Source: Limnochorda pilosa (GTDB lineage: Bacteria; Bacillota; Limnochordia; Limnochordales; Limnochordaceae). From it: a stretch of 64,000 nt of DNA. The translations under genes were made by a program, and so were the position numbers. Location of the stretch: assembly GCF_001544015.1 (NCBI RefSeq), contig NZ_AP014924.1, positions 2,418,001 through 2,482,000 on the forward strand, in the 5' to 3' direction. Positions 1-64,000 of this stretch are shown in pieces. Within the stretch, counting starts at the first letter, position 1. The number at the start of each line of letters is the position of its first letter. Below the pieces are notes generated by a model. That model was not told the origin of the DNA and did not search any database. It saw nothing but the letters and a program-made list of their open reading frames with translations.

Positions 1-438
1 AACCCGGTCGCGCTCGCGCTTGCCGCGAAGATGAAGCACGGGCGTGACGAGAGCCCGTACCTGTGGTTCGAAGCGCTCCGGCGGCTGGCGCGCATGGCGC
101 TCGACGAGAGCCGCAAGCGCATCGTGCTCTCCTTCCTCGGAACCTACCTGCCGTTGGATCGCCGGGAGAAGGTACGGTATAATCGACTCGTGGAGGGATT
201 GCCGATGGGTGAGAAGCGCGCCGTTCAGGAGCTGACCAACCCTTGGGAACTCGATGGCGTTCGCACCACGTTGCTGCTCCTGGTTCGCCGTCGGTTCGGC
301 CCCATGCCGGACGAAGACAGGGTCCTAATCGAGTCGCTTGACCGGCCGCGTCTCGACGAGCTTGCCGTCGCAGTGGTCGAGGTGGACTCCTACGCGGCGT
401 GGCAGGCCCGGCTGAAGGAGCTCGCAGACCGAAGGTAG
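1..438 (+). CDS. Rpn-family nuclease/transposase-like protein, C-terminal part with DUF4351-like tail
   Basis: The reading frame is already open at base 1, so the gene starts before the window; about 145 residues are visible. The first part (AAKMKHGRDESPYLWFEALR, then a helical run ending LTNPWELDG) resembles the C-terminal half of Rpn/PD-(D/E)XK putative transposases. The last 65 residues (RRRFGPMPDEDR, then acidic helices) resemble the DUF4351 tail of that family. The family's known role is RecA-independent DNA breakage and recombination. The catalytic core must lie upstream and cannot be judged. A decayed paralogue with the same AAKMK...RFEALRR stretch lies at 16029-16215. The family call is by recognition only. 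Confidence 0.55.
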   Translation, partial: NPVALALAAKMKHGRDESPYLWFEALRRLARMALDESRKRIVLSFLGTYLPLDRREKVRYNRLVEGLPMGEKRAVQELTNPWELDGVRTTLLLLVRRRFGPMPDEDRVLIESLDRPRLDELAVAVVEVDSYAAWQARLKELADRR

Positions 439-483
439 GCAGAACTCATCGGGTCCGAAGCCAGCGCTCCGGCTCGCTCGTGG

Positions 484-821
484 TCATGGACGTCTTGGAG
501 GCCGGCCTCTTCGACTTCTGGTGGAGTCAGGACGCCCTCCGTCATCCCCACCGTCTCGCGCCTCGTTCCCCCTCAGCCTCTCCAGCTTCCCGACGGCCGC
601 CCGCTTCTGGGTGATGGAGACCTGCGTGTAGAGCTGGGTCGTCTCGGAGCTCGCACGCCCCGCGAGTTCCTGCAGGGTGCGGATGTCCGCCCCCTTCTCC
701 AGCAGCATGGTGAAGCACGTGGGGCGGAGGGCATGGGGCGTCACCCGGCGCCGGACGCTGGCCAGCTTCCCGATCTGAACCGGAAGCGGGCGCCCAGCTC
801 GTCCACGCTCATCTTCAGGGC
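484..821 (-). pseudogene. Tyrosine recombinase, C-terminal catalytic fragment
   Basis: The minus strand encodes MSVDELGARF, then after a one-base frame change IGKLASVRRRVTPHALRPTC, then LLEKGADIRTLQELAG and TQLYTQVS. This is the XerC/D-type catalytic domain: the HxxR box (HALR), a position where LGH is usual (LAGR here) and the catalytic Tyr (LYT). The N-terminal domain and first catalytic Arg are missing, and the fragment is joined in frame to a phosphodiesterase fragment at about 821. Related fragments lie at 17416-17736 and 21042-21184. I read it as dead because of the missing start and the frame change near 785. Confidence 0.7.
501..593. repeat. Direct repeat, copy 1 (recombinase 3' end)
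   Basis: About 92 bases here are nearly identical to 21042-21132, starting at a GGCCGGCC-like block and ending with CCAGCTTCCCGA. They cover the 3' end and downstream flank of the recombinase. A second CCAGCTTCCCGA lies at 762-773 inside the same gene. Confidence 0.75.
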
Positions 822-1067
822 CCAGATCCCGCCCGTCACCATCGACATCCACGCCGGCACACTGATGGGCGGGGTCGAGCTGGACATCGGCCCGTACACC
901 CCGGCCTCGACCAGGCGCTTGATGTTCGGCAGGTCGTCCAGCCAGCGGTCGAAGACGAGGTGGGGGTCGGCGCAGTCGAGGCCGAGGAGGAGTCGGTCAA
1001 CATGGCCGCGGCGCTCGGCCGGTCTGCGGCTGTTCTTCCGTCCGAGCTCGGGCATGTGGGTACGCAT
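822..1067 (-). pseudogene. Type I phosphodiesterase/nucleotide pyrophosphatase, N-terminal fragment (copy 1)
   Basis: Starting at the in-frame ATG at 1067, the minus strand reads MRTHMPELGRKNSRRPAE, then LLLGLDCADPHLVFDRW, LPNIKRLVEAGVYGPM and PPISVPAWMSMVTGG. This is the start of an alkaline-phosphatase-fold phosphodiesterase (the GLDCAD metal-site strand and the STPP...PAW stretch). Only about 80 residues survive; at about 822 the frame runs straight into a recombinase fragment. On its other side it is fused in frame to a toxin-like gene that has lost its stop codon. A second copy with a different internal deletion lies at 1909-2301. Confidence 0.7.
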
Positions 1068-1355
1068 CTCCGCATAGGCGGGGGACCCCGGAAGACGGGG
1101 GCCGATCGCCAGAACCTCAATTCCGTCCGGCATGCGTCTATAAACGAGCCTCATATCTAGCTCCAGGTGGGTTCTTAGGCCCGATTTCCACTTAAGGCTC
1201 TGGTAGACTCGCAGATTCTTCGCAAGGGTCTTTTGATGACCTTCCGCTGCGACAGCCTGCTTGAGAGCCTGCAACAAGCTTTGCATGAACTGATCCACAG
1301 CAACTTCATCACGAGGAACGTACGCCACTAGGGACGGTAGGTCCACTGAAAGCAC
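1068..1355 (-). pseudogene. RelE/ParE-fold toxin-like protein, stop codon lost
   Basis: About 96 residues from a GTG at 1355. The second half (LRVYQSLKWKSGLRTHLE, then MRLVYRRMPDGIEVLAIGPR) has the beta-hairpin pattern ...RLVYR...IEVLAIG of RelE/ParE toxins. The frame stays open upstream to a CTG at 1418, touching the end of the preceding gene, so the true start may lie there. At the 3' end the frame passes without a stop into the phosphodiesterase fragment, so the native C-terminus is lost or replaced. It lies directly downstream of the small gene at 1415-1744, as in a toxin-antitoxin operon. The family call is tentative. Confidence 0.45.
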
Positions 1356-1414
1356 CGCGTCATGGAGTTGTACAGGCTGTTCTGCAAGGAACCGTAGTAG
1401 ATCCTCCGGGGGCT

Positions 1415-1744
1415 TCAGTCAACACGCTTTGCTCCATAGAAGGCCTCGACGAACTCGCGAATGGAGTGCTTCGGCCCCCCATTACGTTCGCGAATGAAAG
1501 CAAGGGCATGATCCCACTCATCCTCATACTCGGCCATCAGGTCTTCCGCCTCGCCTGATGTAATCTTGCCGGTTTCAAGCAGTTGCTGAATGAGCTTCTT
1601 CCATTGTTCAGCCTGTTTCAGCGTCTGCTTGGCTTGTGCGTACTCCACGAGCAGCCGGATACGCGCTACCCCTTCACGGCCGTAGTCTTTCTCAAGCTGG
1701 GCAAACTCGGCAGCCATACCATCTCCTCCCTCCTTTGAGGGCAT
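1415..1744 (-). CDS. Small acidic helical protein, possible antitoxin or partner of the toxin-like gene
   Basis: A 109-residue protein, or 100 residues from the second ATG (MAAEFAQLEKDYG). It is mostly charged helix (LEKDYGREGVARIRLLVEYA, KQAEQWKKLIQQLLETGKIT) with an acidic middle (EAEDLMAEYEDEWDHALAF). I do not recognise the family. It precedes a RelE/ParE-like gene on the same strand with essentially no gap, the layout of a type II toxin-antitoxin pair, but no DNA-binding motif is visible. Its role as an antitoxin is inference from position alone. Confidence 0.5.
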   Translation of the reverse strand: MPSKEGGDGMAAEFAQLEKDYGREGVARIRLLVEYAQAKQTLKQAEQWKKLIQQLLETGKITSGEAEDLMAEYEDEWDHALAFIRERNGGPKHSIREFVEAFYGAKRVD

Positions 1745-1908
1745 TATACCTCCCCCCTTCCTGTATCAGCAAGTCTATGACCCGTAACCCACAATCGATA
1801 CGCGCCGCACGTGGTCGAAAGAGTGCGGGGCAGCCACACCTATCGTGCCCTCCCTCCCGCCCGCTCGCTTCTTCCAGTGCCGCCAGATCCGCCAGAGACA
1901 CCCTTGCC

Positions 1909-2301
1909 TCACGGCCGTAACGAAGCGCGCCTCACTCGCGAGGCTGTCGAAGGGGCACCGGTCGACCCGGAGGTCATGGCCCAGAGGGACCCGCTGGTCC
2001 GGTCCGTGCCGATCTCGACCATCATGAAGAAGTCCCACGGGCGGGTGCGCAGCAGGTGCCTGGCCACCCGGAAGCGTCGCACCGTCATCTCCCGGATCCG
2101 CTCCAGCAGGCGGCCCTTCTCCTCCGTGCGGTAGTCCGCCACCAGCCGCTGGATGTAGGGGAAGTCGTCCAGCCAGCGGTCGAAGACGAGGCGGGGGTCG
2201 GCGCAGTCGAGGTCGAGGAGAAGGAGGCGGTCAACCTGGCCGTGACGCTCGGCCGGCCTGCGGCTGTTCTTCCGTTCGAGCTCGGACATGTGGTTACTCA
2301 T
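1909..2301 (-). pseudogene. Type I phosphodiesterase, N-terminal fragment (copy 2)
   Basis: Reads MSNHMSELERKNSRRPAERH, then LLLLDLDCADPRLVFDRWLD, YIQRLVADYR and later RTRPWDFFMMVEIGTDR. The first 50 residues match copy 1 at 822-1067. The later WDFFMMVEIGTDR stretch belongs further into the same phosphodiesterase family, so the middle has been removed. The end (SGSLWAMTSGSTGAP...) looks out of frame. Bases about 2164-2301 and 927-1067 are close direct repeats. Confidence 0.65.
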
Positions 2302-2379
2302 CTCACCCCGGGGCTTTGCCGGCTTGCACCTCGATCATGCCAACAAGGCGGTGCGCACGTGCCTGCGCCATCCGGGGCC

Positions 2380-4452
2380 CTACTCTACATCGACGGCACA
2401 GCGGAAGCCGACAGTGGCGCAGCGATCCATGCCAGGCCACATGAGCAGGAACTTGGCTGAGAAGGAGCTCGGCTGGGGGCCGCCGTCCGCGTACCATTCG
2501 GATCCGCAGGCGCGGTGGTAGGACCCACCCTTCACGATACAGAACCTCGTTCGGCCGTTGGTGCGTTCACTCTCGGTCCATTCCCATACGTTACCGCACA
2601 TGTCATAACAACCGACCCAAGACCGGCCCGAATGGGCGAAGACCCCGGTGGTCGTGGCTCCCCCAGCGTTGCATGCACCGGTGATCATTCTGTCTCCCCA
2701 TGGGTAGCTCCACCCCTCGGGCCCCTGGGCCGCCCACTGCCACTCCTCTTCTGTAGGCAGCCGTTTGCCCGCCCATCGGGCGTACGCGCGCGCATCCTCA
2801 AGGGATACATAGACTACGGGATGGTCTTCCTCGCCCTCGGCAGGCTTACCGTTCACCCAATGCTTCAGATGATTCTCCGCGAACCGCGGCCTGTAGCCCG
2901 TGCTCTCGAGGAAGCGGGCGTACTGCACGTTAGTGACGGGGGTCGCGTCGAGTGCGTATGGGCGCAGCACGACATGTTTCGTCAGAGTTGTCATCCTGTG
3001 CAGCCCGCCGGTTCGTTCGATGATGTCGCCCAGGTCCAGGGGCGATTGGCCGGCGATCTCGTAGAAGCCGCACTCTCGGAGCCTGAAGCTCACCTTGAGG
3101 TCGACCTCGCCTCCCGGTACGAACAGCATCCCGTCCGGCAGCTCAGTGCGGCTGTACCGGCGGGTCGGACGAACCGGTAGCAGATGTTCATGCCGAGGAC
3201 ACGGTTCCGGCGAGAAGTTGGCCCGGGCGTGGACCGTTGCCTGGCCTGCCAGGAATCGCTGGAACCCATCTCCCAGGACCTCAGGAGCTGCAGCCATGAG
3301 GCAACCGACCCCGCGAGGTCCGATCCTGCCTGAGAGCGTGACAATGGAGCCAGTCACGTTCATGGCTGCGGGGCGACCTTCGATGAGATCGAAGTAATGA
3401 ACGGCGCCAGAGGCTCGGGGGACATCCAGGAGGGGGCCTTCCACCGTTGCGTCCCTCCCATTGACCAGGGTCCACAAGCGAACGTCCTGTCCTTCCCAAA
3501 GGCTAGCATAGACGCCGGGCTGTCGGGTGTCGACCAGAGGCGTCCAGCCCTCGCCGGAGAACAGATCGGCCCAACGCCTCAAGATCGGCAGCACCGCCCT
3601 GAGGATGGACCGAGACCTGTCCGACCAGCCCACCCAGCTCCCAAACACGTTGTCCCAGATGAGTACACCGGCGCCGTTCATCCAGGCCGTATCGATCTCG
3701 GATGTCGGATCCGTCTTCCAGCGCGATGTCAGGTGCTGCATGTGCCTACGCTCCAGCCACTTGTGCGACAGGACTCCAGGTACCGCACTGACCTCGAACC
3801 GTTGGGCCCAGGAGATGTGGTGCGTCGTCAAGCGCTCCACAGGCGGTGTGTTCTCTGGGATCATGGCGATGCCCTGACGAACGCCGTCCAGTCTCCGACG
3901 CAGGTCGGGTGCCCCTTGCGACAGCGTGTCGAGGAAGACGCCATCAACCTCGAGGATCTTCACCAGCTCGGCGAGTACCTCGAAGTCAGAGCGCTCGTCC
4001 CGTCGAGTCGATCGATCCCATCTCAGGTAGGGGATGAAGACGCTGACTCCTCGCTTATGGAAGGAGCGTATGAGTTCTCGTGCGCCCTCAAGACCTCCGG
4101 GCATGTCGTACCAGAAATCGAACTGGCTCCGGTGATCAAAACCAAGCTGCGGGTATCCGTTCCACAGTAGGACGCTGTCGTAGCCTCCGTACCTATCGCC
4201 GCCTTCCTGCAGCAGTGCATCCACTCTGTATGTGCCCGCTTCGGGGTCCCAGAGCGCACTGTCCCATGGGATGAGGAAGTAGCACGAGACTGCGGAGGCT
4301 GTCCACGCGAAGGCGGGATGCCGGTACGACTCATCCGAGAACCGCAAGAGATGCCTTGTCGCCTGTCGCCATGCGTTCAACTGCTCTCGCCACGAGGACC
4401 ATTCGGAGGGATCGGCAGGCGCCTGGATGATGCTCCGCATGAAAACCGCCAC
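2380..4452 (-). CDS. Glycosidase-like barrel fused to an FGE-sulfatase (SUMF1/EgtB-like) domain
   Basis: 690 residues from a GTG preceded by AAGGA, 6 bases after the DUF4387 gene, so the last gene of the operon. Residues 1-380 look like an alpha-amylase/GHL-type TIM barrel (FDHRSQFDFWYDMPGG, RSFHKRGVSVFIPYLRWD, EVDGVFLDTLS). Residues 442-690 are an FGE-sulfatase/C-lectin-type domain: MLFVPGGE, TPVTNVQYARF, GKRLPTEEEWQWAA, CYDMCGNVWEW, IVKGGSY, VGFRCA. True formylglycine-generating enzymes carry two cysteines spaced C-x4-C after GGSY; here GGSYHRAC leaves only one, so sulfatase activation is unlikely and a binding or structural role is more probable. No signal peptide is seen, so it should be cytoplasmic. 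Confidence 0.75.
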   Translation of the reverse strand: MAVFMRSIIQAPADPSEWSSWREQLNAWRQATRHLLRFSDESYRHPAFAWTASAVSCYFLIPWDSALWDPEAGTYRVDALLQEGGDRYGGYDSVLLWNGYPQLGFDHRSQFDFWYDMPGGLEGARELIRSFHKRGVSVFIPYLRWDRSTRRDERSDFEVLAELVKILEVDGVFLDTLSQGAPDLRRRLDGVRQGIAMIPENTPPVERLTTHHISWAQRFEVSAVPGVLSHKWLERRHMQHLTSRWKTDPTSEIDTAWMNGAGVLIWDNVFGSWVGWSDRSRSILRAVLPILRRWADLFSGEGWTPLVDTRQPGVYASLWEGQDVRLWTLVNGRDATVEGPLLDVPRASGAVHYFDLIEGRPAAMNVTGSIVTLSGRIGPRGVGCLMAAAPEVLGDGFQRFLAGQATVHARANFSPEPCPRHEHLLPVRPTRRYSRTELPDGMLFVPGGEVDLKVSFRLRECGFYEIAGQSPLDLGDIIERTGGLHRMTTLTKHVVLRPYALDATPVTNVQYARFLESTGYRPRFAENHLKHWVNGKPAEGEEDHPVVYVSLEDARAYARWAGKRLPTEEEWQWAAQGPEGWSYPWGDRMITGACNAGGATTTGVFAHSGRSWVGCYDMCGNVWEWTESERTNGRTRFCIVKGGSYHRACGSEWYADGGPQPSSFSAKFLLMWPGMDRCATVGFRCAVDVE

Positions 4453-4458
4453 CGTCCT

Positions 4459-4767
4459 TCAGGGAATGTCGAGCTCGAGCATGGGCACGTGCTGTTGGGC
4501 ACCGTAGAGGTCAGCGCTATCGAACTCATCGGAAGCCAAGGGCTTGAGAAAGGATGCCTTCGCCGCCAGACACAGGTCCACGAACCAGACGCCCAGGACG
4601 CTACTGGGCGGTACACGGTAGAGAGCCGCGATGTTCTCCCGCGTCAGGACCCCGGACGTCTTCGCGCGTTCGAAGGCAGCCTCGTCGGTGAAGATCACAT
4701 CGACGGTGGTGATGAACGGTGACGCATTCTTGCTACGGATGATCCGGGCCAGTTCCGTGAGTTTCAC
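4459..4767 (-). CDS. DUF4387 family protein
   Basis: A 102-residue protein (MKLTELARIIRSKNASPF, then TVDVIFTDEAAFERAK, IAALYRVPP, GVWFVDLCLAAKASF) that I recognise as DUF4387. This small domain is usually encoded next to, or fused to, DUF1446/AtuA-like proteins, and here it follows that gene by 37 bases. Its biochemical role is unknown; the constant pairing suggests a subunit of the same complex. Confidence 0.8.
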   Translation of the reverse strand: MKLTELARIIRSKNASPFITTVDVIFTDEAAFERAKTSGVLTRENIAALYRVPPSSVLGVWFVDLCLAAKASFLKPLASDEFDSADLYGAQQHVPMLELDIP

Positions 4768-4804
4768 ACTGAGCCACTCCTCATAGCAGTTTGCAGCACT
4801 CGTC

Positions 4805-6208
4805 TCATCGGTTTATCACCCTGATCTCGGTCTGAAAGGGCTCTCCTGGATCCTCTAGCGGCAGGGCGTGCCAGATGCTGAACTGATAGACCTCCCCCAC
4901 GGGGATGGCTCTGCCCGGCGAGAAGGGGATGGCCAGATTGCCGGCCGTGGAGAGCCGTCCCGGGAACCCGTGGTGGGCGAGGAATGAACTGGCGAAGGAG
5001 CAGATGCTGTCGGCTCTCTCCTGGTCGCTGCTGACCGCATCCAGCAACAGGCAGATCTCGTGAGGCTCGCCTCCCGTCACAGGCTCGGACGGGCCCAGCA
5101 CGCCGTTCCTGCCGTAGGTTCGGATGCTGAAATGGTAGGCCTGCTCCCCGAGGAATGCGAAGTACTCCCGGACGGCGTCGTAGCAATCGCGGACGATCTG
5201 TTCGGAAGCGGCGATGAACCGGGGATCCCGCACACCCGCGATGCTGATGGAGCGGAAGCCGACCCGCCGAACCCCTTCCAGCTTTACCCGGTACTCGTCG
5301 GCCTCGATCCACCGGGCGCCCGCAACCCGGACTCTCCGGTCCGTCACCTGCTCGTAGCGGGCGCTCGACACGTCCAGCACCCCCCCGGGGTTGGCCTCGC
5401 GGGTGGGGTCTGGGCGCTCGTAGAAGGCATGGAGGGCCACGCTGGCCGGCGTGCAGCGCCGGGCCTCGTTGACCGGGACCACTTCGAAGTGGTCCCTCCG
5501 GAGAAAGCCCAAGAGACCGTCGTTGCCGCTGCCGGGATCGGCTGCGAGGGCGCCGTCCTCCATCACCTTGCCGAAGTGCATGCTGAGCGCCCGGGGGAAC
5601 CCGTAACGCAAGGGGAGCGCTGCGTAGAGCCCGATGTCCAGCGCCCGCCCCGTGATGATGCCGTCGAGGTTGGGATGCTCCTCCAGGAGTCGCACCAAGA
5701 CCTCGGGCCCCACCTGCGCTACGATGCGTGTACTAGCCTTGACCGTGCCGGCATCCAGCCGCTCAGGGAAGCGGTCGACCGGGACCAGGCGGGGCATCTC
5801 CACACCCGCCTGAAGGCGTTCGAGGAGCCATCCCTGGTCCACGTCGCTCCACACCACGCCGATGGTGAGGGACCAGCCGTGCAGCCTCGCTGACTCTTCG
5901 AGGAGTTCAAGGGCCAGCTCCACATGGGGATTCGCCCCAGCCCCGCCCACCGAGCAGATGAACGGGATCTTCGCCTGCCGGGCCGCGCCGACGATCAGCT
6001 CCAGGTCCCGCTGCAGGGCCTGCCGGGCCATCACCGGCTTACCGCTGCCCAGGTAGTAGGGCCCCGCGTCGGTGGTGGTCCCCTGGGCCACGATGACGTG
6101 CAGCCCGTACTCCAGCGCCTTCTGGAGGGACACCGCATCCACCCCGTGGCCCAGGAAGGACGTAGCCGAGTAGATTCGGAGCTCTTGGACGTTCTCCACC
6201 GGTCTCAC
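4805..6208 (-). CDS. AtuA-like (DUF1446) protein
   Basis: 467 residues from the GTG at 6208, chosen because its GTGA overlaps the stop of the preceding gene and GGGGGGAAGG lies just upstream; the frame is open further upstream but that stretch is not protein-like. Recognisable blocks are LRIYSATSFLGHGVDAV, DAGPYYLGSGKP, SVGGAGANPH, GIITGRALDIGLYAALPL, SMHFGKVMEDGALAADPG and IRTYGRNGVLG. The family is named after AtuA of acyclic terpene utilisation in Pseudomonas, but most members have no proven reaction. With DUF4387 downstream it probably forms a two-part enzyme acting on the product released by the glycohydrolases. Cytoplasmic. Confidence 0.8.
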   Translation of the reverse strand: MRPVENVQELRIYSATSFLGHGVDAVSLQKALEYGLHVIVAQGTTTDAGPYYLGSGKPVMARQALQRDLELIVGAARQAKIPFICSVGGAGANPHVELALELLEESARLHGWSLTIGVVWSDVDQGWLLERLQAGVEMPRLVPVDRFPERLDAGTVKASTRIVAQVGPEVLVRLLEEHPNLDGIITGRALDIGLYAALPLRYGFPRALSMHFGKVMEDGALAADPGSGNDGLLGFLRRDHFEVVPVNEARRCTPASVALHAFYERPDPTREANPGGVLDVSSARYEQVTDRRVRVAGARWIEADEYRVKLEGVRRVGFRSISIAGVRDPRFIAASEQIVRDCYDAVREYFAFLGEQAYHFSIRTYGRNGVLGPSEPVTGGEPHEICLLLDAVSSDQERADSICSFASSFLAHHGFPGRLSTAGNLAIPFSPGRAIPVGEVYQFSIWHALPLEDPGEPFQTEIRVINR

Positions 6209-7221
6209 CCTTCCCCCCGCTCTTTCTGCCAGGACCTCCCGGCCAGGCTGACCAGCTGCCGGGCGATCTCCGAGACTCGCATCCCGCGGGTGGCATGGAT
6301 GCAGACGCCCTTCACCGTGTCGATCTTGGCGAGCCACTCCTGGGGGATCGCCTGGACACCCTGGAACGCCCCCGAGATGGCGCCTGCGATGGCCCCGATG
6401 GTGTCCGCGTCCCGTCCCAGGTTGGCGGCCCCCAGCACCGAGGGCACGTACTGGCACCGGGAGCTGGCGACCAGGCCGAACGCGAGGGCTGTTGCCTCGG
6501 GGGCCATGTCCGCCCACACGTAGTACGGAATGGTGGCCTCCTGGTAGAGCTCCTCGAGCGCCTCAAAGGGATCCGAGTACCTGCGGCCGATCGCGACCGC
6601 CCGCTGGATGGCCCGGAAGGACCACGAGTCCTGGGGAATGGCCGCCAGGGCCGCATCGATGACCGCATCGGAATCGTCAGCCACCATGGCCTCCGCCACC
6701 GCCGCGGCGACGGCCTGGGCGCAGTAGATGCCGTCCCGGTGGTGACTCACGCTGGCATCGATGGCCGCCAGTTTCGCTGCCTCAATGGGCGATCCGGCAC
6801 AGGCCACGCCCACAGGGGCGATCCGCATCGCCGCGCCGTCACTCCACATCTCATAGTTGTACCGTCCCGTCGCCGGCGCGCTCAGGCCGCGCCGGAGGTT
6901 CACCACCGCGCAGACCTCGCTGAAGCCGCCCTTCTGGAACTCCTGCTGGTGGATCAGGGTCTGGGTCCACTCCCGGGCCACGTCCTCCGGCCGCACATCC
7001 TTGCCATACTTGAGCAGGATCTGGGCGGTCAACATCGCGTACTCGGTATCGTCGGTGCCGGCCGGGTCGTCGGTCAGGAAGCCTGTGATCCGCCCGTGGG
7101 TCGCCCGGATGGTGGCCGGGTCGCTCCCTTCCGTGGATGCCCCCAAGGCGTCCGCCACAGCCAGCCCCGCCAGGGCCCCGTACCCGTGCTGGAAAAGGTC
7201 CGTCCGCTCACTCGCAGCCAT
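6205..7221 (-). CDS. ADP-ribosylglycohydrolase family protein (paralogue 1)
   Basis: 338 residues, the normal length for the DraG/ARH fold. The N-terminal metal/substrate loop reads GLAVADALGAS (the usual Gly before Asp is Ala), followed by PAGTDDTEYAM. The second metal site near the C-terminus is intact: GAANLGRDADTIGAI. Family members hydrolyse N- or O-glycosidic bonds to ribose with two Mg ions. The gene overlaps the AtuA-like gene by 4 bases and follows paralogue 2 by 18 bases, so it is firmly in the operon. In an ABC-importer operon the substrate is more likely an imported ribosyl-type glycoside than modified protein, which is inference. Confidence 0.88.
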   Translation of the reverse strand: MAASERTDLFQHGYGALAGLAVADALGASTEGSDPATIRATHGRITGFLTDDPAGTDDTEYAMLTAQILLKYGKDVRPEDVAREWTQTLIHQQEFQKGGFSEVCAVVNLRRGLSAPATGRYNYEMWSDGAAMRIAPVGVACAGSPIEAAKLAAIDASVSHHRDGIYCAQAVAAAVAEAMVADDSDAVIDAALAAIPQDSWSFRAIQRAVAIGRRYSDPFEALEELYQEATIPYYVWADMAPEATALAFGLVASSRCQYVPSVLGAANLGRDADTIGAIAGAISGAFQGVQAIPQEWLAKIDTVKGVCIHATRGMRVSEIARQLVSLAGRSWQKERGEG

Positions 7222-7239
7222 GCTCCCTCAGCCCCTCCT

Positions 7240-8322
7240 TCAGTCCTGCCTGCGGGCCAACCCGGCCAGTTCCGTGGCGACATCCTTCACCGAAACACCT
7301 GCCATCTGAGGCAGGCAAATCCCCTTGCACCGATCGGTCGAACCCAACCAGCTGGCGGGGATGGTCGAAGCCCCGTAGACGACCCCGTACAGGGCGCCTA
7401 CCCAGGCGGGCATCGACTCGGCGGCGCGGTGGAACGCGTTGGCGATCAGCAGCGCTTCCTGCACCGAACCGAGTTCCATGGACAGGAGGGCCAACGCCAG
7501 GGCTACGGTCTCGGGCGCCACGTTCGGATAGTTGTAGATGCGGCTCAAGAACTGATCATGGAGAATCACGAGCGCGTCGGCCGGGCTGGTTCCCCGGGGG
7601 ACCAGTTCCAGCGCTCGGGCGGTGTTGTACGCAAGCCATGATCCCTCGGGCATGAAGCGCCGCGCAGCCTCGATCATGCGGGGAATCTCCGCTCCCGACA
7701 CCCCCTCCGCCAGAGCAGCGGCCATCGCCTGGGCCGCCCATACGCCGTCTTCGGCCGACGTCACCGAGGCGTCCCGCTCGGCCACGGTGGTAGCGGTCGC
7801 CGGATCCCCCGGATGGACCAGGCCAATGGGCACCGCCCGGCGCACAGCGCCGTCGTCGTAGTGGTGGGGGTTGTCGTTCCCCGTGGTGGGAGGCAGGAGA
7901 CCCCGCTTGAAGTTCTCGATGGCAGCCCGCTCGCTCACGCCAGACCGGACCGACGTCTCCCGGACAACGACCTCCTCTTGCCAGGCTTGCTGGTACTGCT
8001 GAGCCGTGGGGGTGGATCCGTACCGGAGCAGGATCTGGGCACTGAAGAGGGCCCACTCGGTGTCGTCGGTGGGGCAGACGTCGAGGACGCGCGGGTTCCG
8101 TGCGATGGTGTAGGGCATCTGGGTGACGATCACGTTGTGTTGATCGCCCACCTCGGTCCAAATCCGGAGCCGGGCTCGGCTCTTGGGTCGCCCGAGGAGG
8201 GTCCGGTGGTACATGGCCGGAAACCCGAGGGCATCTCCCAAGGCGAGACCGGCCAGGCTACCGTAGATGCGGTCGAAGAGATCAGGCTGCGTTCCCACTC
8301 CGTTCAGCTCCTCCCGTAACAC
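7240..8322 (-). CDS. ADP-ribosylglycohydrolase family protein (paralogue 2), C-terminal metal motif lost
   Basis: 360 residues. The N-terminal half keeps the fold and the first metal motif (AGLALGDALGFPAMYHR, CPTDDTEWALFSAQILLRYG) but has an insertion of about 25 residues between them compared with its neighbours. Where the paralogues have NxGRDADTI, this one reads NAFHRAAESMPAW (residues 295-307), with both metal-binding aspartates gone. The rest of the C-terminal helix (VGALYGVVYGAS) aligns normally, so this is substitution rather than truncation. It may be a non-catalytic partner or may use different chemistry. It lies 13 bases after paralogue 3. Confidence 0.85.
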   Translation of the reverse strand: MLREELNGVGTQPDLFDRIYGSLAGLALGDALGFPAMYHRTLLGRPKSRARLRIWTEVGDQHNVIVTQMPYTIARNPRVLDVCPTDDTEWALFSAQILLRYGSTPTAQQYQQAWQEEVVVRETSVRSGVSERAAIENFKRGLLPPTTGNDNPHHYDDGAVRRAVPIGLVHPGDPATATTVAERDASVTSAEDGVWAAQAMAAALAEGVSGAEIPRMIEAARRFMPEGSWLAYNTARALELVPRGTSPADALVILHDQFLSRIYNYPNVAPETVALALALLSMELGSVQEALLIANAFHRAAESMPAWVGALYGVVYGASTIPASWLGSTDRCKGICLPQMAGVSVKDVATELAGLARRQD

Positions 8323-8335
8323 GTCGCAAGAACCT

Positions 8336-9322
8336 TCACTGGATCAGGCCGGCCAAGCCCTCGGCCAGGCTCACGAGATCCTCCCCGGCGGCGAAACGAA
8401 GGGTAACCCCTGCGGGCCGCCGGACCGCCTCGATCCACCGCTCAGGAAGCACGCCGGCACCGGCCCGAGCACCGCACACCGCGCCGACGACGGCTGCGAT
8501 GGTGTCGGCATCGCGGCCGAAGTTGGCCGCCCAGAAGAGGCCCGTCTCGAAATCGGCTTCGGTGAGCCGCAAGATCGCGTAGGCCTGCGGGATGGCCTCC
8601 GCGCTCACAGCGTGGAGCGGCGTCCAGAGGTCATCATGAAGGCTCTGCCAGGCCGCCCGGATCGCACCCTTCTCATCGCATATCTTCAGGGTCCTCTGCA
8701 TGGCCCGCCCGAGCCAGCTCTCCTCGGGAACCCAAGCCATCCCTGCCGCCACGATCTCGTCCACCGTGCCGCCAGCCATGGCGACGGCCACACTGGCGGC
8801 GACCGCCTGTGCGGCGTGGAGTCCGTCCCCAGCGTGGCTGATCTCGGCATCGATGGACGCAAGCCGCGCGGCCCGCTCCGGATCACCCGCCGCGACGATG
8901 CCGATGGGCGCGGCCCGCATCGCGGCCCCATCGTCGTTGTTCATCACGTTGTCCATCCCGGACAGGGGAGGCCTCATGCCCCGGCGGAGATTGTAGGCGG
9001 CACCGTGGATGGGCCGCCCCGCCCGGTCATGAACGCCGCCCTGGTCGAGAACGTAGCGGTGCCAGGCGTCCAGGACCGCCTCGCGGGTGAGTTCCCCCTG
9101 GCTGTCGAGCAAGACTCGGGCCGTCAGGACCGCGAACTCCGTGTCGTCCGTCCCGCTGACGCCTTCCGGGAGGTGGGTCACGATGCCGTAGCGGTTCCGA
9201 AGCTCGGTGTTCCTTCCGGCATCCCCCAGGGCATCCCCGATAGCCAGTCCGAGTAAGCAACCTTTGCTCCTGGAGACGGCAAGCGCTCGATCCTTGGCAA
9301 GTGCTTCACGCCCGTTCAACAT
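8336..9322 (-). CDS. ADP-ribosylglycohydrolase family protein (paralogue 3)
   Basis: 328 residues. Both metal sites look complete: GLAIGDALGDAGRNTE and GVSGTDDTEFAV at the N-terminus, NFGRDADTIAAVVGAVCGA near the C-terminus. The middle has the family's MNNDDGAAMRAAPIGIVAAG block. It is the first of three tandem paralogues, separated from the binding-protein gene by 126 bases that contain a strong hairpin. It is the most canonical of the three and so the best candidate for the catalytically active hydrolase. Confidence 0.88.
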   Translation of the reverse strand: MLNGREALAKDRALAVSRSKGCLLGLAIGDALGDAGRNTELRNRYGIVTHLPEGVSGTDDTEFAVLTARVLLDSQGELTREAVLDAWHRYVLDQGGVHDRAGRPIHGAAYNLRRGMRPPLSGMDNVMNNDDGAAMRAAPIGIVAAGDPERAARLASIDAEISHAGDGLHAAQAVAASVAVAMAGGTVDEIVAAGMAWVPEESWLGRAMQRTLKICDEKGAIRAAWQSLHDDLWTPLHAVSAEAIPQAYAILRLTEADFETGLFWAANFGRDADTIAAVVGAVCGARAGAGVLPERWIEAVRRPAGVTLRFAAGEDLVSLAEGLAGLIQ

Positions 9323-9388
9323 CTTCGGCTCCTCCTCGACAGATCAGGGATGCCAGGACGGCCCTGGCTCGCCGTGAAACTGGGGGGT

Positions 9389-9423
9389 GCGGGCGTGAGC
9401 GTCTCAGTCGCGCTCACGCCCGC
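9389..9423 (-). terminator. Strong hairpin between binding-protein gene and glycohydrolase genes
   Basis: A perfect 13-bp stem (GCGGGCGTGAGCG with CGCTCACGCCCGC) and a 9-base loop lie 26 bases after the binding-protein stop. There is no clear U-tract. It is better read as an mRNA 3'-end stabiliser or partial attenuator that keeps binding-protein mRNA above that of the enzymes. Confidence 0.6.
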
Positions 9424-9448
9424 GGCATCCGATACGGCAGCGGGGCGC

Positions 9449-10741
9449 TTACCGGTAACGCTCCAGGATTCGGTTCCCTTCCAGCTCGATCCGCTGGGCC
9501 AGCTGCTCCTCCGTGATGCGGTCGTAGAAGTACTCTTGCAGCAAGGGGTTGAGCACCTTGGACCGCACCTCTTCGTAGCCGGGAACGATCTGCCAGTTGG
9601 CCATGGCGAGATTCACGGCCGACGCACTAACCACATCCCAGCCGTACTCCTCGGTGGTGAAGATGGATAGCCCCAGCGACGACTTCCTGGTGGGCAAGAG
9701 CCAGTCGCTGTGGGCCAGCTTCGCCATGTTCTCCGTGTTCATGAGGAACTCGACGAACTGCATCGCCTCACGCGGGTGCCTGGACGCCGCCGGAATGCTG
9801 AGCGTTTGGGAGACGGCACCCTGGCGCGCCGTGGTCGCCCGCGGGTGGGGCAGCACGCCCCAGCGGAACGTCTCCGAGGCGAGGGCCGCCAGGTCATGGC
9901 GGGTGAAGGCACCCACGCCCGGAATCATGGCATACCGGCCCTGGATGAAGCCGGCCATCAGCTCCGAGCTGCTCAAGCCCACGCCGTCCTTCGCAAGCGA
10001 CTCGTCGACGTACATCATGTCGTGCAGGGTCCTGGCCAGCGCCAGTTCGTTCTCGCCGACCCGGATCACCCAGCGGCCGTCCTCCTGGTAGAAGAACTGC
10101 CCACCGAAGGCCATGCTCAGGTTGAGGATGCGATTGGCGGGGTTCCGGAGGGCGAGGCCGGCCCCGTACTGATCGATGCGGCCATCACCGTTGACGTCCT
10201 TGGTCAGCTGGCGCCCCATCTCGCGCAGCCCCTCCCAGGTCACGGCCTGGCTCGGATCGACCTGGATCCCAGCCTCTTCGAAGAGGTCCTGGTTGTAGAG
10301 AATGACAAACGGCTCGACGATGTAGGGAACGCCGTAGACCGCATTATCGACGCTCACCGTCCTCCAGAAGTTGGGAAGGACGTCGTTGCGCAGATCATCG
10401 GACATCAGCGGCGCGAGGTCAGTCAAGTAGCCCATCCGACCGAAGTCCAGCACCTGGGGCGACTCATAATGGAAGATGTCGGGCACATCGCCGGTCTGGA
10501 ACGAGGTAACCAGGTAGTCGTGGATGGAGGACCAGTCGACCTGCTGGTACTCCACCTGGATGGTGGGGTGGGTTGAGTTCCACGCCTGTACCAGCTCTTT
10601 CACAGCGGCGATCGCGTCTTCTTGCCACGCGAGGCTCACGAAGCGCAACCGCACCGGACTCTGCGCCGAGGTAGACGGTGTCAACGCAGTGACCATCAGC
10701 AACAGGACCAGCGCCACGGCCAGATATCGAAATGCCCTCAT
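9449..10741 (-). CDS. ABC sugar transporter, extracellular solute-binding protein (family 1)
   Basis: 430 residues from the ATG at 10741, which has AGGGGAGGT at the right distance; the open frame further upstream is not used. The signal peptide MRAFRYLAVALVLLLMVTAL ends at an AQS-type site with no lipobox Cys, implying a free periplasmic protein. The mature part is typical of family 1 (LAWQEDAIAAVKELVQAWN, PDIFHYESPQVLDFG, YGVPYIVEPFVILYNQDLFE, FVEFLMNTENMAKLA). It would deliver substrate to the two permeases encoded just upstream. The ligand cannot be read from sequence. Confidence 0.9.
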   Translation of the reverse strand: MRAFRYLAVALVLLLMVTALTPSTSAQSPVRLRFVSLAWQEDAIAAVKELVQAWNSTHPTIQVEYQQVDWSSIHDYLVTSFQTGDVPDIFHYESPQVLDFGRMGYLTDLAPLMSDDLRNDVLPNFWRTVSVDNAVYGVPYIVEPFVILYNQDLFEEAGIQVDPSQAVTWEGLREMGRQLTKDVNGDGRIDQYGAGLALRNPANRILNLSMAFGGQFFYQEDGRWVIRVGENELALARTLHDMMYVDESLAKDGVGLSSSELMAGFIQGRYAMIPGVGAFTRHDLAALASETFRWGVLPHPRATTARQGAVSQTLSIPAASRHPREAMQFVEFLMNTENMAKLAHSDWLLPTRKSSLGLSIFTTEEYGWDVVSASAVNLAMANWQIVPGYEEVRSKVLNPLLQEYFYDRITEEQLAQRIELEGNRILERYR

Positions 10742-10843
10742 CAGTACCTCCCCTTTCTCGCTTAGTTGCCTCATTGCCGGCCAGCCATGCGTTCGCGGCA
10801 TCCTGCCTTGTGCTCAGGACACCCTCCGGGCCTGCGTGCAGGC

Positions 10844-11677
10844 TCACTGCTTCAGACTTCCTGCCATGAGCCCCGCAATCAGGCCCCGTTGTACGACGGC
10901 GAAAACGGCCAGGGCAGGCAAGGTAGCCAGAACACTGCCAGCCGCCAGCGGTCCCCATCGTACGAAACCTTCAACACCCCGGAAACGCGCCAGGTTGACC
11001 TGGATGGTCAGCAGATCAGGCTCCTTCAGAAGCACCAGGGCAAAGAAGAACTCGTTCCACGCCGTGATGAACGCATACATGCCCGTGGCCACCAGCCCCG
11101 GAACCATCAGGGGAACGAGGATATGGGCAAGGGTCTGGGTTCCACTGGCCCCGTCGACGGCCGCGGCCTCTTCCAGCTCCACGGGAACGGACCGGACGTA
11201 GCCGAAGAGCATCCAGAGCACGAACGGAAGGTTCGAGACCACGTAGACCAGGCTCAACCCGGCGTGGGTGTTGGTCAGCGCCATCGCGGCGAGAATGAGA
11301 AAGAGCGGCACGATAATCAGGATGTGGGGAAAGGTTTGGCTCGCCAATATCCAGCCCCGGAACAGCTTCTCCACCAGGCCGCCTCGCCGGGCGGAGACGT
11401 AAGCGGCCGGAGCTGCGACGGCCAGGGTCGCTAGGGCTGTGACGAGGCTCACCTTCAAGCTGTTTTTCACGCTCTGGAAGATGCCCTGAGTAAAGAGCGC
11501 ATCCCGGTAGTTTTCGAACTGAACGCTTTGGGGCCAGAAGGAAGTGGCCATCACCACCTCTACCTGGGTCTTGAGCGACGTGAGCACCAGCCAGAGCAAG
11601 GGGAAGGCCATGAAGGCTACATAGAGCATGAGTAGGAGGAAGAGCCCCACTCGTACCGCCCGCTTCATCCATGCCAT
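10844..11677 (-). CDS. ABC sugar transporter permease (MalG type)
   Basis: 277 residues from the ATG at 11677, preceded by GGGAGGGG at 6 bases. Six predicted membrane segments begin with VGLFLLLMLYVAFMAFPLLW. The EAA loop that docks the ATPase reads EEAAAVDGASGTQTLAHILV. C-terminal LIAGLMAGSLKQ is typical of the family. It lies between the MalF-type permease and the binding protein. No ATPase gene is present in the operon. Confidence 0.92.
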   Translation of the reverse strand: MAWMKRAVRVGLFLLLMLYVAFMAFPLLWLVLTSLKTQVEVVMATSFWPQSVQFENYRDALFTQGIFQSVKNSLKVSLVTALATLAVAAPAAYVSARRGGLVEKLFRGWILASQTFPHILIIVPLFLILAAMALTNTHAGLSLVYVVSNLPFVLWMLFGYVRSVPVELEEAAAVDGASGTQTLAHILVPLMVPGLVATGMYAFITAWNEFFFALVLLKEPDLLTIQVNLARFRGVEGFVRWGPLAAGSVLATLPALAVFAVVQRGLIAGLMAGSLKQ

Positions 11678-11709
11678 ACGAGCCCCTCCCAACACCGTGC
11701 CGGCGGTTC

Positions 11710-12585
11710 CTACGCCACCTCACGGCTCGAGCGCCGCACGTAGAAGAAGATCAGCAGGAGCATCACGAACACCATCACGTTACCAAGGGCTGCAGCGTAA
11801 CCGAGGTTGCCGTAGCGGAAGCCTTCCTCGTAGGCATAGAGCATGGGCAGCCTCGTGGTGTCTCCGGGCCCGCCCTCGGTCAGGACGTAGACCAGGCCGA
11901 AGGAGTTGAAGTTCCAGATCATCTCGATGGTGCCGAGCGCGACGATCACCGGAACGAGCAGCGGGAGTACCACGTACCAGAACTGGCCCCAGGAAGAGGC
12001 CCCATCGAGAGCGGCGGCCTCTTTCAGTTCCTGCGGGACGGTCTGGAGGCCGGCCAGGAGCATCACCGCGGCCAGCGGCAACCCTGCCCAGATCCCGACG
12101 ACAATAGCGGCTGGGAGCGTCCAGGTATAATCGCCCAGCCAGTTGACGGGGGTCTCCAGGACGCCCAGATCGAGCAAGGCCCGGTTGAAGAGACCGATGG
12201 TGGGATGGTAGACCATCCGCCAGACCAAGCCCTTCACCACCGGCGGCATGGCCCAGGGAATCAGGATCAGTACCCTGGCTAGCCCTTGCAGGGGCAGCCG
12301 AGCATTGAGCAGTAGGGCGAGCCCCAAGCCGAGGATGATCTCCCCGCCCGTCACGCTGAGGGCCCAGATCGCCCCCGTTCGGAAGGAGGACCAAAACGTG
12401 TAGTCCATCAGCATGTACCGGTAGTTCTCGAGGCCGTTCAACTCAGGCTGGCCGGGCCCGAGGCGGTAGTCGGTAAACCCCAGATACATGCCCTCGAGCA
12501 GTGGGATTACGGAGAGCAAGAGAATGGGCAGGACCGCGGGGATCAGGAGCCACCACGAGGGCCCGATACGGCTTCTGCCGTTCAT
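11710..12585 (-). CDS. ABC sugar transporter permease (MalF type)
   Basis: 291 residues, six membrane segments starting with WWLLIPAVLPILLLSVIPLL. The EAA loop reads KEAAALDGASSWGQFWYVVL. The start ATG overlaps the stop of the LacI-family gene (ATGA, 12582-12585), so regulator and transporter are translationally coupled. It pairs with the MalG-type permease as the membrane channel. Confidence 0.92.
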   Translation of the reverse strand: MNGRSRIGPSWWLLIPAVLPILLLSVIPLLEGMYLGFTDYRLGPGQPELNGLENYRYMLMDYTFWSSFRTGAIWALSVTGGEIILGLGLALLLNARLPLQGLARVLILIPWAMPPVVKGLVWRMVYHPTIGLFNRALLDLGVLETPVNWLGDYTWTLPAAIVVGIWAGLPLAAVMLLAGLQTVPQELKEAAALDGASSWGQFWYVVLPLLVPVIVALGTIEMIWNFNSFGLVYVLTEGGPGDTTRLPMLYAYEEGFRYGNLGYAAALGNVMVFVMLLLIFFYVRRSSREVA

Positions 12586-13661
12586 GAATGCGGCCTCCCT
12601 GCTCCCGGACCCTGGCGCGCTGTGCCTCGCTGCTCCTTACGGAGCAAGCTCGTCGACTCCCGCACGAGGAGCCTGGGGAGGACTGTCACCCGTTGCCACT
12701 CGCCGCGCTCGCGGCCTTCGACCCGATCCAGGAGGAGTTCACCGGCAATCCGCCCACGTTCGGCCGCGAGCAGCGTCACAGTCGACAGCGTGGGAGTGGC
12801 AATTCGACAGAGGTCGATATCGTCCATCCCGATGACGGCCACGTCGTCGGGCACGCGCATGCTTCGCTCGCGTAGTTTCCGCAGGACCCCGATAGCCATG
12901 GCGTCGTTCGCGGCGAAGACCCCGTCCAGGTCGGGACACTGTTCCAGGAGCCGGTCGATGGCCTCGTAGCCGCCCATGATGGTGAAGTCGCTGTTGACGA
13001 CCAGGTTGGACGAGTATTCAAGTCCCCGGCTACCAAGGGCCAGCTTGTAGCCGCTGATGCGTGAAGTGGAGGGGACGGTGCCCTTCATGCCATTGATGAA
13101 CCCAATCCTCTGGCACCCCAGGTCGATGAGGTGCTCGACGGCCAGGCGGGCCCCGGTTTCGGACTCGACCCGGACATTGTCGACAGGCGTTTCATCAGGG
13201 ACACGCCCGATGACGACGACGCGCCCCTGAACGGGCTCCAACTCGCGCAAGAAGGCAGCACTCACGGTGAGTGACGTGATAATCAGGCCGTCGATGCGGC
13301 GCCCGGCCAAGGCGCGCAGGGCACGCAGCTCCTCGGTCTGCGAGCCCTCGGTGCTCGCGAGGGAAAGCCACCAGCCTCGCCTGGCAGCCACCTCTTGCAC
13401 CGCCTTGGCCATCGCGACGTAGACGGGGTTCCCGATGTCGGGCACCGCCAGCGCGATCTCGCCCACGTTCCCCGTCTTGAGGCTGCGGGCCACATGGTCG
13501 GGAACGTAGCCGATCTGGGCCACCGCGTCCAACACCCGCTTGCGAGTTTCCGGCGAGCACCGTGGGCTGTTATTCACCACACGGGAGACGGTCGCCGGAG
13601 AGACCCCCGCCAGCCGGGCGACTTCCTGGATGGTCCCACGTCTCGATGAGCGCCGTGCCAC
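12582..13661 (-). CDS. LacI-family transcriptional regulator
   Basis: 359 residues. The N-terminal helix-turn-helix is canonical (TIQEVARLAGVSPATVSRVV), with hinge helix around PDHVARSLK, then a periplasmic-binding-protein-like effector domain (DGLIITSLTVSA, GVFAANDAMAIGVL, VIGMDDIDLCRIATPTLSTV). It is the first gene of the operon, and an operator-like palindrome lies 26 bases before its start, so it probably represses itself and everything downstream. The effector is presumably the imported sugar or a product. Confidence 0.92.
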   Translation of the reverse strand: MARRSSRRGTIQEVARLAGVSPATVSRVVNNSPRCSPETRKRVLDAVAQIGYVPDHVARSLKTGNVGEIALAVPDIGNPVYVAMAKAVQEVAARRGWWLSLASTEGSQTEELRALRALAGRRIDGLIITSLTVSAAFLRELEPVQGRVVVIGRVPDETPVDNVRVESETGARLAVEHLIDLGCQRIGFINGMKGTVPSTSRISGYKLALGSRGLEYSSNLVVNSDFTIMGGYEAIDRLLEQCPDLDGVFAANDAMAIGVLRKLRERSMRVPDDVAVIGMDDIDLCRIATPTLSTVTLLAAERGRIAGELLLDRVEGRERGEWQRVTVLPRLLVRESTSLLRKEQRGTARQGPGAGRPHS

Positions 13662-13686
13662 TGTTCACCAACCCCGCGCCAGTGCA

Positions 13687-13700
13687 TGGAATCGATTACA
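13687..13700 (-). promoter_or_regulatory. LacI-type operator candidate
   Basis: TGGAATCGATTACA is a near-perfect 14-bp palindrome centred on CG (AATCGATT core), the usual layout of LacI/GalR-family operators. It lies 26 bases upstream of the lacI-type start, between that gene and the insertion-sequence relics. Confidence 0.65.
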
Positions 13701-13796
13701 TGCCTCTATGAGCCACATTAGTCCAGATGGATATGCACTCGCTCTCACAAGGTCTTTCGCTCCCTTGAGCCGGTTTCCTGCTTCTTCCCCTGGACA

Positions 13797-13817
13797 TGCT
13801 GGGGTTTTGACATAGGC
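13797..13817 (+). repeat. Insertion-sequence terminal repeat (copy next to the 5' relic)
   Basis: TGCTGGGGTTTTGACATAGG followed by C; the same 21 bases recur at 23940-23960. Here it lies just outside the 5' end of a transposase, there just outside the 3' end of a related one, so the two are the left and right ends of one element type. Confidence 0.7.
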
Positions 13818-13828
13818 CTTCCCCCAGT

Positions 13829-14360
13829 GTGGCGGAGCGGCGCGAAAGAACCTCGGGTCGGGGCCAGTGGGCGGTGGGAATTGGCCTCATGGCCTTCCTC
13901 AGGGAGATCGGCTTCCTCGACTACCTGGAGCGCCTGCGTCCCAGCCGCCGGGAGCGCTTCATGGTCCGTGCCTCCCTCATCCTCCTCACCTACATGATCA
14001 AGACGCTCCCGGGCATCGAGCACCTCCATGCGATGCCCGCCCTGCTCTCCAGCGACCCCACCATCATGAAGCTCCTGGGCTTCAGCGCCCGCTGGCTGGA
14101 AGAAGGGCTCTGCCGGCGATCTGAGGAGAAGCGTGGCGAGGGCAAGGAACCCCCGAAGCCTTTCAGTGCCCAGATGGTGGCCAACTTCCCCGCCGACCTG
14201 ATCCTCCGGGAGGCCGCGGCCTTCTTCAATCAGGCCATCCAGTAACTGGCCCGCTTCGGTGTCTTCCCCCGGGAGGTCACCTTGGTGGTGGACGGGACCG
14301 ACGTGGAGAAAACCGGCAGGTGCCGGGGCGCCGGACGGGCGAGGCGGGAGAAGAAGGTGA
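13829..14360 (+). mobile_element. DDE transposase relic, N-terminal part
   Basis: About 138 residues read MAERRERTSGRGQWAVGIGL, then MAFLREIGFLDYLERL, TYMIKTLPGIEHLHAMPALL and EPPKPFSAQMVANF. After an in-frame TAA at 14243 the same frame continues LARFGVFPREVTLVVDGTDV, then EKTGRCRGAGRARREKK, the first catalytic-Asp strand of a DDE transposase. It breaks at 14360 against an IS630 relic. The block GEGKEPPKPFSAQ-VANF is shared with the second relic at 24163-25068. Nonsense codon plus truncation make it dead. Confidence 0.7.
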
Positions 14361-14762
14361 CTACTTCACTGCGTAGAACCGCCGGAGGGTTTCGCTGCCG
14401 CGCTCCCAGTCGTCAAAGGAGTCCTCCACGGTAGCAATCACGCTCTCCAGCTCCGGGAAGGAGCCATTGTGCCGTCGCAGGCGACGCGTTGTCGAGGATG
14501 ACTACCACTCGACGGCGAGTGCGACGGGCCACCCGGCAGAGCTCCTTGAGGAAGGCCCAGAAGGACAGGGCGTTGAAGCGCTCCACTTCACGCCGGTACA
14601 GGAACTTTCCGTCCCGCAGGCGGACCGCGCCGAAGCATCCCACGCTCCGACGGGTCGGGGAGTGCAAGACGACGGGATCCCTATCCTCGGGCGGAATCCA
14701 CATGCGGCAGCGAGAGCCGTATTGCTGGAAGTGGACCTCGTCCATGGCCCGCACGTCCGTGC
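14361..14762 (-). mobile_element. IS630-family transposase relic
   Basis: Minus strand encodes AMDEVHFQQYGSRCRMWIPP, then FGAVRLRDGKFLYRREVERF and RRRVVVILDNAS, which are the second and third catalytic blocks of IS630/Tc1-type transposases. After a deletion of the usual PPYSPELNPIE block the frame changes and resumes with HNGSFPELESVIATVEDSFD and RRFYAVK, the normal C-terminus. N-terminal HTH and first Asp are missing. It directly abuts the DDE relic at 14360 and a DUF3782-like fragment at 14763. Confidence 0.75.
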
Positions 14763-14894
14763 CCGGCCGTCGTGGACGAACGCATCGAATTCGGCCGACT
14801 GCCCGCGGACGCCGAAGAGCTCCCCCTCGGCGTCCCGGAGGACCAGGCGTTCCGCTCTCAGCGGACCCACCCCGGAGGACTCCTCGATGGTGGC
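14763..14894 (-). pseudogene. DUF3782/PD-(D/E)XK nuclease fragment
   Basis: Encodes RATIEESSGVGPLRAERLVL, RDAEGELFGVRG and EFDAFVHDGR, nearly identical to the same part of the gene at 21344-22051. Bases 14763-14905 and 21558-21700 match almost throughout. The fragment stops before the catalytic EVK strand, and its start is fused to a HEPN-like fragment. Confidence 0.75.
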
Positions 14895-15078
14895 ACGGAC
14901 GAACTCCAACCACTCGGTGGCCTTTGCCACACGCTCAGCCGGTACGTCGCTCATACAGCACCTTCCCTTCGCGCAGGGCCGCCCGGATGATTGAACCAGG
15001 AAGGGCCGCCCTCTTCCGGAAGTCCTCGGCATCGGTTGGTATGAGGTCCATGGGCATACCGCACAGCACCTTGTCCAT
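14895..15078 (-). pseudogene. Nucleotidyltransferase C-terminus plus HEPN N-terminus (MNT/HEPN relic)
   Basis: Bases 15078-14935 encode MDKVLCGMPMDLIPTDAEDF, RKRAALPGSIIRAALREGK and VLYERRTG-stop, the usual end of a minimal nucleotidyltransferase. Overlapping its stop, the ATG at 14954 starts MSDVPAERVAKATEWLEFV, the usual start of a HEPN-domain partner. After about 20 residues this runs into the DUF3782 fragment. Both are truncated remains of an MNT/HEPN toxin-antitoxin pair. Confidence 0.6.
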
Positions 15079-15164
15079 CACCAGGAAAGAGGGGGCGGTA
15101 CGCGGGCGCCTTGGCGTTGTAGCAGCGTCGTCTTTGTCATACAGTGAGCCCTGAGGTGACGAAG

Positions 15165-15590
15165 ATGACCATGTCGCGGCGGATCAGCGTGCGGATGCCA
15201 GACGATCAGGCGGAGCGCTTCCTGCGAGAGCAGCGTCTTCGACGGCAGCGATCGTCGGACCTCCTGCGCGACCTCGTGGAGGAAGCTCTTCGTATGCGGG
15301 AGTGCCCCGGGATCGTCTTTCTCGACGCCCCAACGGGTCGCCAGGCCACCGTGGCCGGGACCGGACTTGCGGTGTGGGAGGTCGTCTCCCTGTGGCGAAG
15401 CCTGGGATCGGTCGGAGCGCTGCTCGACAGGTTCCCGCACCTGTCGGAGCGTGGTGTGCGGGATGCGCTAGCCTACGCCGAACGCTTCCCAGACGAGATC
15501 GAGGCGGCCATCCAAGAGAACGAGGCTCTCGACGAGACAGAGCTCCGTCGAAGGTACCCGTACCTCACCGGCCTCGAACCCGAGCCATGA
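15165..15590 (+). CDS. DUF433 antitoxin with ribbon-helix-helix-like N-terminus
   Basis: About 141 residues from the ATG at 15165, chosen for GAGGTG just upstream; ATG 15171 is also possible. The N-terminus (SRRISVRMPDDQAERFLREQ) looks like a short DNA-binding ribbon-helix-helix. The C-terminal half is DUF433: TGLAVWEVVSLWRSLGSVGA, then LSERGVRDALAYAERFPDEI. DUF433 proteins are antitoxins of DUF5615 PIN-like toxins, and the stop here overlaps the toxin start (ATGA). It should bind and neutralise the toxin and repress the pair. Confidence 0.85.
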   Translation: MTMSRRISVRMPDDQAERFLREQRLRRQRSSDLLRDLVEEALRMRECPGIVFLDAPTGRQATVAGTGLAVWEVVSLWRSLGSVGALLDRFPHLSERGVRDALAYAERFPDEIEAAIQENEALDETELRRRYPYLTGLEPEP

Positions 15591-15928
15591 AGTGGTACCT
15601 GGACGAGGACCTCAGCAGCGAGGTAGCGAGACAGCTTCGGCGCGTGCGCGTGGACGCCGTTTCGTCTCATGAGGTGGGCATGAATGGCAGTACGGACGAC
15701 GAGCAGCTGGCGCGTGCCTCTTCGGACGAGCGTATCCTCGTCACCTTCAACGCACGGGACTTCATCCCCCTCGCTGCCCGCTGGTACCAAGCGGGCAGGC
15801 CGTTCACCGGCATCGCCCTTCTCGCCCCTCGCCGGATCCCCCAGACGGACGTGGGGGGCCAGGTACAGGCCATCCTTCTTGCTGACGCCTCACACCTCTG
15901 GCCAGCCAGCTCGGTACGTCTTCTCTGA
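15587..15928 (+). CDS. DUF5615 PIN-like toxin
   Basis: 113 residues starting at the ATG that overlaps the antitoxin stop. Conserved acidic residues of the PIN-like nuclease fold are present: MKWYLDEDLSSEVARQL, then STDDEQLARASSDERILVTF, NARDFIPL. Members are predicted metal-dependent RNases that act on cellular RNA. The pair looks intact, unlike most toxin-antitoxin genes nearby, and lies between relics on both sides. Confidence 0.85.
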   Translation: MKWYLDEDLSSEVARQLRRVRVDAVSSHEVGMNGSTDDEQLARASSDERILVTFNARDFIPLAARWYQAGRPFTGIALLAPRRIPQTDVGGQVQAILLADASHLWPASSVRLL

Positions 15929-16028
15929 GGCAGGACCGCCAGGATTCCTGGGCCGCTTCCTCGCACCGCCGGTTGGACGTGATCGCCCGCGTCCGCTTCG
16001 TGCCCCGCGCGCCGCCGAGCCCAGGCGG

Positions 16029-16215
16029 GCGGGCTTCCTGGTCCACGTGGAGGTCCAATCCCGCCGCGAGGCGGACTTCGACCGCAGGCTAGCCGCGAAG
16101 ATGAAGGACGGCGGTCGTGAGAACCCGTACCGCCGGTTCGAAGCGCTCCGCCGGGTGGCACGCGTGGCGCTCCATGAAGAGCGACGTCGGGCCAAGGAGA
16201 GGCACGGAGTCGTAG
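16029..16215 (+). pseudogene. Rpn-family nuclease fragment
   Basis: Reads FLVHVEVQSRREADFDRRLA, then AKMKDGGRENPYRRFEALRR and VARVALHEERRRAKERHGV. HVEVQ is the catalytic strand of the Rpn PD-(D/E)XK fold, and the later part matches the gene at 1-438. No start or full domain remains; it follows the DUF5615 gene by about 100 bases. Confidence 0.6.
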
Positions 16216-16265
16216 AGATCCACTGGCACGCCCAACGCTTCCCAAGCTCAGGAGATCCTTGTCAA

Positions 16266-16784
16266 CTACCCGGTTCCCCCCGGCGCCAGCAGTATCTCTT
16301 CCACGATGTAGCGGGTACGGGGCAGAATCTGAGCCTCCGGGTAGACGTCGAGAACAGCCTGCAGGGCTTCGTCGACGTCTCGGATCTGAAGGTGCCTCAG
16401 CAGGAAGCGGATGTCCGCTTCGTCTTCCCGTCGGGCTGCCAGGAGCTTCATGGCCAGCATATACCGTGGAGAGGCCGCCAGGACTCGCAGCCCCGCCAAG
16501 TCCAGCACGGACGTTGCCTCCGGATCCGGCCCGGCCAGGAAACCCTTGACGGCGTCGTTGAGCCATGCGTCGGGCAAGTCGAACTGAGCTGCCACCTCGC
16601 GAGCCGCGCGATAGACCTCGTCCTTAGGCGCAAACACGGCGTCGATGTCCCTCGTACTCCGTCGCGCATCGTACGCGAGGGCCATGGCTGCGCCTCCCAC
16701 CAAGTACAGTTCACCCTTGATTCCGCGAGCAGCGAGGATCTCGGACAGGGCTGTGAGGTACTGGATCATCTCGGAACGATCCAA
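16266..16784 (-). CDS. Nucleotidyltransferase-fold protein (DUF6036-like)
   Basis: 172 residues from a TTG at 16784, chosen because GGAGGG lies 6 bases upstream and the family motif begins just before the first ATG (16769). Key motifs: GELYLVGGAAMALAYDARRS then TRDIDAVF, the GG...D-x-D metal site of nucleotidyltransferases, followed by SPRYMLAMKLLAAREDEAD-like sequence and IRFLLRHL. It lies just after the gene at 16802-17197. Such proteins act as toxin or antitoxin nucleotidyltransferases (AbiEii/MNT-like); the exact role here is inferred. Confidence 0.75.
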   Translation of the reverse strand: MDRSEMIQYLTALSEILAARGIKGELYLVGGAAMALAYDARRSTRDIDAVFAPKDEVYRAAREVAAQFDLPDAWLNDAVKGFLAGPDPEATSVLDLAGLRVLAASPRYMLAMKLLAARREDEADIRFLLRHLQIRDVDEALQAVLDVYPEAQILPRTRYIVEEILLAPGGTG

Positions 16785-16801
16785 GAACGACCCTCCAGTC
16801 G

Positions 16802-17197
16802 CTAACAGCGCTCCAGTTCCGTGTGATCCACGAAGATCCCGCGGCGACGAAAGGACGCGGGGCTCTCGACAAGACACGTGGCATGTAAACTACGGATGCT
16901 CGTAGGGAACCAGAATCGCTCCAGGAAGCGCTGGGACTCGTGGACCCAAGGCGGGACCGGCAAGTTGTAGTGCATGGCAAGGTGCTCAGCCAGCGCCGCC
17001 AGGTACGCGTCGAAGCGCTGGTCCCCTACGTACTCGGGGCGCGCCGCGATCAGGCTGGCGCGACGTTCATCGTCCGATGCGTAGAAGTCATCCAGGAACT
17101 CCCGAATCGAGATCCACGGCTCCTCGCCGGTGCGGATCCGATCGGCGATCCGTCTGATGGTAAGAGGCTGGTAGCCTGTTAGGCGACGGCCCGCCAT
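16802..17197 (-). CDS. Partner protein of the nucleotidyltransferase, function unknown
   Basis: 131 residues from the ATG at 17197, which has GTGAGGGA close upstream; a start at 17224 is also open. N-terminal half: GYQPLTIRRIADRIRTGEEP, WISIREFLDDFYASDDERR. C-terminal half: LAEHLAMHYNLPVPPWVHES, LERFWFPTSIRSLHATCLVE and SPASFRRRGIFVDHTELERC. Its frame ends 17 bases before the TTG of the nucleotidyltransferase. I have no named family for it; the tight arrangement suggests a two-gene toxin-antitoxin or defence module. Confidence 0.6.
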   Translation of the reverse strand: MAGRRLTGYQPLTIRRIADRIRTGEEPWISIREFLDDFYASDDERRASLIAARPEYVGDQRFDAYLAALAEHLAMHYNLPVPPWVHESQRFLERFWFPTSIRSLHATCLVESPASFRRRGIFVDHTELERC

Positions 17198-17415
17198 TCC
17201 CTCACCCCTTTTCCCCGGTGTCATCGCCCGGCGCCATTGTCTTTATCATACCGCCTTCGTGGCTCCTATGGCATGTCCAATCAGGGTCGCGCCTGAGGAG
17301 ACGAACTCGGCTAGCCTGGTATTCCATGCCTGGGGGTAGAGCGATGGACTAGGCACGACTCGTCACAACGCTCAGCGTCGTCGCCTGCCCCGGGTTCCGC
17401 GGCTGGCGTCACTCC

Positions 17416-17736
17416 TCACCATCCCGCGTCTCCTTGCCGCACAGCGCTGCCGGCTTCTCGACGGCCGGCCAGCCTGGCGATCTGGTGGAAGCGGGCGCCC
17501 AGCTCGTCCACGCTCATCTGCCGGCCCCGCACGCCCACGAAGACCCAGCGTGAGCCTGTGAAGCCGAGCCGGTCCAGCAGCTCCTGGCGCTCGCCCCCCA
17601 GGTACCGGCGCAGCGCCGCCTCGAAGGAATCGTGCTGCCTCGGCTCCGGTCCCGGAGGCGGGTGGCAGGACCGCGGGTCCTCGATGGGGAACCAGACGTG
17701 CCAGATCCAGGCTGTGAGGGGTGCCAGACGGGGGAA
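17416..17736 (-). pseudogene. Tyrosine recombinase fragment
   Basis: The minus strand encodes a region ending LDRLGFTGSRWVFVGVRGRQ, then MSVDELGARFHQIARLAGRR, which is the part of a phage-type tyrosine recombinase just before the HxxR box. The catalytic C-terminus and the start are missing. MSVDELGARF is repeated in the fragment at 484-821 and, diverged, at 21042-21184. The start of this frame above 17736 lies inside the VOC gene on the other strand and is not coding. Confidence 0.6.
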
Positions 17737-17769
17737 GGAAGCCGGGAGCCATCTCTGGGGGGGAGGCGC

Positions 17770-18120
17770 ATGATCCAGGGCGTTGAGTACGTGACCCTCT
17801 TCGTGACCGATCTCGAGCGGAGCGTGCGGTTCTACCACGACCTGCTCGAGCTCCCGGTCGTCCAGCGCTCGCCCCACTTCGTCCTCCTGGACGCAGGCAA
17901 CCTACGGCTGGGGTTGCACCGAGGCGACGGCGTGCCCGAGAGGCCGCCCGTCAACCTCCACTTCGTGGTGGACGACGTCGACCAGGCGTACGAGGCACTC
18001 CGGCGCAAGGGGCTTCCCTTCCATAAAGGACCGAAGGATCAGCCCTGGGGGGTACGCAGCGCGACCACGGCCGATCCCGACGGCTTCGTGGTGGAGATCG
18101 TGAGTCGCCTGCCCCTGTGA
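17770..18120 (+). CDS. VOC-superfamily (glyoxalase/dioxygenase-fold) protein
   Basis: 116 residues from the ATG at 17770, preceded by GGGGGGGAGGC. A single VOC domain with two beta-alpha-beta-beta-beta units: IQGVEYVTLFVTDLERSVRF, YHDLLELPVV, then VNLHFVVDDVDQAYEALRRK and TADPDGFVVEIVSR. The family includes glyoxalases, dioxygenases and antibiotic-binding proteins; residues do not allow a finer call. A truncated copy of its first 26 codons lies at 33704-33782, and both copies are followed by convergent AzlC/AzlD sequence. Confidence 0.85.
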   Translation: MIQGVEYVTLFVTDLERSVRFYHDLLELPVVQRSPHFVLLDAGNLRLGLHRGDGVPERPPVNLHFVVDDVDQAYEALRRKGLPFHKGPKDQPWGVRSATTADPDGFVVEIVSRLPL

Positions 18121-18122
18121 GG

Positions 18123-18231
18123 TGCTGCCTGCCGGGCCAGGAGCCCGTAGGCCGCGGCCACCGGCGCGTACCCCAGAGCGACGGGCAGGCCGTAGGCGCG
18201 GGCCGCGGCCAGGGCTCGAGCCAGGGCGCTC
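18123..18231 (-). pseudogene. AzlC N-terminal fragment
   Basis: The minus strand encodes SALARALAAARAYGLPVALG then YAPVAAAYGLLARQA, matching the start of the intact AzlC at 34129-34908 (ALAAARRFGLPVALGYVPVA, then AAYGLLARQSG). The rest of azlC and all of azlD are gone. It follows the VOC gene in the same convergent order as the second locus. Confidence 0.75.
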
Positions 18232-18277
18232 CCACGAGGCGTCGTAGCGTTGGCTGGAGGTGTACCGGGTGTACCGG

Positions 18278-18427
18278 ATGGACCCGTCTGAAATCCTGAA
18301 CGACGCGCTCCGAGAAGTCCTCCGCGAGGACCAAGAGGACTTGTCCGCGTTCGAGGAGCGCGCTGAGGAGCCCACCCTGTCCTATGAGGCCCTGCTAAAT
18401 GAGTTGAAGGCTCATGGCAAGCTATGA
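18278..18427 (+). CDS. RelB-like antitoxin
   Basis: A 49-residue protein (MDPSEILNDALREVLREDQE, then PTLSYEALLNELKAHGKL). The C-terminal LSYEALLNELKAHGKL is the typical toxin-wrapping tail of short RelB/antitoxin proteins. The stop overlaps the RelE-like start at 18414. Its toxin is truncated, so the pair is no longer functional. Confidence 0.7.
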   Translation: MDPSEILNDALREVLREDQEDLSAFEERAEEPTLSYEALLNELKAHGKL

Positions 18428-18505
18428 GCTCGTCTTCAAGCGCTCGGCGGCCAAGGATCTCCGACATCTGCCCAAGGCTGACCTCCTTCGAGTCCTACAG
18501 CGGAG
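18414..18505 (+). pseudogene. RelE toxin, N-terminal fragment
   Basis: MASYELVFKRSAAKDLRHLP then KADLLRVLQR is the first helix pair of a RelE/ParE toxin. After about 30 residues the frame runs into a signal-peptide-like sequence from another gene, so the catalytic beta-sheet is lost. Confidence 0.7.
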
Positions 18506-18509
18506 ACGG

Positions 18510-18860
18510 CAGGGCGGGCGCCTCGCCGGCATCCTTCTGGTGACTGCGGCGGTGCTGCTGGCTCTTGGCTCGGTCCAGGCCCAGGGGGAGTGGCCGGACC
18601 TCTCGGGTGTGACCCTGACGCTCGCCGTGAGCCGCCGCGACCCTGGGCGGCGGGCAGCTCATGGTCTCCAAGTACTCCCGAAACCCCGAGGCGGCGACCT
18701 GGTTGGTCCGCTACCTGGCCGGACGGGAGGAGCAGAAGCAGCGGACGATCGCGGCCAGCTACAACCCTACCATCGAGGCGCTCTACCAGGATCCGGAGGT
18801 CCCCGCGGCATCGCCTTTCATGGGGCGGCTCCACAAGGATCTCGCCAGGGGCCAAGGCCT
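18510..18860 (+). pseudogene. ABC sugar-binding protein relic (N- and C-terminal pieces)
   Basis: The first piece is a signal peptide and mature start (LAGILLVTAAVLLALGSVQA, then WPDLSGVTLTLAV). After about 20 bases and a frame change comes a C-terminal piece: GGGQLMVSKYSRNPEAATWL, then TIAASYNPTIEALYQDPEVP, typical of family 1 sugar-binding proteins. The roughly 300 residues between are missing. The first piece is fused in frame to the RelE fragment. Confidence 0.65.
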
Positions 18861-18962
18861 CGCGGCCACGAGGACGGAGCCAGAGCCACCACCTCTTGTG
18901 AGCCTCAGGACGAACGGGCCGCCTCGCCGGAGGAGGTAATACCTTTAGGGAGGCATCGATGC

Positions 18963-19592
18963 ATGGGCCTTTCCACCCGGCTGTGGGAGGAGAACCAGGA
19001 TCTGGCCCGGGCTTGTCGTGACCACCCTTTCGTCCAGGGGATCGCCTCCGGCGAACTGCCCCGGCCACGATTCGCCTTCTACGTGGGGCAGGACGCGTTC
19101 TATCTCGAAGCCTACGCCCGCGCCTACGCCCTCGCCCTGGCGAAAGCGCCCGACCGATCCACCATGCTGGAGTTCCGGGACCTGATGGAGGGCGTCTTTG
19201 AAGAGCTCCGGCTGCACCAGCAGTATGCGCGCCGTTGGAACGTCGATCTGGCCCCCCAACCGGCTCCCGCGACCCAGGCCTACACCGACTTCCTCCTGCG
19301 GGTGGCCTGGAGCGAGCCCGTCGGCCGCATCGTCGCTGCCATGACCCCCTGCATGCGCCTTTACGCCCACCTGGGGCAAGCGCTCCAGCCGGTGACGAAG
19401 GCCGAGAGCCCCTATCGGGAGTGGGTGGAGACCTACGCGTCCCAGGAGATCGAAGACCTGACCCGGCGCCTGGAGCGTCTTCTCGACGCCTGCGATCCCG
19501 GCGACCGCGGGCTCGCGGCGCACTACCGCACGGCCATGCGCCTCGAGCTGGCCTTCTTCGACCAGGCGTGGCACGCGCACGGGCCGGGGTGA
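18963..19592 (+). CDS. tenA: TenA-family thiaminase II / aminopyrimidine aminohydrolase
   Basis: 209 residues from the ATG at 18963, with AGGGAGG about 10 bases upstream. TenA hydrolyses 4-amino-5-aminomethyl-2-methylpyrimidine to the hydroxymethyl form, salvaging the thiamin pyrimidine. Family features seen: FAFYVGQDAFYLEAYARAYA in helix 2, catalytic-Cys block AAMTPCMRLYAHLG, and the C-terminal MRLELAFFDQAW with the conserved Glu. Length is normal. No TPP riboswitch or other thiamin gene is visible nearby; the upstream DNA is relic sequence, so it stands alone among decayed genes. Confidence 0.88.
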   Translation: MGLSTRLWEENQDLARACRDHPFVQGIASGELPRPRFAFYVGQDAFYLEAYARAYALALAKAPDRSTMLEFRDLMEGVFEELRLHQQYARRWNVDLAPQPAPATQAYTDFLLRVAWSEPVGRIVAAMTPCMRLYAHLGQALQPVTKAESPYREWVETYASQEIEDLTRRLERLLDACDPGDRGLAAHYRTAMRLELAFFDQAWHAHGPG

Positions 19593-20920
19593 TGGACCCG
19601 ATCCGTAGAGCCCCAAAAGACACCCCGCACGGCGTGCGGAACCTCTGCAAGGGTTCTCCCTTCAGGAAGGTGGCGCCGGGGTGGGTCATGCGGAAGAGGT
19701 GGTAGAGCGGGCGCGACTGCGGCCGCGCCGGGAGAGGGTCGTCCAGGAGACCAACCAGATCGTGGGCAACCGCGCCGGCGCCATGCTGAGCATGCCCCGT
19801 GCCACCGTGGGCGACATCTTTAGCCCCAGGGAGCGCGGGCGGTGATGGGGGTCACCGGGTCCGTCCTTGTCCTGGAGAGCATTGTGGGCCCCGTGGTGGG
19901 CGGCTGGAGCCCGCACTGAACACGGGTCCCAGACTGTACATGTCAACCCCCAGAGTGGTTCTCCCGCGATCCTGGGGATGGCTACGTACACGCAGGACTG
20001 CAGGAACTGAGCGCCCTAAGCCCGTTGAAGCGTGCCTCAGTGCTCACCCTCTTCGATCTACTACGAGCACCCTTTGGACTGCCGTGCCTTCAGCACGCGC
20101 ACGCTGGGGGGAAGACCAGGCGTGGCGCGCCACGCACCAATCCCAAGGGAGACCAGCGGCGCCGCCGCCTCGACCTATCCCACGCGTTCCATCACCTGAC
20201 CTCATGGTGATGGCGGGCGAAGGTCCTCGGCCCGTACGGGCTCTCGAAGGGCAGCAGGCGGCCCGGAGAGCGTCTCTTGACTTCGATCACGGTCTCTTGG
20301 CTACACGACCTGATCTTCCGCGTCCGAGATCAACGCGTCGTTTCGCGAGGAACGAGCCTAGTCCATGCAAGCCTCCGCTTCTGTGGTTATCCGTCGAATC
20401 GACGCGCCAGCGGCTGCAAGGACGCTCTGCTGCCAATCCGCTGAATCAACGGTCCACGTGATCTCCCTGGCCACGCCTCCACGCCCTCCTTTGGCACATC
20501 GATCCGGGATCATCCAGCGTCTTGCCGGATGTAGGCATTGGTTCACGTGGTCACCACCCGGCGAACGCAAGATCCCCGTCCGTCTGTCCATCGGCACTCT
20601 TGGCGTCCAGGCCAGCCTTGATACTCATGGTCTGTCCGCACTCAGGCTGTACGGAAGGAGAGGAGGCGGCAGCCGAGTGCCCATTCCATATCTCATGTTT
20701 TCGCCGCCTAACGACTTGGGCATCAGCGGCGCCGCTTGTCAGCCTTCAGTCGAAGTACCCAGCCACCTTCGGCCGTACGCTGGATGCCCGTGTCAGGCCG
20801 GCGAGTCACGATAGACGCAATCGCCATTTCCGAGGGTTATCACACGATCATCGTATCTTTGGTGTAGTCATGAGACACGGCGTATGGAAACCGCCTCACC
20901 AACGCGCGGCGGTAGTGCCT
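19593..20920. other. 1.3 kb without a supportable gene
   Basis: No frame here looks protein-like. Bases 19684-19845 encode a short run (VVQETNQIVGNRAGAMLSMP) that could be a transporter scrap, but I cannot place it. Composition from about 20300 onward is less GC-rich than the surroundings. No tRNA, CRISPR or clear repeat was seen. Confidence 0.5.
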
Positions 20921-21041
20921 TTAAACGACCGAGTGCATTTCGGGGTTGCGTACTATGCCCTGGATGCAGGCATCGACACCACATCCGGAGTGGATGCAAT
21001 GTCGTCCCATAGATCCTCCACCAGTTGAAGCTTCTCTGAGG

Positions 21042-21184
21042 CCGGCCCCTCGACTTCTGGCGGAGTCAGGACGCCCTCCGTCATCCCCACCTTCTCGCGC
21101 CTCGTTCCCCCACAGCCTCTCCAGCTTCCCGATCTGCCGGAAGCGGGCGTCCAGCTCGCGCACCCTCATCTTGAGGCCCCGCAC
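21042..21184 (-). pseudogene. Tyrosine recombinase fragment with internal deletion
   Basis: Reads MRVRELDARFRQIGKLERLW, then GNEAREGGDDGGRPDSARSR. Compared with 484-821, the 180 bases between two CCAGCTTCCCGA repeats (582-593 and 762-773 in copy 1) are missing, leaving a single repeat at 21121-21132. The lost part carries the HxxR box and catalytic Tyr. Confidence 0.75.
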
Positions 21185-21343
21185 CGCGCTTCAGCCTGCG
21201 GTACTCAAGGAAGACGTGCGCCGTACTCGTAAACGAGCCGTTCGAAGGGTCTGCCGTCCACCGATCCCTCCAGGGAATGGGGGCGGGCGGCAGATCTGAG
21301 GACGATTCCTAGACCAGAGGGAAGGCCCGCCGCCTCTGCGCCT

Positions 21344-22051
21344 TCACTGGTCTTCCGACGGATCCTGGTCGGCGTCCATGAGGAGGCGGACGCCGAGCTC
21401 CTTGGCCAGCTGAACGGCCTTCCTCCAGGCGTAGGGCGCGATCAGCAGGGGCTCGAAGGGCTCGTCAAGGTGGCGTTTGGCGAACTCCATCTTCCGGTGG
21501 AAGTTCAGAACGTCCTCGGGCTCGGCGAAGCCCTTCACCTCGACCAGGAAACGCCGGCCGTCGTGGACGTACGCATCGAATTCGACCGACTGCCCGCGGA
21601 CGCCGAAGAGCTCCCCCTCGGCGTCCCGGAGGACCAGGCGTTCCGCTCTCAGCGGACCCACCCCGGAGAACTCCTCGATGGTGGCACGGACCACCTCTTC
21701 GAACCCTTCCTCGAACCGGTGTCCCGGGGAGCCGATCCCTGTCTCGAGCCGTCGCAGGGCCTTCTCGTGCCGCGCAAGCGCCTCACTGTGCGACGCGAGC
21801 GTTCGCTCGATGGCTTCGAAGCGTTGGTTGGCCTCCTCGAAGCGGCGGTCTACGGCCTCGAAACGGCGGTCTACGGCCTCGAAACGACGGTCCACGGTCT
21901 TGAAGCGATCGCACGGACTGGGAAGGGCAAGGGTACGGGGACAGCGAGCCACCTGCTGGTGGATCGGGGCGGGGATCCTTGCCGAGAACCTGAAGCAACT
22001 GGCCCGAGTCTGAGGGCAAGGCGACAGGCAGGGGATCCTGCAACACCGCAT
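21344..22051 (-). CDS. DUF3782-type coiled-coil PD-(D/E)XK nuclease, N-terminus frameshifted
   Basis: The clear part is about 190 residues. First come four tandem heptad-like repeats (RFKTVDR, RFEAVDR, RFEAVDR, RFEEANQ), a coiled coil. A nuclease-like domain follows: RAERLVLRDAEGELFGVRGQ, EFDAYVHDGRRFLVEVKGFA, where D...EVK is the PD-(D/E)XK signature. C-terminus: LLIAPYAWRKAVQLAKELGV. The 5' third is less protein-like. A GTG with AGGAAGGAGG upstream, near 22060, opens a different frame that would need a shift near 21970, so the gene may be frameshifted. Function of the family is unknown; it is common in thermophile accessory DNA. Confidence 0.65.
   Translation of the reverse strand: MRCCRIPCLSPCPQTRASCFRFSARIPAPIHQQVARCPRTLALPSPCDRFKTVDRRFEAVDRRFEAVDRRFEEANQRFEAIERTLASHSEALARHEKALRRLETGIGSPGHRFEEGFEEVVRATIEEFSGVGPLRAERLVLRDAEGELFGVRGQSVEFDAYVHDGRRFLVEVKGFAEPEDVLNFHRKMEFAKRHLDEPFEPLLIAPYAWRKAVQLAKELGVRLLMDADQDPSEDQ
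21558..21700. repeat. Direct repeat of the DUF3782 core (copy 2)
   Basis: Nearly identical to 14763-14905 with only scattered single-base differences. Both copies are in the same orientation and lie 6.8 kb apart, so the segment between could be deleted by recombination. Confidence 0.8.
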
Positions 22052-22114
22052 CGGGTCTCACCACCCCACCCACCTCCTTCCTGGCGAACTCACCCTGATC
22101 CAAAACCGACTTTT

Positions 22115-22191
22115 TCAGCGGGAACTACCCTAGGCGCTGGAGGTTTTCACTTCCGTGTTCGGCATGGGAAGGGGGTCGCTTCTCCGCTCCC
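22115..22191 (-). rRNA. 5S rRNA fragment (pseudogene)
   Basis: The minus strand contains CTTCCCATGCCGAACACGGA, AGTG, then CCTCCAGCGCC, which is the highly conserved 5S helix III/loop C region, preceded by GCGGAGAAGCGACCCC and followed by TAGGGTAGTTCC. About 75 of the usual 115-120 bases are recognisable. The outer helix I strands on both sides are missing, and no 16S or 23S sequence or tRNA flanks it. It appears to be a displaced, broken copy. Confidence 0.7.
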
Positions 22192-22349
22192 CGTCCCGAT
22201 CCGGGCAAATCTCGTCGTGACAAGCCCCAGCCGGATGGAACGCTCTTCCATTTGGTCATTCGTGGTCTGTAGTGATCCCCTTGTACGTGTAGTTCGTGAG
22301 ATTCTTCGTGGGATCGGACTTCGCTTAACTACCCTAGGGGGTACTGGTA

Positions 22350-22700
22350 TCATGCCTTCCCGTCGACTGCCAAATCTCGGTAACGAGGAACCTCCAAGAT
22401 CTGCCGCACCGTCTGGTGGTAGAACTTCCCACCTCGACGGGTACGGTAACCCTCCTCGTTGAGCTGCTTGGTAGCCGTGACGTGCGTGCTGGCATGCCCG
22501 AACCGTTCCGCCACGACCTTCAGAGGGACGTTGCGCAAGAGCAGATGCGTGGCGTGCCCGTGCCGCAAGGCGTGGACCCGCACCTTCTTGACCACTACGT
22601 CCGGATCCATGCCGGCCCGCAGGGCGAGCTTCTTGATGGCCAGCCGCAGATGGCGCGGCGAAAGCGGCATCCCGGTCCGGCTGCGTAAGACGAGATCCAC
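22350..22700 (-). pseudogene. Tyrosine integrase fragment fused to serine-recombinase tail
   Basis: The first 80 residues are a tyrosine recombinase: SPRHLRLAIKKLALRAGMDP, VHALRHGHATHLLL (HxxR), RFGHAS (the LGH position). Before the catalytic Tyr the frame changes identity to KQLNEEGYRTRRGGKFYHQT, VRQILEVPRY, which is the Recombinase-domain signature of large serine recombinases. No known enzyme combines these, so this is a chance in-frame fusion of two broken mobile-element genes. Confidence 0.7.
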
Positions 22701-22933
22701 CGGGAGCTTAGGCCCGTTCGGCCGCGGAAAGGCATCCGTTCGCCCGTCCGGCCCGTCGGCCCTCCCCAGCCTTCGGGCCCCACCCCGCCCGTGAGCCCCA
22801 CCGCGCCATCGAGGACGGCATGGACGCGATGGTCTCGGACCTGCTCGCCATTAGCGGCCGAAGCGGTGCCCGCGCCGCTCGGTCGTGCTATTAACGACCT
22901 TGTGGACCCCTCCAAGAGATGAAATCCTGCCCG

Positions 22934-23833
22934 TCAGGAGGCGACGGCCTTGCCCGCCGGGCGGAGGGGCAACCTGCTGAAGACCCACGGGGCTAGCAGC
23001 GCTACCGTCAGGCCGACGCCGATGTACCGGATGAAGTCTGCCCATTCCCCGGCCGGCATCACTGCCTTCAGCGCAAAGCGCACCGCGAACACAAGGACCA
23101 GGCCGCACAGGCAGTTGAGCACCTGCCGCCTGAGCCCGTCCGCACGCTCCGCGCGCACCAGCCGCTCCTCCAGCAGGTCGCCGACCCAGATGCCCGCCAG
23201 CGCGCCCATGGTCGCGAACTGCTCCGACAGGCCCACCCGGGCGATGACCGGTATCCCTGCCCAAAGGGCCATCAGCGCGGTGGGGGCGAGCAGCGCCAGC
23301 GCCAACTGCGCGCCGAAGGGCAGGCGGCCGAGGGCGGCCTCCAGAGGGCGCCACGCGTAGTACAGACCCACCGCCAGGAGCAGGCCCAGCGCCCACCCGG
23401 CCAGCAGGTCGGTGGGGTAGTGGACCCCGAGGTAGAGCCGCGACGTTCCCACGAGTAGAATCACCAGGATGGCGAGGGCGGTGAACCACCGATGCCGGAT
23501 GCCCAGGGCCAGGGCGGAGAAGACGCTCGCGCTGCCCGTCGCATGCCCGCTGGGCGTGGAGAAGGTGCCGTCGGTGTCGACCTGGATCACCCGAATGCCG
23601 GCGTCCATGGGCGGCCGCTGGATGCCAATCAGCCCCTTCAGCCCGGCCACCACCCACAGCTGACCTATGACAAGCGTGACGAAATACCGTTTGTAGGAGC
23701 GGCTGGAGACCCAGTACACGATCACCAGCAGCGCCAGCATGACGTTCTCCGAATAGATTTTGCTTATGGTCACCCAGAACCCATCCCAGAAGGGCCCGCC
23801 CATAACCGCCTGCAGCGCCTTGATCCATTCCAT
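22934..23833 (-). CDS. PAP2-superfamily membrane phosphatase
   Basis: 299 residues with about eight membrane segments. The three phosphatase motifs are intact: KGLIGIQRP (KxxxxxxRP), TPSGHATGSASVF (PSGH) and SRLYLGVHYPTDLLAG (SRxxxxxHxxxD). Such enzymes dephosphorylate lipid phosphates such as undecaprenyl pyrophosphate or phosphatidic acid on the outer face of the inner membrane. About 100 extra C-terminal residues with further membrane segments follow the catalytic part. It stands alone between relics with no operon partner. Confidence 0.88.
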   Translation of the reverse strand: MEWIKALQAVMGGPFWDGFWVTISKIYSENVMLALLVIVYWVSSRSYKRYFVTLVIGQLWVVAGLKGLIGIQRPPMDAGIRVIQVDTDGTFSTPSGHATGSASVFSALALGIRHRWFTALAILVILLVGTSRLYLGVHYPTDLLAGWALGLLLAVGLYYAWRPLEAALGRLPFGAQLALALLAPTALMALWAGIPVIARVGLSEQFATMGALAGIWVGDLLEERLVRAERADGLRRQVLNCLCGLVLVFAVRFALKAVMPAGEWADFIRYIGVGLTVALLAPWVFSRLPLRPAGKAVAS

Positions 23834-23939
23834 CAGCCAATCCCTCCCACAAAGACTCCTGGGTGATTACGCTAAGTTAACAGTCAATACGTTCCATTCC
23901 ATCCCAAGGGTAACATCTCCTGTAAGCCAGCTCAAGCAC

Positions 23940-23960
23940 TGCTGGGGTTTTGACATAGGC
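23940..23960 (+). repeat. Insertion-sequence terminal repeat (copy next to the 3' relic)
   Basis: The same 21 bases as 13797-13817, here about 200 bases beyond the 3' end of the transposase relic on the minus strand, so it represents the right end of the element. Confidence 0.7.
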
Positions 23961-24162
23961 GAGCGGCTGCGAGCAGCAAGGCCGGTAGGGGTGAGACGGG
24001 AGTGTGGCAAGGAGAGGGTGTAGCTGGGCGAGGGACCACAGTCGTGAGGGCACCTGCCGAGCACCTGTCTGTGGAGGAGGCGAGACGCGCAGGGGCCAGG
24101 CGGAGATCGAAGAGAGAGGGCCCGGGTGAAGGACAAGGCAGTGCAGAGGAGCGACAGGCGGC

Positions 24163-25068
24163 TCAGGGAGGAGGGTGGATCCCGTAGCGGGCAAAGATCG
24201 CTTCCCGGGCACCCAGCTCCTCGGGCAGGCGCCTGAGGCGGTAGCCCGCCAGCACCATCATCTCCATCACGTGGAAGATGCCGTAGGACGGCCCTTGAAA
24301 GACGATGACGTCATCCCGCACCGCGTTTTTGAGATCCCGCCGCCAACGGCGGATCCCCTGGGGCTCTTGAAGGTCGGTCCGGCCCAGACGCCGTTCCAGA
24401 GGAGAAGAGGCCTCAGCCTCCTCCTCGGCCTCCCGGCGCGTCCACTCCCGGTAGGCAGTGGTGATCGCCACCATGGCCAGGGTGATGAAGATGTGGGAGA
24501 CGGCTGCCCGCTGGTTCTTCTGGGGAATGGATTCCAAAGCCCAACCCTGCTTGCCCTCTCGAAAGAGGGTGTTTTCGATGAGGGAACGGCCGTCGTAATC
24601 ATCGAAAACGGACAGAGGTGTGCGCACCTGCTGGTTGGTCAGGAAGACAACCGTTCCTCCCGGGGTGGCCGGCCTGTTTTCCCACATGCGGACTACGATA
24701 GCCTGGAGCGGCTTCGATTCATAACCCCGCCGTCGGGCCTTTCGTGCAGCCTTCGGGTCGTTGTAGGCATCCCAAAGTTGAAGGTTTTCAATACCCACCA
24801 CTTCCGTCGTGAGATGCTCCACGCTCTTGCGCTTGCCATGACCATGGGTGACGGTTCGGGTCCGGGACTGCACGTGGCCCTTCTTCCCCTGGGCCTCCGA
24901 GCAGGCGAGCCTGTGGACGAGCATCTTCTTCTTCGCCGGGACGACGAAGGCGATGCCCTGCTGGTCGAGCCAGTAGAGGGTGGCACCGTCCAGGAAGCCC
25001 CGGTCGGCGAGGAAGTTGGCCACCGTCTGGGCGCTGAAAGGCTTCGGCGGTTCCTTGCCCTCGCCTAT
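24163..25068 (-). mobile_element. DDE transposase relic with internal deletion, C-terminal two thirds
   Basis: Homology starts near 25068 with GEGKEPPKPFSAQTVANF, shared with the relic at 13829-14360, then jumps straight to LADRGFLDGATLYWLDQQGI and FVVPAKKKM. The stretch with the first catalytic Asp (VVDGTDVEKT in the other copy) is missing. The remainder is full: GGTVVFLTNQQVRTPLSVFD, DYDGRSLIENTLFREGKQGW (third acidic block), FHVMEMMVLAGYRLRRLPEE. It is a non-functional deletion derivative of the same family. Confidence 0.75.
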
Positions 25069-25083
25069 CTCCAGGTTGGCGGT

Positions 25084-25490
25084 TTAGATTCCGCATACTC
25101 GCGAACTCGCATGGTATCGCGTTCGTTCGCGTTCTTTTGGATCGATGGATCGATCCCTCGTCGTCGAGGCTGTGGAGCTGTGGGCAGCGGCGGAGCCGCT
25201 GTCCAAGGCGGGTGCCCTCTGGGCGCGGAGCTCTGTGGGTAACCCGGAGGGTTATCCATCAGAATCCACAGGCCGTCAGATCCACAGCCTTCCCGATCGT
25301 TCCTGCAAGCACCGCCGTCTCGGGGGATCCCCGACCGTCAGAGCCCTCGGCAACCCTATCATGTCTCCCAGGCTCATGGCCGCACAGTCCTTCGTTCTTC
25401 CTCAACAGGGCCGGTGGGGCGTACAGTACTTTGGAGCCGGCTCAGAGGCCTATGGAGGGACACTGCTTCCCCCACCGAGACGGCAAAGGT
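25084..25490. other. About 400 bases with no supportable gene
   Basis: No protein-like frame. Near 25090-25130 there are overlapping CGCG/TTCG near-repeats, and around 25240-25295 three ATCCA(C/T) motifs that only loosely resemble DnaA boxes. Nothing functional is claimed. Confidence 0.4.
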
Positions 25491-25915
25491 TCACGCAGCG
25501 CGCAGTTGCGCCTTCCGTACCTCCCCCAGCACCTTGGCCGGGTCGTAGTACTCCTTGCGGGTCGCCAAGGTGAACATGATCCGCAACACCTTGTGCACCA
25601 CGTGGCGCGCCCAGTCCATGGTGCCCAGCTCCAACCCGGTGGCTTCGCCGGCCCGGCAGCCCGTCTGGATTAGGAACTGCACCAGCGCCACGTCCCGCTG
25701 GGGTGTGGCGGTCCGACTCGCCCCATCCAAGAGCCGCCGGACCTCCTGCTCGCTCAGGACCGTGGGGACCCGTTTCCAGATCTTGGGGTACGGCACCCGG
25801 CAGGTGGGCACCTCGGCTGCCGGGAAGCCGTGTCCCTCCACCAGGTAGCGGTAGAACGACCGAAGTACCGTCAGGTAGTAGTGGGCGGTCCTCGGCTTGA
25901 ACTCCTTCTCCCCTG
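25491..25915 (-). pseudogene. Tyrosine recombinase, N-terminal/middle fragment
   Basis: Reads EFKPRTAHYYLTVLRSFYRY, LVEGHGFPAAEVPTCRVPYP, then VPTVLSEQEVRRLLDGASRT and FLIQTGCRAGEATGLEL. This is the SAM-like DNA-binding domain and the start of the catalytic domain with the first catalytic Arg region (TGCRAGEA). HxxR and Tyr boxes are absent, and the last part changes to HKVLRIMFTLATRKEYYDPA. Upstream it is joined to an addiction-module fragment with a frame change. Confidence 0.7.
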
Positions 25916-25929
25916 GGACTCTTGCAGGC

Positions 25930-26079
25930 GTTGACGAACGACTTCCTGTGCCAGTCGGGTACGGGTATCGTCTCAGGCTTTACGGCAATCCAATCCCACA
26001 AAGACTGGACGTATTCGACCTTCCCATCCGTTGTGAGATCTCCAAACCCTGGCGGTGGCAGCGGCAAGCGTGTGGACAT
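25930..26079 (-). pseudogene. Addiction-module component (TIGR02574-like) fragment
   Basis: From the ATG at 26079: LPPPGFGDLTTDGKVEYVQS, LWDWIAVKPETIPVPDWHR. This is the pattern of short putative addiction-module proteins (usual form ...KIEYVQSLWDRI...VPVPEWHRE), about 75 residues when complete. It runs into recombinase sequence after about 48 residues. Its start is 3 bases from the stop of the PIN fragment. Confidence 0.65.
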
Positions 26080-26081
26080 GC

Positions 26082-26330
26082 TCAGCGGAGGGCTGGATCC
26101 ACCCAGAGGATCTCCAGCACCGGTTCGATGTCGCTCTGGAGCGCACGCACGGCTTCCATTCCGAGACGTCGCTGGACGAGCGCGTAGCACTCCACCAGCA
26201 CGCAACTCGTGGTGACAAGGTCGGTGGCCGCCTCGAGCAGGTCATCCCATTCCGCCCTGGCTGCGGCGTGACAACGATCGGAAGCATCGAGAACGGCCAA
26301 GAGGGCCGACGTGTCCGCGAAGCCGCGCAT
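26082..26330 (-). pseudogene. VapC-type PIN toxin, N-terminal fragment
   Basis: Reads MRGFADTSALLAVLDASDRC, then LVTTSCVLVECYALVQRRLG and EPVLEILWVDPALR-stop. ADTSALLA and VLVECYAL carry the first two acidic residues of the PIN active site. About 50 C-terminal residues with the third and fourth acidic residues are missing, so it should be inactive. Its ATG overlaps the stop of the antitoxin tail (TGATG). Confidence 0.75.
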
Positions 26331-26398
26331 CAGGCGAAGTCCTCAGCCAGGTAACGGTCGTGATGTTCCGCCAGGTCCCCCAGGTTCGAGCGGAAACG
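26330..26398 (-). pseudogene. VapB-type antitoxin, C-terminal tail
   Basis: The last 16 residues (LGDLAEHHDRYLAEDFA) are a typical VapB tail and end with TGA overlapping the vapC ATG. The DNA-binding N-terminus is replaced by sequence from the SEC-C protein. Confidence 0.6.
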
Positions 26399-27084
26399 GT
26401 CGTCGCCTCCCGGAAGGCGTCCCTCTCGTCGGCCACCGGGAGCATGGCCTGGTAGGCCCGCAGGGCCCCTTCCGGATCGAAGAAGTCCGAGAAGAGCGCG
26501 CGGGCCACGGCGTCCATGTTCCGGAGCCGGACCCGCGGGTGCTCCTGCGGCAGGTCCAAGGCCGACAGATCGTCGACGTACTCCCCTCCACCCTCCAAGA
26601 GGAGCAGGCCGGCCCCTCGTCCCAGGCTCGGCAGGGGCAGGAGCGCCTGGCAGCACTTCTTGAACTTGCGCCCGCTCCCGCAGGGGCACGGGTCGTTGCG
26701 CCCCGTGCGCTGGAGGACTTCCTGGAAGGCTTCCCCTTCCGCGGCGGCGCGGGCCACCAGCCGGAGCCGGCGGGCGTAACGCTCGTTGTCCGCGGGGCGT
26801 TGCTGGTGGAGGACGATCCAGAACTCCTCCAGCAGCTGCGTTCCTACCACGTGCAACGCCTGGGATGCCGACAGCCCGGCTTCCGTGAGCGCGTCCAGGC
26901 ACTGGATCAACTCGGGGGGATCGCCCGACGCCCGCTGCGTTTCCAGGACGCTGTGGACCACCGTGTGCAAGATCGGGTTGACCCCGCCGACCACCAGCTC
27001 CTCATCGGGCGCGAGAGAATGGCGCATGGGCCGGTAGCAACCAGCCAGCTCTGGCGCGAAGAAGATCCGTCTGAGGCGCCCCAA
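26399..27084 (-). pseudogene. SEC-C metal-binding domain protein, C-terminus lost
   Basis: About 228 recognisable residues. The N-terminal half is a helical domain (LVVGGVNPILHTVVHSVLET, VGTQLLEEFWIVLHQQRPA). In the middle is a clear SEC-C zinc motif, NDPCPCGSGRKFKKCC. After this comes VRLRNMDAVARALFSDFFDP and a helix ending REATT. At about 26398 it runs into VapB/VapC sequence in other frames, so the native end is missing. Such proteins are mostly of unknown function. Its start lies next to the hairpin after the NCS1 permease gene. Confidence 0.6.
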
Positions 27085-27088
27085 ACAC

Positions 27089-27116
27089 GAGGGAGGGACC
27101 CTTCCGTCCCCCCCTC
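27089..27116 (-). terminator. Hairpin after the hydantoin-type operon
   Basis: Stem GAGGGAGGGAC with GTCCCCCCCTC (10 of 11 pairs) and a 6-base loop, 27 bases after the NCS1 permease stop; minus-strand sequence after it has TGTTTGGGG, a poor U-run. A plausible operon terminator. Confidence 0.5.
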
Positions 27117-27142
27117 ACCCCTCGTTGGGACGTCCTCCATCG

Positions 27143-28456
27143 CTACCGGGCAGGCTGCCCCACGGACTGCCTCGCTTCCGTCATGTACGTAAGGAGGGCG
27201 TAGACCACCAGGGTCGTCAGGAGCCCGTTGACCGCCGCCACGCCGGGGGTGACGAAGGCCACGAGGATCCCGAGGCCCCAGGCCACCAGGGCGGTCCAGC
27301 GGACGACGGGCACCCGGTCGTAGGAGATCTCGCTCAGGTTGTAGTCCCGCCGGAACCCGAGCGCCGGCACCAGCAGGTAGTCCGCGATCAGGAGCCCCGC
27401 CATCGGCGGGATGACGGTCCCCAGGAGCACCATGTAGTTCACGAACAGGTTCACCATGCCGCCGTAGCCGGCGAGGGTACCGACGATGCCGAGTACCAGT
27501 GCGATCCGCCACTTTTTCGTCTCGACGATGTTGTTCGCGGCCAGCGACGCGGAGTAGAGGTTGTTGTCGTTGGTGGTCCACTGGGCCAGGCTGATGACGA
27601 TGGCGCCGATGATCCCGGATCCCAGGGCCACGCGGCCGATGTAGAGCGAGATCTGGCCGAAGTCCCACGTGCCCAGGACCAGGGCGAAGGCGATGCCGGC
27701 GATCGGCAGCAGGAAGTGGCCCAGGAAGAGGGCGCCCGCCCACACCCCCAGGATCTTCCAAAACTCGGGCTTGGCGTAGCGGCTCACGTCGGGCATGATC
27801 GCGGCGCCCACCGCCCAGCTGCCGAAGACGGTGCTGATCCCGACCGCCAGGCCCGAGATGACGCCGGCTCCGGGCCGGAAGGCCATCAGGTTGGCCACCC
27901 CCACATCGCGGAGCGACATGTAGAGGCCCAGCAGGATGAAGAGCAGGAGCGGGATCGCCGAGACGTTGCTGAGCCAGCGGAGCCCCTTGAAGCCGACGAG
28001 GGCGGTGGTCATCATCAGGATCCCGCCGAGGGCGGCGAGGATGGGCGCGCTCAGCGGGAGGTACTGGGCCCAGATTTGCCCGAAGAAGCCGAGCTGCACC
28101 GCGAACCAGCCGGTGGACGTGAAGGCGATGATGGCCGAAGCGACGTACGTGCCCACCCGTCCGGCGGTGAAGCGGAACAGGGGCATGGAGGCGAGCCCCG
28201 TCCTGGCACCCACGTAGCCCGTGAGGCCCATGACCACCAGGAGCAGGATATCGCCGATGAAGAGGGCGAGGAGTGCGGTCTTGAAGTCCAGGCTCGACCC
28301 CAGGGCCACGCCCGTGGCCATGTCGCCGATGACCACGTTGTACGCCAGCCACACCACGAAGGTGGCCAGCCATCCGACCCTCTTCTCCTGCGGTACCGGC
28401 TTCAGGGAGTAGTCCTCTGCGATCTCGTCCATGCGTTCGGTGAGGTCCTTGGCCAT
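27143..28456 (-). CDS. NCS1-family nucleobase/hydantoin permease
   Basis: 437 residues with about twelve membrane segments. N-terminal cytoplasmic start MAKDLTERMDEIAEDYSLKP, VPQEKRVGWLATF, then VIGDMATGVALGSSLDFKTA and GARTGLASMPLFRFTAG, the classic NCS1 TM1 region of CodB/Mhp1-type symporters. Substrates are cytosine, purines, allantoin or hydantoins, taken up with Na or H. It is the last gene of the operon, 26 bases after the nitrilase gene, and presumably imports the cyclic ureide that the other products process. Confidence 0.88.
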   Translation of the reverse strand: MAKDLTERMDEIAEDYSLKPVPQEKRVGWLATFVVWLAYNVVIGDMATGVALGSSLDFKTALLALFIGDILLLVVMGLTGYVGARTGLASMPLFRFTAGRVGTYVASAIIAFTSTGWFAVQLGFFGQIWAQYLPLSAPILAALGGILMMTTALVGFKGLRWLSNVSAIPLLLFILLGLYMSLRDVGVANLMAFRPGAGVISGLAVGISTVFGSWAVGAAIMPDVSRYAKPEFWKILGVWAGALFLGHFLLPIAGIAFALVLGTWDFGQISLYIGRVALGSGIIGAIVISLAQWTTNDNNLYSASLAANNIVETKKWRIALVLGIVGTLAGYGGMVNLFVNYMVLLGTVIPPMAGLLIADYLLVPALGFRRDYNLSEISYDRVPVVRWTALVAWGLGILVAFVTPGVAAVNGLLTTLVVYALLTYMTEARQSVGQPAR

Positions 28457-28482
28457 GCAGGGAGCACCTCCTTTGGGTACGT

Positions 28483-30183
28483 TCAGCGAGGCCGAACTAG
28501 CGGGTCGTACCAGGTCGGCTCCCGCAGCACGATGAACGGTTTCCTTCGCACACGATTGACGGGGCCGGGGGTTCCTGTGTCGGTGGTGTCGAGCTGCAGG
28601 GTCACAGCGCCCTCGCCTTGCTCGGCGCCGAGCCAGGCCTCGTCCGACGGGTCTTGGTAAGCGTCGGGTCCGAACACACCACTCCCTCCTCCGAAGGCTC
28701 CGGCGTAGTTGGCAAAGAGCACGTACGCGTGGTTCTCCCGGGCGCGCACCCGGGCCAGGTGCCAGAGGACGCGCCGGCCGTCCCCCGTCTCGGCGTACTG
28801 GTAGACCCGCCGGGCGGCCCCCAGGACGGCCAGGAGGTCGGCCCCGCGCAGCGCGTGGAGGCGCGCCGGCTCCGGGAGGCGGATCTCATCGCCCATGAGG
28901 ACGCCGATGCGGCCCAAGGGACGATCAAAGAAAGGCAGGTCGTTCCCGGGGGTGGCCCACCGCCGCTCATCGTCGGTCAGGTGGGTCTTGCGGTACGTCC
29001 CCTGGAGGCCCTCCGGCGTCAAGAGCCACGCCGCGTTGAAGTGGGCGTCCCCGTCGCGCTCCACGCCCCCGAGGAGCACCGTCGTCTCGTGCCGGCCGCA
29101 GAGGCGTAGGAGCGGCTCTAGGACGGAAGCGACCTGACCCGCCGGAATCGCCTCAGCCCTCGCCTGGGCCGCATCGTCGATGAGGCCGGTCAGGGCTAGC
29201 TCGGGGAAGACGATGAGGCGGCTCCCCCGCTCCCCCAGGTCCTCGATCCACCGCGCCAGGCGCTGCAACCGCTCCGCGCGGCCCGCGCCCTGGCCCGGGA
29301 CGAGCTGCACCGCCGAAGCTTGGACCCGGGCCCCCGGGGGGAGCCGGGACGTGTCGAACTGGCGGTAGAACGTCAGGGGGTCCCACCGATGGGTGCTCAA
29401 GGTGAGGTCGGCGTAGAGCTCCGGGCGACGCCGGATCGACCTCCCCCTTCCCCCGCCGACCTCCACCGTCGCCGTGACTAGGCCGTCCCCGCTCTGCCGG
29501 GTGGCGAGCACGGTACCGCTCCCATCGATGACCGCACTCCCGCCGGCGAAGTCGGTGGTGCGCTCCCTCCCCCAGCGGTTGGCCACCACCAGCGGCAGGC
29601 CCGTCTCGTAGGCGCGGGTCAGCCAGACGGGCGAGGGCGCGAGCTCCCCGAACCAGTTGACCGGCGCGCAGAGGAGCTCCGCGCCCTCCAGCATGGCGAC
29701 GCGGGTGGGCTCGAAGAAGATGAGGTCCATGCAGATCACGAGGGCGATCCGCCCGAGGGGGGTCTCGAAGACCGGGAAGCCCAGGTCCCCGTTCTTGGCC
29801 CAGTGCGGCTCGGCCATGTAGGGATGGACCTTGCGGTAGCGCCCCACCAGCCCCTCGGGGCCGAGGAGCACCGCCGTGTTGTAGAAGGTGCCGGTGTCGG
29901 GTTCCCTCTCGGGCAGGCCCAGGACGATGTGGACGTTCAGCTCCCGGGCGAGCGCGCCGAACCGCTCGGTGGTGGGGCCCGGGATCGGTTCCACGAAGGG
30001 GGCGATGTGGGCGCGGTCGTCCCAGAGGTAGCCGGTGGTGGCCATCTCCGGCGTCACGACCAGCGCCGCACCCTCCCCGGCCGCCTGGCGGATCCACGCG
30101 TCCAGGCGCGCCACGTTCCGCTCCTTCGCCCCCCACTCGGGTTCCGTCTGGAGGGCGGCCACCTTCAGCCTGCGCGTCTCCAT
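28483..30183 (-). CDS. Tandem (double) nitrilase-superfamily protein, second domain lacks catalytic Cys
   Basis: 566 residues, twice the usual 270-300. Domain 1 (residues 1-275) has the full Glu-Lys-Cys triad: E46 in TPEMATTG, K118 in YRKVHPY, C151 in ICMDLIFFEP. Domain 2 (residues 285-566) keeps E328 in FPELALTG and K399 in YRKTHLTD, but the Cys position is Gly431 (VLMGDEIRLPEP). So one active and one non-catalytic domain are expected. Family members cleave C-N bonds of amides, carbamoyl amino acids or nitriles; next to a racemase and DUF917 a carbamoyl-amino-acid or amide substrate is likely. Confidence 0.88.
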   Translation of the reverse strand: METRRLKVAALQTEPEWGAKERNVARLDAWIRQAAGEGAALVVTPEMATTGYLWDDRAHIAPFVEPIPGPTTERFGALARELNVHIVLGLPEREPDTGTFYNTAVLLGPEGLVGRYRKVHPYMAEPHWAKNGDLGFPVFETPLGRIALVICMDLIFFEPTRVAMLEGAELLCAPVNWFGELAPSPVWLTRAYETGLPLVVANRWGRERTTDFAGGSAVIDGSGTVLATRQSGDGLVTATVEVGGGRGRSIRRRPELYADLTLSTHRWDPLTFYRQFDTSRLPPGARVQASAVQLVPGQGAGRAERLQRLARWIEDLGERGSRLIVFPELALTGLIDDAAQARAEAIPAGQVASVLEPLLRLCGRHETTVLLGGVERDGDAHFNAAWLLTPEGLQGTYRKTHLTDDERRWATPGNDLPFFDRPLGRIGVLMGDEIRLPEPARLHALRGADLLAVLGAARRVYQYAETGDGRRVLWHLARVRARENHAYVLFANYAGAFGGGSGVFGPDAYQDPSDEAWLGAEQGEGAVTLQLDTTDTGTPGPVNRVRRKPFIVLREPTWYDPLVRPR

Positions 30184-30201
30184 CGTCCCACCCCTCCTTC
30201 C

Positions 30202-30218
30202 AGGGCCGAACCGGCCCT
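30202..30218 (-). other. Short hairpin between DUF917 and nitrilase genes
   Basis: AGGGCCG and CGGCCCT form a perfect 7-bp stem with a 3-base loop in the 75-base gap. It may tune expression within the operon; no U-tract. Confidence 0.4.
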
Positions 30219-30258
30219 CTCCGTAACCCGGACCCTCCGCCCCCCACGGGCGCCGGGA

Positions 30259-31320
30259 TCAGAAGTAGGGGGCCAGCGGCTTCTGGATGACCTCTTCGGC
30301 CGGCTTGAGCGCCTCGGGCCGCCGCAGGCCCGCACCCAGGATCATCCGTCCCTTGGGCACCGCCACCACCACCACGTGCTGGCCGTCCGCGACCTCCGCC
30401 GAGGGGAGCGGCGTGCCGGTCTCGGCGTCCAGGGTGGCGATCAGGTCCGGGAAGGTGGCCAGCCGCTCGTCCCCCCGCTCGGCGGTCATGTACTCGTTCC
30501 AGAAGGTGAGGTCGATGTCGCCCACGGCCAGGCGCCCCACGTCATACCCCCCGACCGTCTCCACGTGGTACCCGCGCACCGGTCGTTCGGCCAGGATGCG
30601 GCCGCCCAGTTCGCCCGCCAGGGTCTCCGCCACCGCGCGGCCCCCCTCGCTCTGATGCGCCTCGATGAGGGCCCCGAGGTCCATCGCCTGCGACACGGAA
30701 CCGACGGCGCCGTTCTCGGCCACGTAGGCCGCGCGGACCGGGTTCCGGGCGACGGCCACCATCCCGCCCGCCTCCACCGAGGCCTCCCGCACGATCCGGT
30801 CCGCGACCGCCAGGCTCGCCTCCACCACCAGGCTCAACCTGTGCCCGGTGGCTGGGTTCCCCCCGCACGCGGCCTGGATGGACCGGTAGTCGGCCACCGC
30901 TTCGAGCCCCATGGAGCCCATGACGCCCGTGGGGTGGGCCCGCCCGTTGCCCGTGGCGTCAACGACCGGGATGCCGGTCACTGCCGACTGGAACCACCCG
31001 TTCAGGGTGGCCAGCCCGCCGTTCTCGGACGAGATCAACCCTGCCACCCGGCCCTCCAACCGCTCGTTGAGCGCCCGTACCGCGGCCACGTAGTCCATCG
31101 GCTTCACGTACTGGTCCCGGGCCGCCGGCGCCCCCACGGCGGAGACGGTCACGATCAGATCGTCCTCTCGGAGCTCGTCCAGCCGGACGAGCCGCGGTTC
31201 TCCCACCGCCAGGGCCATCTCGCCCAGCTGCAGGCCCGACGCACGGGCGCCCCCCCCGCCTCCCCCCAGGAAGGCGCCGCCGAGGGCCGCCCGGTGGACC
31301 GACTCCAGCGTCAACCGCAT
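30259..31320 (-). CDS. DUF917-family protein (hydantoin / methylthiohydantoin metabolism type)
   Basis: 353 residues from the ATG at 31320, overlapping the racemase end by 10 bases. Family blocks: ALGGAFLGGGGGG near the N-terminus, DQYVKPMDYVAAVRALNERL, GLISSENGGLATLNGWFQSA, PVVDATGNGRAHPTGVMGSM, and C-terminal VVVVAVPKGRMILG. DUF917 members include S-methylthiohydantoin desulfurase; they are usually encoded with hydantoin racemases and hydantoinases. The catalytic residues are not known well enough to fix the substrate. Confidence 0.85.
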   Translation of the reverse strand: MRLTLESVHRAALGGAFLGGGGGGARASGLQLGEMALAVGEPRLVRLDELREDDLIVTVSAVGAPAARDQYVKPMDYVAAVRALNERLEGRVAGLISSENGGLATLNGWFQSAVTGIPVVDATGNGRAHPTGVMGSMGLEAVADYRSIQAACGGNPATGHRLSLVVEASLAVADRIVREASVEAGGMVAVARNPVRAAYVAENGAVGSVSQAMDLGALIEAHQSEGGRAVAETLAGELGGRILAERPVRGYHVETVGGYDVGRLAVGDIDLTFWNEYMTAERGDERLATFPDLIATLDAETGTPLPSAEVADGQHVVVVAVPKGRMILGAGLRRPEALKPAEEVIQKPLAPYF

Positions 31321-31961
31321 CGCGATTCCTCCTTGAGGACGTAGGAGAGCATGAGGCCGCCGGCCCACACGGGATCGACGGCCGGGACTCCGAGGTCTGC
31401 TTGGATTCTCGTGGCCATGGAGAGGTTGGCGAAGCCGGTGCATGCCAGGAGGATGGTGCCGGCGCCCTGCTGCACGAGCCTTCGGGCCGCCTCGAGGGAT
31501 CGCTCCACGGCCCCGGGTTCCAGGAGGTGCGTCGCGTCGGTGACGCCGGTGGGGCGCTCCAGGGCCACCACCCGAGGCCCCAGGATGCGTTCGATCGCCC
31601 CGGGCACGGCCTCCGTGATGGAAAGGAGGCCGATGCGCCCGCCCAGGGCGAGGGCCAGCGCGGCTCCGGCGGAGCCCGCCCCCACCACCGGGACGGAGAC
31701 CGCCTCCCGGACCTCCTCCAAGGCCGGGTCGGCGGCACAGCTGATGAAGATGGCCCGGGCCCCGCCCGCCTCCAGCTGCCTCGCGGTCTCGACGATCTTG
31801 GGAACGGCTGCAGCCTCCGTCGCCTCGTCGTAGATCCCTCGGGGCTGGTCCGGGATGCAGCGGCTCTCCACCGGAAGGCCGTACCGTGCTTCGAGCAGGC
31901 GGCCGTGCCGGTTCAGGAGCTCCGGATCTTCCAGGGTGAGGACGCGGATCAGCCCGATCAT
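31311..31961 (-). CDS. Asp/Glu/hydantoin racemase family protein
   Basis: 216 residues from the ATG that overlaps the AroM stop (ATGA). The two catalytic cysteines of the family are present: FISCAADPAL (Cys about 80) and ILLACTGFANL near the C-terminus. MIGLIRVLTLEDPELLNRHG is the usual start. These enzymes racemise 5-substituted hydantoins or acidic amino acids without cofactor by a two-base mechanism. Position between AroM and DUF917 fits a hydantoin route. Confidence 0.87.
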   Translation of the reverse strand: MIGLIRVLTLEDPELLNRHGRLLEARYGLPVESRCIPDQPRGIYDEATEAAAVPKIVETARQLEAGGARAIFISCAADPALEEVREAVSVPVVGAGSAGAALALALGGRIGLLSITEAVPGAIERILGPRVVALERPTGVTDATHLLEPGAVERSLEAARRLVQQGAGTILLACTGFANLSMATRIQADLGVPAVDPVWAGGLMLSYVLKEESRCG

Positions 31962-32638
31962 GCCACCACCTCCGCCGCCAGCCGAGCCACCAGGGACCGG
32001 GCCAGGAGCACGGGCACACCCGCCTCGGCCCGAACCACCTCCTTCATGGCCTGGGTGTATCCCATGCAATCGAGGATGACGAACTCCACCCGGGCCTCCC
32101 GCAGGCGCCGGGCGGCCCGGCGGAGAGCGTCGAGAGGCCCGTACGGAGAACCCACGGCAACGTGCAGGTGCGAGAAGAGGTCGCTCCACTTGCGGCGGGT
32201 TGCCTCCTCCTGCTCGGGCAGGGGGCAGATCACGCCCACCCGGCAGCCCCGGGCGACGGCCGCCGCGCCCTCCACCAGGAGCCGCTCCGCCAGGAGCAGC
32301 GGCCGGCTGTGCTGGAAGGCGGGGAACGGACCGGTGCACGCCAGCAGGACGGCGTCGGCCCCTTGCGCCTCCAGGCGGGAGATGGCGGCCTGGAGCCTCG
32401 GCACCATGGCTCGCTCGCCCACCACCACCGACGAGCCGTCCCTGAGCCGCGTGAGCAGGGCGTCCTCTCCGTTTGAGGCGTGTACCTCGGCGATCTGCTC
32501 GGGGGTGAGGTCGTCGAGCGCGCCCCGCTCGACGGGCTCCACATCCCCGAGCCACACGCGCATCTCCCCGACCATGTCCGGGCGCGGCGATTGACCAAGG
32601 GTGACCACGCCCACCTTTGGGCGCATGCGCTCCCTCAT
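31958..32638 (-). CDS. AroM family protein
   Basis: 226 residues. Reads RPKVGVVTLGQSPRPDMVGE at the start, then LLTRLRDGSSVVVGERAMVP, ADAVLLACTGPFPAF, GVICPLPEQEEATRRKWSD and FVILDCMGYTQAMK. AroM is related to the Asp/Glu racemase fold, with cysteines in LLACTG and ILDCMG at positions matching the racemase pair. Its reaction is unknown. It is regularly found with DUF1177, DUF917 and hydantoin racemases. It overlaps both neighbours by 4 bases. Confidence 0.87.
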   Translation of the reverse strand: MRERMRPKVGVVTLGQSPRPDMVGEMRVWLGDVEPVERGALDDLTPEQIAEVHASNGEDALLTRLRDGSSVVVGERAMVPRLQAAISRLEAQGADAVLLACTGPFPAFQHSRPLLLAERLLVEGAAAVARGCRVGVICPLPEQEEATRRKWSDLFSHLHVAVGSPYGPLDALRRAARRLREARVEFVILDCMGYTQAMKEVVRAEAGVPVLLARSLVARLAAEVVA

Positions 32639-33420
32639 ACCACTCCCTCCACCTTGTGCGGGACTCCGCCCATCCTCCCAGTCACCTCCGCCGCTCCTGC
32701 ACGGGTGGCGTCCACCAGTTCCTGGAGCCGTTCCCAGGGCAGCCGGTAGGTGGGTCCGGCCAGGCTGATGGCGCCCGCGAGGTTCCCCGCCGCATCGAAT
32801 ACCGGACATCCGATGGAGAAGGCTTGCGGCGTCACCTCTTCCGTCGTGAAGGCGTACCCCTGGTGCCGGATCTTCGCGAGCTCCTTCAGCAGCGCATCGG
32901 GGACGATCCCCTCGGCAGTCAGCCGCTCGGCATGCTCCTGGAGGTAGCGCTCGATCTTGGCGGGCGTGAGGTAGGCCAGCAGGATCTTGTTGGAGGCCCC
33001 AAGGTGCAGGGCGTAGACCCCTCCCGCCTGCATCGTCAGCCTCACGTTGTGCGGGCTGTCCACCTTGTCGAGGCAGACGCTCTGGAGGCCCCGCACCACG
33101 GTGAGGAAGGCCGTCTCCCCCGTCTCGTCGGTCAGCCGCTGGAGAATCGGGCGGGCCACCTCGCGCACGTCGAGCCGCTGCGCGGCCGCCAGCCCCAGGA
33201 CGATCGGCCGCGCCCCCAGGCGGTAGCGCTTGGTCACGGGATCCTGCTCCAGGTACCCCTTGCTGGCGAGGGTCGCCGCCAGGCGAAAAGTCACCGTCTT
33301 GCTGAGCCCCAGGTGACGCGCGAGCTCGGAGAGCGACCACTCGGAAACCTCCTGAAAGCAGTTCAAGAGGTCCATCGCTCTGGCGACCGTCTGGAGGTAC
33401 TGACCAGTCGAAGGCCTCAC
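32635..33420 (-). CDS. IclR-family transcriptional regulator
   Basis: 261 residues. N-terminal winged helix: TVARAMDLLNCFQEVSEWSL, SELARHLGLSKTVTFRLAAT. The effector domain follows (ETGETAFLTVVRGLQSVCLD, ALHLGASNKILLAYLTPAKI, AFSIGCPVFDAAGNLAGAIS). It is the first gene of the operon and overlaps AroM by 4 bases, so it controls and is coexpressed with the hydantoin-type genes. TTCC/GGAA repeats lie 28 bases before its start. Confidence 0.92.
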   Translation of the reverse strand: MRPSTGQYLQTVARAMDLLNCFQEVSEWSLSELARHLGLSKTVTFRLAATLASKGYLEQDPVTKRYRLGARPIVLGLAAAQRLDVREVARPILQRLTDETGETAFLTVVRGLQSVCLDKVDSPHNVRLTMQAGGVYALHLGASNKILLAYLTPAKIERYLQEHAERLTAEGIVPDALLKELAKIRHQGYAFTTEEVTPQAFSIGCPVFDAAGNLAGAISLAGPTYRLPWERLQELVDATRAGAAEVTGRMGGVPHKVEGVV

Positions 33421-33447
33421 CGTCCTCTGCCTCCCCAGTCGGGTGTG

Positions 33448-33471
33448 TTCCTCATATAGGAATAGTGTTCC
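33448..33471 (-). promoter_or_regulatory. IclR operator candidate
   Basis: TTCC-N7-GGAA-N5-TTCC gives two overlapping inverted repeats (TTCCTCATATAGGAA and GGAATAGTGTTCC), centred in an AT-richer patch. Short GGAA/TTCC palindromes are typical of IclR-type sites. Its place just upstream of the regulator suggests autoregulation. Confidence 0.55.
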
Positions 33472-33703
33472 GGTCTTGTATATGCTTTCGGCGGGTTGCC
33501 GGACTCTCCTTCAGGATTCATGGGATTCCTACACGACCGCAGAGGCGAAGACAGGGGCCTGGGCCGGCGCGGAGCCGCTGGCAGGGGCGGGCAAGCAGGA
33601 CCGCCGCCCCTCCATGGTGAACGAGGACCGGCACATGCTGCTGGCGAAGGGTGCGAGACGCCGGCGACCCGGGCACGGCCACGGTGTTCTTGGGGGAAGG
33701 CGC

Positions 33704-33782
33704 ATGATCAAGGGCGTTGAGTATGTCACACTCTTTGTGGCGGATGTGGAGAGGAGCTTGCGATTCTACCACGATCTCGTGA
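33704..33782 (+). pseudogene. VOC-family protein, N-terminal fragment
   Basis: MIKGVEYVTLFVADVERSLR then FYHDLVS matches the first 27 residues of the intact gene at 17770 (MIQGVEYVTLFVTDLERSVR, FYHDLLE). Homology also extends about 120 bases upstream. After that the frame is unrelated and ends soon. Confidence 0.75.
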
Positions 33783-33821
33783 GCCCGCTACCTACATTCC
33801 CCACGGGAGGCAATCGGCCTC

Positions 33822-34151
33822 CTAGCCCAGCCACCGGCTGAGGAGGGCGAAGGCCGCCACGCCCGCGACGGTCGTCCATCCCAGGCTCCTGGAGCGATAG
33901 GCCACCCAAGCCGTGGGAAGGGCCGCAAGCAGGGCGGGGTTCTTCATGGGCGGGATCCACGCGCCATCGAAGAGAAGGAGCGACGGTACCAGGAGCGCCG
34001 CCACGACCGAGGGCGCTACGTACCGCAGGTACCGGGCGATTCGCTCCGAAGGACGCAGTCCCAGGAAAAGAGGAAGGCTTCGGGCCGAGTAGGTGGCCAG
34101 GCCCAGCAGGAGACCGCCCAGCCAGACCTCACCGCTCCACACGTGGCTCAC
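33822..34151 (-). CDS. azlD: AzlD branched-chain amino-acid exporter subunit
   Basis: 109 residues from the GTG at 34151, overlapping the azlC end by 23 bases. Four membrane segments typical of AzlD: EVWLGGLLLGLATYSARSLP, RYLRYVAPSVVAALLVPSLL, NPALLAALPTAWVAYRSRSL, TVAGVAAFALLSRWL. AzlD is the small partner of AzlC and the two together export branched-chain amino acids such as leucine analogues. No regulator is adjacent. Confidence 0.85.
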   Translation of the reverse strand: MSHVWSGEVWLGGLLLGLATYSARSLPLFLGLRPSERIARYLRYVAPSVVAALLVPSLLLFDGAWIPPMKNPALLAALPTAWVAYRSRSLGWTTVAGVAAFALLSRWLG

Positions 34152-34908
34152 CCTCCAGGACTCTTGATGCACGGCGCTCCTCGGACCCCGTGGCGGCCAG
34201 CCCTCCCGCGGTCGCCCCCAGGAGACCGCCCAGGACGATCCCCCACGAAGCCTGGCCCACGGAGGCCGCTCCCAGGGAGACTCCACCCCCCACCACCGCC
34301 GCAACCGCGGCAGGTCGCTCGCGCAACGCAGGCACCAGAAGGGCCAGGAAGAGAGCGGGCAGCGCGAACTCCAGGGGCCGCGCCAGCGCCGGGGGGAACG
34401 CGACGCTTCCCCATGCACCCAGGAGCGTCCCGCCAACCCAGCTCAGGTAGGCGGTCGCCTCGAGGCCTGCGACCTCGGGGAAGCTCCCGGAGGGCACGCC
34501 GCCCGAGGCGATCACCGCGTAGGCCTCGTCGGTGAGCCCGAAGCTCGCCACGGCTCTGCGGCCGAGAGACCAGCTTTTCCACCCGGGCGCCACGGAGAAT
34601 GCAAACAGCGCGTGGCGGAGGTTCATGAAGGCGCCGGCCAGGACCCAGCCCGGCCAGGTGACGCCGGCGGCCACCATGCCCACCACCAGGAACTGGCTCG
34701 CGCCCGCGTAGACCCAGACGGAGAAGAAGAGGGCCTCGACCGTGGAGAGACCGCTCTGCCGTGCCAGGAGCCCGTAGGCCGCGGCGACCGGGACATAGCC
34801 CAGCGCCACGGGAAGACCGAAGCGCCGGGCGGCCGCCAGCGCCCGGGCCGTGGAACGCTCAGGGCGTACCGGTTGGGCTTCCGTTGGCCTTCCGGCTCGG
34901 GCTCGCAT
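34129..34908 (-). CDS. azlC: AzlC branched-chain amino-acid exporter subunit
   Basis: 259 residues from the ATG at 34908. AzlC signature: FGLPVALGYVPVAAAYGLLA, EALFFSVWVYAGASQFLVVG, AGAFMNLRHALFAFSVAPG (the conserved N-x-R-H), SFGLTDEAYAVIASGGVPSG. About seven membrane segments. It is the first gene of a two-gene transcript with azlD. A fragment of a second azlC copy lies at 18123-18231. Confidence 0.9.
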   Translation of the reverse strand: MRARAGRPTEAQPVRPERSTARALAAARRFGLPVALGYVPVAAAYGLLARQSGLSTVEALFFSVWVYAGASQFLVVGMVAAGVTWPGWVLAGAFMNLRHALFAFSVAPGWKSWSLGRRAVASFGLTDEAYAVIASGGVPSGSFPEVAGLEATAYLSWVGGTLLGAWGSVAFPPALARPLEFALPALFLALLVPALRERPAAVAAVVGGGVSLGAASVGQASWGIVLGGLLGATAGGLAATGSEERRASRVLEGEPRVER

Positions 34909-35114
34909 GGCACGAGTGTAGCTCAGACCGAGCGCCTTGTTCAAGCCTCTCTTGTGACTGGGGACGGGGGCGGGCAGCGAACGGGCTTGCGGACCATGCC
35001 CAGTGGCAGGAAGATCCGACCCTGTGCGAGCGTTCTGGCTCAACGGCCCCCGCTTGATCTGCACCCGGAGGGAGGAGCGCTCCGACAGAGGTAATCGGCC
35101 GGCAACGCGCCCGG

Positions 35115-35144
35115 TTGACAGCGCGGCGAGGGCCAGCGTATAAT
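35115..35144 (+). promoter_or_regulatory. Consensus sigma-70 promoter of the tetR-RND operon
   Basis: TTGACA (35115-35120) and TATAAT (35139-35144) are both perfect consensus hexamers with an 18-base spacer, the strongest promoter match in the window. The start point would fall inside the palindrome that follows. Confidence 0.85.
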
Positions 35145-35160
35145 TCGGTCGTTCGACCGA
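35145..35160 (+). promoter_or_regulatory. TetR-family operator
   Basis: TCGGTCG-TT-CGACCGA is a perfect 7-bp inverted repeat immediately after the -10 box and 22 bases before the tetR start, covering the expected transcription start. A regulator bound here would block RNA polymerase. Confidence 0.8.
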
Positions 35161-35182
35161 CCCCGATCGAGGGGGAGAAACC

Positions 35183-35806
35183 GTGGGAGCGCGCGCCACG
35201 ACGTCGACAGACCAGCAGCAAGCCATCTTCGAGGCGGCCTACGCGTGCCTGGCCGAGCGCGGGTACGCCCACGTCTCCATGCGCGACATCGCCCGCCGGG
35301 CGGGCGTGGTCCTGAGCCAGCTCCACTACTACTACCAGAGCAAGGACGGCCTCTTCCTCCATGTGATGCGACAGGTCACCGCCAGGCATCTCGAGGACGT
35401 GCGGCGCCACCTGGCCGGCCCAGCGGGGACCGTGCATGACAAGGTGACTGCGGCCGTGGAGCTCTTCCGCTCCAAGCTCCGGAGCGATCCGGCGCTCTTC
35501 CGGCTGCTCTTCGACTTCACGAGCCTGGCCCTGTGGAACACCCGGGCGCGCGAGGAGCTCGTCCGCCTGTACTCGGACGTCAGCGACCTCGTTGAGCAGG
35601 CGATCCTCGTTTCGAAGGCCGAGGGGCACGCCCCGCCGGCCGGCGACCGCAACGGGATCTCGCCCCGGGTCGTGGCTCGCCTGCTGCTGACCACCCTCTA
35701 TGGTGCAGCGCTTCAGGCCATGGTCACCCCCGAGGATGCAGAGATGGCCGAGGTTCTGGCGGGAGCCGAGCACATGGTCCTCCGGATGGTGGGCGCGCAG
35801 GACTGA
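35183..35806 (+). CDS. TetR-family transcriptional repressor
   Basis: 207 residues from a GTG preceded by GAGGGGGAG. The N-terminal HTH is typical: QQAIFEAAYACLAERGYAHV, SMRDIARRAGVVLSQLHYYY, QSKDGLFLHVM. The C-terminal ligand domain is helical. It is the first gene of the RND operon and should repress from the palindrome at 35145; ligand release would induce the exporter. The HTH reads VVLSQLHYYYQSKDG, close to the usual form. Confidence 0.92.
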   Translation: MGARATTSTDQQQAIFEAAYACLAERGYAHVSMRDIARRAGVVLSQLHYYYQSKDGLFLHVMRQVTARHLEDVRRHLAGPAGTVHDKVTAAVELFRSKLRSDPALFRLLFDFTSLALWNTRAREELVRLYSDVSDLVEQAILVSKAEGHAPPAGDRNGISPRVVARLLLTTLYGAALQAMVTPEDAEMAEVLAGAEHMVLRMVGAQD

Positions 35807-35815
35807 CGTCGCAGC

Positions 35816-38203
35816 GTGCAGGGAGGCGGGGGTTCCTGGAGTCTGATCGGGCGACCGATTGCCAGGGAGGTGCCGGCCATAGGCTCGCTTGCCCGCTTGG
35901 TAGAGCGCCGTCCGGTCTGGGTGATGGCGGCCGTAGCGATCGTAACGGTGCTCTTGGGATGCGGCATGAAGGACCTTCGGATCGCCACGGACGCCAAGTC
36001 GTTCTTCGCCGAGGGCGACCCCGAGATCGAAGCCTTCAACCGGGTAGGGGACCGTTTCGGCGGGATCGACTCCATCGCGGTCGCCTTGAGGGCCGCCGAC
36101 GTCTTCCAGCCCGACGTGTTGCGCGCGCTCGATCGCCTCACGGCGGCCCTGGAGCAGGTGGCCGGAGTCCGTACCGTTCGCAGCCTGGCCAACATCGAGG
36201 ATCTGAGAGCCAGCGAAGGGATCCTCGAGGTGACGCCCCTGGTGACACGCCTTCCGGCCACCCCCGAGGAGGCGGAGGCGCTGGCGGCCCGTATCGACTC
36301 CGATCCCCTCTACTCGGGGACGCTCGTCTCCCGGGACCGCGAGGTCGCTTTGATCCTGGTACAGCCTGAGCCTGGCCAGAACTCCGTGGACGTGGCCGAC
36401 CGCATCGTGCGGGCGCTGGAGCCGGAGCGCCCTTCCCTTCCCGAGGGCGTCACCCTCCACCTGGCCGGCATGCCCGTCCTGACCCGGGACCTGAACGAAG
36501 CCCTGCGCCGCGATCTGGGGTTCCTCGTTCCCCTGACCCTGCTCCTGATCAGCCTGATCCTGTGGCTCGGGTTCCGCACTGGGGCAGGCGTCCTCCTTCC
36601 CATGTCCACCGTCTTGCTGAGCGTCGTGTGGACCTTCGGGCTCATGGGCCACCTCGGCATGCCGGTCTCCCAACTGGGCGCGATCGTTCCGGTGCTGCTC
36701 GTCAGCGTTGGCAGCGCGTACGGTATCCACATGGTGGCCCGCTACCATGAGGAGTGCGAGATCCTGAGCCCAGGGGCCGCCGCCCGTGAGCGCGTGCTGC
36801 GGAACGTGGGACTGGCCGTGATCCTCTCAGGCGTCACTACCATGGCCGGTTTCGCGTCCAACGCCCTCGCTCCCATCGTTCGCGTTGCCGAATTCGGAAC
36901 GATGACCGCGTTCGGCGTAGGGGTCGCCCTGCTCCTCTCGGTCACGTGGATCCCGGCGTTGCAGAGGAGCATCCTCGGCGCAGCCGCGCGGCCCCGGACC
37001 CGAGTGGCCCGCTGGATCGACTCGATTCTCGCACGGCTCGCGACGGGGGGCCGCCGGCACCGTGGCCTCGTCATCCTGGCCACCCTGGCGGTCGTGATCC
37101 TGAGCCTGACGGGCCTGGTGCGGGTTCGGACCGACAGCAACTTCGCCTACTTCTTCCCGCCCGGGAATCCCACCCGGGAGGCCTTCGACCTCATCGCCCG
37201 TGAGTTCGGGGGTGCCGACACGCTGGAGGTGATGGTGGAGGGCGACATCCAGGACCCCGAGATCCTGCGCCGGATCGCGGCCTTCGAGGAGGACCTCTCC
37301 CGCAGCCCGCTGATTCACGACCCCCTGGCCATCACGGACCTCCTGGCTCGCGCCCAGCGGGTGATGCACGATGACGACCCGGCGTGGGATCGGGTGCCCG
37401 AGACGCGCGAGGCGGCCGCCCAGTACTTGCTGCTGCTCTCCTTCGGCGGGCGGGACCTCCTGGAGCCGTTGATCACTTTCGACGCTTCCGCGGCCAAGAT
37501 CCAGGCCCGCGTCGACGGAACGGACTCCCAGGCCCGCCGCGAGTCCCTGGCCCTCGCAGAACAGGCGGTACGCCGGCACTTCGGCGACCGCTCCCACCCC
37601 GTGACGCCGACGCCTGTCCAGGTGACGGTGACCGGAACCCCCGTCCTCGGGGAGGCGCTGGTGCGGCGGGTGGTGCGAAGCCAGGTACAGAGCCTGGCCG
37701 CCTCCTTCATCGCTATCTTTGAGGTCATGCTCCTCCTCACCCGGTCGCCCCTTCATGCGCTCGTTACCACGGTTCCCATCGGCCTGGCGGTCCTGATCAA
37801 CTTCGGCGTGCTGGGCTGGGCCGGCATCCCCTTGGACGTGATCACCGTCCTGGTCAGCAGCATCGCCATCGGCATCGGCATCGACTACTCGATCCACGTC
37901 TACTCCCGCTACCGGGAGGAGCGCCAGGCAGGCCGGGTCGTAGACGATGCCCTTCGGGAGGCGGTGACCGGGGCGGGACAGGCCGTCTTCCTCAACGCGG
38001 CGGCCGTGGTGGCGGGCTTCCTGGTGCTGACGGCCTCGGCTTTCGGACCGCTTCAGTACCTGGGAGGCCTGGTGAGCCTCACCATGGTGGTGTCCTTCGT
38101 CTCTGCGATCGCCGTCCTGCCGGGGCTCCTGTACCTGGTGGACGGACGCCCCCGGGTTGCGCCCGCCCGAGGCTCACGGGCTACCAGGGACAGGAGGGCG
38201 TGA
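35816..38203 (+). CDS. RND-superfamily exporter (MMPL/HpnN type)
   Basis: Up to 795 residues from the GTG at 35816; a start at an internal GTG before PAIGSLARLVERRP is equally possible. Two homologous halves, each with one membrane helix, a large periplasmic loop and five helices. Half 1: VMAAVAIVTVLLGCGMKDLR, then PLTLLLISLILWLGFRTGAG, SAYGIHMVARYHEE. Half 2: VILSLTGLVRVRTDSNFAYF, FGGADTLEVMVEGD, IGIGIDYSIHVYSRYREER. The G-x-x-x-D in the fourth helix of half 2 fits proton-driven transport. It likely moves lipids or hydrophobic compounds towards the outer membrane with the next two gene products. Confidence 0.88.
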   Translation: MQGGGGSWSLIGRPIAREVPAIGSLARLVERRPVWVMAAVAIVTVLLGCGMKDLRIATDAKSFFAEGDPEIEAFNRVGDRFGGIDSIAVALRAADVFQPDVLRALDRLTAALEQVAGVRTVRSLANIEDLRASEGILEVTPLVTRLPATPEEAEALAARIDSDPLYSGTLVSRDREVALILVQPEPGQNSVDVADRIVRALEPERPSLPEGVTLHLAGMPVLTRDLNEALRRDLGFLVPLTLLLISLILWLGFRTGAGVLLPMSTVLLSVVWTFGLMGHLGMPVSQLGAIVPVLLVSVGSAYGIHMVARYHEECEILSPGAAARERVLRNVGLAVILSGVTTMAGFASNALAPIVRVAEFGTMTAFGVGVALLLSVTWIPALQRSILGAAARPRTRVARWIDSILARLATGGRRHRGLVILATLAVVILSLTGLVRVRTDSNFAYFFPPGNPTREAFDLIAREFGGADTLEVMVEGDIQDPEILRRIAAFEEDLSRSPLIHDPLAITDLLARAQRVMHDDDPAWDRVPETREAAAQYLLLLSFGGRDLLEPLITFDASAAKIQARVDGTDSQARRESLALAEQAVRRHFGDRSHPVTPTPVQVTVTGTPVLGEALVRRVVRSQVQSLAASFIAIFEVMLLLTRSPLHALVTTVPIGLAVLINFGVLGWAGIPLDVITVLVSSIAIGIGIDYSIHVYSRYREERQAGRVVDDALREAVTGAGQAVFLNAAAVVAGFLVLTASAFGPLQYLGGLVSLTMVVSFVSAIAVLPGLLYLVDGRPRVAPARGSRATRDRRA

Positions 38204-38280
38204 AGTCATCCACGGTTGGCTCCAGGTGGGAGGACCCCTTACCCGATGAGCCGACCGCCGAATTCAAAGGAGGCATGACC

Positions 38281-39066
38281 ATGACGCGGCAGGGCTGGAA
38301 ACGTCCGATGCTGTTGCCCGTCATCCTGGCCGTGGCCCTGGTCTGGGCAGGATCGGCCCCTGGGGCCGGCGCCGCCGGATCCGAAGCGGCCGCCCTCAGC
38401 CCCGACGAGATCCTCGACCGGGTGGAGCAGAACCTCCAGGGCGACACCCGCCGGAGTGTGCAGACCATGACCCTGTCGTCGGGCGTCTCCCAGCTCGTCC
38501 GGACCATGGAGATGTTCGCCCGGGGAGACGACGACCTGCTGGTGCGTTTCACCGAGCCGGCCGACGTGGCGGGAACCGGCCTCCTGGTGCTCGGAGACGA
38601 CATGTGGCTCTACATGCCGGTGGTGGGACGGGCCCGCCGTATCGCCGGCTCCATGCGCGAGGCGAGCTTCATGGGCTCCGACTTCTCCTACGACGACATG
38701 AGCGCTCTGAGCTACCAGGACGACTACCGCTCCGAGCTCCTGGGCACGGAGACGCTTGACGGCGTGAGCGCCTACAAGCTCGCCCTCACCCCCACGGGGG
38801 AATCCAGCTACTCCTCCCTCACCATGTGGGTCGATGCTGAGCGCTTCGTGATCCTCCGGGTGGACTTCTTCAAGGGCGGCACGCTCTCGAAGACACTCCG
38901 GGCGTCGGACGTCCGCGACGTGCAGGGCCGGCCGGTGCCCTTCCGCCTGGAGATGGTCCCCGCTTCCGGCAACCGGGAGACCGTCATCCGGCTTCAGGAG
39001 GTTCGTTTCGACGAGCCGCTCGACGACGGGCTCTTCAGCGTGCGGACCCTGGAGAGGGGGCGGTGA
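38281..39066 (+). CDS. Outer-membrane lipoprotein-sorting-like periplasmic protein
   Basis: 261 residues from the ATG at 38281, chosen because AAAGGAGG is 7 bases upstream (the ATG at 38275 is too close). A signal peptide (RPMLLPVILAVALVWAGSAP) ends near AGAAG. The mature part has the LolA/LolB-like half-barrel pattern: LSPDEILDRVEQNLQGDTRR, VRFTEPADVAGTGLLVLGDD, WLYMPVVGRARRIAGSMREA, SFMGSDFSYDDM. This family is regularly encoded next to MMPL/RND exporters and probably shuttles the hydrophobic cargo across the periplasm. Confidence 0.85.
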   Translation: MTRQGWKRPMLLPVILAVALVWAGSAPGAGAAGSEAAALSPDEILDRVEQNLQGDTRRSVQTMTLSSGVSQLVRTMEMFARGDDDLLVRFTEPADVAGTGLLVLGDDMWLYMPVVGRARRIAGSMREASFMGSDFSYDDMSALSYQDDYRSELLGTETLDGVSAYKLALTPTGESSYSSLTMWVDAERFVILRVDFFKGGTLSKTLRASDVRDVQGRPVPFRLEMVPASGNRETVIRLQEVRFDEPLDDGLFSVRTLERGR

Positions 39067-40289
39067 GCGTGCGCACCACCAGGAAGGTCATGGCACCGAT
39101 GGTTTCAGCGCTCCTCCTGGCCTCCGCCGCGCTGGCCTGGGCACCGCCGGCCGGTGCCGAGGTGCAGTGGGGCGGGAAGGTGGAGAGCGTGGTCACGGCC
39201 ATGCTGACGGAAGCAGGTGGGACGTGGCAGCTGGGGGATCCCGTGCCGGCCCAGCAGGTCACCCTGCGGGTGGAGGTACCCTCCGCCAGCGGCGACGCCT
39301 ACGCCCGGGCCGAGGGGACGGGGCTGCTTGCGTGGCCCGTGGGCGAAGAGTCCCTGCAGCCCGACCTCACCTTCCGGCTGGACGAGGCCTACGTGGGGCT
39401 CTACACCGATCGCGCCGACTACCGTGTCGGCCTGCAGCAGGTGAAGTGGGGCTCGGCCTACAGGGTCAACCCCACCTCCTTCGTCCCCCGTCCGAACCCC
39501 GCCGACCCCCTGGCCGAACCGCCCGCCGTCTGGGCCGCCAGAGCCACGGGCTACTGGGGCGACACCTCCCTGGATGCGGTCTGGCTCCCGCTGGCCGACG
39601 TGGTGCCCAAAGAGCAGGTGCCGGCACTGCTGCTCACCAACCCGATCGGCGGCGCTCCGATGGAGCTGGTCACCCCCGAGACCGGCTGGGACCAGGGCGA
39701 GCTCGCCCTCTCCCTCACCCGGCGGGCCCTGGGGCCGGTGGACCTCTCGGTCTCGTACTTCCTCGGCAAGGAGGACCTCCCCCGGCTCGCCGACCCCCCG
39801 TCCGACGCGACCACCTACGACGACGTCCAGCGCTTCGGGATCGACCTCTCGGGAAGCCTGGGCGATGCAGGGGTCTGGGCCGAGGCCGCGTACGGCAAGC
39901 CGGCGACCCGCCCGGGCGTGAACGTGGACGCGGTGGCCGGCGTGGACTACCAGACCCGGGGCGGGACGTACCTCGCAGGCCAGCTCCTCTACACCCTGGA
40001 CACACAGGCGATCGAGTCCCAGGGGGGCACGGCCTCAGTGGATGACGGCCGCCTCTACCTGATGGCCGTGGTGGAGGCCGAGGTGGCGCACGCGGTGACG
40101 GCGGACCTGGCCGCGGCCTACGGCCCTGAGTCCGGCGCGGTGTACGGCCTTGCCTCGCTGCGCCGCGAGGTCGCCCCCGGCACGCACCTGGAGCTGAGCG
40201 CCAGCACGGCGCTGGCCGGGGGTGGGGACGACCCGCTGCTCGATGCCCCTCCGGGGACCGTCAGGGCGAGCCTGCGCATGGAGTTCTGA
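39063..40289 (+). CDS. Outer-membrane beta-barrel protein (DUF1302-like)
   Basis: 408 residues; the GTG start overlaps the previous stop (GTGA). A signal peptide (VSALLLASAALAWAPPAGA) is followed by alternating amphipathic strands, for example FRLDEAYVGLYTDRADYRVG, LQQVKWGSAYRVNPTSF (a DUF1302-like W-G block), LALSLTRRALGPVDLSVSYF. The protein ends ASLRMEF, the C-terminal aromatic beta-signal used by the BAM machinery. It is direct evidence for an outer membrane, and the likely exit port for the RND cargo. Confidence 0.75.
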   Translation: MSVRTTRKVMAPMVSALLLASAALAWAPPAGAEVQWGGKVESVVTAMLTEAGGTWQLGDPVPAQQVTLRVEVPSASGDAYARAEGTGLLAWPVGEESLQPDLTFRLDEAYVGLYTDRADYRVGLQQVKWGSAYRVNPTSFVPRPNPADPLAEPPAVWAARATGYWGDTSLDAVWLPLADVVPKEQVPALLLTNPIGGAPMELVTPETGWDQGELALSLTRRALGPVDLSVSYFLGKEDLPRLADPPSDATTYDDVQRFGIDLSGSLGDAGVWAEAAYGKPATRPGVNVDAVAGVDYQTRGGTYLAGQLLYTLDTQAIESQGGTASVDDGRLYLMAVVEAEVAHAVTADLAAAYGPESGAVYGLASLRREVAPGTHLELSASTALAGGGDDPLLDAPPGTVRASLRMEF

Positions 40290-40301
40290 AGCATCCGGTC
40301 C

Positions 40302-40319
40302 GGCCGGCAGGCGCCGGCC
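40302..40319 (+). terminator. Hairpin after the RND operon
   Basis: GGCCGGC and GCCGGCC with a 4-base loop, 13 bases after the barrel gene stop. No U-tract follows, so it is a weak terminator candidate. Confidence 0.45.
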
Positions 40320-40394
40320 CGAGCTCGGCTGCTGGCGCTCAGAGTGATCCGGCGGGTACGGTGTCGCCATACCGCGTTCGGGCCGTCCGGAGGT

Positions 40395-40724
40395 TCACGT
40401 GCGGCGGGAAGCCCTCCCGGGCCCTGCCTTCGCTTCTTCTCCCGCCCCGCCCACGAGCTGGGCGAGCCGGCGCACCTCCCCGCGGCCGAACATCTCCGTC
40501 GCTTCGTCCAGCAGGCCCGCGTCGAGCAGGCGCTTCCAAACCTCGAGGGCCTCCGCGTGCCGCCCCCGGTCGTTGAGCCACCCCGCCCACCGCACCAGGA
40601 CGAGGCCTTCGACTTCCGGATCCGCATCGTCGGAGTCGAGCCGCCGCCACGCTTCCTCCGCCTGGGGCTGGAGGATGGCCTCGCATGCGGGCCAGAGTGG
40701 TCTACCCCCTGACGCCGCTGCCAC
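40395..40724 (-). CDS. Hypothetical helical-repeat protein or fragment
   Basis: 109 residues, mostly helical: CEAILQPQAEEAWRRLDSDD, VLVRWAGWLNDRGRHAEALE, VWKRLLDAGLLDEATEMFG. The AEALEVWKRLLDAG stretch looks like one tetratricopeptide-type repeat. Start and end are uncertain, no Shine-Dalgarno decides the start, and it may be a fragment. No family is recognised. Confidence 0.35.
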   Translation of the reverse strand: MAAASGGRPLWPACEAILQPQAEEAWRRLDSDDADPEVEGLVLVRWAGWLNDRGRHAEALEVWKRLLDAGLLDEATEMFGRGEVRRLAQLVGGAGEEAKAGPGRASRRT

Positions 40725-40904
40725 GTCACGGGGATCGTTCGCCCAGGCACGCGGTCACGGGTGTCTGGCACGCTTCGTCCCGTTCAGGGCTTCCGGCCGG
40801 GATCTGGGGCGTGCAATCACGATGACTCCGTGGTAGACTGGGCGTGCAGGCCGAAACGGCCCCAAGCGCCGGCACGGTCCGGAAGCCACCGGGAGGGCGT
40901 GTCC

Positions 40905-41324
40905 TTGCCAGGCCGCGAGCGCCGCCAGACTCCCACACGAGCGTCGGACGCCCCTGAAGCGTGGGCGCCGTACGTCGCGGGATGGAGAGCCCGAGCTCTT
41001 GCCGAGAGGCAGCAGCGGGAGGCATTCACTGACCGCGCTCGGCGGGAAGCCCTTCGCCTCGCCCAGATTCTCTGCAGTGAATTCGGCGCCACGAGGGTCT
41101 ACCTTTTCGGCTCCCTGGCCCGGGGCTGGGCACGGTTGACCTCGGACATCGACCTGGCCGTGGAAGGACTCGCCGCCGACCTGTACCTCCAGGCGTGCGC
41201 CCGGATCGAGGCAGAGACGGACCTGCCCGTCGATCTCGTCGACCTGAGGGAGGCACCTCCTTCCCTCGTTCGGCGAGTTCACGAGGAAGGAGAGGTTCTC
41301 CTTGAGCGATCTCCCTCCCGCTGA
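40905..41324 (+). CDS. Minimal nucleotidyltransferase (MNT-type)
   Basis: 139 residues from a TTG at 40905 that has GGGAGGG 7 bases upstream (a GTG at 40899 is too close). A charged helix (AGWRARALAERQQREAFTDR) precedes the core: ATRVYLFGSLARGWARLTSD, IDLAVEGL, with GS-x9-11-D-x-D as the metal site, then DLPVDLVDLREAP and VHEEGEVLLER. MNT proteins AMPylate HEPN toxins and so act as antitoxins. The expected HEPN partner is only represented by a short open frame overlapping the end. Confidence 0.75.
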   Translation: MPGRERRQTPTRASDAPEAWAPYVAGWRARALAERQQREAFTDRARREALRLAQILCSEFGATRVYLFGSLARGWARLTSDIDLAVEGLAADLYLQACARIEAETDLPVDLVDLREAPPSLVRRVHEEGEVLLERSPSR

Positions 41325-41406
41325 ACCCCAAGCAGCCCTGCGTCTGCGTTCATTCCTGGGCGCCCTCCGCGATCCTCCCTCCGGTCCCGATTGGGCGAAG
41401 AGCTGA
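41302..41406 (+). CDS. Short frame overlapping the nucleotidyltransferase, possibly a truncated HEPN partner
   Basis: A TTG at 41302 with AAGGAGAGG well placed upstream opens 34 codons (LSDLPPAEPQAALRLRSFLG, ALRDPPSGPDWAKS). The strong ribosome-binding site and the overlap are what one expects of the second gene of an MNT/HEPN pair. A further short stretch (AFDTFVQHLIADLENPDLET) follows in another frame, suggesting a decayed longer gene. Confidence 0.4.
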   Translation: MSDLPPAEPQAALRLRSFLGALRDPPSGPDWAKS

Positions 41407-41632
41407 CGGCCTTCGACACCTTCGTGCAGCACCTCATCGCTGACCTGGAGAACCCGGACCTCGAGACCCGCGATCAGGACTGATTGTGGATCCGTGCGCG
41501 GCCGTCGTGCCAGTGGGTCCATGTCCGGCGTGAAGGATTTCCGCTTCCATTCTCCGAAGGTTGGCACGACATCTTCGTCAGACTTCGCCATACTTCTTGT
41601 CGCGAGTCCTTCATTGACTCCATGAGAGGGGG

Positions 41633-42061
41633 ATGGCCATGGGCGCCTACCGGGACGCCCAGCACCTCATCGACATCTTGAGCACCCTGGCCGAGCGGGC
41701 CAAGAGGAGCGACGCCGCCAGGGGCTTGCGGGAGGCCGGGCTGGTGGTGGCCTTCGTCTACCACAACCCCGACGTCACCGTCCTGATGGACGGCCGCACG
41801 CCCACTCCGGACGGCTCGTACATGACCATGAGCTTCGACACCCTGGGCCCCAAGCCCGACGTCACCTTCGAGCAGAGCGCCGACGTGGGCCACCAGTTCT
41901 GGCAGGGGAAGTTGAACGTCCCCGCGGCCCTGGCCCGGGGCCAGGTGAAGGCCCGGGGGGCCATCGCCAAGGCGCTGAAGCTCCTGCCGCTTCTCCCGGC
42001 GCTCTACGAGACGTACCGGGAAGTCCTGCGGGAGCGGGGCGAGGAGGCCATGCTCGGGTAG
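41633..42061 (+). CDS. SCP2 sterol-binding-domain-like protein
   Basis: 142 residues, or 140 from the second ATG at 41639 which is better spaced from GAGAGGGGG. A single SCP2-type domain: FVYHNPDVTVLMDGRTPTPD, MTMSFDTLGPKPDVTFEQSA, DVGHQFWQGKLNVPAALARG, then QVKARGAIAKALKLLPLL. The domain binds hydrophobic ligands in a tunnel; bacterial stand-alone members have little known function. It lies about 100 bases before an alcohol dehydrogenase gene and may share its transcript. Confidence 0.8.
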   Translation: MAMGAYRDAQHLIDILSTLAERAKRSDAARGLREAGLVVAFVYHNPDVTVLMDGRTPTPDGSYMTMSFDTLGPKPDVTFEQSADVGHQFWQGKLNVPAALARGQVKARGAIAKALKLLPLLPALYETYREVLRERGEEAMLG

Positions 42062-42158
42062 CGGCCGGCCAGGTGGCGGGCGGAGCGCTGAAAGCGGGGC
42101 GTCGTCGAACGGCCGGTCGGTGCCCTCGATCGATGTTGTCTAACTAGGAGGGGACGCC

Positions 42159-43262
42159 GTGAAGGCAGCAGTGCTCTTCGACGTGGGCGAGCCCCTGCGG
42201 GTGGAGGAGGTCTCCCTGCAGGGGCCGGGACCCGGGGAGGTGCGGGTGCGGCTCGCGGCCGCGGGCATCTGCCACAGCGACCTCCACGTGATCAACGGCG
42301 ACCTGCCCGTGCCCGCGCCCGTGGTGCTGGGGCACGAGGGGGCGGGCGTGGTAGAGGAGGTGGGCCCCGGGGTGACGACCGTCCGGCCCGGCCAGGCGGT
42401 GGTGCTCTCGTGGATCCCGGCGTGCGGCCGCTGCCACTTCTGCCGGATCGGGCGGCCCGAGCTCTGCGACGCGGCCTTCGAGCTCCAGCTCTCGGGCACC
42501 CTCTACGACGGCACGACCCGCCTGGGGCTGGGGGGCGAGCCGATCCACCACTTCCTGGCCACCTCCTGCTTCGCGGAGGCGGCGGTGGTGCCCGAGGCGG
42601 GGGTGATCCCCGTCCCCGAGGGCGTTCCCCTGGACCGGGCCGCCCTGGTGGGCTGCGCGGTCACCACGGGGTACGGCGCCGTGGTGCACACGGCCCGCGT
42701 CGAGCCGGGATCGAGCGTGGCGGTGCTGGGCTGCGGGGGCGTGGGGCTCAACGTGATCCAGACCGCGGCCCTGGCCGGGGCCCATCCCATCATCGCCCTG
42801 GACGTGGTGCCGTCCAAGCTGGCGCTGGCCCGGCGCTTCGGCGCCACCGAGACCGTGGACCTGAGGGAGACCGACGACCGGATCACCCCCGTGCTGGACC
42901 TCACCTCGGGGCTGGGCGTCGACTACGCCTTCGAGGTGGTGGGCCGGCCCGAAACCATCGAGGCCGCCTACGGCATGGCCCGCAAAGCGGGGACCGTGGT
43001 GGTGGTGGGTGTGGCCGCCCCCCACGAGGAGATCTCGATCAACGCGTTCTCCCTCCCCTCCCAGAGCAAGGTGCTCACGGGGAGCTGGTACGGGCGCTCC
43101 GTGCCGAGCGTCGACATTCCCCGGATCCTCGAGCTCTACCGGGCGGGGCGGCTCAACCTCGACGACCTGGTCTCGCAGGTGCGGCCGCTGGACGAGGTGA
43201 ACCAGGCCTTGGACGACCTGCGGTCCGGCCAGGTGGCCCGTACGGTGCTGCGGCTGGCATAG
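42159..43262 (+). CDS. Zinc-dependent alcohol dehydrogenase (MDR superfamily)
   Basis: 367 residues; start ATG is written GTG-AAG after an AGGAGGGG site. Catalytic zinc ligands: Cys in AAGICHSDLHV, His-Glu in VVLGHEGAGVVE, Cys near 174. Structural zinc: CGRCHFCRIGRPELC. Rossmann fold: VAVLGCGGVGLNVIQTAALA with Asp in IALDVVPSK, favouring NAD. The pattern resembles aryl/class III-type dehydrogenases. It is followed 15 bases later by an aldehyde dehydrogenase, so an alcohol is probably oxidised to an acid in two steps. Confidence 0.92.
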   Translation: MKAAVLFDVGEPLRVEEVSLQGPGPGEVRVRLAAAGICHSDLHVINGDLPVPAPVVLGHEGAGVVEEVGPGVTTVRPGQAVVLSWIPACGRCHFCRIGRPELCDAAFELQLSGTLYDGTTRLGLGGEPIHHFLATSCFAEAAVVPEAGVIPVPEGVPLDRAALVGCAVTTGYGAVVHTARVEPGSSVAVLGCGGVGLNVIQTAALAGAHPIIALDVVPSKLALARRFGATETVDLRETDDRITPVLDLTSGLGVDYAFEVVGRPETIEAAYGMARKAGTVVVVGVAAPHEEISINAFSLPSQSKVLTGSWYGRSVPSVDIPRILELYRAGRLNLDDLVSQVRPLDEVNQALDDLRSGQVARTVLRLA

Positions 43263-43277
43263 ACGGGGGGTCCGCAC

Positions 43278-44759
43278 ATGGAACGGCACGAGCGGCAGCT
43301 CTTCGTGAACGGCGCATGGGTGGCGCCAGCCAGCGGGCGCTACCTCGAGGACGTGGATCCGGCCACGGGCCAGGTCTTCGCGGAGGCGGCCGACGCGGGG
43401 CCCGAGGACGTGGAGCGGGCGGTGGCGGCGGCCGCGGCCTCTATGGCCGAGCGGCGGTGGCTGGGGATGGACCCGCTCGAGCGGAGCCGGGTGCTCCACC
43501 GGATCGCCGAGGGGATCCGGCAGCGGCAGGAGGACCTGGCCGCGCTGATTTCCCAGGAAAACGGGATGCCCATCACCTTTGCCCAGTGGCTCGAGATCCC
43601 CATGGCCGCCGACGTCTTCGACTACTTCGCCGGCCTGGTGGCCCAGGTGCGGGGGCACACCCTCCCCTTCTCCCTGCCCGGCCCCCAGGGAGACTACCTG
43701 GTGCTCACGTTGAAGGAGCCCGTAGGCGTGGCGGGGCTCATCACGCCGTGGAACTTCCCCCTGCTGATGCCCTCGTGGAAGGTGGCGCCCGCCCTGGCCG
43801 CGGGCTGCTCAGGCATCCTGAAGCCCGCCCCCGAGACGCCCCTGGCGGCCCTGGCCCTGGCGGAGATCACGGCCGAAGCCGGGGTGCCCGAGGGCGTCCT
43901 CAGCGTGCTCACGGGGGGCGACGAAGCCGGCGCCGCCCTGGTGGCCCACCCCGCCGTGGAGAAGATCGCCTTCACGGGCGAGACGGCCACCGGCAGCCGC
44001 ATCCTCACCGCCGCCGCGCCCCAGATCAAGCGGGTGACCCTGGAGCTGGGCGGCAAGTCGCCCAACATCGTCTTCGACGACGTGGACCTGGACGAGGCGG
44101 TCTCGGGCGCGCTCTTCGGCCTCTACCTCAACGCGGGCCAGGTCTGCCAGGCCGGCAGCCGCATCCTGGTGCAGGAGAGCGTCTACGACACCTTCGTCGA
44201 GCGGCTCCGGGAGCGGGTGGAGGGCCTGCGGGTGGGCCCCGGCCCGGACCCCACCACCGACGTAGGCCCCGTGGTGAGCGGCCGCCAGCTCGAGCGGGTG
44301 CTGGGCTACGTGGAGGCCGGCCGCGCCGAGGGCGCCCGGCTGGTGACGGGCGGGCGCCGTCTGGAGGCACTGGGGCCGGGCTTCTTCCTGGAGCCGGCCG
44401 TCTTCGCCGGGGTCGCACCGGGCATGCGCATCGCCCAGGAGGAGATCTTCGGGCCCGTCTCGGCCGTCCTCCCCTTCAAGGACGAGGAGGAGGCGGTGGC
44501 CGTGGCCAACCAGACCCTGTACGGGCTCGCGGCCGGCGTCTGGACCCGGGACGTGAAACGGGCCCTCCGGGTGGTACGGGGCGTGAAGGCCGGCACCGTC
44601 TGGCTCAACACCTACCAGGTCCTCTCCCCCACCGCGCCCTTCGGCGGCTACAAGCGGAGCGGCCTGGGCCGGGATCTGGGCCCCGACGCCCTGGAGCCCT
44701 ATCTTGAGACCAAGACGGTCGTCGTGGACCTGAACGACCAGGCGCTGTCGTTCTTCTGA
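43278..44759 (+). CDS. NAD(P)-dependent aldehyde dehydrogenase
   Basis: 493 residues, standard length. Key motifs: Asn in ITPWNFPLLMPSWKVAPALA, Glu in VTLELGGKSPNIVFDDVDLD, catalytic Cys in LYLNAGQVCQAGSRILVQES, and EEIFGPVSAVLPF. Residue spacing is normal, so it should be active. It is transcribed with the alcohol dehydrogenase; together they would oxidise a primary alcohol through its aldehyde to a carboxylate. The substrate is not evident. Confidence 0.93.
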   Translation: MERHERQLFVNGAWVAPASGRYLEDVDPATGQVFAEAADAGPEDVERAVAAAAASMAERRWLGMDPLERSRVLHRIAEGIRQRQEDLAALISQENGMPITFAQWLEIPMAADVFDYFAGLVAQVRGHTLPFSLPGPQGDYLVLTLKEPVGVAGLITPWNFPLLMPSWKVAPALAAGCSGILKPAPETPLAALALAEITAEAGVPEGVLSVLTGGDEAGAALVAHPAVEKIAFTGETATGSRILTAAAPQIKRVTLELGGKSPNIVFDDVDLDEAVSGALFGLYLNAGQVCQAGSRILVQESVYDTFVERLRERVEGLRVGPGPDPTTDVGPVVSGRQLERVLGYVEAGRAEGARLVTGGRRLEALGPGFFLEPAVFAGVAPGMRIAQEEIFGPVSAVLPFKDEEEAVAVANQTLYGLAAGVWTRDVKRALRVVRGVKAGTVWLNTYQVLSPTAPFGGYKRSGLGRDLGPDALEPYLETKTVVVDLNDQALSFF

Positions 44760-44785
44760 CGGCGCCCTGGGCCCGGCCTCCCGTC

Positions 44786-45745
44786 GTGCGGCCGGCGCCC
44801 GCGTTCACGGAACCGGACCCGCGAAGGAGTTGGCGCACGATCCTCAGCAGAGAAGCCCTCGACTGGCTCGCCCGGGCGACCGGCTGCGCCCCTGGATCCA
44901 TCGAGACCGCCCGCATGAAGGGATCCACGTCCTCTTCGCTCTTCCTTGTCCGGTGCCCGGGCGGGACCGAGTCCCGGCGCTTCGTGCTGCGGGTGCTCGA
45001 CAACCGGGCCTGGCTCGCGCAGGAGCCCGACCTGGCCGATCACGAGGCGGCCGCCCTGGAGGAGGCGCGAAGGGCGGGTCTGAGGGCGCCGCGCCTGGTC
45101 GCCTACGCTTCGGACGAGGTCGGCTTCGGGGCCCCCGTGGTGCTGATGACCTTCCTCGAGGGGCGCATCGAGCTCCGGCCTGCGGACATGCGGGCCTGGC
45201 TCGACGGCCTGGCCCGCGAGCTGGCCTCGATCCACCGGCGCCCCGCACCTGCCTTTCCCTGGCGCTACCGCACCTGGACGGACCCGGCCGCGCTCGCCCC
45301 GCCCGCGTGGACGGCGATCCCTCACACGTGGGAGCGGGCCATCGAGCTTGTGCTGGGGGCGGAGCCCGACGCCCCACCGGTCTTCCTCCACCGGGACTAC
45401 CATTCCACGAACGTTCTGTGGCACGGGGATGCGGTGAGCGGAGTCGTCGACTGGATCAACGCCTGCCAGGGCCCAGCGGGGGTCGACGTCGCGCACTGCC
45501 GGACCAACCTGGCGCTGATGCACGGGCCCGACGTGGCCGAGCGGTTCCTCGCCGCCTACCTCGAGGTCGCGGAGGGGTTCGCCTACGACCCCTACTGGGA
45601 CCTGGACTCCCTGCTCGGCATGGGCTTGCCGCAACCCGCCTTCTACTCGCCCTGGGGAACGTTCGGGCTGGGTCCCATACCGCCCGAGGTGCTGCGACGG
45701 CGGGCCGATGCGCACCTCACGCGGGTGATGGCTCCGCCCGCCTAG
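44786..45745 (+). CDS. Aminoglycoside-phosphotransferase-fold small-molecule kinase
   Basis: 319 residues from a GTG. APH/choline-kinase fold: nucleotide-loop side SSLFLVRCPGG and FVLRVLDNRAWL, the catalytic loop FLHRDYHSTNVLWHGDAVSG with HxD...N, and the following metal-binding VVDWINACQGPAGVDVAHCR. Members phosphorylate antibiotics, homoserine, choline or sugars. It follows the aldehyde dehydrogenase by 26 bases. Its 3' end overlaps the convergent GatZ-like gene by 29 bases. Confidence 0.85.
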   Translation: MRPAPAFTEPDPRRSWRTILSREALDWLARATGCAPGSIETARMKGSTSSSLFLVRCPGGTESRRFVLRVLDNRAWLAQEPDLADHEAAALEEARRAGLRAPRLVAYASDEVGFGAPVVLMTFLEGRIELRPADMRAWLDGLARELASIHRRPAPAFPWRYRTWTDPAALAPPAWTAIPHTWERAIELVLGAEPDAPPVFLHRDYHSTNVLWHGDAVSGVVDWINACQGPAGVDVAHCRTNLALMHGPDVAERFLAAYLEVAEGFAYDPYWDLDSLLGMGLPQPAFYSPWGTFGLGPIPPEVLRRRADAHLTRVMAPPA

Positions 45746-47063
45746 CGCCCGTCCCCACGGCCGCCGCATATCCCCGCAACACGTCACGAATCCGGTCCAG
45801 GACCAGCTCCTCCGGGTCGTTGCGCAGGACGCCCTCCCGCACCCGCTCGTACTGGCGCGGCAGGAACTGGCTCAGCAGGGGCAAGGGGATCCCCGCCTCG
45901 CGCAGGTTGCCAAGGAGGCGCTGGACGGCCTCCTGCACCGAAGGGACGGGCCAGTAGTAGCGACACCGGTCGGAGAGGCCGTACTTCCGCTTGAGACGGA
46001 GCTCGTGCTCGTCCCCGCTGTAGTAGGCGCTCCAGTGACGGGGATCGGCGAGCATCGCCTCTTCGAGGGCGGCTTCGACGTTGGAGCGCCGTGCTCGGCC
46101 GTCCGTCCCCAGCACTTCGGACTCCAGGGCGTTCAGGGCGAAGAGCGCTTCCCGCTTGGCGAAGGTGAGGGCCGGCCCCACCTTCAGGATGGCGATGCCG
46201 TCTTCCGCCATCTGGCGAAGCCGCCCCGGCGTCTGGTAGTCGGTGGAGTGCCCTTCGAAGGCCAGCCCCGGATGCTGCGTCAAGGCTCGGGTAAGGCTCG
46301 CCGCGGCGGCCCGATCGTAGGGGTGAACCTGCCACTCGCCGAAGTCCACCCCCGGCTGGACCACCACGGCGATCACCCGTCCCCAGGCGTCGTCCAGGCC
46401 CCGATCGTGAAAGGTCGCCCGCGTCAGCGCGACCGTCTCCTCGAACTCCTCCGGCGTGGTCACCTTGGGCCCCTGGCTCCCGGAGGTCTCGCCGCCGGGC
46501 GGAGGCACGTCGGAGCCGATGACGTAGAGCGGAGGCGCCGACGCCCCCTCCGCCTGGGACCGCTTCCTGAAGGCCGCCTCGGCCGCCTCGCAGAGCTGGG
46601 CGGTCCGTTCGGCCACCACCCGTTTCGAAAGCGCACCGCCTGCCCGTTCCTCCCCCAGGGGCATGCTGGCGTCCAGGTGAATCTTGGTGAAGCCGCAGGC
46701 CACGAAGGCCTCGACGAGGTCGCAGGCATGCCGCATGGCCTCTTCGGCCGCCAGCCGCTGCCATGGGTTGGGGCCGAGGTGATCGCCCCCGAGGATCAGC
46801 CGCTCGGGCGGGAGTCCCATCTCGCGGGCAAGTCCCAGCACGAACTCCACGAACGCCGGGGGCTCCATCCCCGTATACCCGCCGAACTGGTTCACCTGGT
46901 TGGACGTCGCCTCGATCAGCGCGGGGGAGCCATCCTCCACCGCCTGCTTGAGGGCGGCCCGAAGGACGAGGGGGTCTGCGGTACAGACCGAGTAGATGCC
47001 GCGGGGGTCCCTCGTCCCTTGACCCCAAATGACCTGCCTCACGTACGCCGTCGAGGTTTGCAC
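45717..47063 (-). CDS. GatZ/KbaZ-like protein: tagatose-bisphosphate aldolase Z subunit or hexose-6-phosphate 4-epimerase
   Basis: 448 residues. TIM-barrel family COG4573: RGIYSVCTADPLVLRAALKQ, LIEATSNQVNQFGGYTGMEP, LGGDHLGPNPWQRLAAEEAM, KIHLDASMPLG, FEGHSTDYQTP, ILKVGPALTFAKREALFALN, WPVPSVQEAVQRL. In E. coli the Z subunit stabilises the GatY/KbaY aldolase; in thermophiles stand-alone members have been described as fructose/tagatose-6-phosphate 4-epimerases. No GatY/KbaY gene is in this operon, which favours epimerisation here (inference). It is the last gene of the amino-sugar operon. Confidence 0.88.
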   Translation of the reverse strand: MQTSTAYVRQVIWGQGTRDPRGIYSVCTADPLVLRAALKQAVEDGSPALIEATSNQVNQFGGYTGMEPPAFVEFVLGLAREMGLPPERLILGGDHLGPNPWQRLAAEEAMRHACDLVEAFVACGFTKIHLDASMPLGEERAGGALSKRVVAERTAQLCEAAEAAFRKRSQAEGASAPPLYVIGSDVPPPGGETSGSQGPKVTTPEEFEETVALTRATFHDRGLDDAWGRVIAVVVQPGVDFGEWQVHPYDRAAAASLTRALTQHPGLAFEGHSTDYQTPGRLRQMAEDGIAILKVGPALTFAKREALFALNALESEVLGTDGRARRSNVEAALEEAMLADPRHWSAYYSGDEHELRLKRKYGLSDRCRYYWPVPSVQEAVQRLLGNLREAGIPLPLLSQFLPRQYERVREGVLRNDPEELVLDRIRDVLRGYAAAVGTGARRAEPSPA

Positions 47064-47162
47064 GTGCGCACCACTCCTTCGGTGGGCCAGGGCACGCAGG
47101 CCCCGGCACCCACGCTTATCCGGCCAGGCGGATGAACGGAATGCACCGTCCGCCGTCTGACG

Positions 47163-48239
47163 CTACACGCTGCCGTCCCGCCAGGTCTTCACGATGTTGC
47201 CGAAGGCGTTCGGGTCCAGGCCGCGTAGGGTGGCCATCTCGTGGGCCCACTGGTGGAAGGCGCTGAGGGTCACGATGGAGGCCATCAACTCGCTCATCCC
47301 CGAGTGCGTGAAGGCAAGGTCGGCCTCGGCCGGGATGCGGTGGTCTTCCTCGTCCGTCACTGCAACCCAGAGGGCGCCCGCCCGCCGGGCGATCTGGCAG
47401 ACCGCGCGGAGGTGCTCGTGAATCGGACTCGCGTGCGTCCCGAGTGAGATCACGGCAGCGTCCTTCCCGATCATCTCCAGGGGCCCGTGACGGAACTCGA
47501 TGGCCTCGAATCCCTCGGTGTGGATCTTGGTCGTCTCCTTGAGAACGTTGGCCACCTGGTACGCCAGCGCCGAGTGCGGTCCGCTGCCGACCACCGCGAT
47601 GGTGCGCTGCCCGGCCAGTCTCTCTGCGATCTCCCGGCGAGCGGCGGCTTGCTCCTGCACGTGCTGCACCAGGGCGGGGGCAGCCTGCAGCTCCCGTCGG
47701 AGCGCGGCTCGCTTCTCGGGGGCGATCGATTCGCTCTCGCCCGCCCACTCCACCAGGAAAGCGTAGAGAGCCAACGTCTCGGCAACGACGGTCTTCGTCC
47801 CAGGGCCGTACTCCTCGCCTGCCAGAAGCGGGATGGAGGCTTCGGCGAGTCCGGGAAGGGTGCTCTCGGGCCCGTTGGTGACCGCGATCACGGTGGCCCC
47901 TCGCTCCCGGGCGGTCCGGGCGGCCTGGAGCGTCTCGAAGGTCTCACCCGACTGCGACAGGGCGAAGACGAGGGTATCGGGCCCAACACCGCCGCTCCGG
48001 TAGTGCGCGAAGTCCAGCGCGCTGATCGCCACCGCCATCTTTCCCAGCAGCGCGTCGACGGCGTAGGCGCCCGTGATCCCCGCGAAGTACGACGAGCCGC
48101 ACCCGACGAAGACGATGGACCCGTAGCGCCTCGCGCCAACGACGCGCAGCGCCTCCTCGGCTCTGGGCGCCTCCACCAGGCGCCGTGCCACCGCGGCCGT
48201 CTCGGCCATCTCGCGGCCCATGTGGTCTGCCATGCACAT
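47163..48239 (-). CDS. Double-SIS sugar isomerase/deaminase (AgaS/NagB-II/GlmS-isomerase type)
   Basis: 358 residues from ATG 48239 (a second Met follows two codons later). Two SIS domains: first SIVFVGCGSSYFAGITGAYA and VFALSQSGETFETLQAARTA; second IAVVGSGPHSALAYQVANVL, KETTKIHTEGFEAIEFRHGP. The C-terminal HTEGFEAIEFRHGP block is like the GlmS isomerase site, with catalytic Glu/His. No glutaminase domain is present, so it should deaminate/isomerise an amino-sugar 6-phosphate to a ketose 6-phosphate rather than make one. Its start abuts the kinase gene. Confidence 0.88.
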   Translation of the reverse strand: MCMADHMGREMAETAAVARRLVEAPRAEEALRVVGARRYGSIVFVGCGSSYFAGITGAYAVDALLGKMAVAISALDFAHYRSGGVGPDTLVFALSQSGETFETLQAARTARERGATVIAVTNGPESTLPGLAEASIPLLAGEEYGPGTKTVVAETLALYAFLVEWAGESESIAPEKRAALRRELQAAPALVQHVQEQAAARREIAERLAGQRTIAVVGSGPHSALAYQVANVLKETTKIHTEGFEAIEFRHGPLEMIGKDAAVISLGTHASPIHEHLRAVCQIARRAGALWVAVTDEEDHRIPAEADLAFTHSGMSELMASIVTLSAFHQWAHEMATLRGLDPNAFGNIVKTWRDGSV

Positions 48240-49208
48240 CTACCCCCTGTCGGCCAGGAACTGACGGACCTGCTCCCGCGTCGGAAAGGTCCGCTGCGGA
48301 GAGCTGATGTAGAGCGACGCTGCGGCCGCCGCGCACGCCAGGGCGTCCCGATCTGGCCGCCCTTCGGCCCAAGCCGCCAGGTAGCCAGCATTGAAGGTGT
48401 CGCCGGCGCCAACCGTGTCGATCACCTGCACCGGGAAGCTGGGCCCATCGACCACCCCGTCGGCGGTGACGGCGGCGCTTCCACGCGACCCGCGCTTGAC
48501 GATCACCTTCTTGGGGCCGAGGCGGAGGAGCCGGCGGGCAGCCTCGTACCCATCGGCGGTTCCGGCGATCCCGCATGCTTCGGCCTCGTTGGGGAAGAGC
48601 CAGTCGGTCGCTGCGAGGACCTCTCCCATCTCGGCTCGTACGGCATCGGTCCAACCTTCGACCGCATCCCCCGTGTCGAGCGCCGTAACGACGCCTTCGC
48701 TCTGCAGGCGGCGGAAGAGGCGGGCGGTGGGAGTGCCCCGGAAGGCGGGCAGCAGGAAGTAGCCGCTGAGGAGGACCAGGTCCACCCGCCTGAGCTCGGG
48801 CCAGAGCGGCTCCAGGTCGTCGGGGTGGAAGTCCTCCAGACAGCCCAGGTGGTTGACGAAGGACCGCTCCCCGTCGTTCCGCACGAGCGTCACCGAGAGA
48901 CCGGTCTCCCCCCGGGTCTGAATCAACCCTGTCTCGGGCAGCCCCACCCCACGCACGGCGGCTTGCACCAGCTCGCCTTCCGCGTCACGGCCGATGGGCC
49001 CCACGAGCAGTGCGGGGTGCCCGAGCGAGCCCAGCGCGATGGCCGTATAGCCCGCCGATCCTGCCGCTCGCCGCTCGCGCCGCGATGCGATCCGCTCCTC
49101 ACCCCACCGGGGCATCGCCGGGAGCGGGCCGAGGACCAGGTCGACCTCCAGGTTGCCGATGACGGCGATGCGTCGAGGTGCGGCCGCTCGCGCCCATCCC
49201 GCGCTCAT
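48240..49208 (-). CDS. PfkB-family carbohydrate kinase
   Basis: 322 residues from the ATG at 49208 that overlaps the M20 gene stop (ATGA). PfkB signatures: IAVIGNLEVDLVLGPLPAMP at the start, AGSAGYTAIALGSLGHPALL, and the C-terminal anion-hole/catalytic-base motif DTVGAGDTFNAGYLAAWAEG. In the context of an ABC importer, which delivers unphosphorylated sugar, it is the only kinase of the operon and probably makes the 6-phosphate used by the SIS enzyme. A tagatose-6-phosphate kinase is the alternative. Confidence 0.9.
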   Translation of the reverse strand: MSAGWARAAAPRRIAVIGNLEVDLVLGPLPAMPRWGEERIASRRERRAAGSAGYTAIALGSLGHPALLVGPIGRDAEGELVQAAVRGVGLPETGLIQTRGETGLSVTLVRNDGERSFVNHLGCLEDFHPDDLEPLWPELRRVDLVLLSGYFLLPAFRGTPTARLFRRLQSEGVVTALDTGDAVEGWTDAVRAEMGEVLAATDWLFPNEAEACGIAGTADGYEAARRLLRLGPKKVIVKRGSRGSAAVTADGVVDGPSFPVQVIDTVGAGDTFNAGYLAAWAEGRPDRDALACAAAAASLYISSPQRTFPTREQVRQFLADRG

Positions 49209-50488
49209 GCGGTCCACCTGGCGATCAGCTGGGCGACGAACTCGATCGCCTGCAGGTACGCGTCGATCGTGACCGACTCATCGACCGCGTGGGCCTCCAG
49301 GAGGCTGCCCGGACCGTAGATGATCGAGGGCGTCTTGCCGGCGCCCGAGAGGATGCGGGCGTCGCAGCCGGCGGGGAAGCCGCCCAGGGTGCCCTGGCCG
49401 GTCGCACCCCTCAAGGTCTCGGCCGCGGCGACTGCGAAGGGATGATCGGGCTCCAGGGCGGACGGTGGGACGTCGACGTACCACTCGAAGGCCGGCGGGT
49501 GCTCCCTCAGCCAGGGGTCCGCCTGAGCCTCCTGGAGCAAGGCGGCCTCCACCTCCGCCTTCACGCGACCGCCCAGACCGGCCTCGTCCACCTCGCTGGG
49601 GAGGTACTTGACGTCCACCTCGAGGACGCACGCCTGTGGAACGGTGGTAGGGCCGATCCCACCGGCCATCTTGCCCACCGTGATCGTCGGCGCCGGCAGG
49701 TAGGGGTCCACCTTGTGGGCGAGCCACCCGTGCTCCAGCTCGTTCAGGCGCCGCACGAGCCGCATCGCCTTTTCGATGGCGCTGACGCCCCGGCGCCACT
49801 TGGTGGCCGCGTGGCCCGCTTCCCCGGCCACGCGGATGCGGAGCGACAGGACCCCCCGGTGGGCGATGGCCACCGCGCCCTCGGTCGGTTCGAAGCAGAT
49901 CGCCCCGTCGGCGGTATAGCCCCGGTCCACACAGGCCAGCGTGCCGTTGCCCCCGCCTTCCTCATCGACGACCCCTTCGATGATCACCTCGCCGCGCGGC
50001 TCGAAGCCCAACTGCCGGAGGATCCGCAGGGCGTGCAGGCTGACGGCCATGCCGCTCTTGGTGTCCGACGTCCCCCGGCCGTAGACGCGCCCGTCGGCCA
50101 CGGTGCCGCTGAAGGGCGGATGACGCCATGCGCTTTCGTCGCCGGGGGGAACCACGTCGATGTGGGTGTTGAGGATGAGGGAGCGGCCGCCCCCACGTCC
50201 CGGCAAGCGCCCCACCACGTTGGGACGGCCCTGGTACGAGTGACCCGGCGTGTAGTCGCGGTAGCCGGCAAGCCGAGCATTGTCGGGCTCGAAGACGTCC
50301 ACGGAGCAGCCGAGGACCTTCATCTGCCCCTCCAGCCAGGCGGTGGCGTTCCCCTCGCGCCCGTCCAGGCCGTGGTCGACGGCCTGAGTGTCGATCCGGA
50401 TCAGCTCCCGCAGGAGGGCAACCGCCTCCTCCCGCGTCTCGGCCACCGCCTGTCGAATCCGATTCTGGTCCACCGTCTTCGCCTCCAT
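49205..50488 (-). CDS. M20-family metallohydrolase (ArgE/DapE-type deacylase)
   Basis: 427 residues. Two-zinc peptidase fold: LNTHIDVVPPGDESAW with the first His-x-Asp, RGTSDTKSGMAVSLHALRIL, catalytic Glu-Glu in VVDEEGGGNGTLACVDRGY, Asp/Glu in CFEPTEGAVAIAHRGVLS. The dimerisation lid is present (GEAGHAATKWRRGVSAIEKA). Members remove acyl groups from N-acyl amino acids and related amines. Here it lies between permeases and kinase, where it could deacetylate an imported N-acetylhexosamine before phosphorylation, a step usually done by amidohydrolases. Confidence 0.88.
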   Translation of the reverse strand: MEAKTVDQNRIRQAVAETREEAVALLRELIRIDTQAVDHGLDGREGNATAWLEGQMKVLGCSVDVFEPDNARLAGYRDYTPGHSYQGRPNVVGRLPGRGGGRSLILNTHIDVVPPGDESAWRHPPFSGTVADGRVYGRGTSDTKSGMAVSLHALRILRQLGFEPRGEVIIEGVVDEEGGGNGTLACVDRGYTADGAICFEPTEGAVAIAHRGVLSLRIRVAGEAGHAATKWRRGVSAIEKAMRLVRRLNELEHGWLAHKVDPYLPAPTITVGKMAGGIGPTTVPQACVLEVDVKYLPSEVDEAGLGGRVKAEVEAALLQEAQADPWLREHPPAFEWYVDVPPSALEPDHPFAVAAAETLRGATGQGTLGGFPAGCDARILSGAGKTPSIIYGPGSLLEAHAVDESVTIDAYLQAIEFVAQLIARWTA

Positions 50489-50500
50489 CGCCGATCGGGC

Positions 50501-51328
50501 TCAGCCCTTGACGGCGCCCATGGTAAGCCCGCGCACCAGGTAGCGCTGCGTCGCCAGCGCGAAGATGACCACCGGCAGGATGGTCAGGATGCTGAAGGCC
50601 GACATCTCAGCCCAGGCCAGGTTCTTGTCGGTGATGAAGCCTGCGATGCTGACAGGCAGCGTCTTCGTCCCCACCGAGGTGAGGATGACCGCGAAGAGGA
50701 ACTCGTTCCACGACATGATGAAGGCGAAGACGGCTGTCGATGCGAGCCCGGGCAGGGTGAGCGGCATGGTGACCCGGAGGAAGGTCTGCAAGGTGCTCGC
50801 GCCGTCGACGAAGGCGGCGTTCTCCAGGTCGATGGGGAGCTCCTGATAGTACCCCAGCATCTGCCAGACGACGAAGGAGAGGTTGAACCCCGTGTAGGTG
50901 ATGATCAGCGCCCACCGGGTGTCGAGGAGCCCGAAGGTCTTCATGAGCAGGAAGTAGGGGATGGCGGTGGAGATGGCCGGGTACATGCGGGTGATGAGGA
51001 ACCAGCCCGCCAGGATCCCGTTCAGCCGCAGGGGCAGCCGCATGCGAGCCAGGCTGTAGGCAGCCATCGCCCCCAGGAGCGTCGAGGCCAGCGTTGCCGC
51101 GGTGGCCACGATCAGGCTGTTGAGCGCCGGCTGCAGGAAGTTGGGTGACGTCAGAAGGTCGCGGTAGTGCTCGAAGGTGACCGCGCTGGGGATGAGCACC
51201 GGCGGGTCCTGGAAGAGCTCGTCCGGCATCTTGATCGAGGTGACGAAGAGCCACGCGAGCGGCACCAGGACCGCCATCAACGCCAGCCCGATCAGGAGGA
51301 TCCGGCCTGTGGCCATCACGCGCCTCAT
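50501..51328 (-). CDS. ABC sugar transporter permease (MalG type)
   Basis: 275 residues, possibly starting at the second Met (MATGRILLIG). Six membrane segments; EAA loop DLENAAFVDGASTLQTFLRV, and C-terminal GFITDKNLAWAEMSAFSILT, LVRGLTMGAVKG. It lies 12 bases before the M20 gene and 52 bases after the MalF-type gene. Confidence 0.92.
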   Translation of the reverse strand: MRRVMATGRILLIGLALMAVLVPLAWLFVTSIKMPDELFQDPPVLIPSAVTFEHYRDLLTSPNFLQPALNSLIVATAATLASTLLGAMAAYSLARMRLPLRLNGILAGWFLITRMYPAISTAIPYFLLMKTFGLLDTRWALIITYTGFNLSFVVWQMLGYYQELPIDLENAAFVDGASTLQTFLRVTMPLTLPGLASTAVFAFIMSWNEFLFAVILTSVGTKTLPVSIAGFITDKNLAWAEMSAFSILTILPVVIFALATQRYLVRGLTMGAVKG

Positions 51329-51380
51329 GACGCCTCAACTCCCATACGAGTGGTTGCCTCTCTCCACGCCGCGGAGCCCA

Positions 51381-52304
51381 TCATCCCTGGGCACCCTCGC
51401 CCCGCCGGCGCAGGAGGAGCCAACTGAACGCCAGGATGAACGCCAGGTAGACCCAGGCTCCGGCCGAGGCATACCCGACCTCGAAGAACTTCAGCCCCTG
51501 CTTGTAAATGAACAGGGTGGTGACCTCCGTCGACAGTCCCGGGCCGCCCTGCGTCAGCACGTAGATGAGGTCGAAGACCTTGGCCGCGTCCATGGCGCGC
51601 AGCGCCACCGCAATGGCCACCATGGGCCTGAGGAGCGGCCACGTGACGAACCGGAAGATCTGCCACCGGGTGGCGCCGTCGATCTGGGCCACCTCGTAGG
51701 GTTCCTGGGGAACGGCCTGGAGGGCGGCCACCAGCACCAGGACGAAGAAGGGCGTCCACTCCCAGACGTCTGACAGCACCACCGCGATCTTGGCATAGGT
51801 GGGCGAAGCAAGCCATGGGATGCTCGATCCGCCGAAGAACCCGATGACGTGATTGACCAGTCCATACTTGGTGTGCCACAGCATCCGCCAGAGCACGCCC
51901 ACCACCACCGGAGGCAGCATCATCGGGACCAAGAGGATCGGGCGGACGATCTTCATCGGTCGCGATTGGCCCGAGGTGAGCAGGGCGATGCCAAAGCCGA
52001 TGAGAAACTCAAGGCCCACGGAAGCCGTGATGAAAAGGAGGGTGTTTCCGAGGGACGTGAGGAAGACCTCATCCTGCAGAACCTGAAGGTAGTTCCCCAG
52101 CCCCAGCCACGTCCGGGGCAGCCACAGGCTCAGGAGGTTCCACCGGGTCAGGCTGACGCCCAGGGCGTAGAGCAAGGGATAGAGCGAGGTCGCCACCAGG
52201 ACCAGGACGGCGGGCAGGAGGAAGATCCAGAGGACGAGCGCCCTCCGGCTCTTCCAACCCCGGCCTTCGCCTACGGACAGACTGCTGACAGCCACCCGAA
52301 CCAC
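51381..52304 (-). CDS. ABC sugar transporter permease (MalF type)
   Basis: 307 residues with six to seven membrane segments, beginning VLWIFLLPAVLVLVATSLYP. EAA loop EPYEVAQIDGATRWQIFRFV. C-terminal segment VGYASAGAWVYLAFILAFSW. It follows the binding-protein gene after a strong hairpin. No ATPase gene is present. Confidence 0.92.
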   Translation of the reverse strand: MVRVAVSSLSVGEGRGWKSRRALVLWIFLLPAVLVLVATSLYPLLYALGVSLTRWNLLSLWLPRTWLGLGNYLQVLQDEVFLTSLGNTLLFITASVGLEFLIGFGIALLTSGQSRPMKIVRPILLVPMMLPPVVVGVLWRMLWHTKYGLVNHVIGFFGGSSIPWLASPTYAKIAVVLSDVWEWTPFFVLVLVAALQAVPQEPYEVAQIDGATRWQIFRFVTWPLLRPMVAIAVALRAMDAAKVFDLIYVLTQGGPGLSTEVTTLFIYKQGLKFFEVGYASAGAWVYLAFILAFSWLLLRRRGEGAQG

Positions 52305-52320
52305 CTCCGCGTGGGGACCG

Positions 52321-52357
52321 GAGGGGGTGACGGGGCCGAAGGCCCCGCCACCCCTCC
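52321..52357 (-). terminator. Strong hairpin between binding-protein and permease genes
   Basis: GGGGTG-A-CGGGGCC pairs with GGCCCCG-C-CACCCC around a GAA loop (about 14 pairs with one mismatch), 24 bases after the binding-protein stop. No U-tract. Likely stabilises or partly terminates, raising binding-protein levels relative to permeases. Confidence 0.6.
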
Positions 52358-52380
52358 CGAGCTGCCTCGACGCTCCCGAC

Positions 52381-53640
52381 TCAGTCGCCCCGCCAGGGGA
52401 ACTCGGGCTTCAGCTGCTTGATCAGGTTGGTCCAGGAGGTGGCGATGTTGTGGACGGCCGTCTCGGAAGAGACCTGGCCAGCCATGGCCCGAGAGAGCTG
52501 GACGATGGCATCCTCGTACATCTGCGGCCACTGGGGAATGCGGGGGAACGCCCAGGCCGTGTCCAGGGCCGCCGGGATGCCGGCGAGCTCCGGCTTCTCT
52601 TGCACGAGGACGTCCCAGGCTGAGAAGCGGACCGGGTTCACCCCGAGCTCCCGCTGGTAGCGCAGCTGGTTCTCGGTGCTGGTCATGAACTGGATGAACG
52701 CCCAGGCCACGTCCTTGTTGCGGGAGGTCTTGGGGATCGAGAGGTGCCAGGTGCTCATCTCGCCCGAGCCGCCGGGGACCGGCGCGATGGCGAACTTCCC
52801 GACCACCGCCGACTGCTCCGGGTTGCCCGCCATGCCGAGGGTGAGGCTTGGCCACGTCTCGGCCATGGCCGCGTCGCCGTTGACGAACGCGATGGCCACG
52901 TCAGGGTTGTCGTACGAGAGGATGCCCTGCGGCGCGTAGGCGGTCAGCTCCTTGAGCTGCTCGAGGGCCTCGACGCCCTTCGCATTGTCGAACTGAACCT
53001 CCCAGTCGCTGGAGAGCATGACACCCCCCAGGGCGTGATACCGGGAGATCCAGTACTTGAGGAGCTGCTCCCGGACCCCGGCGAAGACCGCTCCGTCCTG
53101 CTCGGACGAGTCCAGGGTCCGGGCGATCTTTGCGTACTCCTCGTAGGTGGTCGGAGGCTCGATCCCCTTCTCCTCGAAGAGGTCCGTGCGGTAGAAGATC
53201 GCCACGGCATCAGCCGCGTGCGGGATCCCGAAGATGGTGCCGTCGGCCGCCTGTCCTGCGTTGGCCGCCACCGTCGGGATGAAGTCGTCGTAGGGGAAGC
53301 CGTCGCGTTCGATCAGCTCGTTCAGCGGCTCGAAGTACGGCCCCATCTCGCCATCCCACATTCCCTCGACGGAGACGACGTCGTAGTCCGTCGACCCGGT
53401 GGCGAGGGCGATGCCCATCTTCTCGTGCAGGCTCGTCCACGGTGCGTCGACGACGTTCACCTTCGCACCGGTGAGTCGCTCGAAGTCTGCCGCCGCAAGC
53501 CGCGCGGACGCGTCGTAGGTGCCCGACGACATGAAGAGCACCGTGATCTCCCGCCCCGCGAACTCGTCCGAGGCGAGCGCCTGCGACGCGGAGAAAGCCG
53601 CGACAACCAGAACCATCAAGGCAAGCCACGTACGCCTCAC
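52381..53640 (-). CDS. ABC sugar transporter, extracellular solute-binding protein (family 1)
   Basis: 419 residues. The signal peptide MRRTWLALMVLVVAAFSASQ ends ALA-SDEF with no lipobox Cys. Mature part: REITVLFMSSGTYDASARLA, YDVVSVEGMWDGEMGPYFEP, GTIFGIPHAADAVAIFYRTD, WAFIQFMTSTENQLRYQREL. It is the first structural gene after the GntR-type regulator, as expected for an importer of amino sugars or oligosaccharides; the ligand is not readable. Confidence 0.9.
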   Translation of the reverse strand: MRRTWLALMVLVVAAFSASQALASDEFAGREITVLFMSSGTYDASARLAAADFERLTGAKVNVVDAPWTSLHEKMGIALATGSTDYDVVSVEGMWDGEMGPYFEPLNELIERDGFPYDDFIPTVAANAGQAADGTIFGIPHAADAVAIFYRTDLFEEKGIEPPTTYEEYAKIARTLDSSEQDGAVFAGVREQLLKYWISRYHALGGVMLSSDWEVQFDNAKGVEALEQLKELTAYAPQGILSYDNPDVAIAFVNGDAAMAETWPSLTLGMAGNPEQSAVVGKFAIAPVPGGSGEMSTWHLSIPKTSRNKDVAWAFIQFMTSTENQLRYQRELGVNPVRFSAWDVLVQEKPELAGIPAALDTAWAFPRIPQWPQMYEDAIVQLSRAMAGQVSSETAVHNIATSWTNLIKQLKPEFPWRGD

Positions 53641-53728
53641 TGTTCTTTCCCCCTATCCCCTCTCGTGCTTGGCCAGTCACATCACGCTGCCCAGCCGGTA
53701 GTCGCCCCCGGTCTCATCCCCCTTCGAG

Positions 53729-54490
53729 TCACATGATCTGGGCCGGTTGATCGGGGCCGGGAACCCTCAGCTCCACGTAGTACCGGCAACGGTCTCCTCG
53801 GAAGACGCCCTTGGTCCACTCCACGGGCCGACCTTGCCGATCGAGCATGAGCCGCTCGATGAGGAGCGCCGGTGCCCCTGCCCGAACCCCCAGGAGGCTG
53901 GCCTCGAAGTCGTCGACGACGACGGGCTCGTACGCCTCCTGCGCAACGCCGAGTTCGACGCCGTACTCGTCGGAGAGCACCGAGTAAAGCTGCCGTTCGT
54001 TGAAATCGTAGCGATCGAGCCTCGGAAACCGCTCGGCAGGGAGAATGGTTCGTTCGATCAGGAGCGGTTCGTCGTCGCCCAGTCTCAGGCGCACCAAGTG
54101 GTAGACCCGGCTTCCCGCATCGAGTTGAAGGATCCTTTCCTGCTTGCCCGTCGCGGCCGAGACCGTGAGCTCGATGACGCGAACACCCGGGACGATGTTT
54201 CGCCGCCTGAGGCTTTCGCTGAAGCTATAGAAGGCGTTGATGGTCTGCACGAAGCGGGGCTGATTGACGAAGGTCCCTTTCCCGGGCCGTGAGACCAGGA
54301 GACCATCGCGGACGAGGGAGGCCACCGCCTGCCGCACCGTGGCACGGCTGACAGCCAGGCGTTCGGACAGCTCCCTCTCGGAAGGGATCTTGGACCCCGG
54401 AGCCCATTCCTCGGTGTCGATGAACTCCTTGATCAGGAGGCGGAGCTGGTGGTAGAGAGGCACGGGCGAATCAGCCTTCAACCGGTCCAC
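53729..54490 (-). CDS. GntR-family (HutC/NagR-type) regulator
   Basis: 253 residues from a GTG at 54490, chosen because sequence beyond it is not protein-like and a palindrome lies just upstream. N-terminal winged helix: SPVPLYHQLRLLIKEFIDTE, GSKIPSERELSERLAVSRAT, VRQAVASLVRDGLLVSRPGK. C-terminal UTRA domain: RVYHLVRLRLGDDEPLLIER, VVVDDFEASLLGVRAGAPAL, GVFRGDRCRYYVELRVP. This subfamily typically senses phosphorylated amino sugars (as NagR senses GlcNAc-6-phosphate). It should control the downstream operon. Confidence 0.9.
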   Translation of the reverse strand: MDRLKADSPVPLYHQLRLLIKEFIDTEEWAPGSKIPSERELSERLAVSRATVRQAVASLVRDGLLVSRPGKGTFVNQPRFVQTINAFYSFSESLRRRNIVPGVRVIELTVSAATGKQERILQLDAGSRVYHLVRLRLGDDEPLLIERTILPAERFPRLDRYDFNERQLYSVLSDEYGVELGVAQEAYEPVVVDDFEASLLGVRAGAPALLIERLMLDRQGRPVEWTKGVFRGDRCRYYVELRVPGPDQPAQIM

Positions 54491-54516
54491 CTGAACCCAC
54501 CACCTCTGGTCCGGTC

Positions 54517-54528
54517 TGGTATGTACCA
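54517..54528 (-). promoter_or_regulatory. GntR operator candidate
   Basis: TGGTATGTACCA is a perfect 12-base palindrome with the central TG excepted (TGGTA-TG-TACCA), 27 bases upstream of the regulator start, followed by a second half site (CGTACCA at 54532-54538). GntR/HutC sites commonly have GT...AC palindromes. Confidence 0.65.
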
Positions 54529-54640
54529 CACCGTACCAATTCGTGGACCGAGGGCAAGTTCCTGCATGAAACGCGCGGAAAAGGGAGCGTAGGGCATGCG
54601 GGAGGTTCACCCAACCCCGGCCACCCGACCTGGCCTGCAC

Positions 54641-54871
54641 TTCCTTCCTCCCTTGCCGTACCCGCATGAAGCGTTGGAGCCATACATCACCAGGGAGATC
54701 ATGCGGTTGCACCACATGACGCCCATGGGCGAGCGACGCCCTGCAGACCGCGACGCGATGAACCTGATCGTCCGTAATTTCGGAAGCTTTGACGCCTTCC
54801 AGGCCCACTTCAGCGAGGCCGCCTCCCAGGCGGAAGGTGTGGGTTGGGCCCTCCTCGTCCGGCAGCCGATC
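54641..54871 (+). pseudogene. Fe/Mn superoxide dismutase relic
   Basis: FLPPLPYPHEALEPYITREI followed by MRLHH is the normal start of Fe/Mn-SOD, including the first metal-ligand region. After about 15 unrelated residues it resumes with RNFGSFDAFQAHFSEAASQA then EGVGWALLVRQP, a mid-protein block. About 40-50 residues between, and the whole C-terminal third with two metal ligands, are missing. Inactive. Confidence 0.7.
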
Positions 54872-54880
54872 GGGTTGGTT

Positions 54881-56395
54881 CTAGGAGATCCTCTGCAACC
54901 ACTCCACCGGAGCCCGGTCGTCCGTGAGGAGCGGCGCCTCCTCCACGCCCTCCATGCCGTCCACAAGCCGGGCCGTGCTCCGGGTGAGGCCGGCCGGCCC
55001 TCCCTGCTCCTCGATGGCTCTGGCCCGGCTCATCAGTTCCTCCGGACCGACGCGCTGCTCCTCCAAGGTGGCCACCACGATCACGTTCTGGGGCATCCGG
55101 GCGGAGGCGCCCTGGGCCGGGAAGAGGTAAACCTGCGGGAAGACGCTCTCCAGCGTGTGCACCATCGACGCGAGGAAGGCCGCCTCCGGCCCTTCCAGCG
55201 CCCCGATGACGTTGGAGATCACCGCCCCTCCGGGAGCCAGGACGGACCGGACCTCCTGGAAGAACTCCCGGGTGGTCAGGTGGAAGGGGATCGCATCCGA
55301 GTAGTAGGCGTCGAGGACGACCCAGTCGTACGGTCCCTGCGCCCGCCGCACGTACTGCCGCCCGTCCACCGCCGTCACCTGCAGCCTCTCGGTCTCCTCC
55401 AGGCCGAAGAAGCGCCGGGCCACGTCGACTACGGCCGGGTCCAGCTCGGCCACCTCCGCCCGCAGCTCGGGTAGCAGCCGGGTGTAGCGCTCGGGCGCCG
55501 TACCCGCCCCCAGGCCGACGAAAAGGGCCCGCCGGGGATCAGGCTGGAAGAGCAGGCCCACATCCATCTGGCGGATGTAGGTGAAGACGGGCTCCTCGGG
55601 GCGGGTCAGGTCCAGGGCGCTCTGCCAGGAGTTGTCGAAGTGGAGGTAGCGGATCCCCCCTGCCTCCCGCACGCGGATGTGGTGGTAGAGGCTGTCCGCC
55701 TCGTAGACGAGGCCGGTGTCCTGAGCCTGCCGGGCCGAGGCGAAGCCCACCAGGAGCGGCGCCGCGACCACGACGAGCCAGACCCACATGCCGGGCCGAG
55801 CCACCGGCACGCTGCGCCGGCGTACGGCCTGGACCAGTGCCACCAGGGTGAGCACCCAGAGGCCCATGGCCAGCCACTGGAAGAAGCTCCGAATGCCGAG
55901 AAGCGGTACCAGGTAGAAGGAGGTCGCCAGAGTGCCCACGATACTCCCCGCGGTCGAGAGGCCGTAGAGGTTGCCGGCAGTCCGCCCCACCCGCTCCACG
56001 CTCACGGCCGCCATCCGCATGGCAATGGGCGAGACGGCGCCCAGCGCCAGGCTCGGCACCAGGAAGAGGTTCACCGCCGCCAGCAGGGCGCCCCAACGGG
56101 GATCGCGCGAGGCCGCGCCGCCGGCCGTCGCCAGGGGGGCCAGCAGGGGAAGCAGGGCCGTGTAGACCGAGGCCACCGCCAGCACCGACGCCAGGGTCGC
56201 CCAGGAGGGCCAGCGGTCCGCCAGGCGCCCGCCCGCCACGTAGCCCAGGCTGAGGGCGGCCAGGATCACGCCGATGAGCGCCCCCCAGACGGCGATGGAG
56301 TTCCCGAAGGACGGCGCCAGGAGCCTCGACCCGGCCAGCTCCAGCGCCATGGTGGCCGCCCCGCTCAGGAAGACGATGACCGCGACCACGTACAC
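54881..56395 (-). CDS. Membrane-anchored spermidine-synthase-like protein (fused MFS-type/SpeE)
   Basis: 504 residues. Residues 1-220 contain about seven membrane segments (VIVFLSGAATMALELAGSRL, LAPSFGNSIAVWGALIGVIL). Residues 230-504 are a spermidine-synthase-like methyltransferase fold: HFDNSWQSALDLTRPEEPVF, ALFVGLGAGTAPERYTRLLP, VAELDPAVVDVARRFFGLEE, VVLDAYYSDAIPFHLTTREF. The family is widespread and its substrate is mostly unproven; aminopropyl transfer is only inferred from fold. It ends at the SOD relic. Confidence 0.87.
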   Translation of the reverse strand: MYVVAVIVFLSGAATMALELAGSRLLAPSFGNSIAVWGALIGVILAALSLGYVAGGRLADRWPSWATLASVLAVASVYTALLPLLAPLATAGGAASRDPRWGALLAAVNLFLVPSLALGAVSPIAMRMAAVSVERVGRTAGNLYGLSTAGSIVGTLATSFYLVPLLGIRSFFQWLAMGLWVLTLVALVQAVRRRSVPVARPGMWVWLVVVAAPLLVGFASARQAQDTGLVYEADSLYHHIRVREAGGIRYLHFDNSWQSALDLTRPEEPVFTYIRQMDVGLLFQPDPRRALFVGLGAGTAPERYTRLLPELRAEVAELDPAVVDVARRFFGLEETERLQVTAVDGRQYVRRAQGPYDWVVLDAYYSDAIPFHLTTREFFQEVRSVLAPGGAVISNVIGALEGPEAAFLASMVHTLESVFPQVYLFPAQGASARMPQNVIVVATLEEQRVGPEELMSRARAIEEQGGPAGLTRSTARLVDGMEGVEEAPLLTDDRAPVEWLQRIS

Positions 56396-56515
56396 CCCTC
56401 CCGCAGAGCTTTCTCTTGGGTGCCCGCCTCCGTGCGGTGTGGCCCGCCTTCGGGAGACGCAGATCCTGAGCGAGCGCCGCCCGTCCGGCCCGCGCGGCGC
56501 GGTTCGCGCCCCGCC

Positions 56516-57172
56516 TTATCGGGGCGTGACGAAGGCCCAGACGGCCCAGAAGTGGCTGAAGCTCCCCGCCATCACGAACAGGTGCCAGAGCTCGTGGAAG
56601 CCGAACCGCCCGGGAGCGAGCCGAGGCCACTTGAGCGCGTAGATCGCGGCCCCGACCACGTAGAAGAGACCGCCGATGCCTATCCAGACGAACGTCCCCG
56701 CCGGCAGCACCCGGACGAGCAGGGGCGACATGGGCACCACCAGGAGTCCCAAACCCAGGTAGAAGAGCACCGTGAGCCACCTTGGCGTGCCGAACCAGAG
56801 CACCTTCGTGACGATGCCCGTCACGGCCAGCGCCCAGACCAGGGAGAAAAGACCCCACCCCCAAGGGCCCCGCAGCGGCGCGAGCAGGATGGGGCTGTAC
56901 GTGCCAGCGATGAGCACATAGATCATCGAGTGGTCGATCCGGCGCAGGATGGCCGTGCCCCTGGCCGAGAGCGGCAGCAGATGGTAGAGGGCGCTGGCGC
57001 TGTAGAGCAGGATGAGGCTCACCCCGAAGAGGGTGAACCCGACGATGGCCCGCGTGTTGCCGCTGGCCGCGGCCTCACGCACGAGCAGCACCAGAGCACC
57101 CACCGACAGCAGCGCCCCGGCCGCATGGGTCAGCCCGTTCACCGGTTCCCGAAGACGAAACGCCATGAGCAA
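56516..57172 (-). CDS. PAQR/hemolysin III family membrane protein
   Basis: 218 residues with seven membrane segments. PAQR zinc/catalytic residues are present: GVSLILLYSASALYHLLPLS (Ser/His), RRIDHSMIYVLIAGTYSPIL (D-H), and FGFHELWHLFVMAGSFSHFW (two His). Bacterial members are related to adiponectin-receptor ceramidases and to Bacillus hemolysin III; physiological role is unclear. It stands alone between the SpeE-like gene and the ROK kinase. Confidence 0.88.
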   Translation of the reverse strand: MLMAFRLREPVNGLTHAAGALLSVGALVLLVREAAASGNTRAIVGFTLFGVSLILLYSASALYHLLPLSARGTAILRRIDHSMIYVLIAGTYSPILLAPLRGPWGWGLFSLVWALAVTGIVTKVLWFGTPRWLTVLFYLGLGLLVVPMSPLLVRVLPAGTFVWIGIGGLFYVVGAAIYALKWPRLAPGRFGFHELWHLFVMAGSFSHFWAVWAFVTPR

Positions 57173-57344
57173 TCGCTTCCGACCTTTCTGCTCCCCGCCC
57201 TCACGCGCCCTCGGGCAGCCCCTGACCCACGCCTGCGCTCGACGTGTTGCAGGTGCCGCGCCCTTGCTGCTGAGTCTTCTTGCTCGGCCGGCGGGTTACC
57301 TCCCGGAGGCGAGCGGTAGAACTGAGCAACACGCAAGCGACGCC

Positions 57345-58286
57345 TCACTTGACCATCTCTTCGAGCACGAGAGCAGCCGCTCCCAGGATACCGAGCTCGG
57401 ATCCCCACCGCGACAGACTCAGCGAGAGGTTTCGAGAGAAGTGCTCGGGAAGCTCTGCGTTCAGGTGCCGCCAGAGGAGCTGGCGGAACGGTTCACCCCA
57501 GTTGGAGAGGCGCCCCGCCAGGATGATGCGGTCAGGGTTGAGGGTATAGACAAGCCCCCGGAACGCCATGGCGAACGCGCGGGCAGCCTCCTCGATCGTC
57601 GCGCGCGCCCAGGGGTGGTCTCCTTGCGCCGCGTCCCACACGGCCGAGGCGTTCGCGAGACGCTCTTCCCTTCCTTCCTGCGCGAGCCGGGTCTGCGCTG
57701 CTTTGACAATGGCCGTACCCGAGATGAATGCTTCGAGGCACCCTCGGTTGCCGCAACTGCACAGCGGCCCGTCTGGCCAGACTGGCACGTGGCCGAGATG
57801 ACCCGCCAGCCCATCCGCGCCTTCCAGGACCTGGCCCCCCACCACGATCGCACCGCCCACGCCCGTACCCAGGGCGACCACGACGGCGCAGCGCGCCTCG
57901 CGGGCATCGCCCCAAAGGGACTCCGCGTGAGCCATGGCCTTCACGTCGTTATCCACCTTCACCCGAAGGCGCGGATCAGGGATGATCCCCGCCTGGAGGT
58001 CGACACCCGTCCAATCCTTGATGAGCGACGTGGCTCCCACGACCCGGCCGCCCGAGATCGCGCCACCGGATCCCGCGCCAACACCTACAGGAACGAATCC
58101 CTCGCGGGCGGCCCGCGCGAGAAGTTCCCCAGTGAACTCCCGAGCTCTCGCGACCACCGAGCTGCCACCTTCGTGTGCGAGGGTGGGTCGCTCTTCTCGA
58201 TAGAGCAGCCTGCCGGAAGAGGTTACCAGGCCCCCGGCGATCTTCGTTCCGCCGATGTCGATACCGCACGCGACCATGGATTCCAC
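57345..58286 (-). CDS. ROK-family sugar kinase, probably N-acetylmannosamine kinase
   Basis: 313 residues from a GTG with GGGGAGG upstream; ATG 58277 is an alternative. ROK signatures: ATP loop CGIDIGGTKIAGGLVTSSGR, catalytic VDNDVKAMAHAESLWG, GTGVGGAIVVGGQVLEGADG, and the zinc site GHLGHVPVWPDGPLCSCGNR-GCLE. ROK kinases phosphorylate glucose, ManNAc or GlcNAc at C6. With NanE in the same operon, ManNAc to ManNAc-6-phosphate is the best guess. It is the last gene of the operon. Confidence 0.88.
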   Translation of the reverse strand: MESMVACGIDIGGTKIAGGLVTSSGRLLYREERPTLAHEGGSSVVARAREFTGELLARAAREGFVPVGVGAGSGGAISGGRVVGATSLIKDWTGVDLQAGIIPDPRLRVKVDNDVKAMAHAESLWGDAREARCAVVVALGTGVGGAIVVGGQVLEGADGLAGHLGHVPVWPDGPLCSCGNRGCLEAFISGTAIVKAAQTRLAQEGREERLANASAVWDAAQGDHPWARATIEEAARAFAMAFRGLVYTLNPDRIILAGRLSNWGEPFRQLLWRHLNAELPEHFSRNLSLSLSRWGSELGILGAAALVLEEMVK

Positions 58287-58364
58287 CAGTAAACGCCTCC
58301 CCAGGCAGGCTCCCGGACCGCAATAGCAGATCGACTGGACCGCGCCTGGCGCTCCAGGGAACGA

Positions 58365-59231
58365 TCAGTAGAGCTTGTCCAATACGGCCCGAGCCGTCCG
58401 CTCCGTGGCCTCCTGCGCCGCCTGGCCAAGACGCAGGGAGACTCCGGTGTAGAGCAGATCCAGCACATGGATCTGCGCGATCTTCGTTCGCAACGCGCCG
58501 CCCTCCAAGGGGCTCTCGACCGAACTGGTCAGCAAGGTAATGTCTGACACCTTGGTGATGGGGGAACGGGCCGCGCCGGTGATGCAGATCACCGTGGCCC
58601 CGTGGGACTTCGCGATCGACACGGAGTCAACGGTATCCTGGGTGCTTCCGGAATGGCTGATGCCCACGGCAACATCTCCCTTGCGGAGGTTGGCTGCGGA
58701 CATGGCCTGAAGGTGGCTATCGGAGAAGGCGTCACACGACTTCCCGATGCGGAGGAACTTGTACTTGGCGTCCAGGGCCGTGATGCCTGATGCACCCACA
58801 CCGTAAAACTCGACCCGGGGCGCCTCCGTCAGTACATGGATGGCAGCGGCCAGTTGCCCGAGATCCAGGAGGTGAGCGGTATCCTCCAGCACTTGGACGT
58901 TGAAACGGGTGATCTTGTCCACCACGACGTCCATGGGATCCAGCGGCGAGACCGGGCCCTCCACTCCCTGCGACAGCGCGGCATCGGTGGCAAGGGTCAG
59001 CTTGAGCTCCTGATAACCTGAGAACCCCGCTGCATGAGCGAACCGGATCACCGTCGATTCACCGACGCCGCAGGCATCCGCGAGTTCGGTCACGGATAGG
59101 TACACAACCTGCTGGGGCTGCTCGAGGCAGTAGTCTGCCACCTTCTGCTCAGCAGGCGCGAGCGACGCGTACAGACTTCGGATGCGGGCCCGGGCACCTC
59201 CTCGTGGCGAGCGTTCAGGGGCTTGCTGCAT
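58365..59231 (-). CDS. RpiR-family transcriptional regulator
   Basis: 288 residues from the ATG at 59231, with GGAGGAGGGGAAGG upstream. N-terminal HTH_6 domain: IRSLYASLAPAEQKVADYCL, VTELADACGVGESTVIRFAH. C-terminal SIS domain: VEFYGVGASGITALDAKYKF, AVGISHSGSTQDTVDSVSIA, which binds phosphosugars. It is similar in type to NanR/GlvR regulators. It lies within the operon between NanE and the kinase, so it likely senses ManNAc-6-phosphate or GlcNAc-6-phosphate. Confidence 0.9.
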   Translation of the reverse strand: MQQAPERSPRGGARARIRSLYASLAPAEQKVADYCLEQPQQVVYLSVTELADACGVGESTVIRFAHAAGFSGYQELKLTLATDAALSQGVEGPVSPLDPMDVVVDKITRFNVQVLEDTAHLLDLGQLAAAIHVLTEAPRVEFYGVGASGITALDAKYKFLRIGKSCDAFSDSHLQAMSAANLRKGDVAVGISHSGSTQDTVDSVSIAKSHGATVICITGAARSPITKVSDITLLTSSVESPLEGGALRTKIAQIHVLDLLYTGVSLRLGQAAQEATERTARAVLDKLY

Positions 59232-59272
59232 GCCTTCCCCTCCTCCTGCCGCGAACTGCAGCCGGGAGCACC

Positions 59273-59989
59273 TCAACACGGGGTGGATGCTTTCCTCGGC
59301 CTCACGGCTTCTCGATAACGCTGGGTGAGCCAGGTGATGTCGGTAATCGCCGTCCCTATCACAAGGGCACGTGCGCCCCAGTCCAGGACACGCCCCGCCA
59401 TCTCCGGCGAATGCACTCGGCCCTCCACCACTAGCGGGACCGAGATGCTGCCCGCGATGCTCTCGACCAAGCGCTGGTTGGGTACATCCCAATCCAGCGT
59501 CTCCTCGGTGTATCCGCAGAGGGTGGTGGCGACCAGGTCCGCCCCCAGCTCCGCCGCCCGCTCTGCTTCCCCGAAGGTCGCGATGTCGGCCATCACCGGG
59601 AGGCGCAGCTCCCGGTGAATACGGTCGATCAAGGTTGCTACCGTCTCGCCCCCGGGCCGCGGCCTTGCCGTCGCGTCGATGGCAATGACGTCTGCGCCCG
59701 CTTCTGCCACCTCGCGTGCGTGTGCGAAGGTCGGGGTGATGTAGACATCATAACCTGCCGTGGTCTTCTTGTAGATACCGATGATCGGGACGGTCACGCG
59801 CGTTCGGATGGCCGCCACGTTCCGCGGCAAGTTGGCCCGGATCCCGGAGGCTCCGCCCCGTTCGGCCGCGGCAGCCATGGCGGCCAGCACCTCGGGCGCG
59901 TCCAGCGGCGTACCCTCATCGGCCTGACACGAGACGATCAAGCCTCCGAGAAGGCGGGCAATGACGTCTGATTCCGTCCACGCGTGCAT
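59273..59989 (-). CDS. nanE: N-acetylmannosamine-6-phosphate 2-epimerase
   Basis: 238 residues from the ATG at 59989. NanE converts ManNAc-6-phosphate to GlcNAc-6-phosphate in sialic-acid breakdown. Recognisable blocks: GGLIVSCQADEGTPLDAPEV at the start, ASGIRANLPRNVAAIR, VPIIGIYKKTTAGYDVYITP, IAIDATARPRPGGE, VMADIATFGEAERAAELGAD, VATTLCGYTEET, LVVEGRVHSPEMAGRVLDWG. The catalytic Lys (YKK) and the TIM-barrel phosphate site are intact. Best functional anchor of this operon. Confidence 0.93.
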   Translation of the reverse strand: MHAWTESDVIARLLGGLIVSCQADEGTPLDAPEVLAAMAAAAERGGASGIRANLPRNVAAIRTRVTVPIIGIYKKTTAGYDVYITPTFAHAREVAEAGADVIAIDATARPRPGGETVATLIDRIHRELRLPVMADIATFGEAERAAELGADLVATTLCGYTEETLDWDVPNQRLVESIAGSISVPLVVEGRVHSPEMAGRVLDWGARALVIGTAITDITWLTQRYREAVRPRKASTPC

Positions 59990-60056
59990 CGCAGACCACC
60001 GTCCCTCTGTGTTCTGGCGAGGCTCTCCAACGATCCGATCGTCGTTGCTGCTGCAC

Positions 60057-61064
60057 CTACAACAGCGACACCCGCTGCCCCGAGCGCGCCGACTGGATGA
60101 TCGCCAGCGCGAGGCGGACCGCGTCCACCGAGTCGCGGGGATCGACCGGTACCTCCTCACCCGAGAGCACCGCCGACGCGAAGGCTTCGAGTTCCGCCCG
60201 CAAGTCGCCCATCCGCACGTTCCCAACCGCCGGTTGGTGGAAGTTGTCGGGGAACTCGATACCGGTGCCGGAGACCAGAGCGAGCCCGCTGTACCCTCCG
60301 CTCAGGTAACTGGCTCCCTCTGTTCCCACCACCTCCATCTGGTAGTCGAGCTTGGTGGGAGTCCCGGCTGGAAGGACCCAGGAGCTCTCCACGGCAGCCA
60401 CAGCGCCCGTATCGAAGCGAATGAGGGCGAAGACGCTGTCTTCGGTTCCCAGCGGAGCCAGCAGCTTCTCCACCGACTCGGCGTAGACGGAGACTGGCTT
60501 GTGCGGCCGGAGCATCCAGAGGATGATGTCCAGATCGTGCACGGTCACATGGAGCGCGAGCGGAAGCTCCCCTCGGTACCGGGCGGGCCCCTCGGTGCGG
60601 GGGCTGTTCCGGCGCGCGTAGAGGTGGATCACGTCTCCAAGCTGCCCACTGGCGACGGCATCACGCATTTGCCGGTACTTCGGATCGAAACGCAGCAGGT
60701 GCCCCACCATGAGCTTGACGCCGGCCCTGGAAGCTGCCGAGACGATCGCTTCCGAATCCTCGACCGTCGCGGCGATGGGCTTCTCCAGGAAGATCTGCTT
60801 CCCAGCCTCGGCCGCAGCCAGGACGGGGGCGAGGTGGTCCAGATCGCGCACGCAGATGCTGACCGCATCGATCTCGGGATCGGCAAGCATCTCGCGGTAG
60901 TCCGCGTACGCCTGAACGCCGAACCGTGCACTCATCGCCTGTCGCCGTGCGTCATCGATCTCCGCGATGGCCGCCAAGCGCGTGCTGCGCAACTGGTGCA
61001 GCACCTCCGCGTGCAGCTGCCCCATCCACCCCATGCCGATGATACCGAACCTGAGCGTCTCCAC
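60057..61064 (-). CDS. Gfo/Idh/MocA-family oxidoreductase
   Basis: 335 residues from a GTG at 61064 with GAGGAG 9 bases upstream. N-terminal Rossmann domain: LRFGIIGMGWMGQLHAEVLH; the EKP motif IFLEKPIAATVEDSEAIVSA; C-terminal sugar-binding domain with VHDLDIILWMLRP (catalytic H-x-x-D-type motif). It acts on a sugar with bound NAD(P). Related family members in sialic-acid loci convert 2,7-anhydro-Neu5Ac to Neu5Ac (NanOx/YjhC type), a possible role here. Confidence 0.87.
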   Translation of the reverse strand: METLRFGIIGMGWMGQLHAEVLHQLRSTRLAAIAEIDDARRQAMSARFGVQAYADYREMLADPEIDAVSICVRDLDHLAPVLAAAEAGKQIFLEKPIAATVEDSEAIVSAASRAGVKLMVGHLLRFDPKYRQMRDAVASGQLGDVIHLYARRNSPRTEGPARYRGELPLALHVTVHDLDIILWMLRPHKPVSVYAESVEKLLAPLGTEDSVFALIRFDTGAVAAVESSWVLPAGTPTKLDYQMEVVGTEGASYLSGGYSGLALVSGTGIEFPDNFHQPAVGNVRMGDLRAELEAFASAVLSGEEVPVDPRDSVDAVRLALAIIQSARSGQRVSLL

Positions 61065-61191
61065 AGCCCCACACTCCTCTGCTTTCACGATGCCTTTCAC
61101 TGGTGCGAAAACCCCAACCATCCCGAGAGCGCCGCACGGGGCCGGCGCCCGTTCGACCACGGGTGAAGAATCCGGCCCGTTACAGCGCCAC

Positions 61192-62028
61192 CTACTTGAT
61201 CGCTCCCATGGTCAGGCCGCGAACGAGGTAACGCTGAACCGCCAGACCGAAAACCAGCATGGGCAGCATCACGGTGGTGCCCGCCGCGGCCATGGGTCCC
61301 CAGAGAGTCCCCTGGGCGGTCATGAACGAGGTGATCGCCACCGGTAGTGTCTTGGTCGCGTTTCCCGTGAAGACAAGGGCCGTGATGAACTCGTTCCACG
61401 ACTGGACGAAGATGAAGATGGCGGTGGCCGCGAGCCCCGGCGCCACGATGGGCAGGTCGATCCGCCAGAAGGCCCGGAAGCGTGAGCAGCCGTCCACCTG
61501 GGCGGCATCGTCCAGTTCCTCCGGCAGCTCGCCAAAGAAGCTGCTCATCATCCAAAAGACGAACGCTAGGTTGTAGGCAATCTGGACGGCGGCCAGCGAC
61601 AGGTAGTTGTCCAGCAAGCCGAGGGATCCGAAGATGAGGTACATCGGCAAGATCACCAGGACAGGCGGTGCGATGCGCGTGCTCAGAACGTAGAGCGAGA
61701 GCTGTCTCTTGCCCGTGAAGCGGAACCGCGCCATCGCGTAGGCGGCAGGCGTTCCCAGCAAGAGCGCGCCCGCGGTAGAGAGCAACCCAACCATCAGCGA
61801 GTTCACCAGGTAATTGTCAAAGTTGAACCGGGTGAAGATGGTCACGTAGTTGTCCACGATGGGCCGGAAGATCAGCTGGGGCGGCATGGTGAAAGCTTCC
61901 CGCTCGGTCTTCAGCGAGGTGAGGGCAAGCCACGCGTTCGGCAGAATGGCCACGGCCACCACCACGAAGGCGAGAGCCATGAAGAGGGCTTTCCTCACGC
62001 CCTTCTTGCGGATGGTGTGCGCACTCAT
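61192..62028 (-). CDS. ABC sugar transporter permease (MalG type)
   Basis: 278 residues, six membrane segments (KALFMALAFVVVAVAILPNA). EAA loop ELDDAAQVDGCSRFRAFWRI. C-terminus LVRGLTMGAIK as in the other operons. The start overlaps the MalF-type stop (ATGA). Confidence 0.92.
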   Translation of the reverse strand: MSAHTIRKKGVRKALFMALAFVVVAVAILPNAWLALTSLKTEREAFTMPPQLIFRPIVDNYVTIFTRFNFDNYLVNSLMVGLLSTAGALLLGTPAAYAMARFRFTGKRQLSLYVLSTRIAPPVLVILPMYLIFGSLGLLDNYLSLAAVQIAYNLAFVFWMMSSFFGELPEELDDAAQVDGCSRFRAFWRIDLPIVAPGLAATAIFIFVQSWNEFITALVFTGNATKTLPVAITSFMTAQGTLWGPMAAAGTTVMLPMLVFGLAVQRYLVRGLTMGAIK

Positions 62029-62948
62029 GCGTTCCTGCCCCCCGAGAAGAGAACGCGGTTCACCGCAACCCCCAGGAGCACGCTCACGAGGATCGTGAAC
62101 AGGAAGGCCACTGCGGTGCCGTCGCCAAAGCGGAAGTAGACGAAGCCCACCTTGTAGGCGTACATGCTGAGGTTCTCGGTGACCGTTCCCGGCCCGCCGT
62201 TGGTCATGATGAAGATGAGGTCAAAGGTCTTGAAGGCGTCGAGCGCCCGGATCGTGACCGCAACGGCCAGGGTGGGAGCCAGCTGCGGCAACATCACGGC
62301 CCAGAACGTCTGCCACGGCGACGCGCCGTCGATGGACGCCGCCTCCAGGTGGTCTGGCGACAGGGACTCCAACCCGGCAAGCATCATGAGGATCATGAAC
62401 GGCGTCCACTGCCACACGTCGACGGCGACGACTGCCAGGAGCGACGTGGCCGGGTCTGCCAGCCATGCGTGACTCCCAAGACCGAGAAGGGATGCCGCGT
62501 AGTTGAGGATGCCGGCGTCGGGATCGTAGATCATGCGCCACGTGAGGCCGATGACGACTGGGGTGGTCATCATGGGAATCAGGACCATCGCCCGGGCGAC
62601 CCGCCGCCCGGGAAACTCCTGGCTGAAGAGGATGGCGATGGCAAGCCCCAGCACCGTCTCTAGGCCGACGGCGGTCGTGACGTAGATGAGGGTGGTGAAG
62701 GTTGAACTCCAGAAGCGCCCGGACCCGAGCGCTTCCGCGTAGTTCTCCAGGCCTACGAAGGGGTGACCCGCCATGGGGTTCAGCAGGTCGAACTGGCGCA
62801 GGCTGATGACGATGGCATAGACGAAGGGTACAAAGGTGATGGCCGCAAGGTATACGACCGAGGGGAGCACGAAGGTGAACGGCTCCACGCGCCTGCTCCC
62901 CAGCCGATGGGCAGCCCGAAGCGTGCTGGCTTGAAGGCTTGGCTCCAT
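62025..62948 (-). CDS. ABC sugar transporter permease (MalF type)
   Basis: 307 residues, about six membrane segments (PFTFVLPSVVYLAAITFVPF). EAA loop DHLEAASIDGASPWQTFWAV. C-terminal FRFGDGTAVAFLFTILVSVL. It follows the binding-protein gene after a 117-base gap with a strong hairpin. No ATPase gene is present. Confidence 0.92.
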   Translation of the reverse strand: MEPSLQASTLRAAHRLGSRRVEPFTFVLPSVVYLAAITFVPFVYAIVISLRQFDLLNPMAGHPFVGLENYAEALGSGRFWSSTFTTLIYVTTAVGLETVLGLAIAILFSQEFPGRRVARAMVLIPMMTTPVVIGLTWRMIYDPDAGILNYAASLLGLGSHAWLADPATSLLAVVAVDVWQWTPFMILMMLAGLESLSPDHLEAASIDGASPWQTFWAVMLPQLAPTLAVAVTIRALDAFKTFDLIFIMTNGGPGTVTENLSMYAYKVGFVYFRFGDGTAVAFLFTILVSVLLGVAVNRVLFSGGRNA

Positions 62949-63026
62949 GGTCTCATACCACCGTCCACCGGCCGGGAGCTGGTCGCCTCCAGCCGGATAG
63001 TGTTTCGCGCACCACGTTCCTTGCGG

Positions 63027-63057
63027 CGCGCTCCCCCCAGCGAACAGAGGGAGCGCG
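63027..63057 (-). terminator. Strong hairpin between binding-protein and permease genes
   Basis: CGCGCTCCC pairs perfectly with GGGAGCGCG around a 13-base loop, 9 bases after the binding-protein stop. No U-tract. Same position as the hairpins at 9389 and 52321. Confidence 0.6.
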
Positions 63058-63065
63058 TCGTCTCA

Positions 63066-64000
63066 CTATAGCCCCATGAGCTCCACGATCTGCCGGTTCG
63101 CGTCCCGCATGGCATCTTCCGCCGACCGGCTGCCCGCTAGCACCGAAGAGACAGCGATGCCGACCAGATCGATGATCTGGTTCGATTGCGTGACGTGGGG
63201 AAGGTAGTCGATGTTGCCGTTGTTAATGGCGTCGATCATGGCGTCGGAAAAGGCGCCGTAGCGGCTCTGGAACGTGTCGCTGTCCATGACCGACAGCGAC
63301 GGCACGCCAGCGTTGGGATAGAGCTCGAGCGACTTCAACTGGACCATCTTGTTGGTTGCCCACGAGAGGAACCGCCACGCCTCGTCCTTGTGCCGGCTGA
63401 ACTGGGAGATGAAGAGACCGTGCACCTGAAGCGAGTTCGGGCTACCGATGGTCGCGCGCGTCGCCAGAGGCACCTGCGCGTAACCGACCTTGCCCACGAC
63501 CGACGACTGGGAGGGATCCTCCGCCAGGGCCCCGTTTACCGTGGCGTCGATGGTCATGGCTGCCCGCCCACTCTGGAACTGCAGCCGATTCTCTTCCCAG
63601 CCGTAGGTGGCTACGCCGGACGGGCCGTAACGGCGAAGGATTTCGGCGTAGAACTGGGTCGCGGCGATGGCCTCCGGGCTGTCCAGCGCCGGCCGACCTT
63701 GGTCGTCGAACCACTGGCCCCCGAACGCCCAGAGGAATGCGGCCCACACGTAGACGTTGTGGATGCCCTGGCGCCCACGCAGCGTGATGCCGTACACATC
63801 CCCCTCGCTGCGCTCGTATACCTGGCGAGCCGCTTCCATGAGCTCGTCCATGGTGGTCGGGACGGCGATCCCATACTGCTCGAAGAGATCCTTGCGGTAC
63901 ATCAGGAAGGTGCTCTCTCCGTAGATGGGCAGTCCGTACTGGCTACCGTGGCGGACCATGGCGTTGACGTATCCAGGGACGAAGTCGTGGGTCTCCGCGT
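63066..64000 (-). CDS. ABC sugar transporter, extracellular solute-binding protein (family 1), N-terminus beyond window
   Basis: The frame is open to the window edge (311 residues seen), so the signal peptide and N-lobe start lie beyond 64000. Typical family 1 features: GSQYGLPIYGESTFLMYRKD, LFEQYGIAVPTTMDELMEAA, VWAAFLWAFGGQWFDDQGRP, QSGRAAMTIDATVNGALA, WRFLSWATNKMVQLKSLEL. It is the binding protein of the ManNAc/sialic-acid type importer and probably the first gene of the operon or close to it. Confidence 0.88.
   Translation of the reverse strand, partial: AETHDFVPGYVNAMVRHGSQYGLPIYGESTFLMYRKDLFEQYGIAVPTTMDELMEAARQVYERSEGDVYGITLRGRQGIHNVYVWAAFLWAFGGQWFDDQGRPALDSPEAIAATQFYAEILRRYGPSGVATYGWEENRLQFQSGRAAMTIDATVNGALAEDPSQSSVVGKVGYAQVPLATRATIGSPNSLQVHGLFISQFSRHKDEAWRFLSWATNKMVQLKSLELYPNAGVPSLSVMDSDTFQSRYGAFSDAMIDAINNGNIDYLPHVTQSNQIIDLVGIAVSSVLAGSRSAEDAMRDANRQIVELMGL

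Follow-up and report, generated by a model that had tools for sequence, protein, structure and literature searches.

An eight-gene locus of Limnochorda pilosa combines an ABC sugar importer with an M20 metallo-hydrolase, a PfkB-family kinase, a double-SIS enzyme and a lone GatZ-like protein, and we tentatively propose, with a confidence slightly short of even and with a separate, lower estimate for the M20 step, that it encodes a catabolic route from an amino sugar to fructose 6-phosphate. The sequence analyzed (the window) comprises 64,000 nt of L. pilosa (NZ_AP014924.1, positions 2,418,001-2,482,000), and all feature coordinates are window positions. Genome-wide searches covered the complete L. 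pilosa genome of 3.8 Mb in one contig.

The substrates and the order of steps that we infer are as follows. Under the control of a GntR/UTRA repressor, the ABC importer would take up a hexosamine that bears an N-acyl group and is most likely galacto-configured, namely GalNAc or a related N-acyl-galactosamine. Acting on the free sugar, the M20 enzyme would strip off the acyl group; the PfkB kinase would then phosphorylate the free hexosamine at O6, and the double-SIS enzyme would isomerize/deaminate galactosamine 6-phosphate to tagatose 6-phosphate and ammonia. Because the lone GatZ would then invert C4 via retro-aldol/aldol chemistry and thereby yield fructose 6-phosphate, neither a tagatose-6-phosphate kinase nor GatY would be needed. 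The initial annotation had reached the same overall interpretation, which stood with respect to the amino-sugar theme, the kinase, the SIS residues, the lone GatZ and the absence of GatY, but not with respect to the novelty of a lone GatZ epimerase.

Organization of the locus

All eight genes are intact, tightly spaced and encoded on the minus strand in the order gntR-SBP-permease-permease-M20-PfkB-SIS-GatZ. The first four encode a GntR/UTRA (HutC-type) transcriptional regulator (53729..54550, exact start uncertain; PF00392 and PF07702), an ABC sugar-binding protein (SBP; 52381..53640; PF01547), a MalF-like permease 1 (51381..52304; PF00528) and a MalG-like permease 2 (50501..51328; PF00528). 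Each family match far exceeds its Pfam cut-off (GatZ 570 bits, SIS 130, PfkB 158, M20 117, UTRA 133, SBP 124), and together with strand and spacing these matches confirm the gene set described at the outset. From permease 2 to SIS the genes nearly abut, with 12 nt between permease 2 and M20, a 13-nt overlap of M20 and PfkB and 0 nt between PfkB and SIS. It is from the 12-nt and overlapping junctions with the permease and kinase genes that we take the M20 enzyme to belong to the same route as the kinase. The gap between SIS and GatZ is 99 nt, a separation that counts against the proposed route, and a terminator-like site is absent there. We infer that the eight genes form one co-transcribed operon; a promoter/terminator scan and an inverted-repeat search gave nothing above chance.

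The GntR protein is 37-42% identical to GntR proteins of SIS-containing clusters in other genomes (L013, L022, L087, L123). Permease 1 shares 38% identity with a permease adjoining an M20 relative (L150), permease 2 likewise 38% with permeases in L087, L089 and L150, and the nearest solved structures of the binding protein are trehalose/maltose-type sugar binders, a generic likeness only. Among the loci examined, the full eight-gene combination was found in one genome only. Plasmids were searched for close orthologs of the SIS and M20 proteins, with only matches below ~40% identity, and none of the few plasmid regions inspected contained an M20-SIS-GatZ cluster.

The GatZ-like protein and the absence of GatY

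The GatZ/KbaZ-like protein (45717..47063, minus strand) is the sole PF08013 protein in the genome and matches the family over its full length (570 bits, residues 15-436). It keeps the proposed metal-ligand and catalytic residues Cys20, Glu44, Asp87, His88, His257 and Lys279; Glu171 is conservatively replaced by Asp, the same replacement occurs in 9 of the 99 rows of the alignment, with the window protein itself accounting for three of the nine. E. coli GatZ and KbaZ convert fructose 6-phosphate to tagatose 6-phosphate and are reported as tagatose/fructose-6-phosphate epimerases, and tagatose production in E. coli was restored when gatZ or kbaZ was expressed together with a phosphatase, but not by gatY, kbaY or fbaA (PMC11907403). 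With its epimerase site intact, the window protein is very probably a tagatose-6-phosphate 4-epimerase. The earlier suggestion of a lone GatZ-like 4-epimerase is in line with the retained residues and the lack of GatY, but such an activity is not new and has already been reported (PMC11907403). With the lone GatZ epimerases of E. coli (GatZ/KbaZ), Agrobacterium and Sinorhizobium described in that study the window protein shares PF08013, the active-site residues and independence from a GatY partner; it differs from them in the Asp at the Glu171 ligand position, and its gene is tied to a predicted amino-sugar deaminase, theirs to a tagatose/galactitol route.

GatY/KbaY was found neither in the operon nor, by a PF01116 search, in the whole genome, so that its absence, first noted for the locus, holds genome-wide. 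The search gave a single class II aldolase, which by its score (387 bits as Fba versus 241 for the best GatY model, below cut-off) and its neighborhood (its gene adjoins a phosphofructokinase gene) is the glycolytic Fba. A GatY hidden elsewhere in the genome was therefore rejected. Clusters of kinase, SIS and lone GatZ without GatY recur in Chloroflexota, Acidobacteriota, Bacillota and Rhizobium; SIS, PfkB and GatZ occur together in L048, L070 and L123. The arrangement as such is not new, and most steps of the route have known precedents.

The PfkB kinase and the double-SIS enzyme

In the kinase tree, the PfkB-family protein (48240..49217, minus strand; PF00294), our proposed hexosamine 6-kinase, falls into the clade of Sinorhizobium meliloti SM_b21217 with support of 92/95 when the L087 protein is included and 88/81 without it, a moderate support at identities of 36-39% to clade members (36% to SM_b21217). 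It stands apart from RbsK, FruK, PfkB and the tagatose-kinase-like proteins of GatZ-only loci. SM_b21217 was inferred from mutant fitness to be a glucosamine kinase (PMC11378808), and Smb21217, Smb21218, Smb21373 and Smb21374 make up a predicted galactosamine route of S. meliloti (PMC4961836). The L. pilosa protein is probably a hexosamine kinase, as had been suggested for the deacetylated sugar; its grouping is in keeping with phosphorylation of the free hexosamine after the acyl group has been removed. With SM_b21217-type kinases inferred to use free glucosamine, deacylation, phosphorylation, deamination and epimerization would follow one another in a coherent order.

The double-SIS protein (47163..48239, minus strand; PF01380 twice) has E235, H251 and K351 as equivalents of GlmS Glu488, His504 and Lys603 (E. 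coli numbering). The C-terminal lysine of GlmS and NagB-II, kept here, is missing from FrlB and AgaS, and the EMQW motif of the deglycases is absent. In the SIS tree, the window and L087 proteins form a small separate clade, not within NagB-II and outside both the AgaS clade and the FrlB/FraB clade (support of the latter 100/99). Curated family models gave 25 bits for AgaS (cut-off 529), 50 for FrlB (cut-off 430) and 91 for NagB-II (cut-off 430), and a fold ranking (VIA-align) gave Z-scores of ~42 to the GlmS isomerase, 31-38 to NagB-II/GlcN6P deaminases and 30-31 to FrlB-type deglycases. An assignment to AgaS was rejected by score and tree placement. The protein is a member of a new small clade that keeps the GlmS/NagB-II catalytic residues, and these residues support the deaminase function named in the initial annotation; hexosamine-6-phosphate deamination is its likely activity. 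A galacto configuration of the sugar is favored over a gluco configuration, though not strongly. It is the GatZ-like protein alone that speaks for it, because the SIS proteins encoded with GatZ in other loci are AgaS-like and not orthologs of the window SIS, whose closest relative (L087, 35% identity) is found in a genome without any GatZ.

The M20 hydrolase

The M20 metallo-hydrolase (49205..50488, minus strand; PF01546), which we propose removes the N-acyl group of the imported amino sugar, belongs by its sequence to the broad ArgE/DapE group (TIGR01910, 272 bits versus a cut-off of 218). Its active site is intact, with the dinuclear metal ligands and the catalytic Glu kept. In M20 enzymes acting on amino-acid carboxylates a role is ascribed to dimerization-domain residues, Asn275/Arg288 of CPG2 with Arg258 in DapE (PMC6271292, PMC4012986); the positions corresponding to the CPG2 pair here are Thr281 and Lys294. 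Genes for the nearest relatives are found in sugar and nucleoside operons, one of them (L150) together with a KDG kinase, a KDPG aldolase, a PLP enzyme and a RidA-like protein. Given the intact metal site, the replaced Asn/Arg pair and these neighborhoods, deacylation of a free amino sugar is a plausible putative function, although we place it somewhat below an even chance. It would be the sole novel step of the route. The activities established to date for M20 enzymes are, to our knowledge, on amides of amino acids or peptides. The characterized carbohydrate de-N-acetylases of families CE4, CE9, CE11, CE14 and CE18 and the OngB group include no M20 enzyme (PMC12017989), and OngB was dismissed as a precedent because it is a D-aminoacylase-type amidohydrolase (PMC12017989).

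We speculate that the protein might be the first M20-type carbohydrate de-N-acylase, in a self-contained operon leading from N-acyl-galactosamine to fructose 6-phosphate without NagA/AgaA, LacC or GatY and with a new clade of SIS deaminases; we regard this complete picture as rather doubtful. If true, it would add a carbohydrate de-N-acetylase type beyond the named families and a short GalN(Ac) route entering glycolysis at fructose 6-phosphate without tagatose-6-phosphate kinase or a dedicated tagatose-bisphosphate aldolase. It also bears on the annotation of lone GatZ genes, usually labeled as non-catalytic aldolase subunits, and the compact enzyme set is relevant to tagatose production.

Alternative functions

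The same kinase and deaminase might operate beside an M20 enzyme whose substrate is, for example, a hexosamine bearing an aminoacyl or peptidyl group or an amide of an unrelated kind, as the known substrates of M20 enzymes would suggest; the sugar would then be deacetylated elsewhere, or free galactosamine or glucosamine would be imported. SM_b21217-type modules indeed use unacylated glucosamine without a deacylase (PMC11378808), and the L087 relative lacks an M20 gene in the stretch examined. The placement of the M20 gene between permease and kinase, the replaced CPG2/DapE pair and the sugar and nucleoside operons of its relatives argue in the other direction and leave this explanation somewhat improbable. 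Were the substrate of the gluco series, a case we consider quite unlikely, the SIS enzyme would make fructose 6-phosphate directly from glucosamine 6-phosphate, which is handled by its nearest homologs GlmS and NagB-II, and GatZ would serve another substrate, for example tagatose, or would convert fructose 6-phosphate to tagatose 6-phosphate to some other end. The inferred glucosamine kinase activity of SM_b21217 and the lack of GatZ in the genome of the L087 relative are consistent with this, but GatZ as last gene of the run would receive no substrate from the operon, and Smb21217/21218 are predicted to serve galactosamine too (PMC4961836).

A fructosamine (Amadori) operon like B. subtilis frlBONMD, in which the PfkB kinase gives fructosamine 6-phosphate and a SIS deglycase releases glucose 6-phosphate and an amine, shares its families and type of regulator with the window operon (GntR, SBP, two permeases, PfkB kinase and double-SIS enzyme). 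The closest relative cluster, L087, even has exactly the frl layout, without M20 and GatZ. The extra M20, suited to glycated peptides or N-acyl amino acids, would trim the N-acyl or peptide part, and the extra GatZ would epimerize galactose-derived tagatosamine at C4 to fructosamine compounds, in parallel to FrlC. This is unlikely, however, given a SIS protein outside the FrlB/FraB clade that lacks the EMQW motif, keeps the GlmS lysine and matches B. subtilis FrlB (3eua) far more weakly than GlmS or NagB-II, and given a kinase that groups with the glucosamine kinase and apparently not with FrlD (FrlD model 61 bits versus a cut-off of 247; FrlD forms a long branch in the tree). Highly unlikely is the classical tagatose-bisphosphate route, with PfkB as tagatose-6-phosphate kinase and with GatZ assisting, without catalysis of its own, an aldolase from another locus (Fba or LacD-like). 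Two LacD-like proteins are encoded in the genome besides the class II aldolase, and PfkB, LacD-like aldolase and GatZ do occur together in other GatZ loci (L031, L048). Yet score and neighborhood identify the class II aldolase as Fba of glycolysis, one LacD-like gene lies in a RuBisCO/phosphoribulokinase (Calvin-cycle) cluster, the window kinase is separated from the kinases of LacD-containing loci, and in E. coli it was gatZ or kbaZ, not an aldolase gene, that restored tagatose production (PMC11907403).

Relation to known systems and genome context

The S. meliloti glucosamine/galactosamine module SM_b21216-SM_b21221 (PMC11378808, PMC4961836) resembles the window operon in joining an ABC importer, SIS and a PfkB kinase of the same clade; it has no M20, a SIS of a different clade and no GatZ-type gene in the operon, and its predicted galactosamine use involves further genes elsewhere (Smb21373/21374; PMC4961836). 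A Shinella relative of this module has a ROK regulator where the window operon has GntR. In the E. coli aga/kba GalNAc pathway, too, a GatZ/KbaZ-type protein is combined with a double-SIS enzyme on the way to tagatose 6-phosphate, whereas the window operon has an ABC importer in place of the PTS, a SIS protein other than AgaS, and neither AgaA/NagA nor KbaY. In Rhizobium leguminosarum (L168, CP050081), a GH4-DeoR-kinase-ABC-SIS-GatZ-UgpC cluster unites ABC importer, kinase, SIS and lone GatZ without GatY; it differs in a BadF-type kinase, a GH4 glycosidase and the lack of M20, and its SIS is nearest to those of other GatZ clusters, not to the window SIS. Deacetylation of an amino-sugar derivative before any phosphorylation is known from the OngB route for N-acetyl-glucosaminate in oxidative chitin degradation, which proceeds with its amidohydrolase instead of an M20 enzyme and with later steps via KDG (PMC12017989).

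Pfam and curated family models identified no NagA/AgaA deacetylase among the eight genes. Two NagA proteins above the curated cut-off are encoded elsewhere in the genome, and the absence noted in the initial annotation is therefore local, holding for the operon and not for the genome. One of the two NagA genes adjoins genes for an AgaS-family SIS protein and a ROK kinase; that the genome already has such a cluster counts against the proposed route. A separate ManNAc-type operon adjoins the locus (57345..63959, minus strand) and provides an amino-sugar context; it encodes a ROK kinase, an RpiR regulator, NanE (ManNAc-6-P 2-epimerase), a Gfo/Idh dehydrogenase, two permeases and a binding protein.

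Operon layout and gene content

Eight intact minus-strand genes occupy 45.717 to about 54.55 kb of the window, in the 5'-to-3' order GntR/UTRA regulator, sugar-binding protein, two MalF/MalG-type permeases, M20 metallo-hydrolase, PfkB-family kinase, double-SIS protein and GatZ/KbaZ-like protein, in agreement with the gene content described in the initial annotation. The second permease and M20 genes lie 12 nt apart, the M20 and kinase genes overlap by 13 nt, and the kinase and SIS genes abut (0 nt); SIS and GatZ genes are separated by 99 nt, in which a terminator scan found no terminator-like site. By its layout, the run is a predicted operon. The pathway proposed for it, in which an imported GalNAc-like sugar is deacetylated by the M20 enzyme, phosphorylated by the PfkB kinase, deaminated by the SIS enzyme to tagatose 6-phosphate and converted by GatZ to fructose 6-phosphate, is as a whole the best-supported reading, which we hold tentatively and at slightly less than an even chance. 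The proposed lack of a NagA deacetylase holds locally but not genome-wide, since two NagA proteins are encoded elsewhere. One of these belongs to the genome's other amino-sugar cluster (G000:C1:2182000-2194000), together with an AgaS-family SIS protein, an ABC importer and a kinase of the ROK type.

Kinase and double-SIS enzyme

Maximum-likelihood analysis places the window kinase and its relative from L087, an importer-kinase-SIS-GntR cluster of genome G278, in the clade of the Sinorhizobium meliloti kinase SM_b21217 with support of 92/95 (88/81 without the L087 sequence), apart from the tagatose-kinase-like PfkB proteins of GatZ-only loci, ribokinases, FruK, PfkB and FrlD. Since its record is unannotated, the S. 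meliloti kinase was matched to SM_b21217 through the pSymB gene order (SBP, permease, permease, SIS, kinase, UgpC) rather than through a locus tag. SM_b21217 has been inferred from mutant fitness to be a glucosamine kinase and not an N-acetylglucosamine kinase (PMC11378808). A kinase of this kind would act on the free, unacylated hexosamine, and the operon would therefore need deacylation before phosphorylation. We consider this clade membership the strongest new evidence.

Glu488, His504 and Lys603 are functional residues of E. coli GlmS, and in our alignment their equivalents in the window SIS protein are E235, H251 and K351. The Lys603 equivalent is kept in NagB-II-like proteins and lost in FrlB and AgaS-type proteins. 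Phylogenetically, the window protein and its closest relative, from G278 (35% identity), form a clade of their own (support 100/99), which falls not in the AgaS half of the tree but in the half that holds GlmS, NagB-II and FrlB; among these four the tree gives no firm branching order. The structure model (mean pLDDT 79.9, from a shallow alignment and with a poorly modelled C-terminus) is closest to the GlmS isomerase domain (Z about 42), followed by NagB-II, GlcN6P deaminases and AgaS proteins (Z 31-38), with FrlB-type deglycases last of the ranked groups (Z 30-31). We take the window protein to be a hexosamine-6-phosphate deaminase, with galactosamine 6-phosphate or glucosamine 6-phosphate as predicted substrate. 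The G278 cluster holds the same importer-kinase-SIS-regulator set; neither M20 nor GatZ was found in the 17 kb covered there, a stretch bounded by the end of the contig, and no GatZ occurs anywhere in that genome.

M20 metallo-hydrolase

The M20 protein scores above the ArgE/DapE subfamily cut-off, and its five metal ligands are all present, as is the catalytic glutamate. CPG2 (Asn275/Arg288) and DapE (Arg258) use residues of the dimerisation domain near the substrate (PMC6271292, PMC4012986). The two CPG2 positions are Thr281 and Lys294 in the window protein, and its nearest relatives have His or Lys at the Arg position. These replacements argue against a classical N-acyl-alpha-amino-acid substrate; they are no proof, because carnosinases too have Thr at the Asn position. 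Across 299 genomes of the phylum, most of the best relatives (38-48% identity) belong to sugar/nucleoside operons with LacI regulators, PfkB kinases, a nucleoside hydrolase and sugar/nucleoside importers, some of these genes being assigned from sequence motifs only. In one such locus (L150, positions 1-7671, genome G025), the M20 relative (41%) is flanked on one side by ABC permeases that share 38% identity with the window permeases and on the other by a threonine-synthase-like PLP enzyme, a RidA-like protein, KDG kinase and KDPG aldolase, a gene set that suggests a possible route for an N-acyl amino-sugar acid. Known carbohydrate de-N-acetylase families include no M20 protein (PMC12017989), so that an M20 enzyme deacylating a free sugar would be without precedent. 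A recurrent set of LacI regulator, ribokinase-like PfkB, Bmp-type nucleoside importer, IU nucleoside hydrolase, M20 and GATase1-like protein was also seen in several genomes of the phylum (L143, L144, L145, L146, L147).

GatZ and its occurrence elsewhere

A GatY/KbaY partner, named in the initial annotation as evidence against the proposed pathway, was looked for across the complete single-contig genome and not found: GatZ is the sole PF08013 protein, and the sole class II aldolase is Fba, which adjoins phosphofructokinase and reaches none of the GatY/KbaY cut-offs. Mapped onto the active site proposed for E. coli GatZ (PMC11907403), all residues are kept except Glu171, replaced by Asp as in several other GatZ proteins. 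The same study, which also cites relatives from Agrobacterium and Sinorhizobium, reports that GatZ and KbaZ of E. coli turn fructose 6-phosphate into tagatose 6-phosphate (PMC11907403); the 4-epimerase step is thus not new.

Among 80 loci gathered by GatZ similarity, only a minority have a class II aldolase gene nearby, a lower bound because many lie on short contigs. Relatives from the same class have a GatD-like dehydrogenase and a kinase of the FGGY type beside GatZ. Clusters of SIS, kinase and lone GatZ, several with a GH4 glycosidase, were found in a member of the Chloroflexota (L048), one of the Acidobacteriota (L070), a genome from the phylum of the window itself (L123) and on a Rhizobium leguminosarum plasmid (L168). 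Their SIS proteins fall with or near AgaS. For such clusters, conversion of galactosamine to fructose 6-phosphate would be a natural reading; in S. meliloti, a galactosamine route via Smb21217, Smb21218, Smb21373 and Smb21374 has been predicted (PMC4961836). The kinase-SIS-lone-GatZ core is a recurring arrangement whose parts have published precedent. If the proposed pathway is right, its novelty lies in the M20 step and in a SIS deaminase of a new clade. In three Chloroflexota loci (L031, L045, L048), a GH4 glycosidase, a PfkB kinase and GatZ occur together with a LacD-like aldolase, a class I enzyme of the tagatose-bisphosphate type.

Genomic surroundings

Upstream on the same (minus) strand, 57345-63959 encodes a ROK kinase, an RpiR/SIS regulator, a NanE-type ManNAc-6-phosphate 2-epimerase (266 bits, cut-off 189), a Gfo/Idh/MocA dehydrogenase, two ABC permeases and a binding protein, which together form a putative ManNAc/sialic-acid-type operon with no NagA or NagB of its own in the stretch covered; the region is therefore amino-sugar themed. 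The genome encodes two LacD-like proteins. The gene for one lies within G000:C1:3592000-3606000, between genes for a GlpX-type bisphosphatase and for what we take, by their sequence, to be both RuBisCO subunits (large and small) and phosphoribulokinase; the locus is a Calvin-cycle cluster that includes an aldolase of class I type. Downstream, a convergent plus-strand set (42159-45745) encodes a Zn-alcohol dehydrogenase, an aldehyde dehydrogenase and an APH-family small-molecule phosphotransferase, whose gene shares 29 nt with the 3' end of the GatZ gene.
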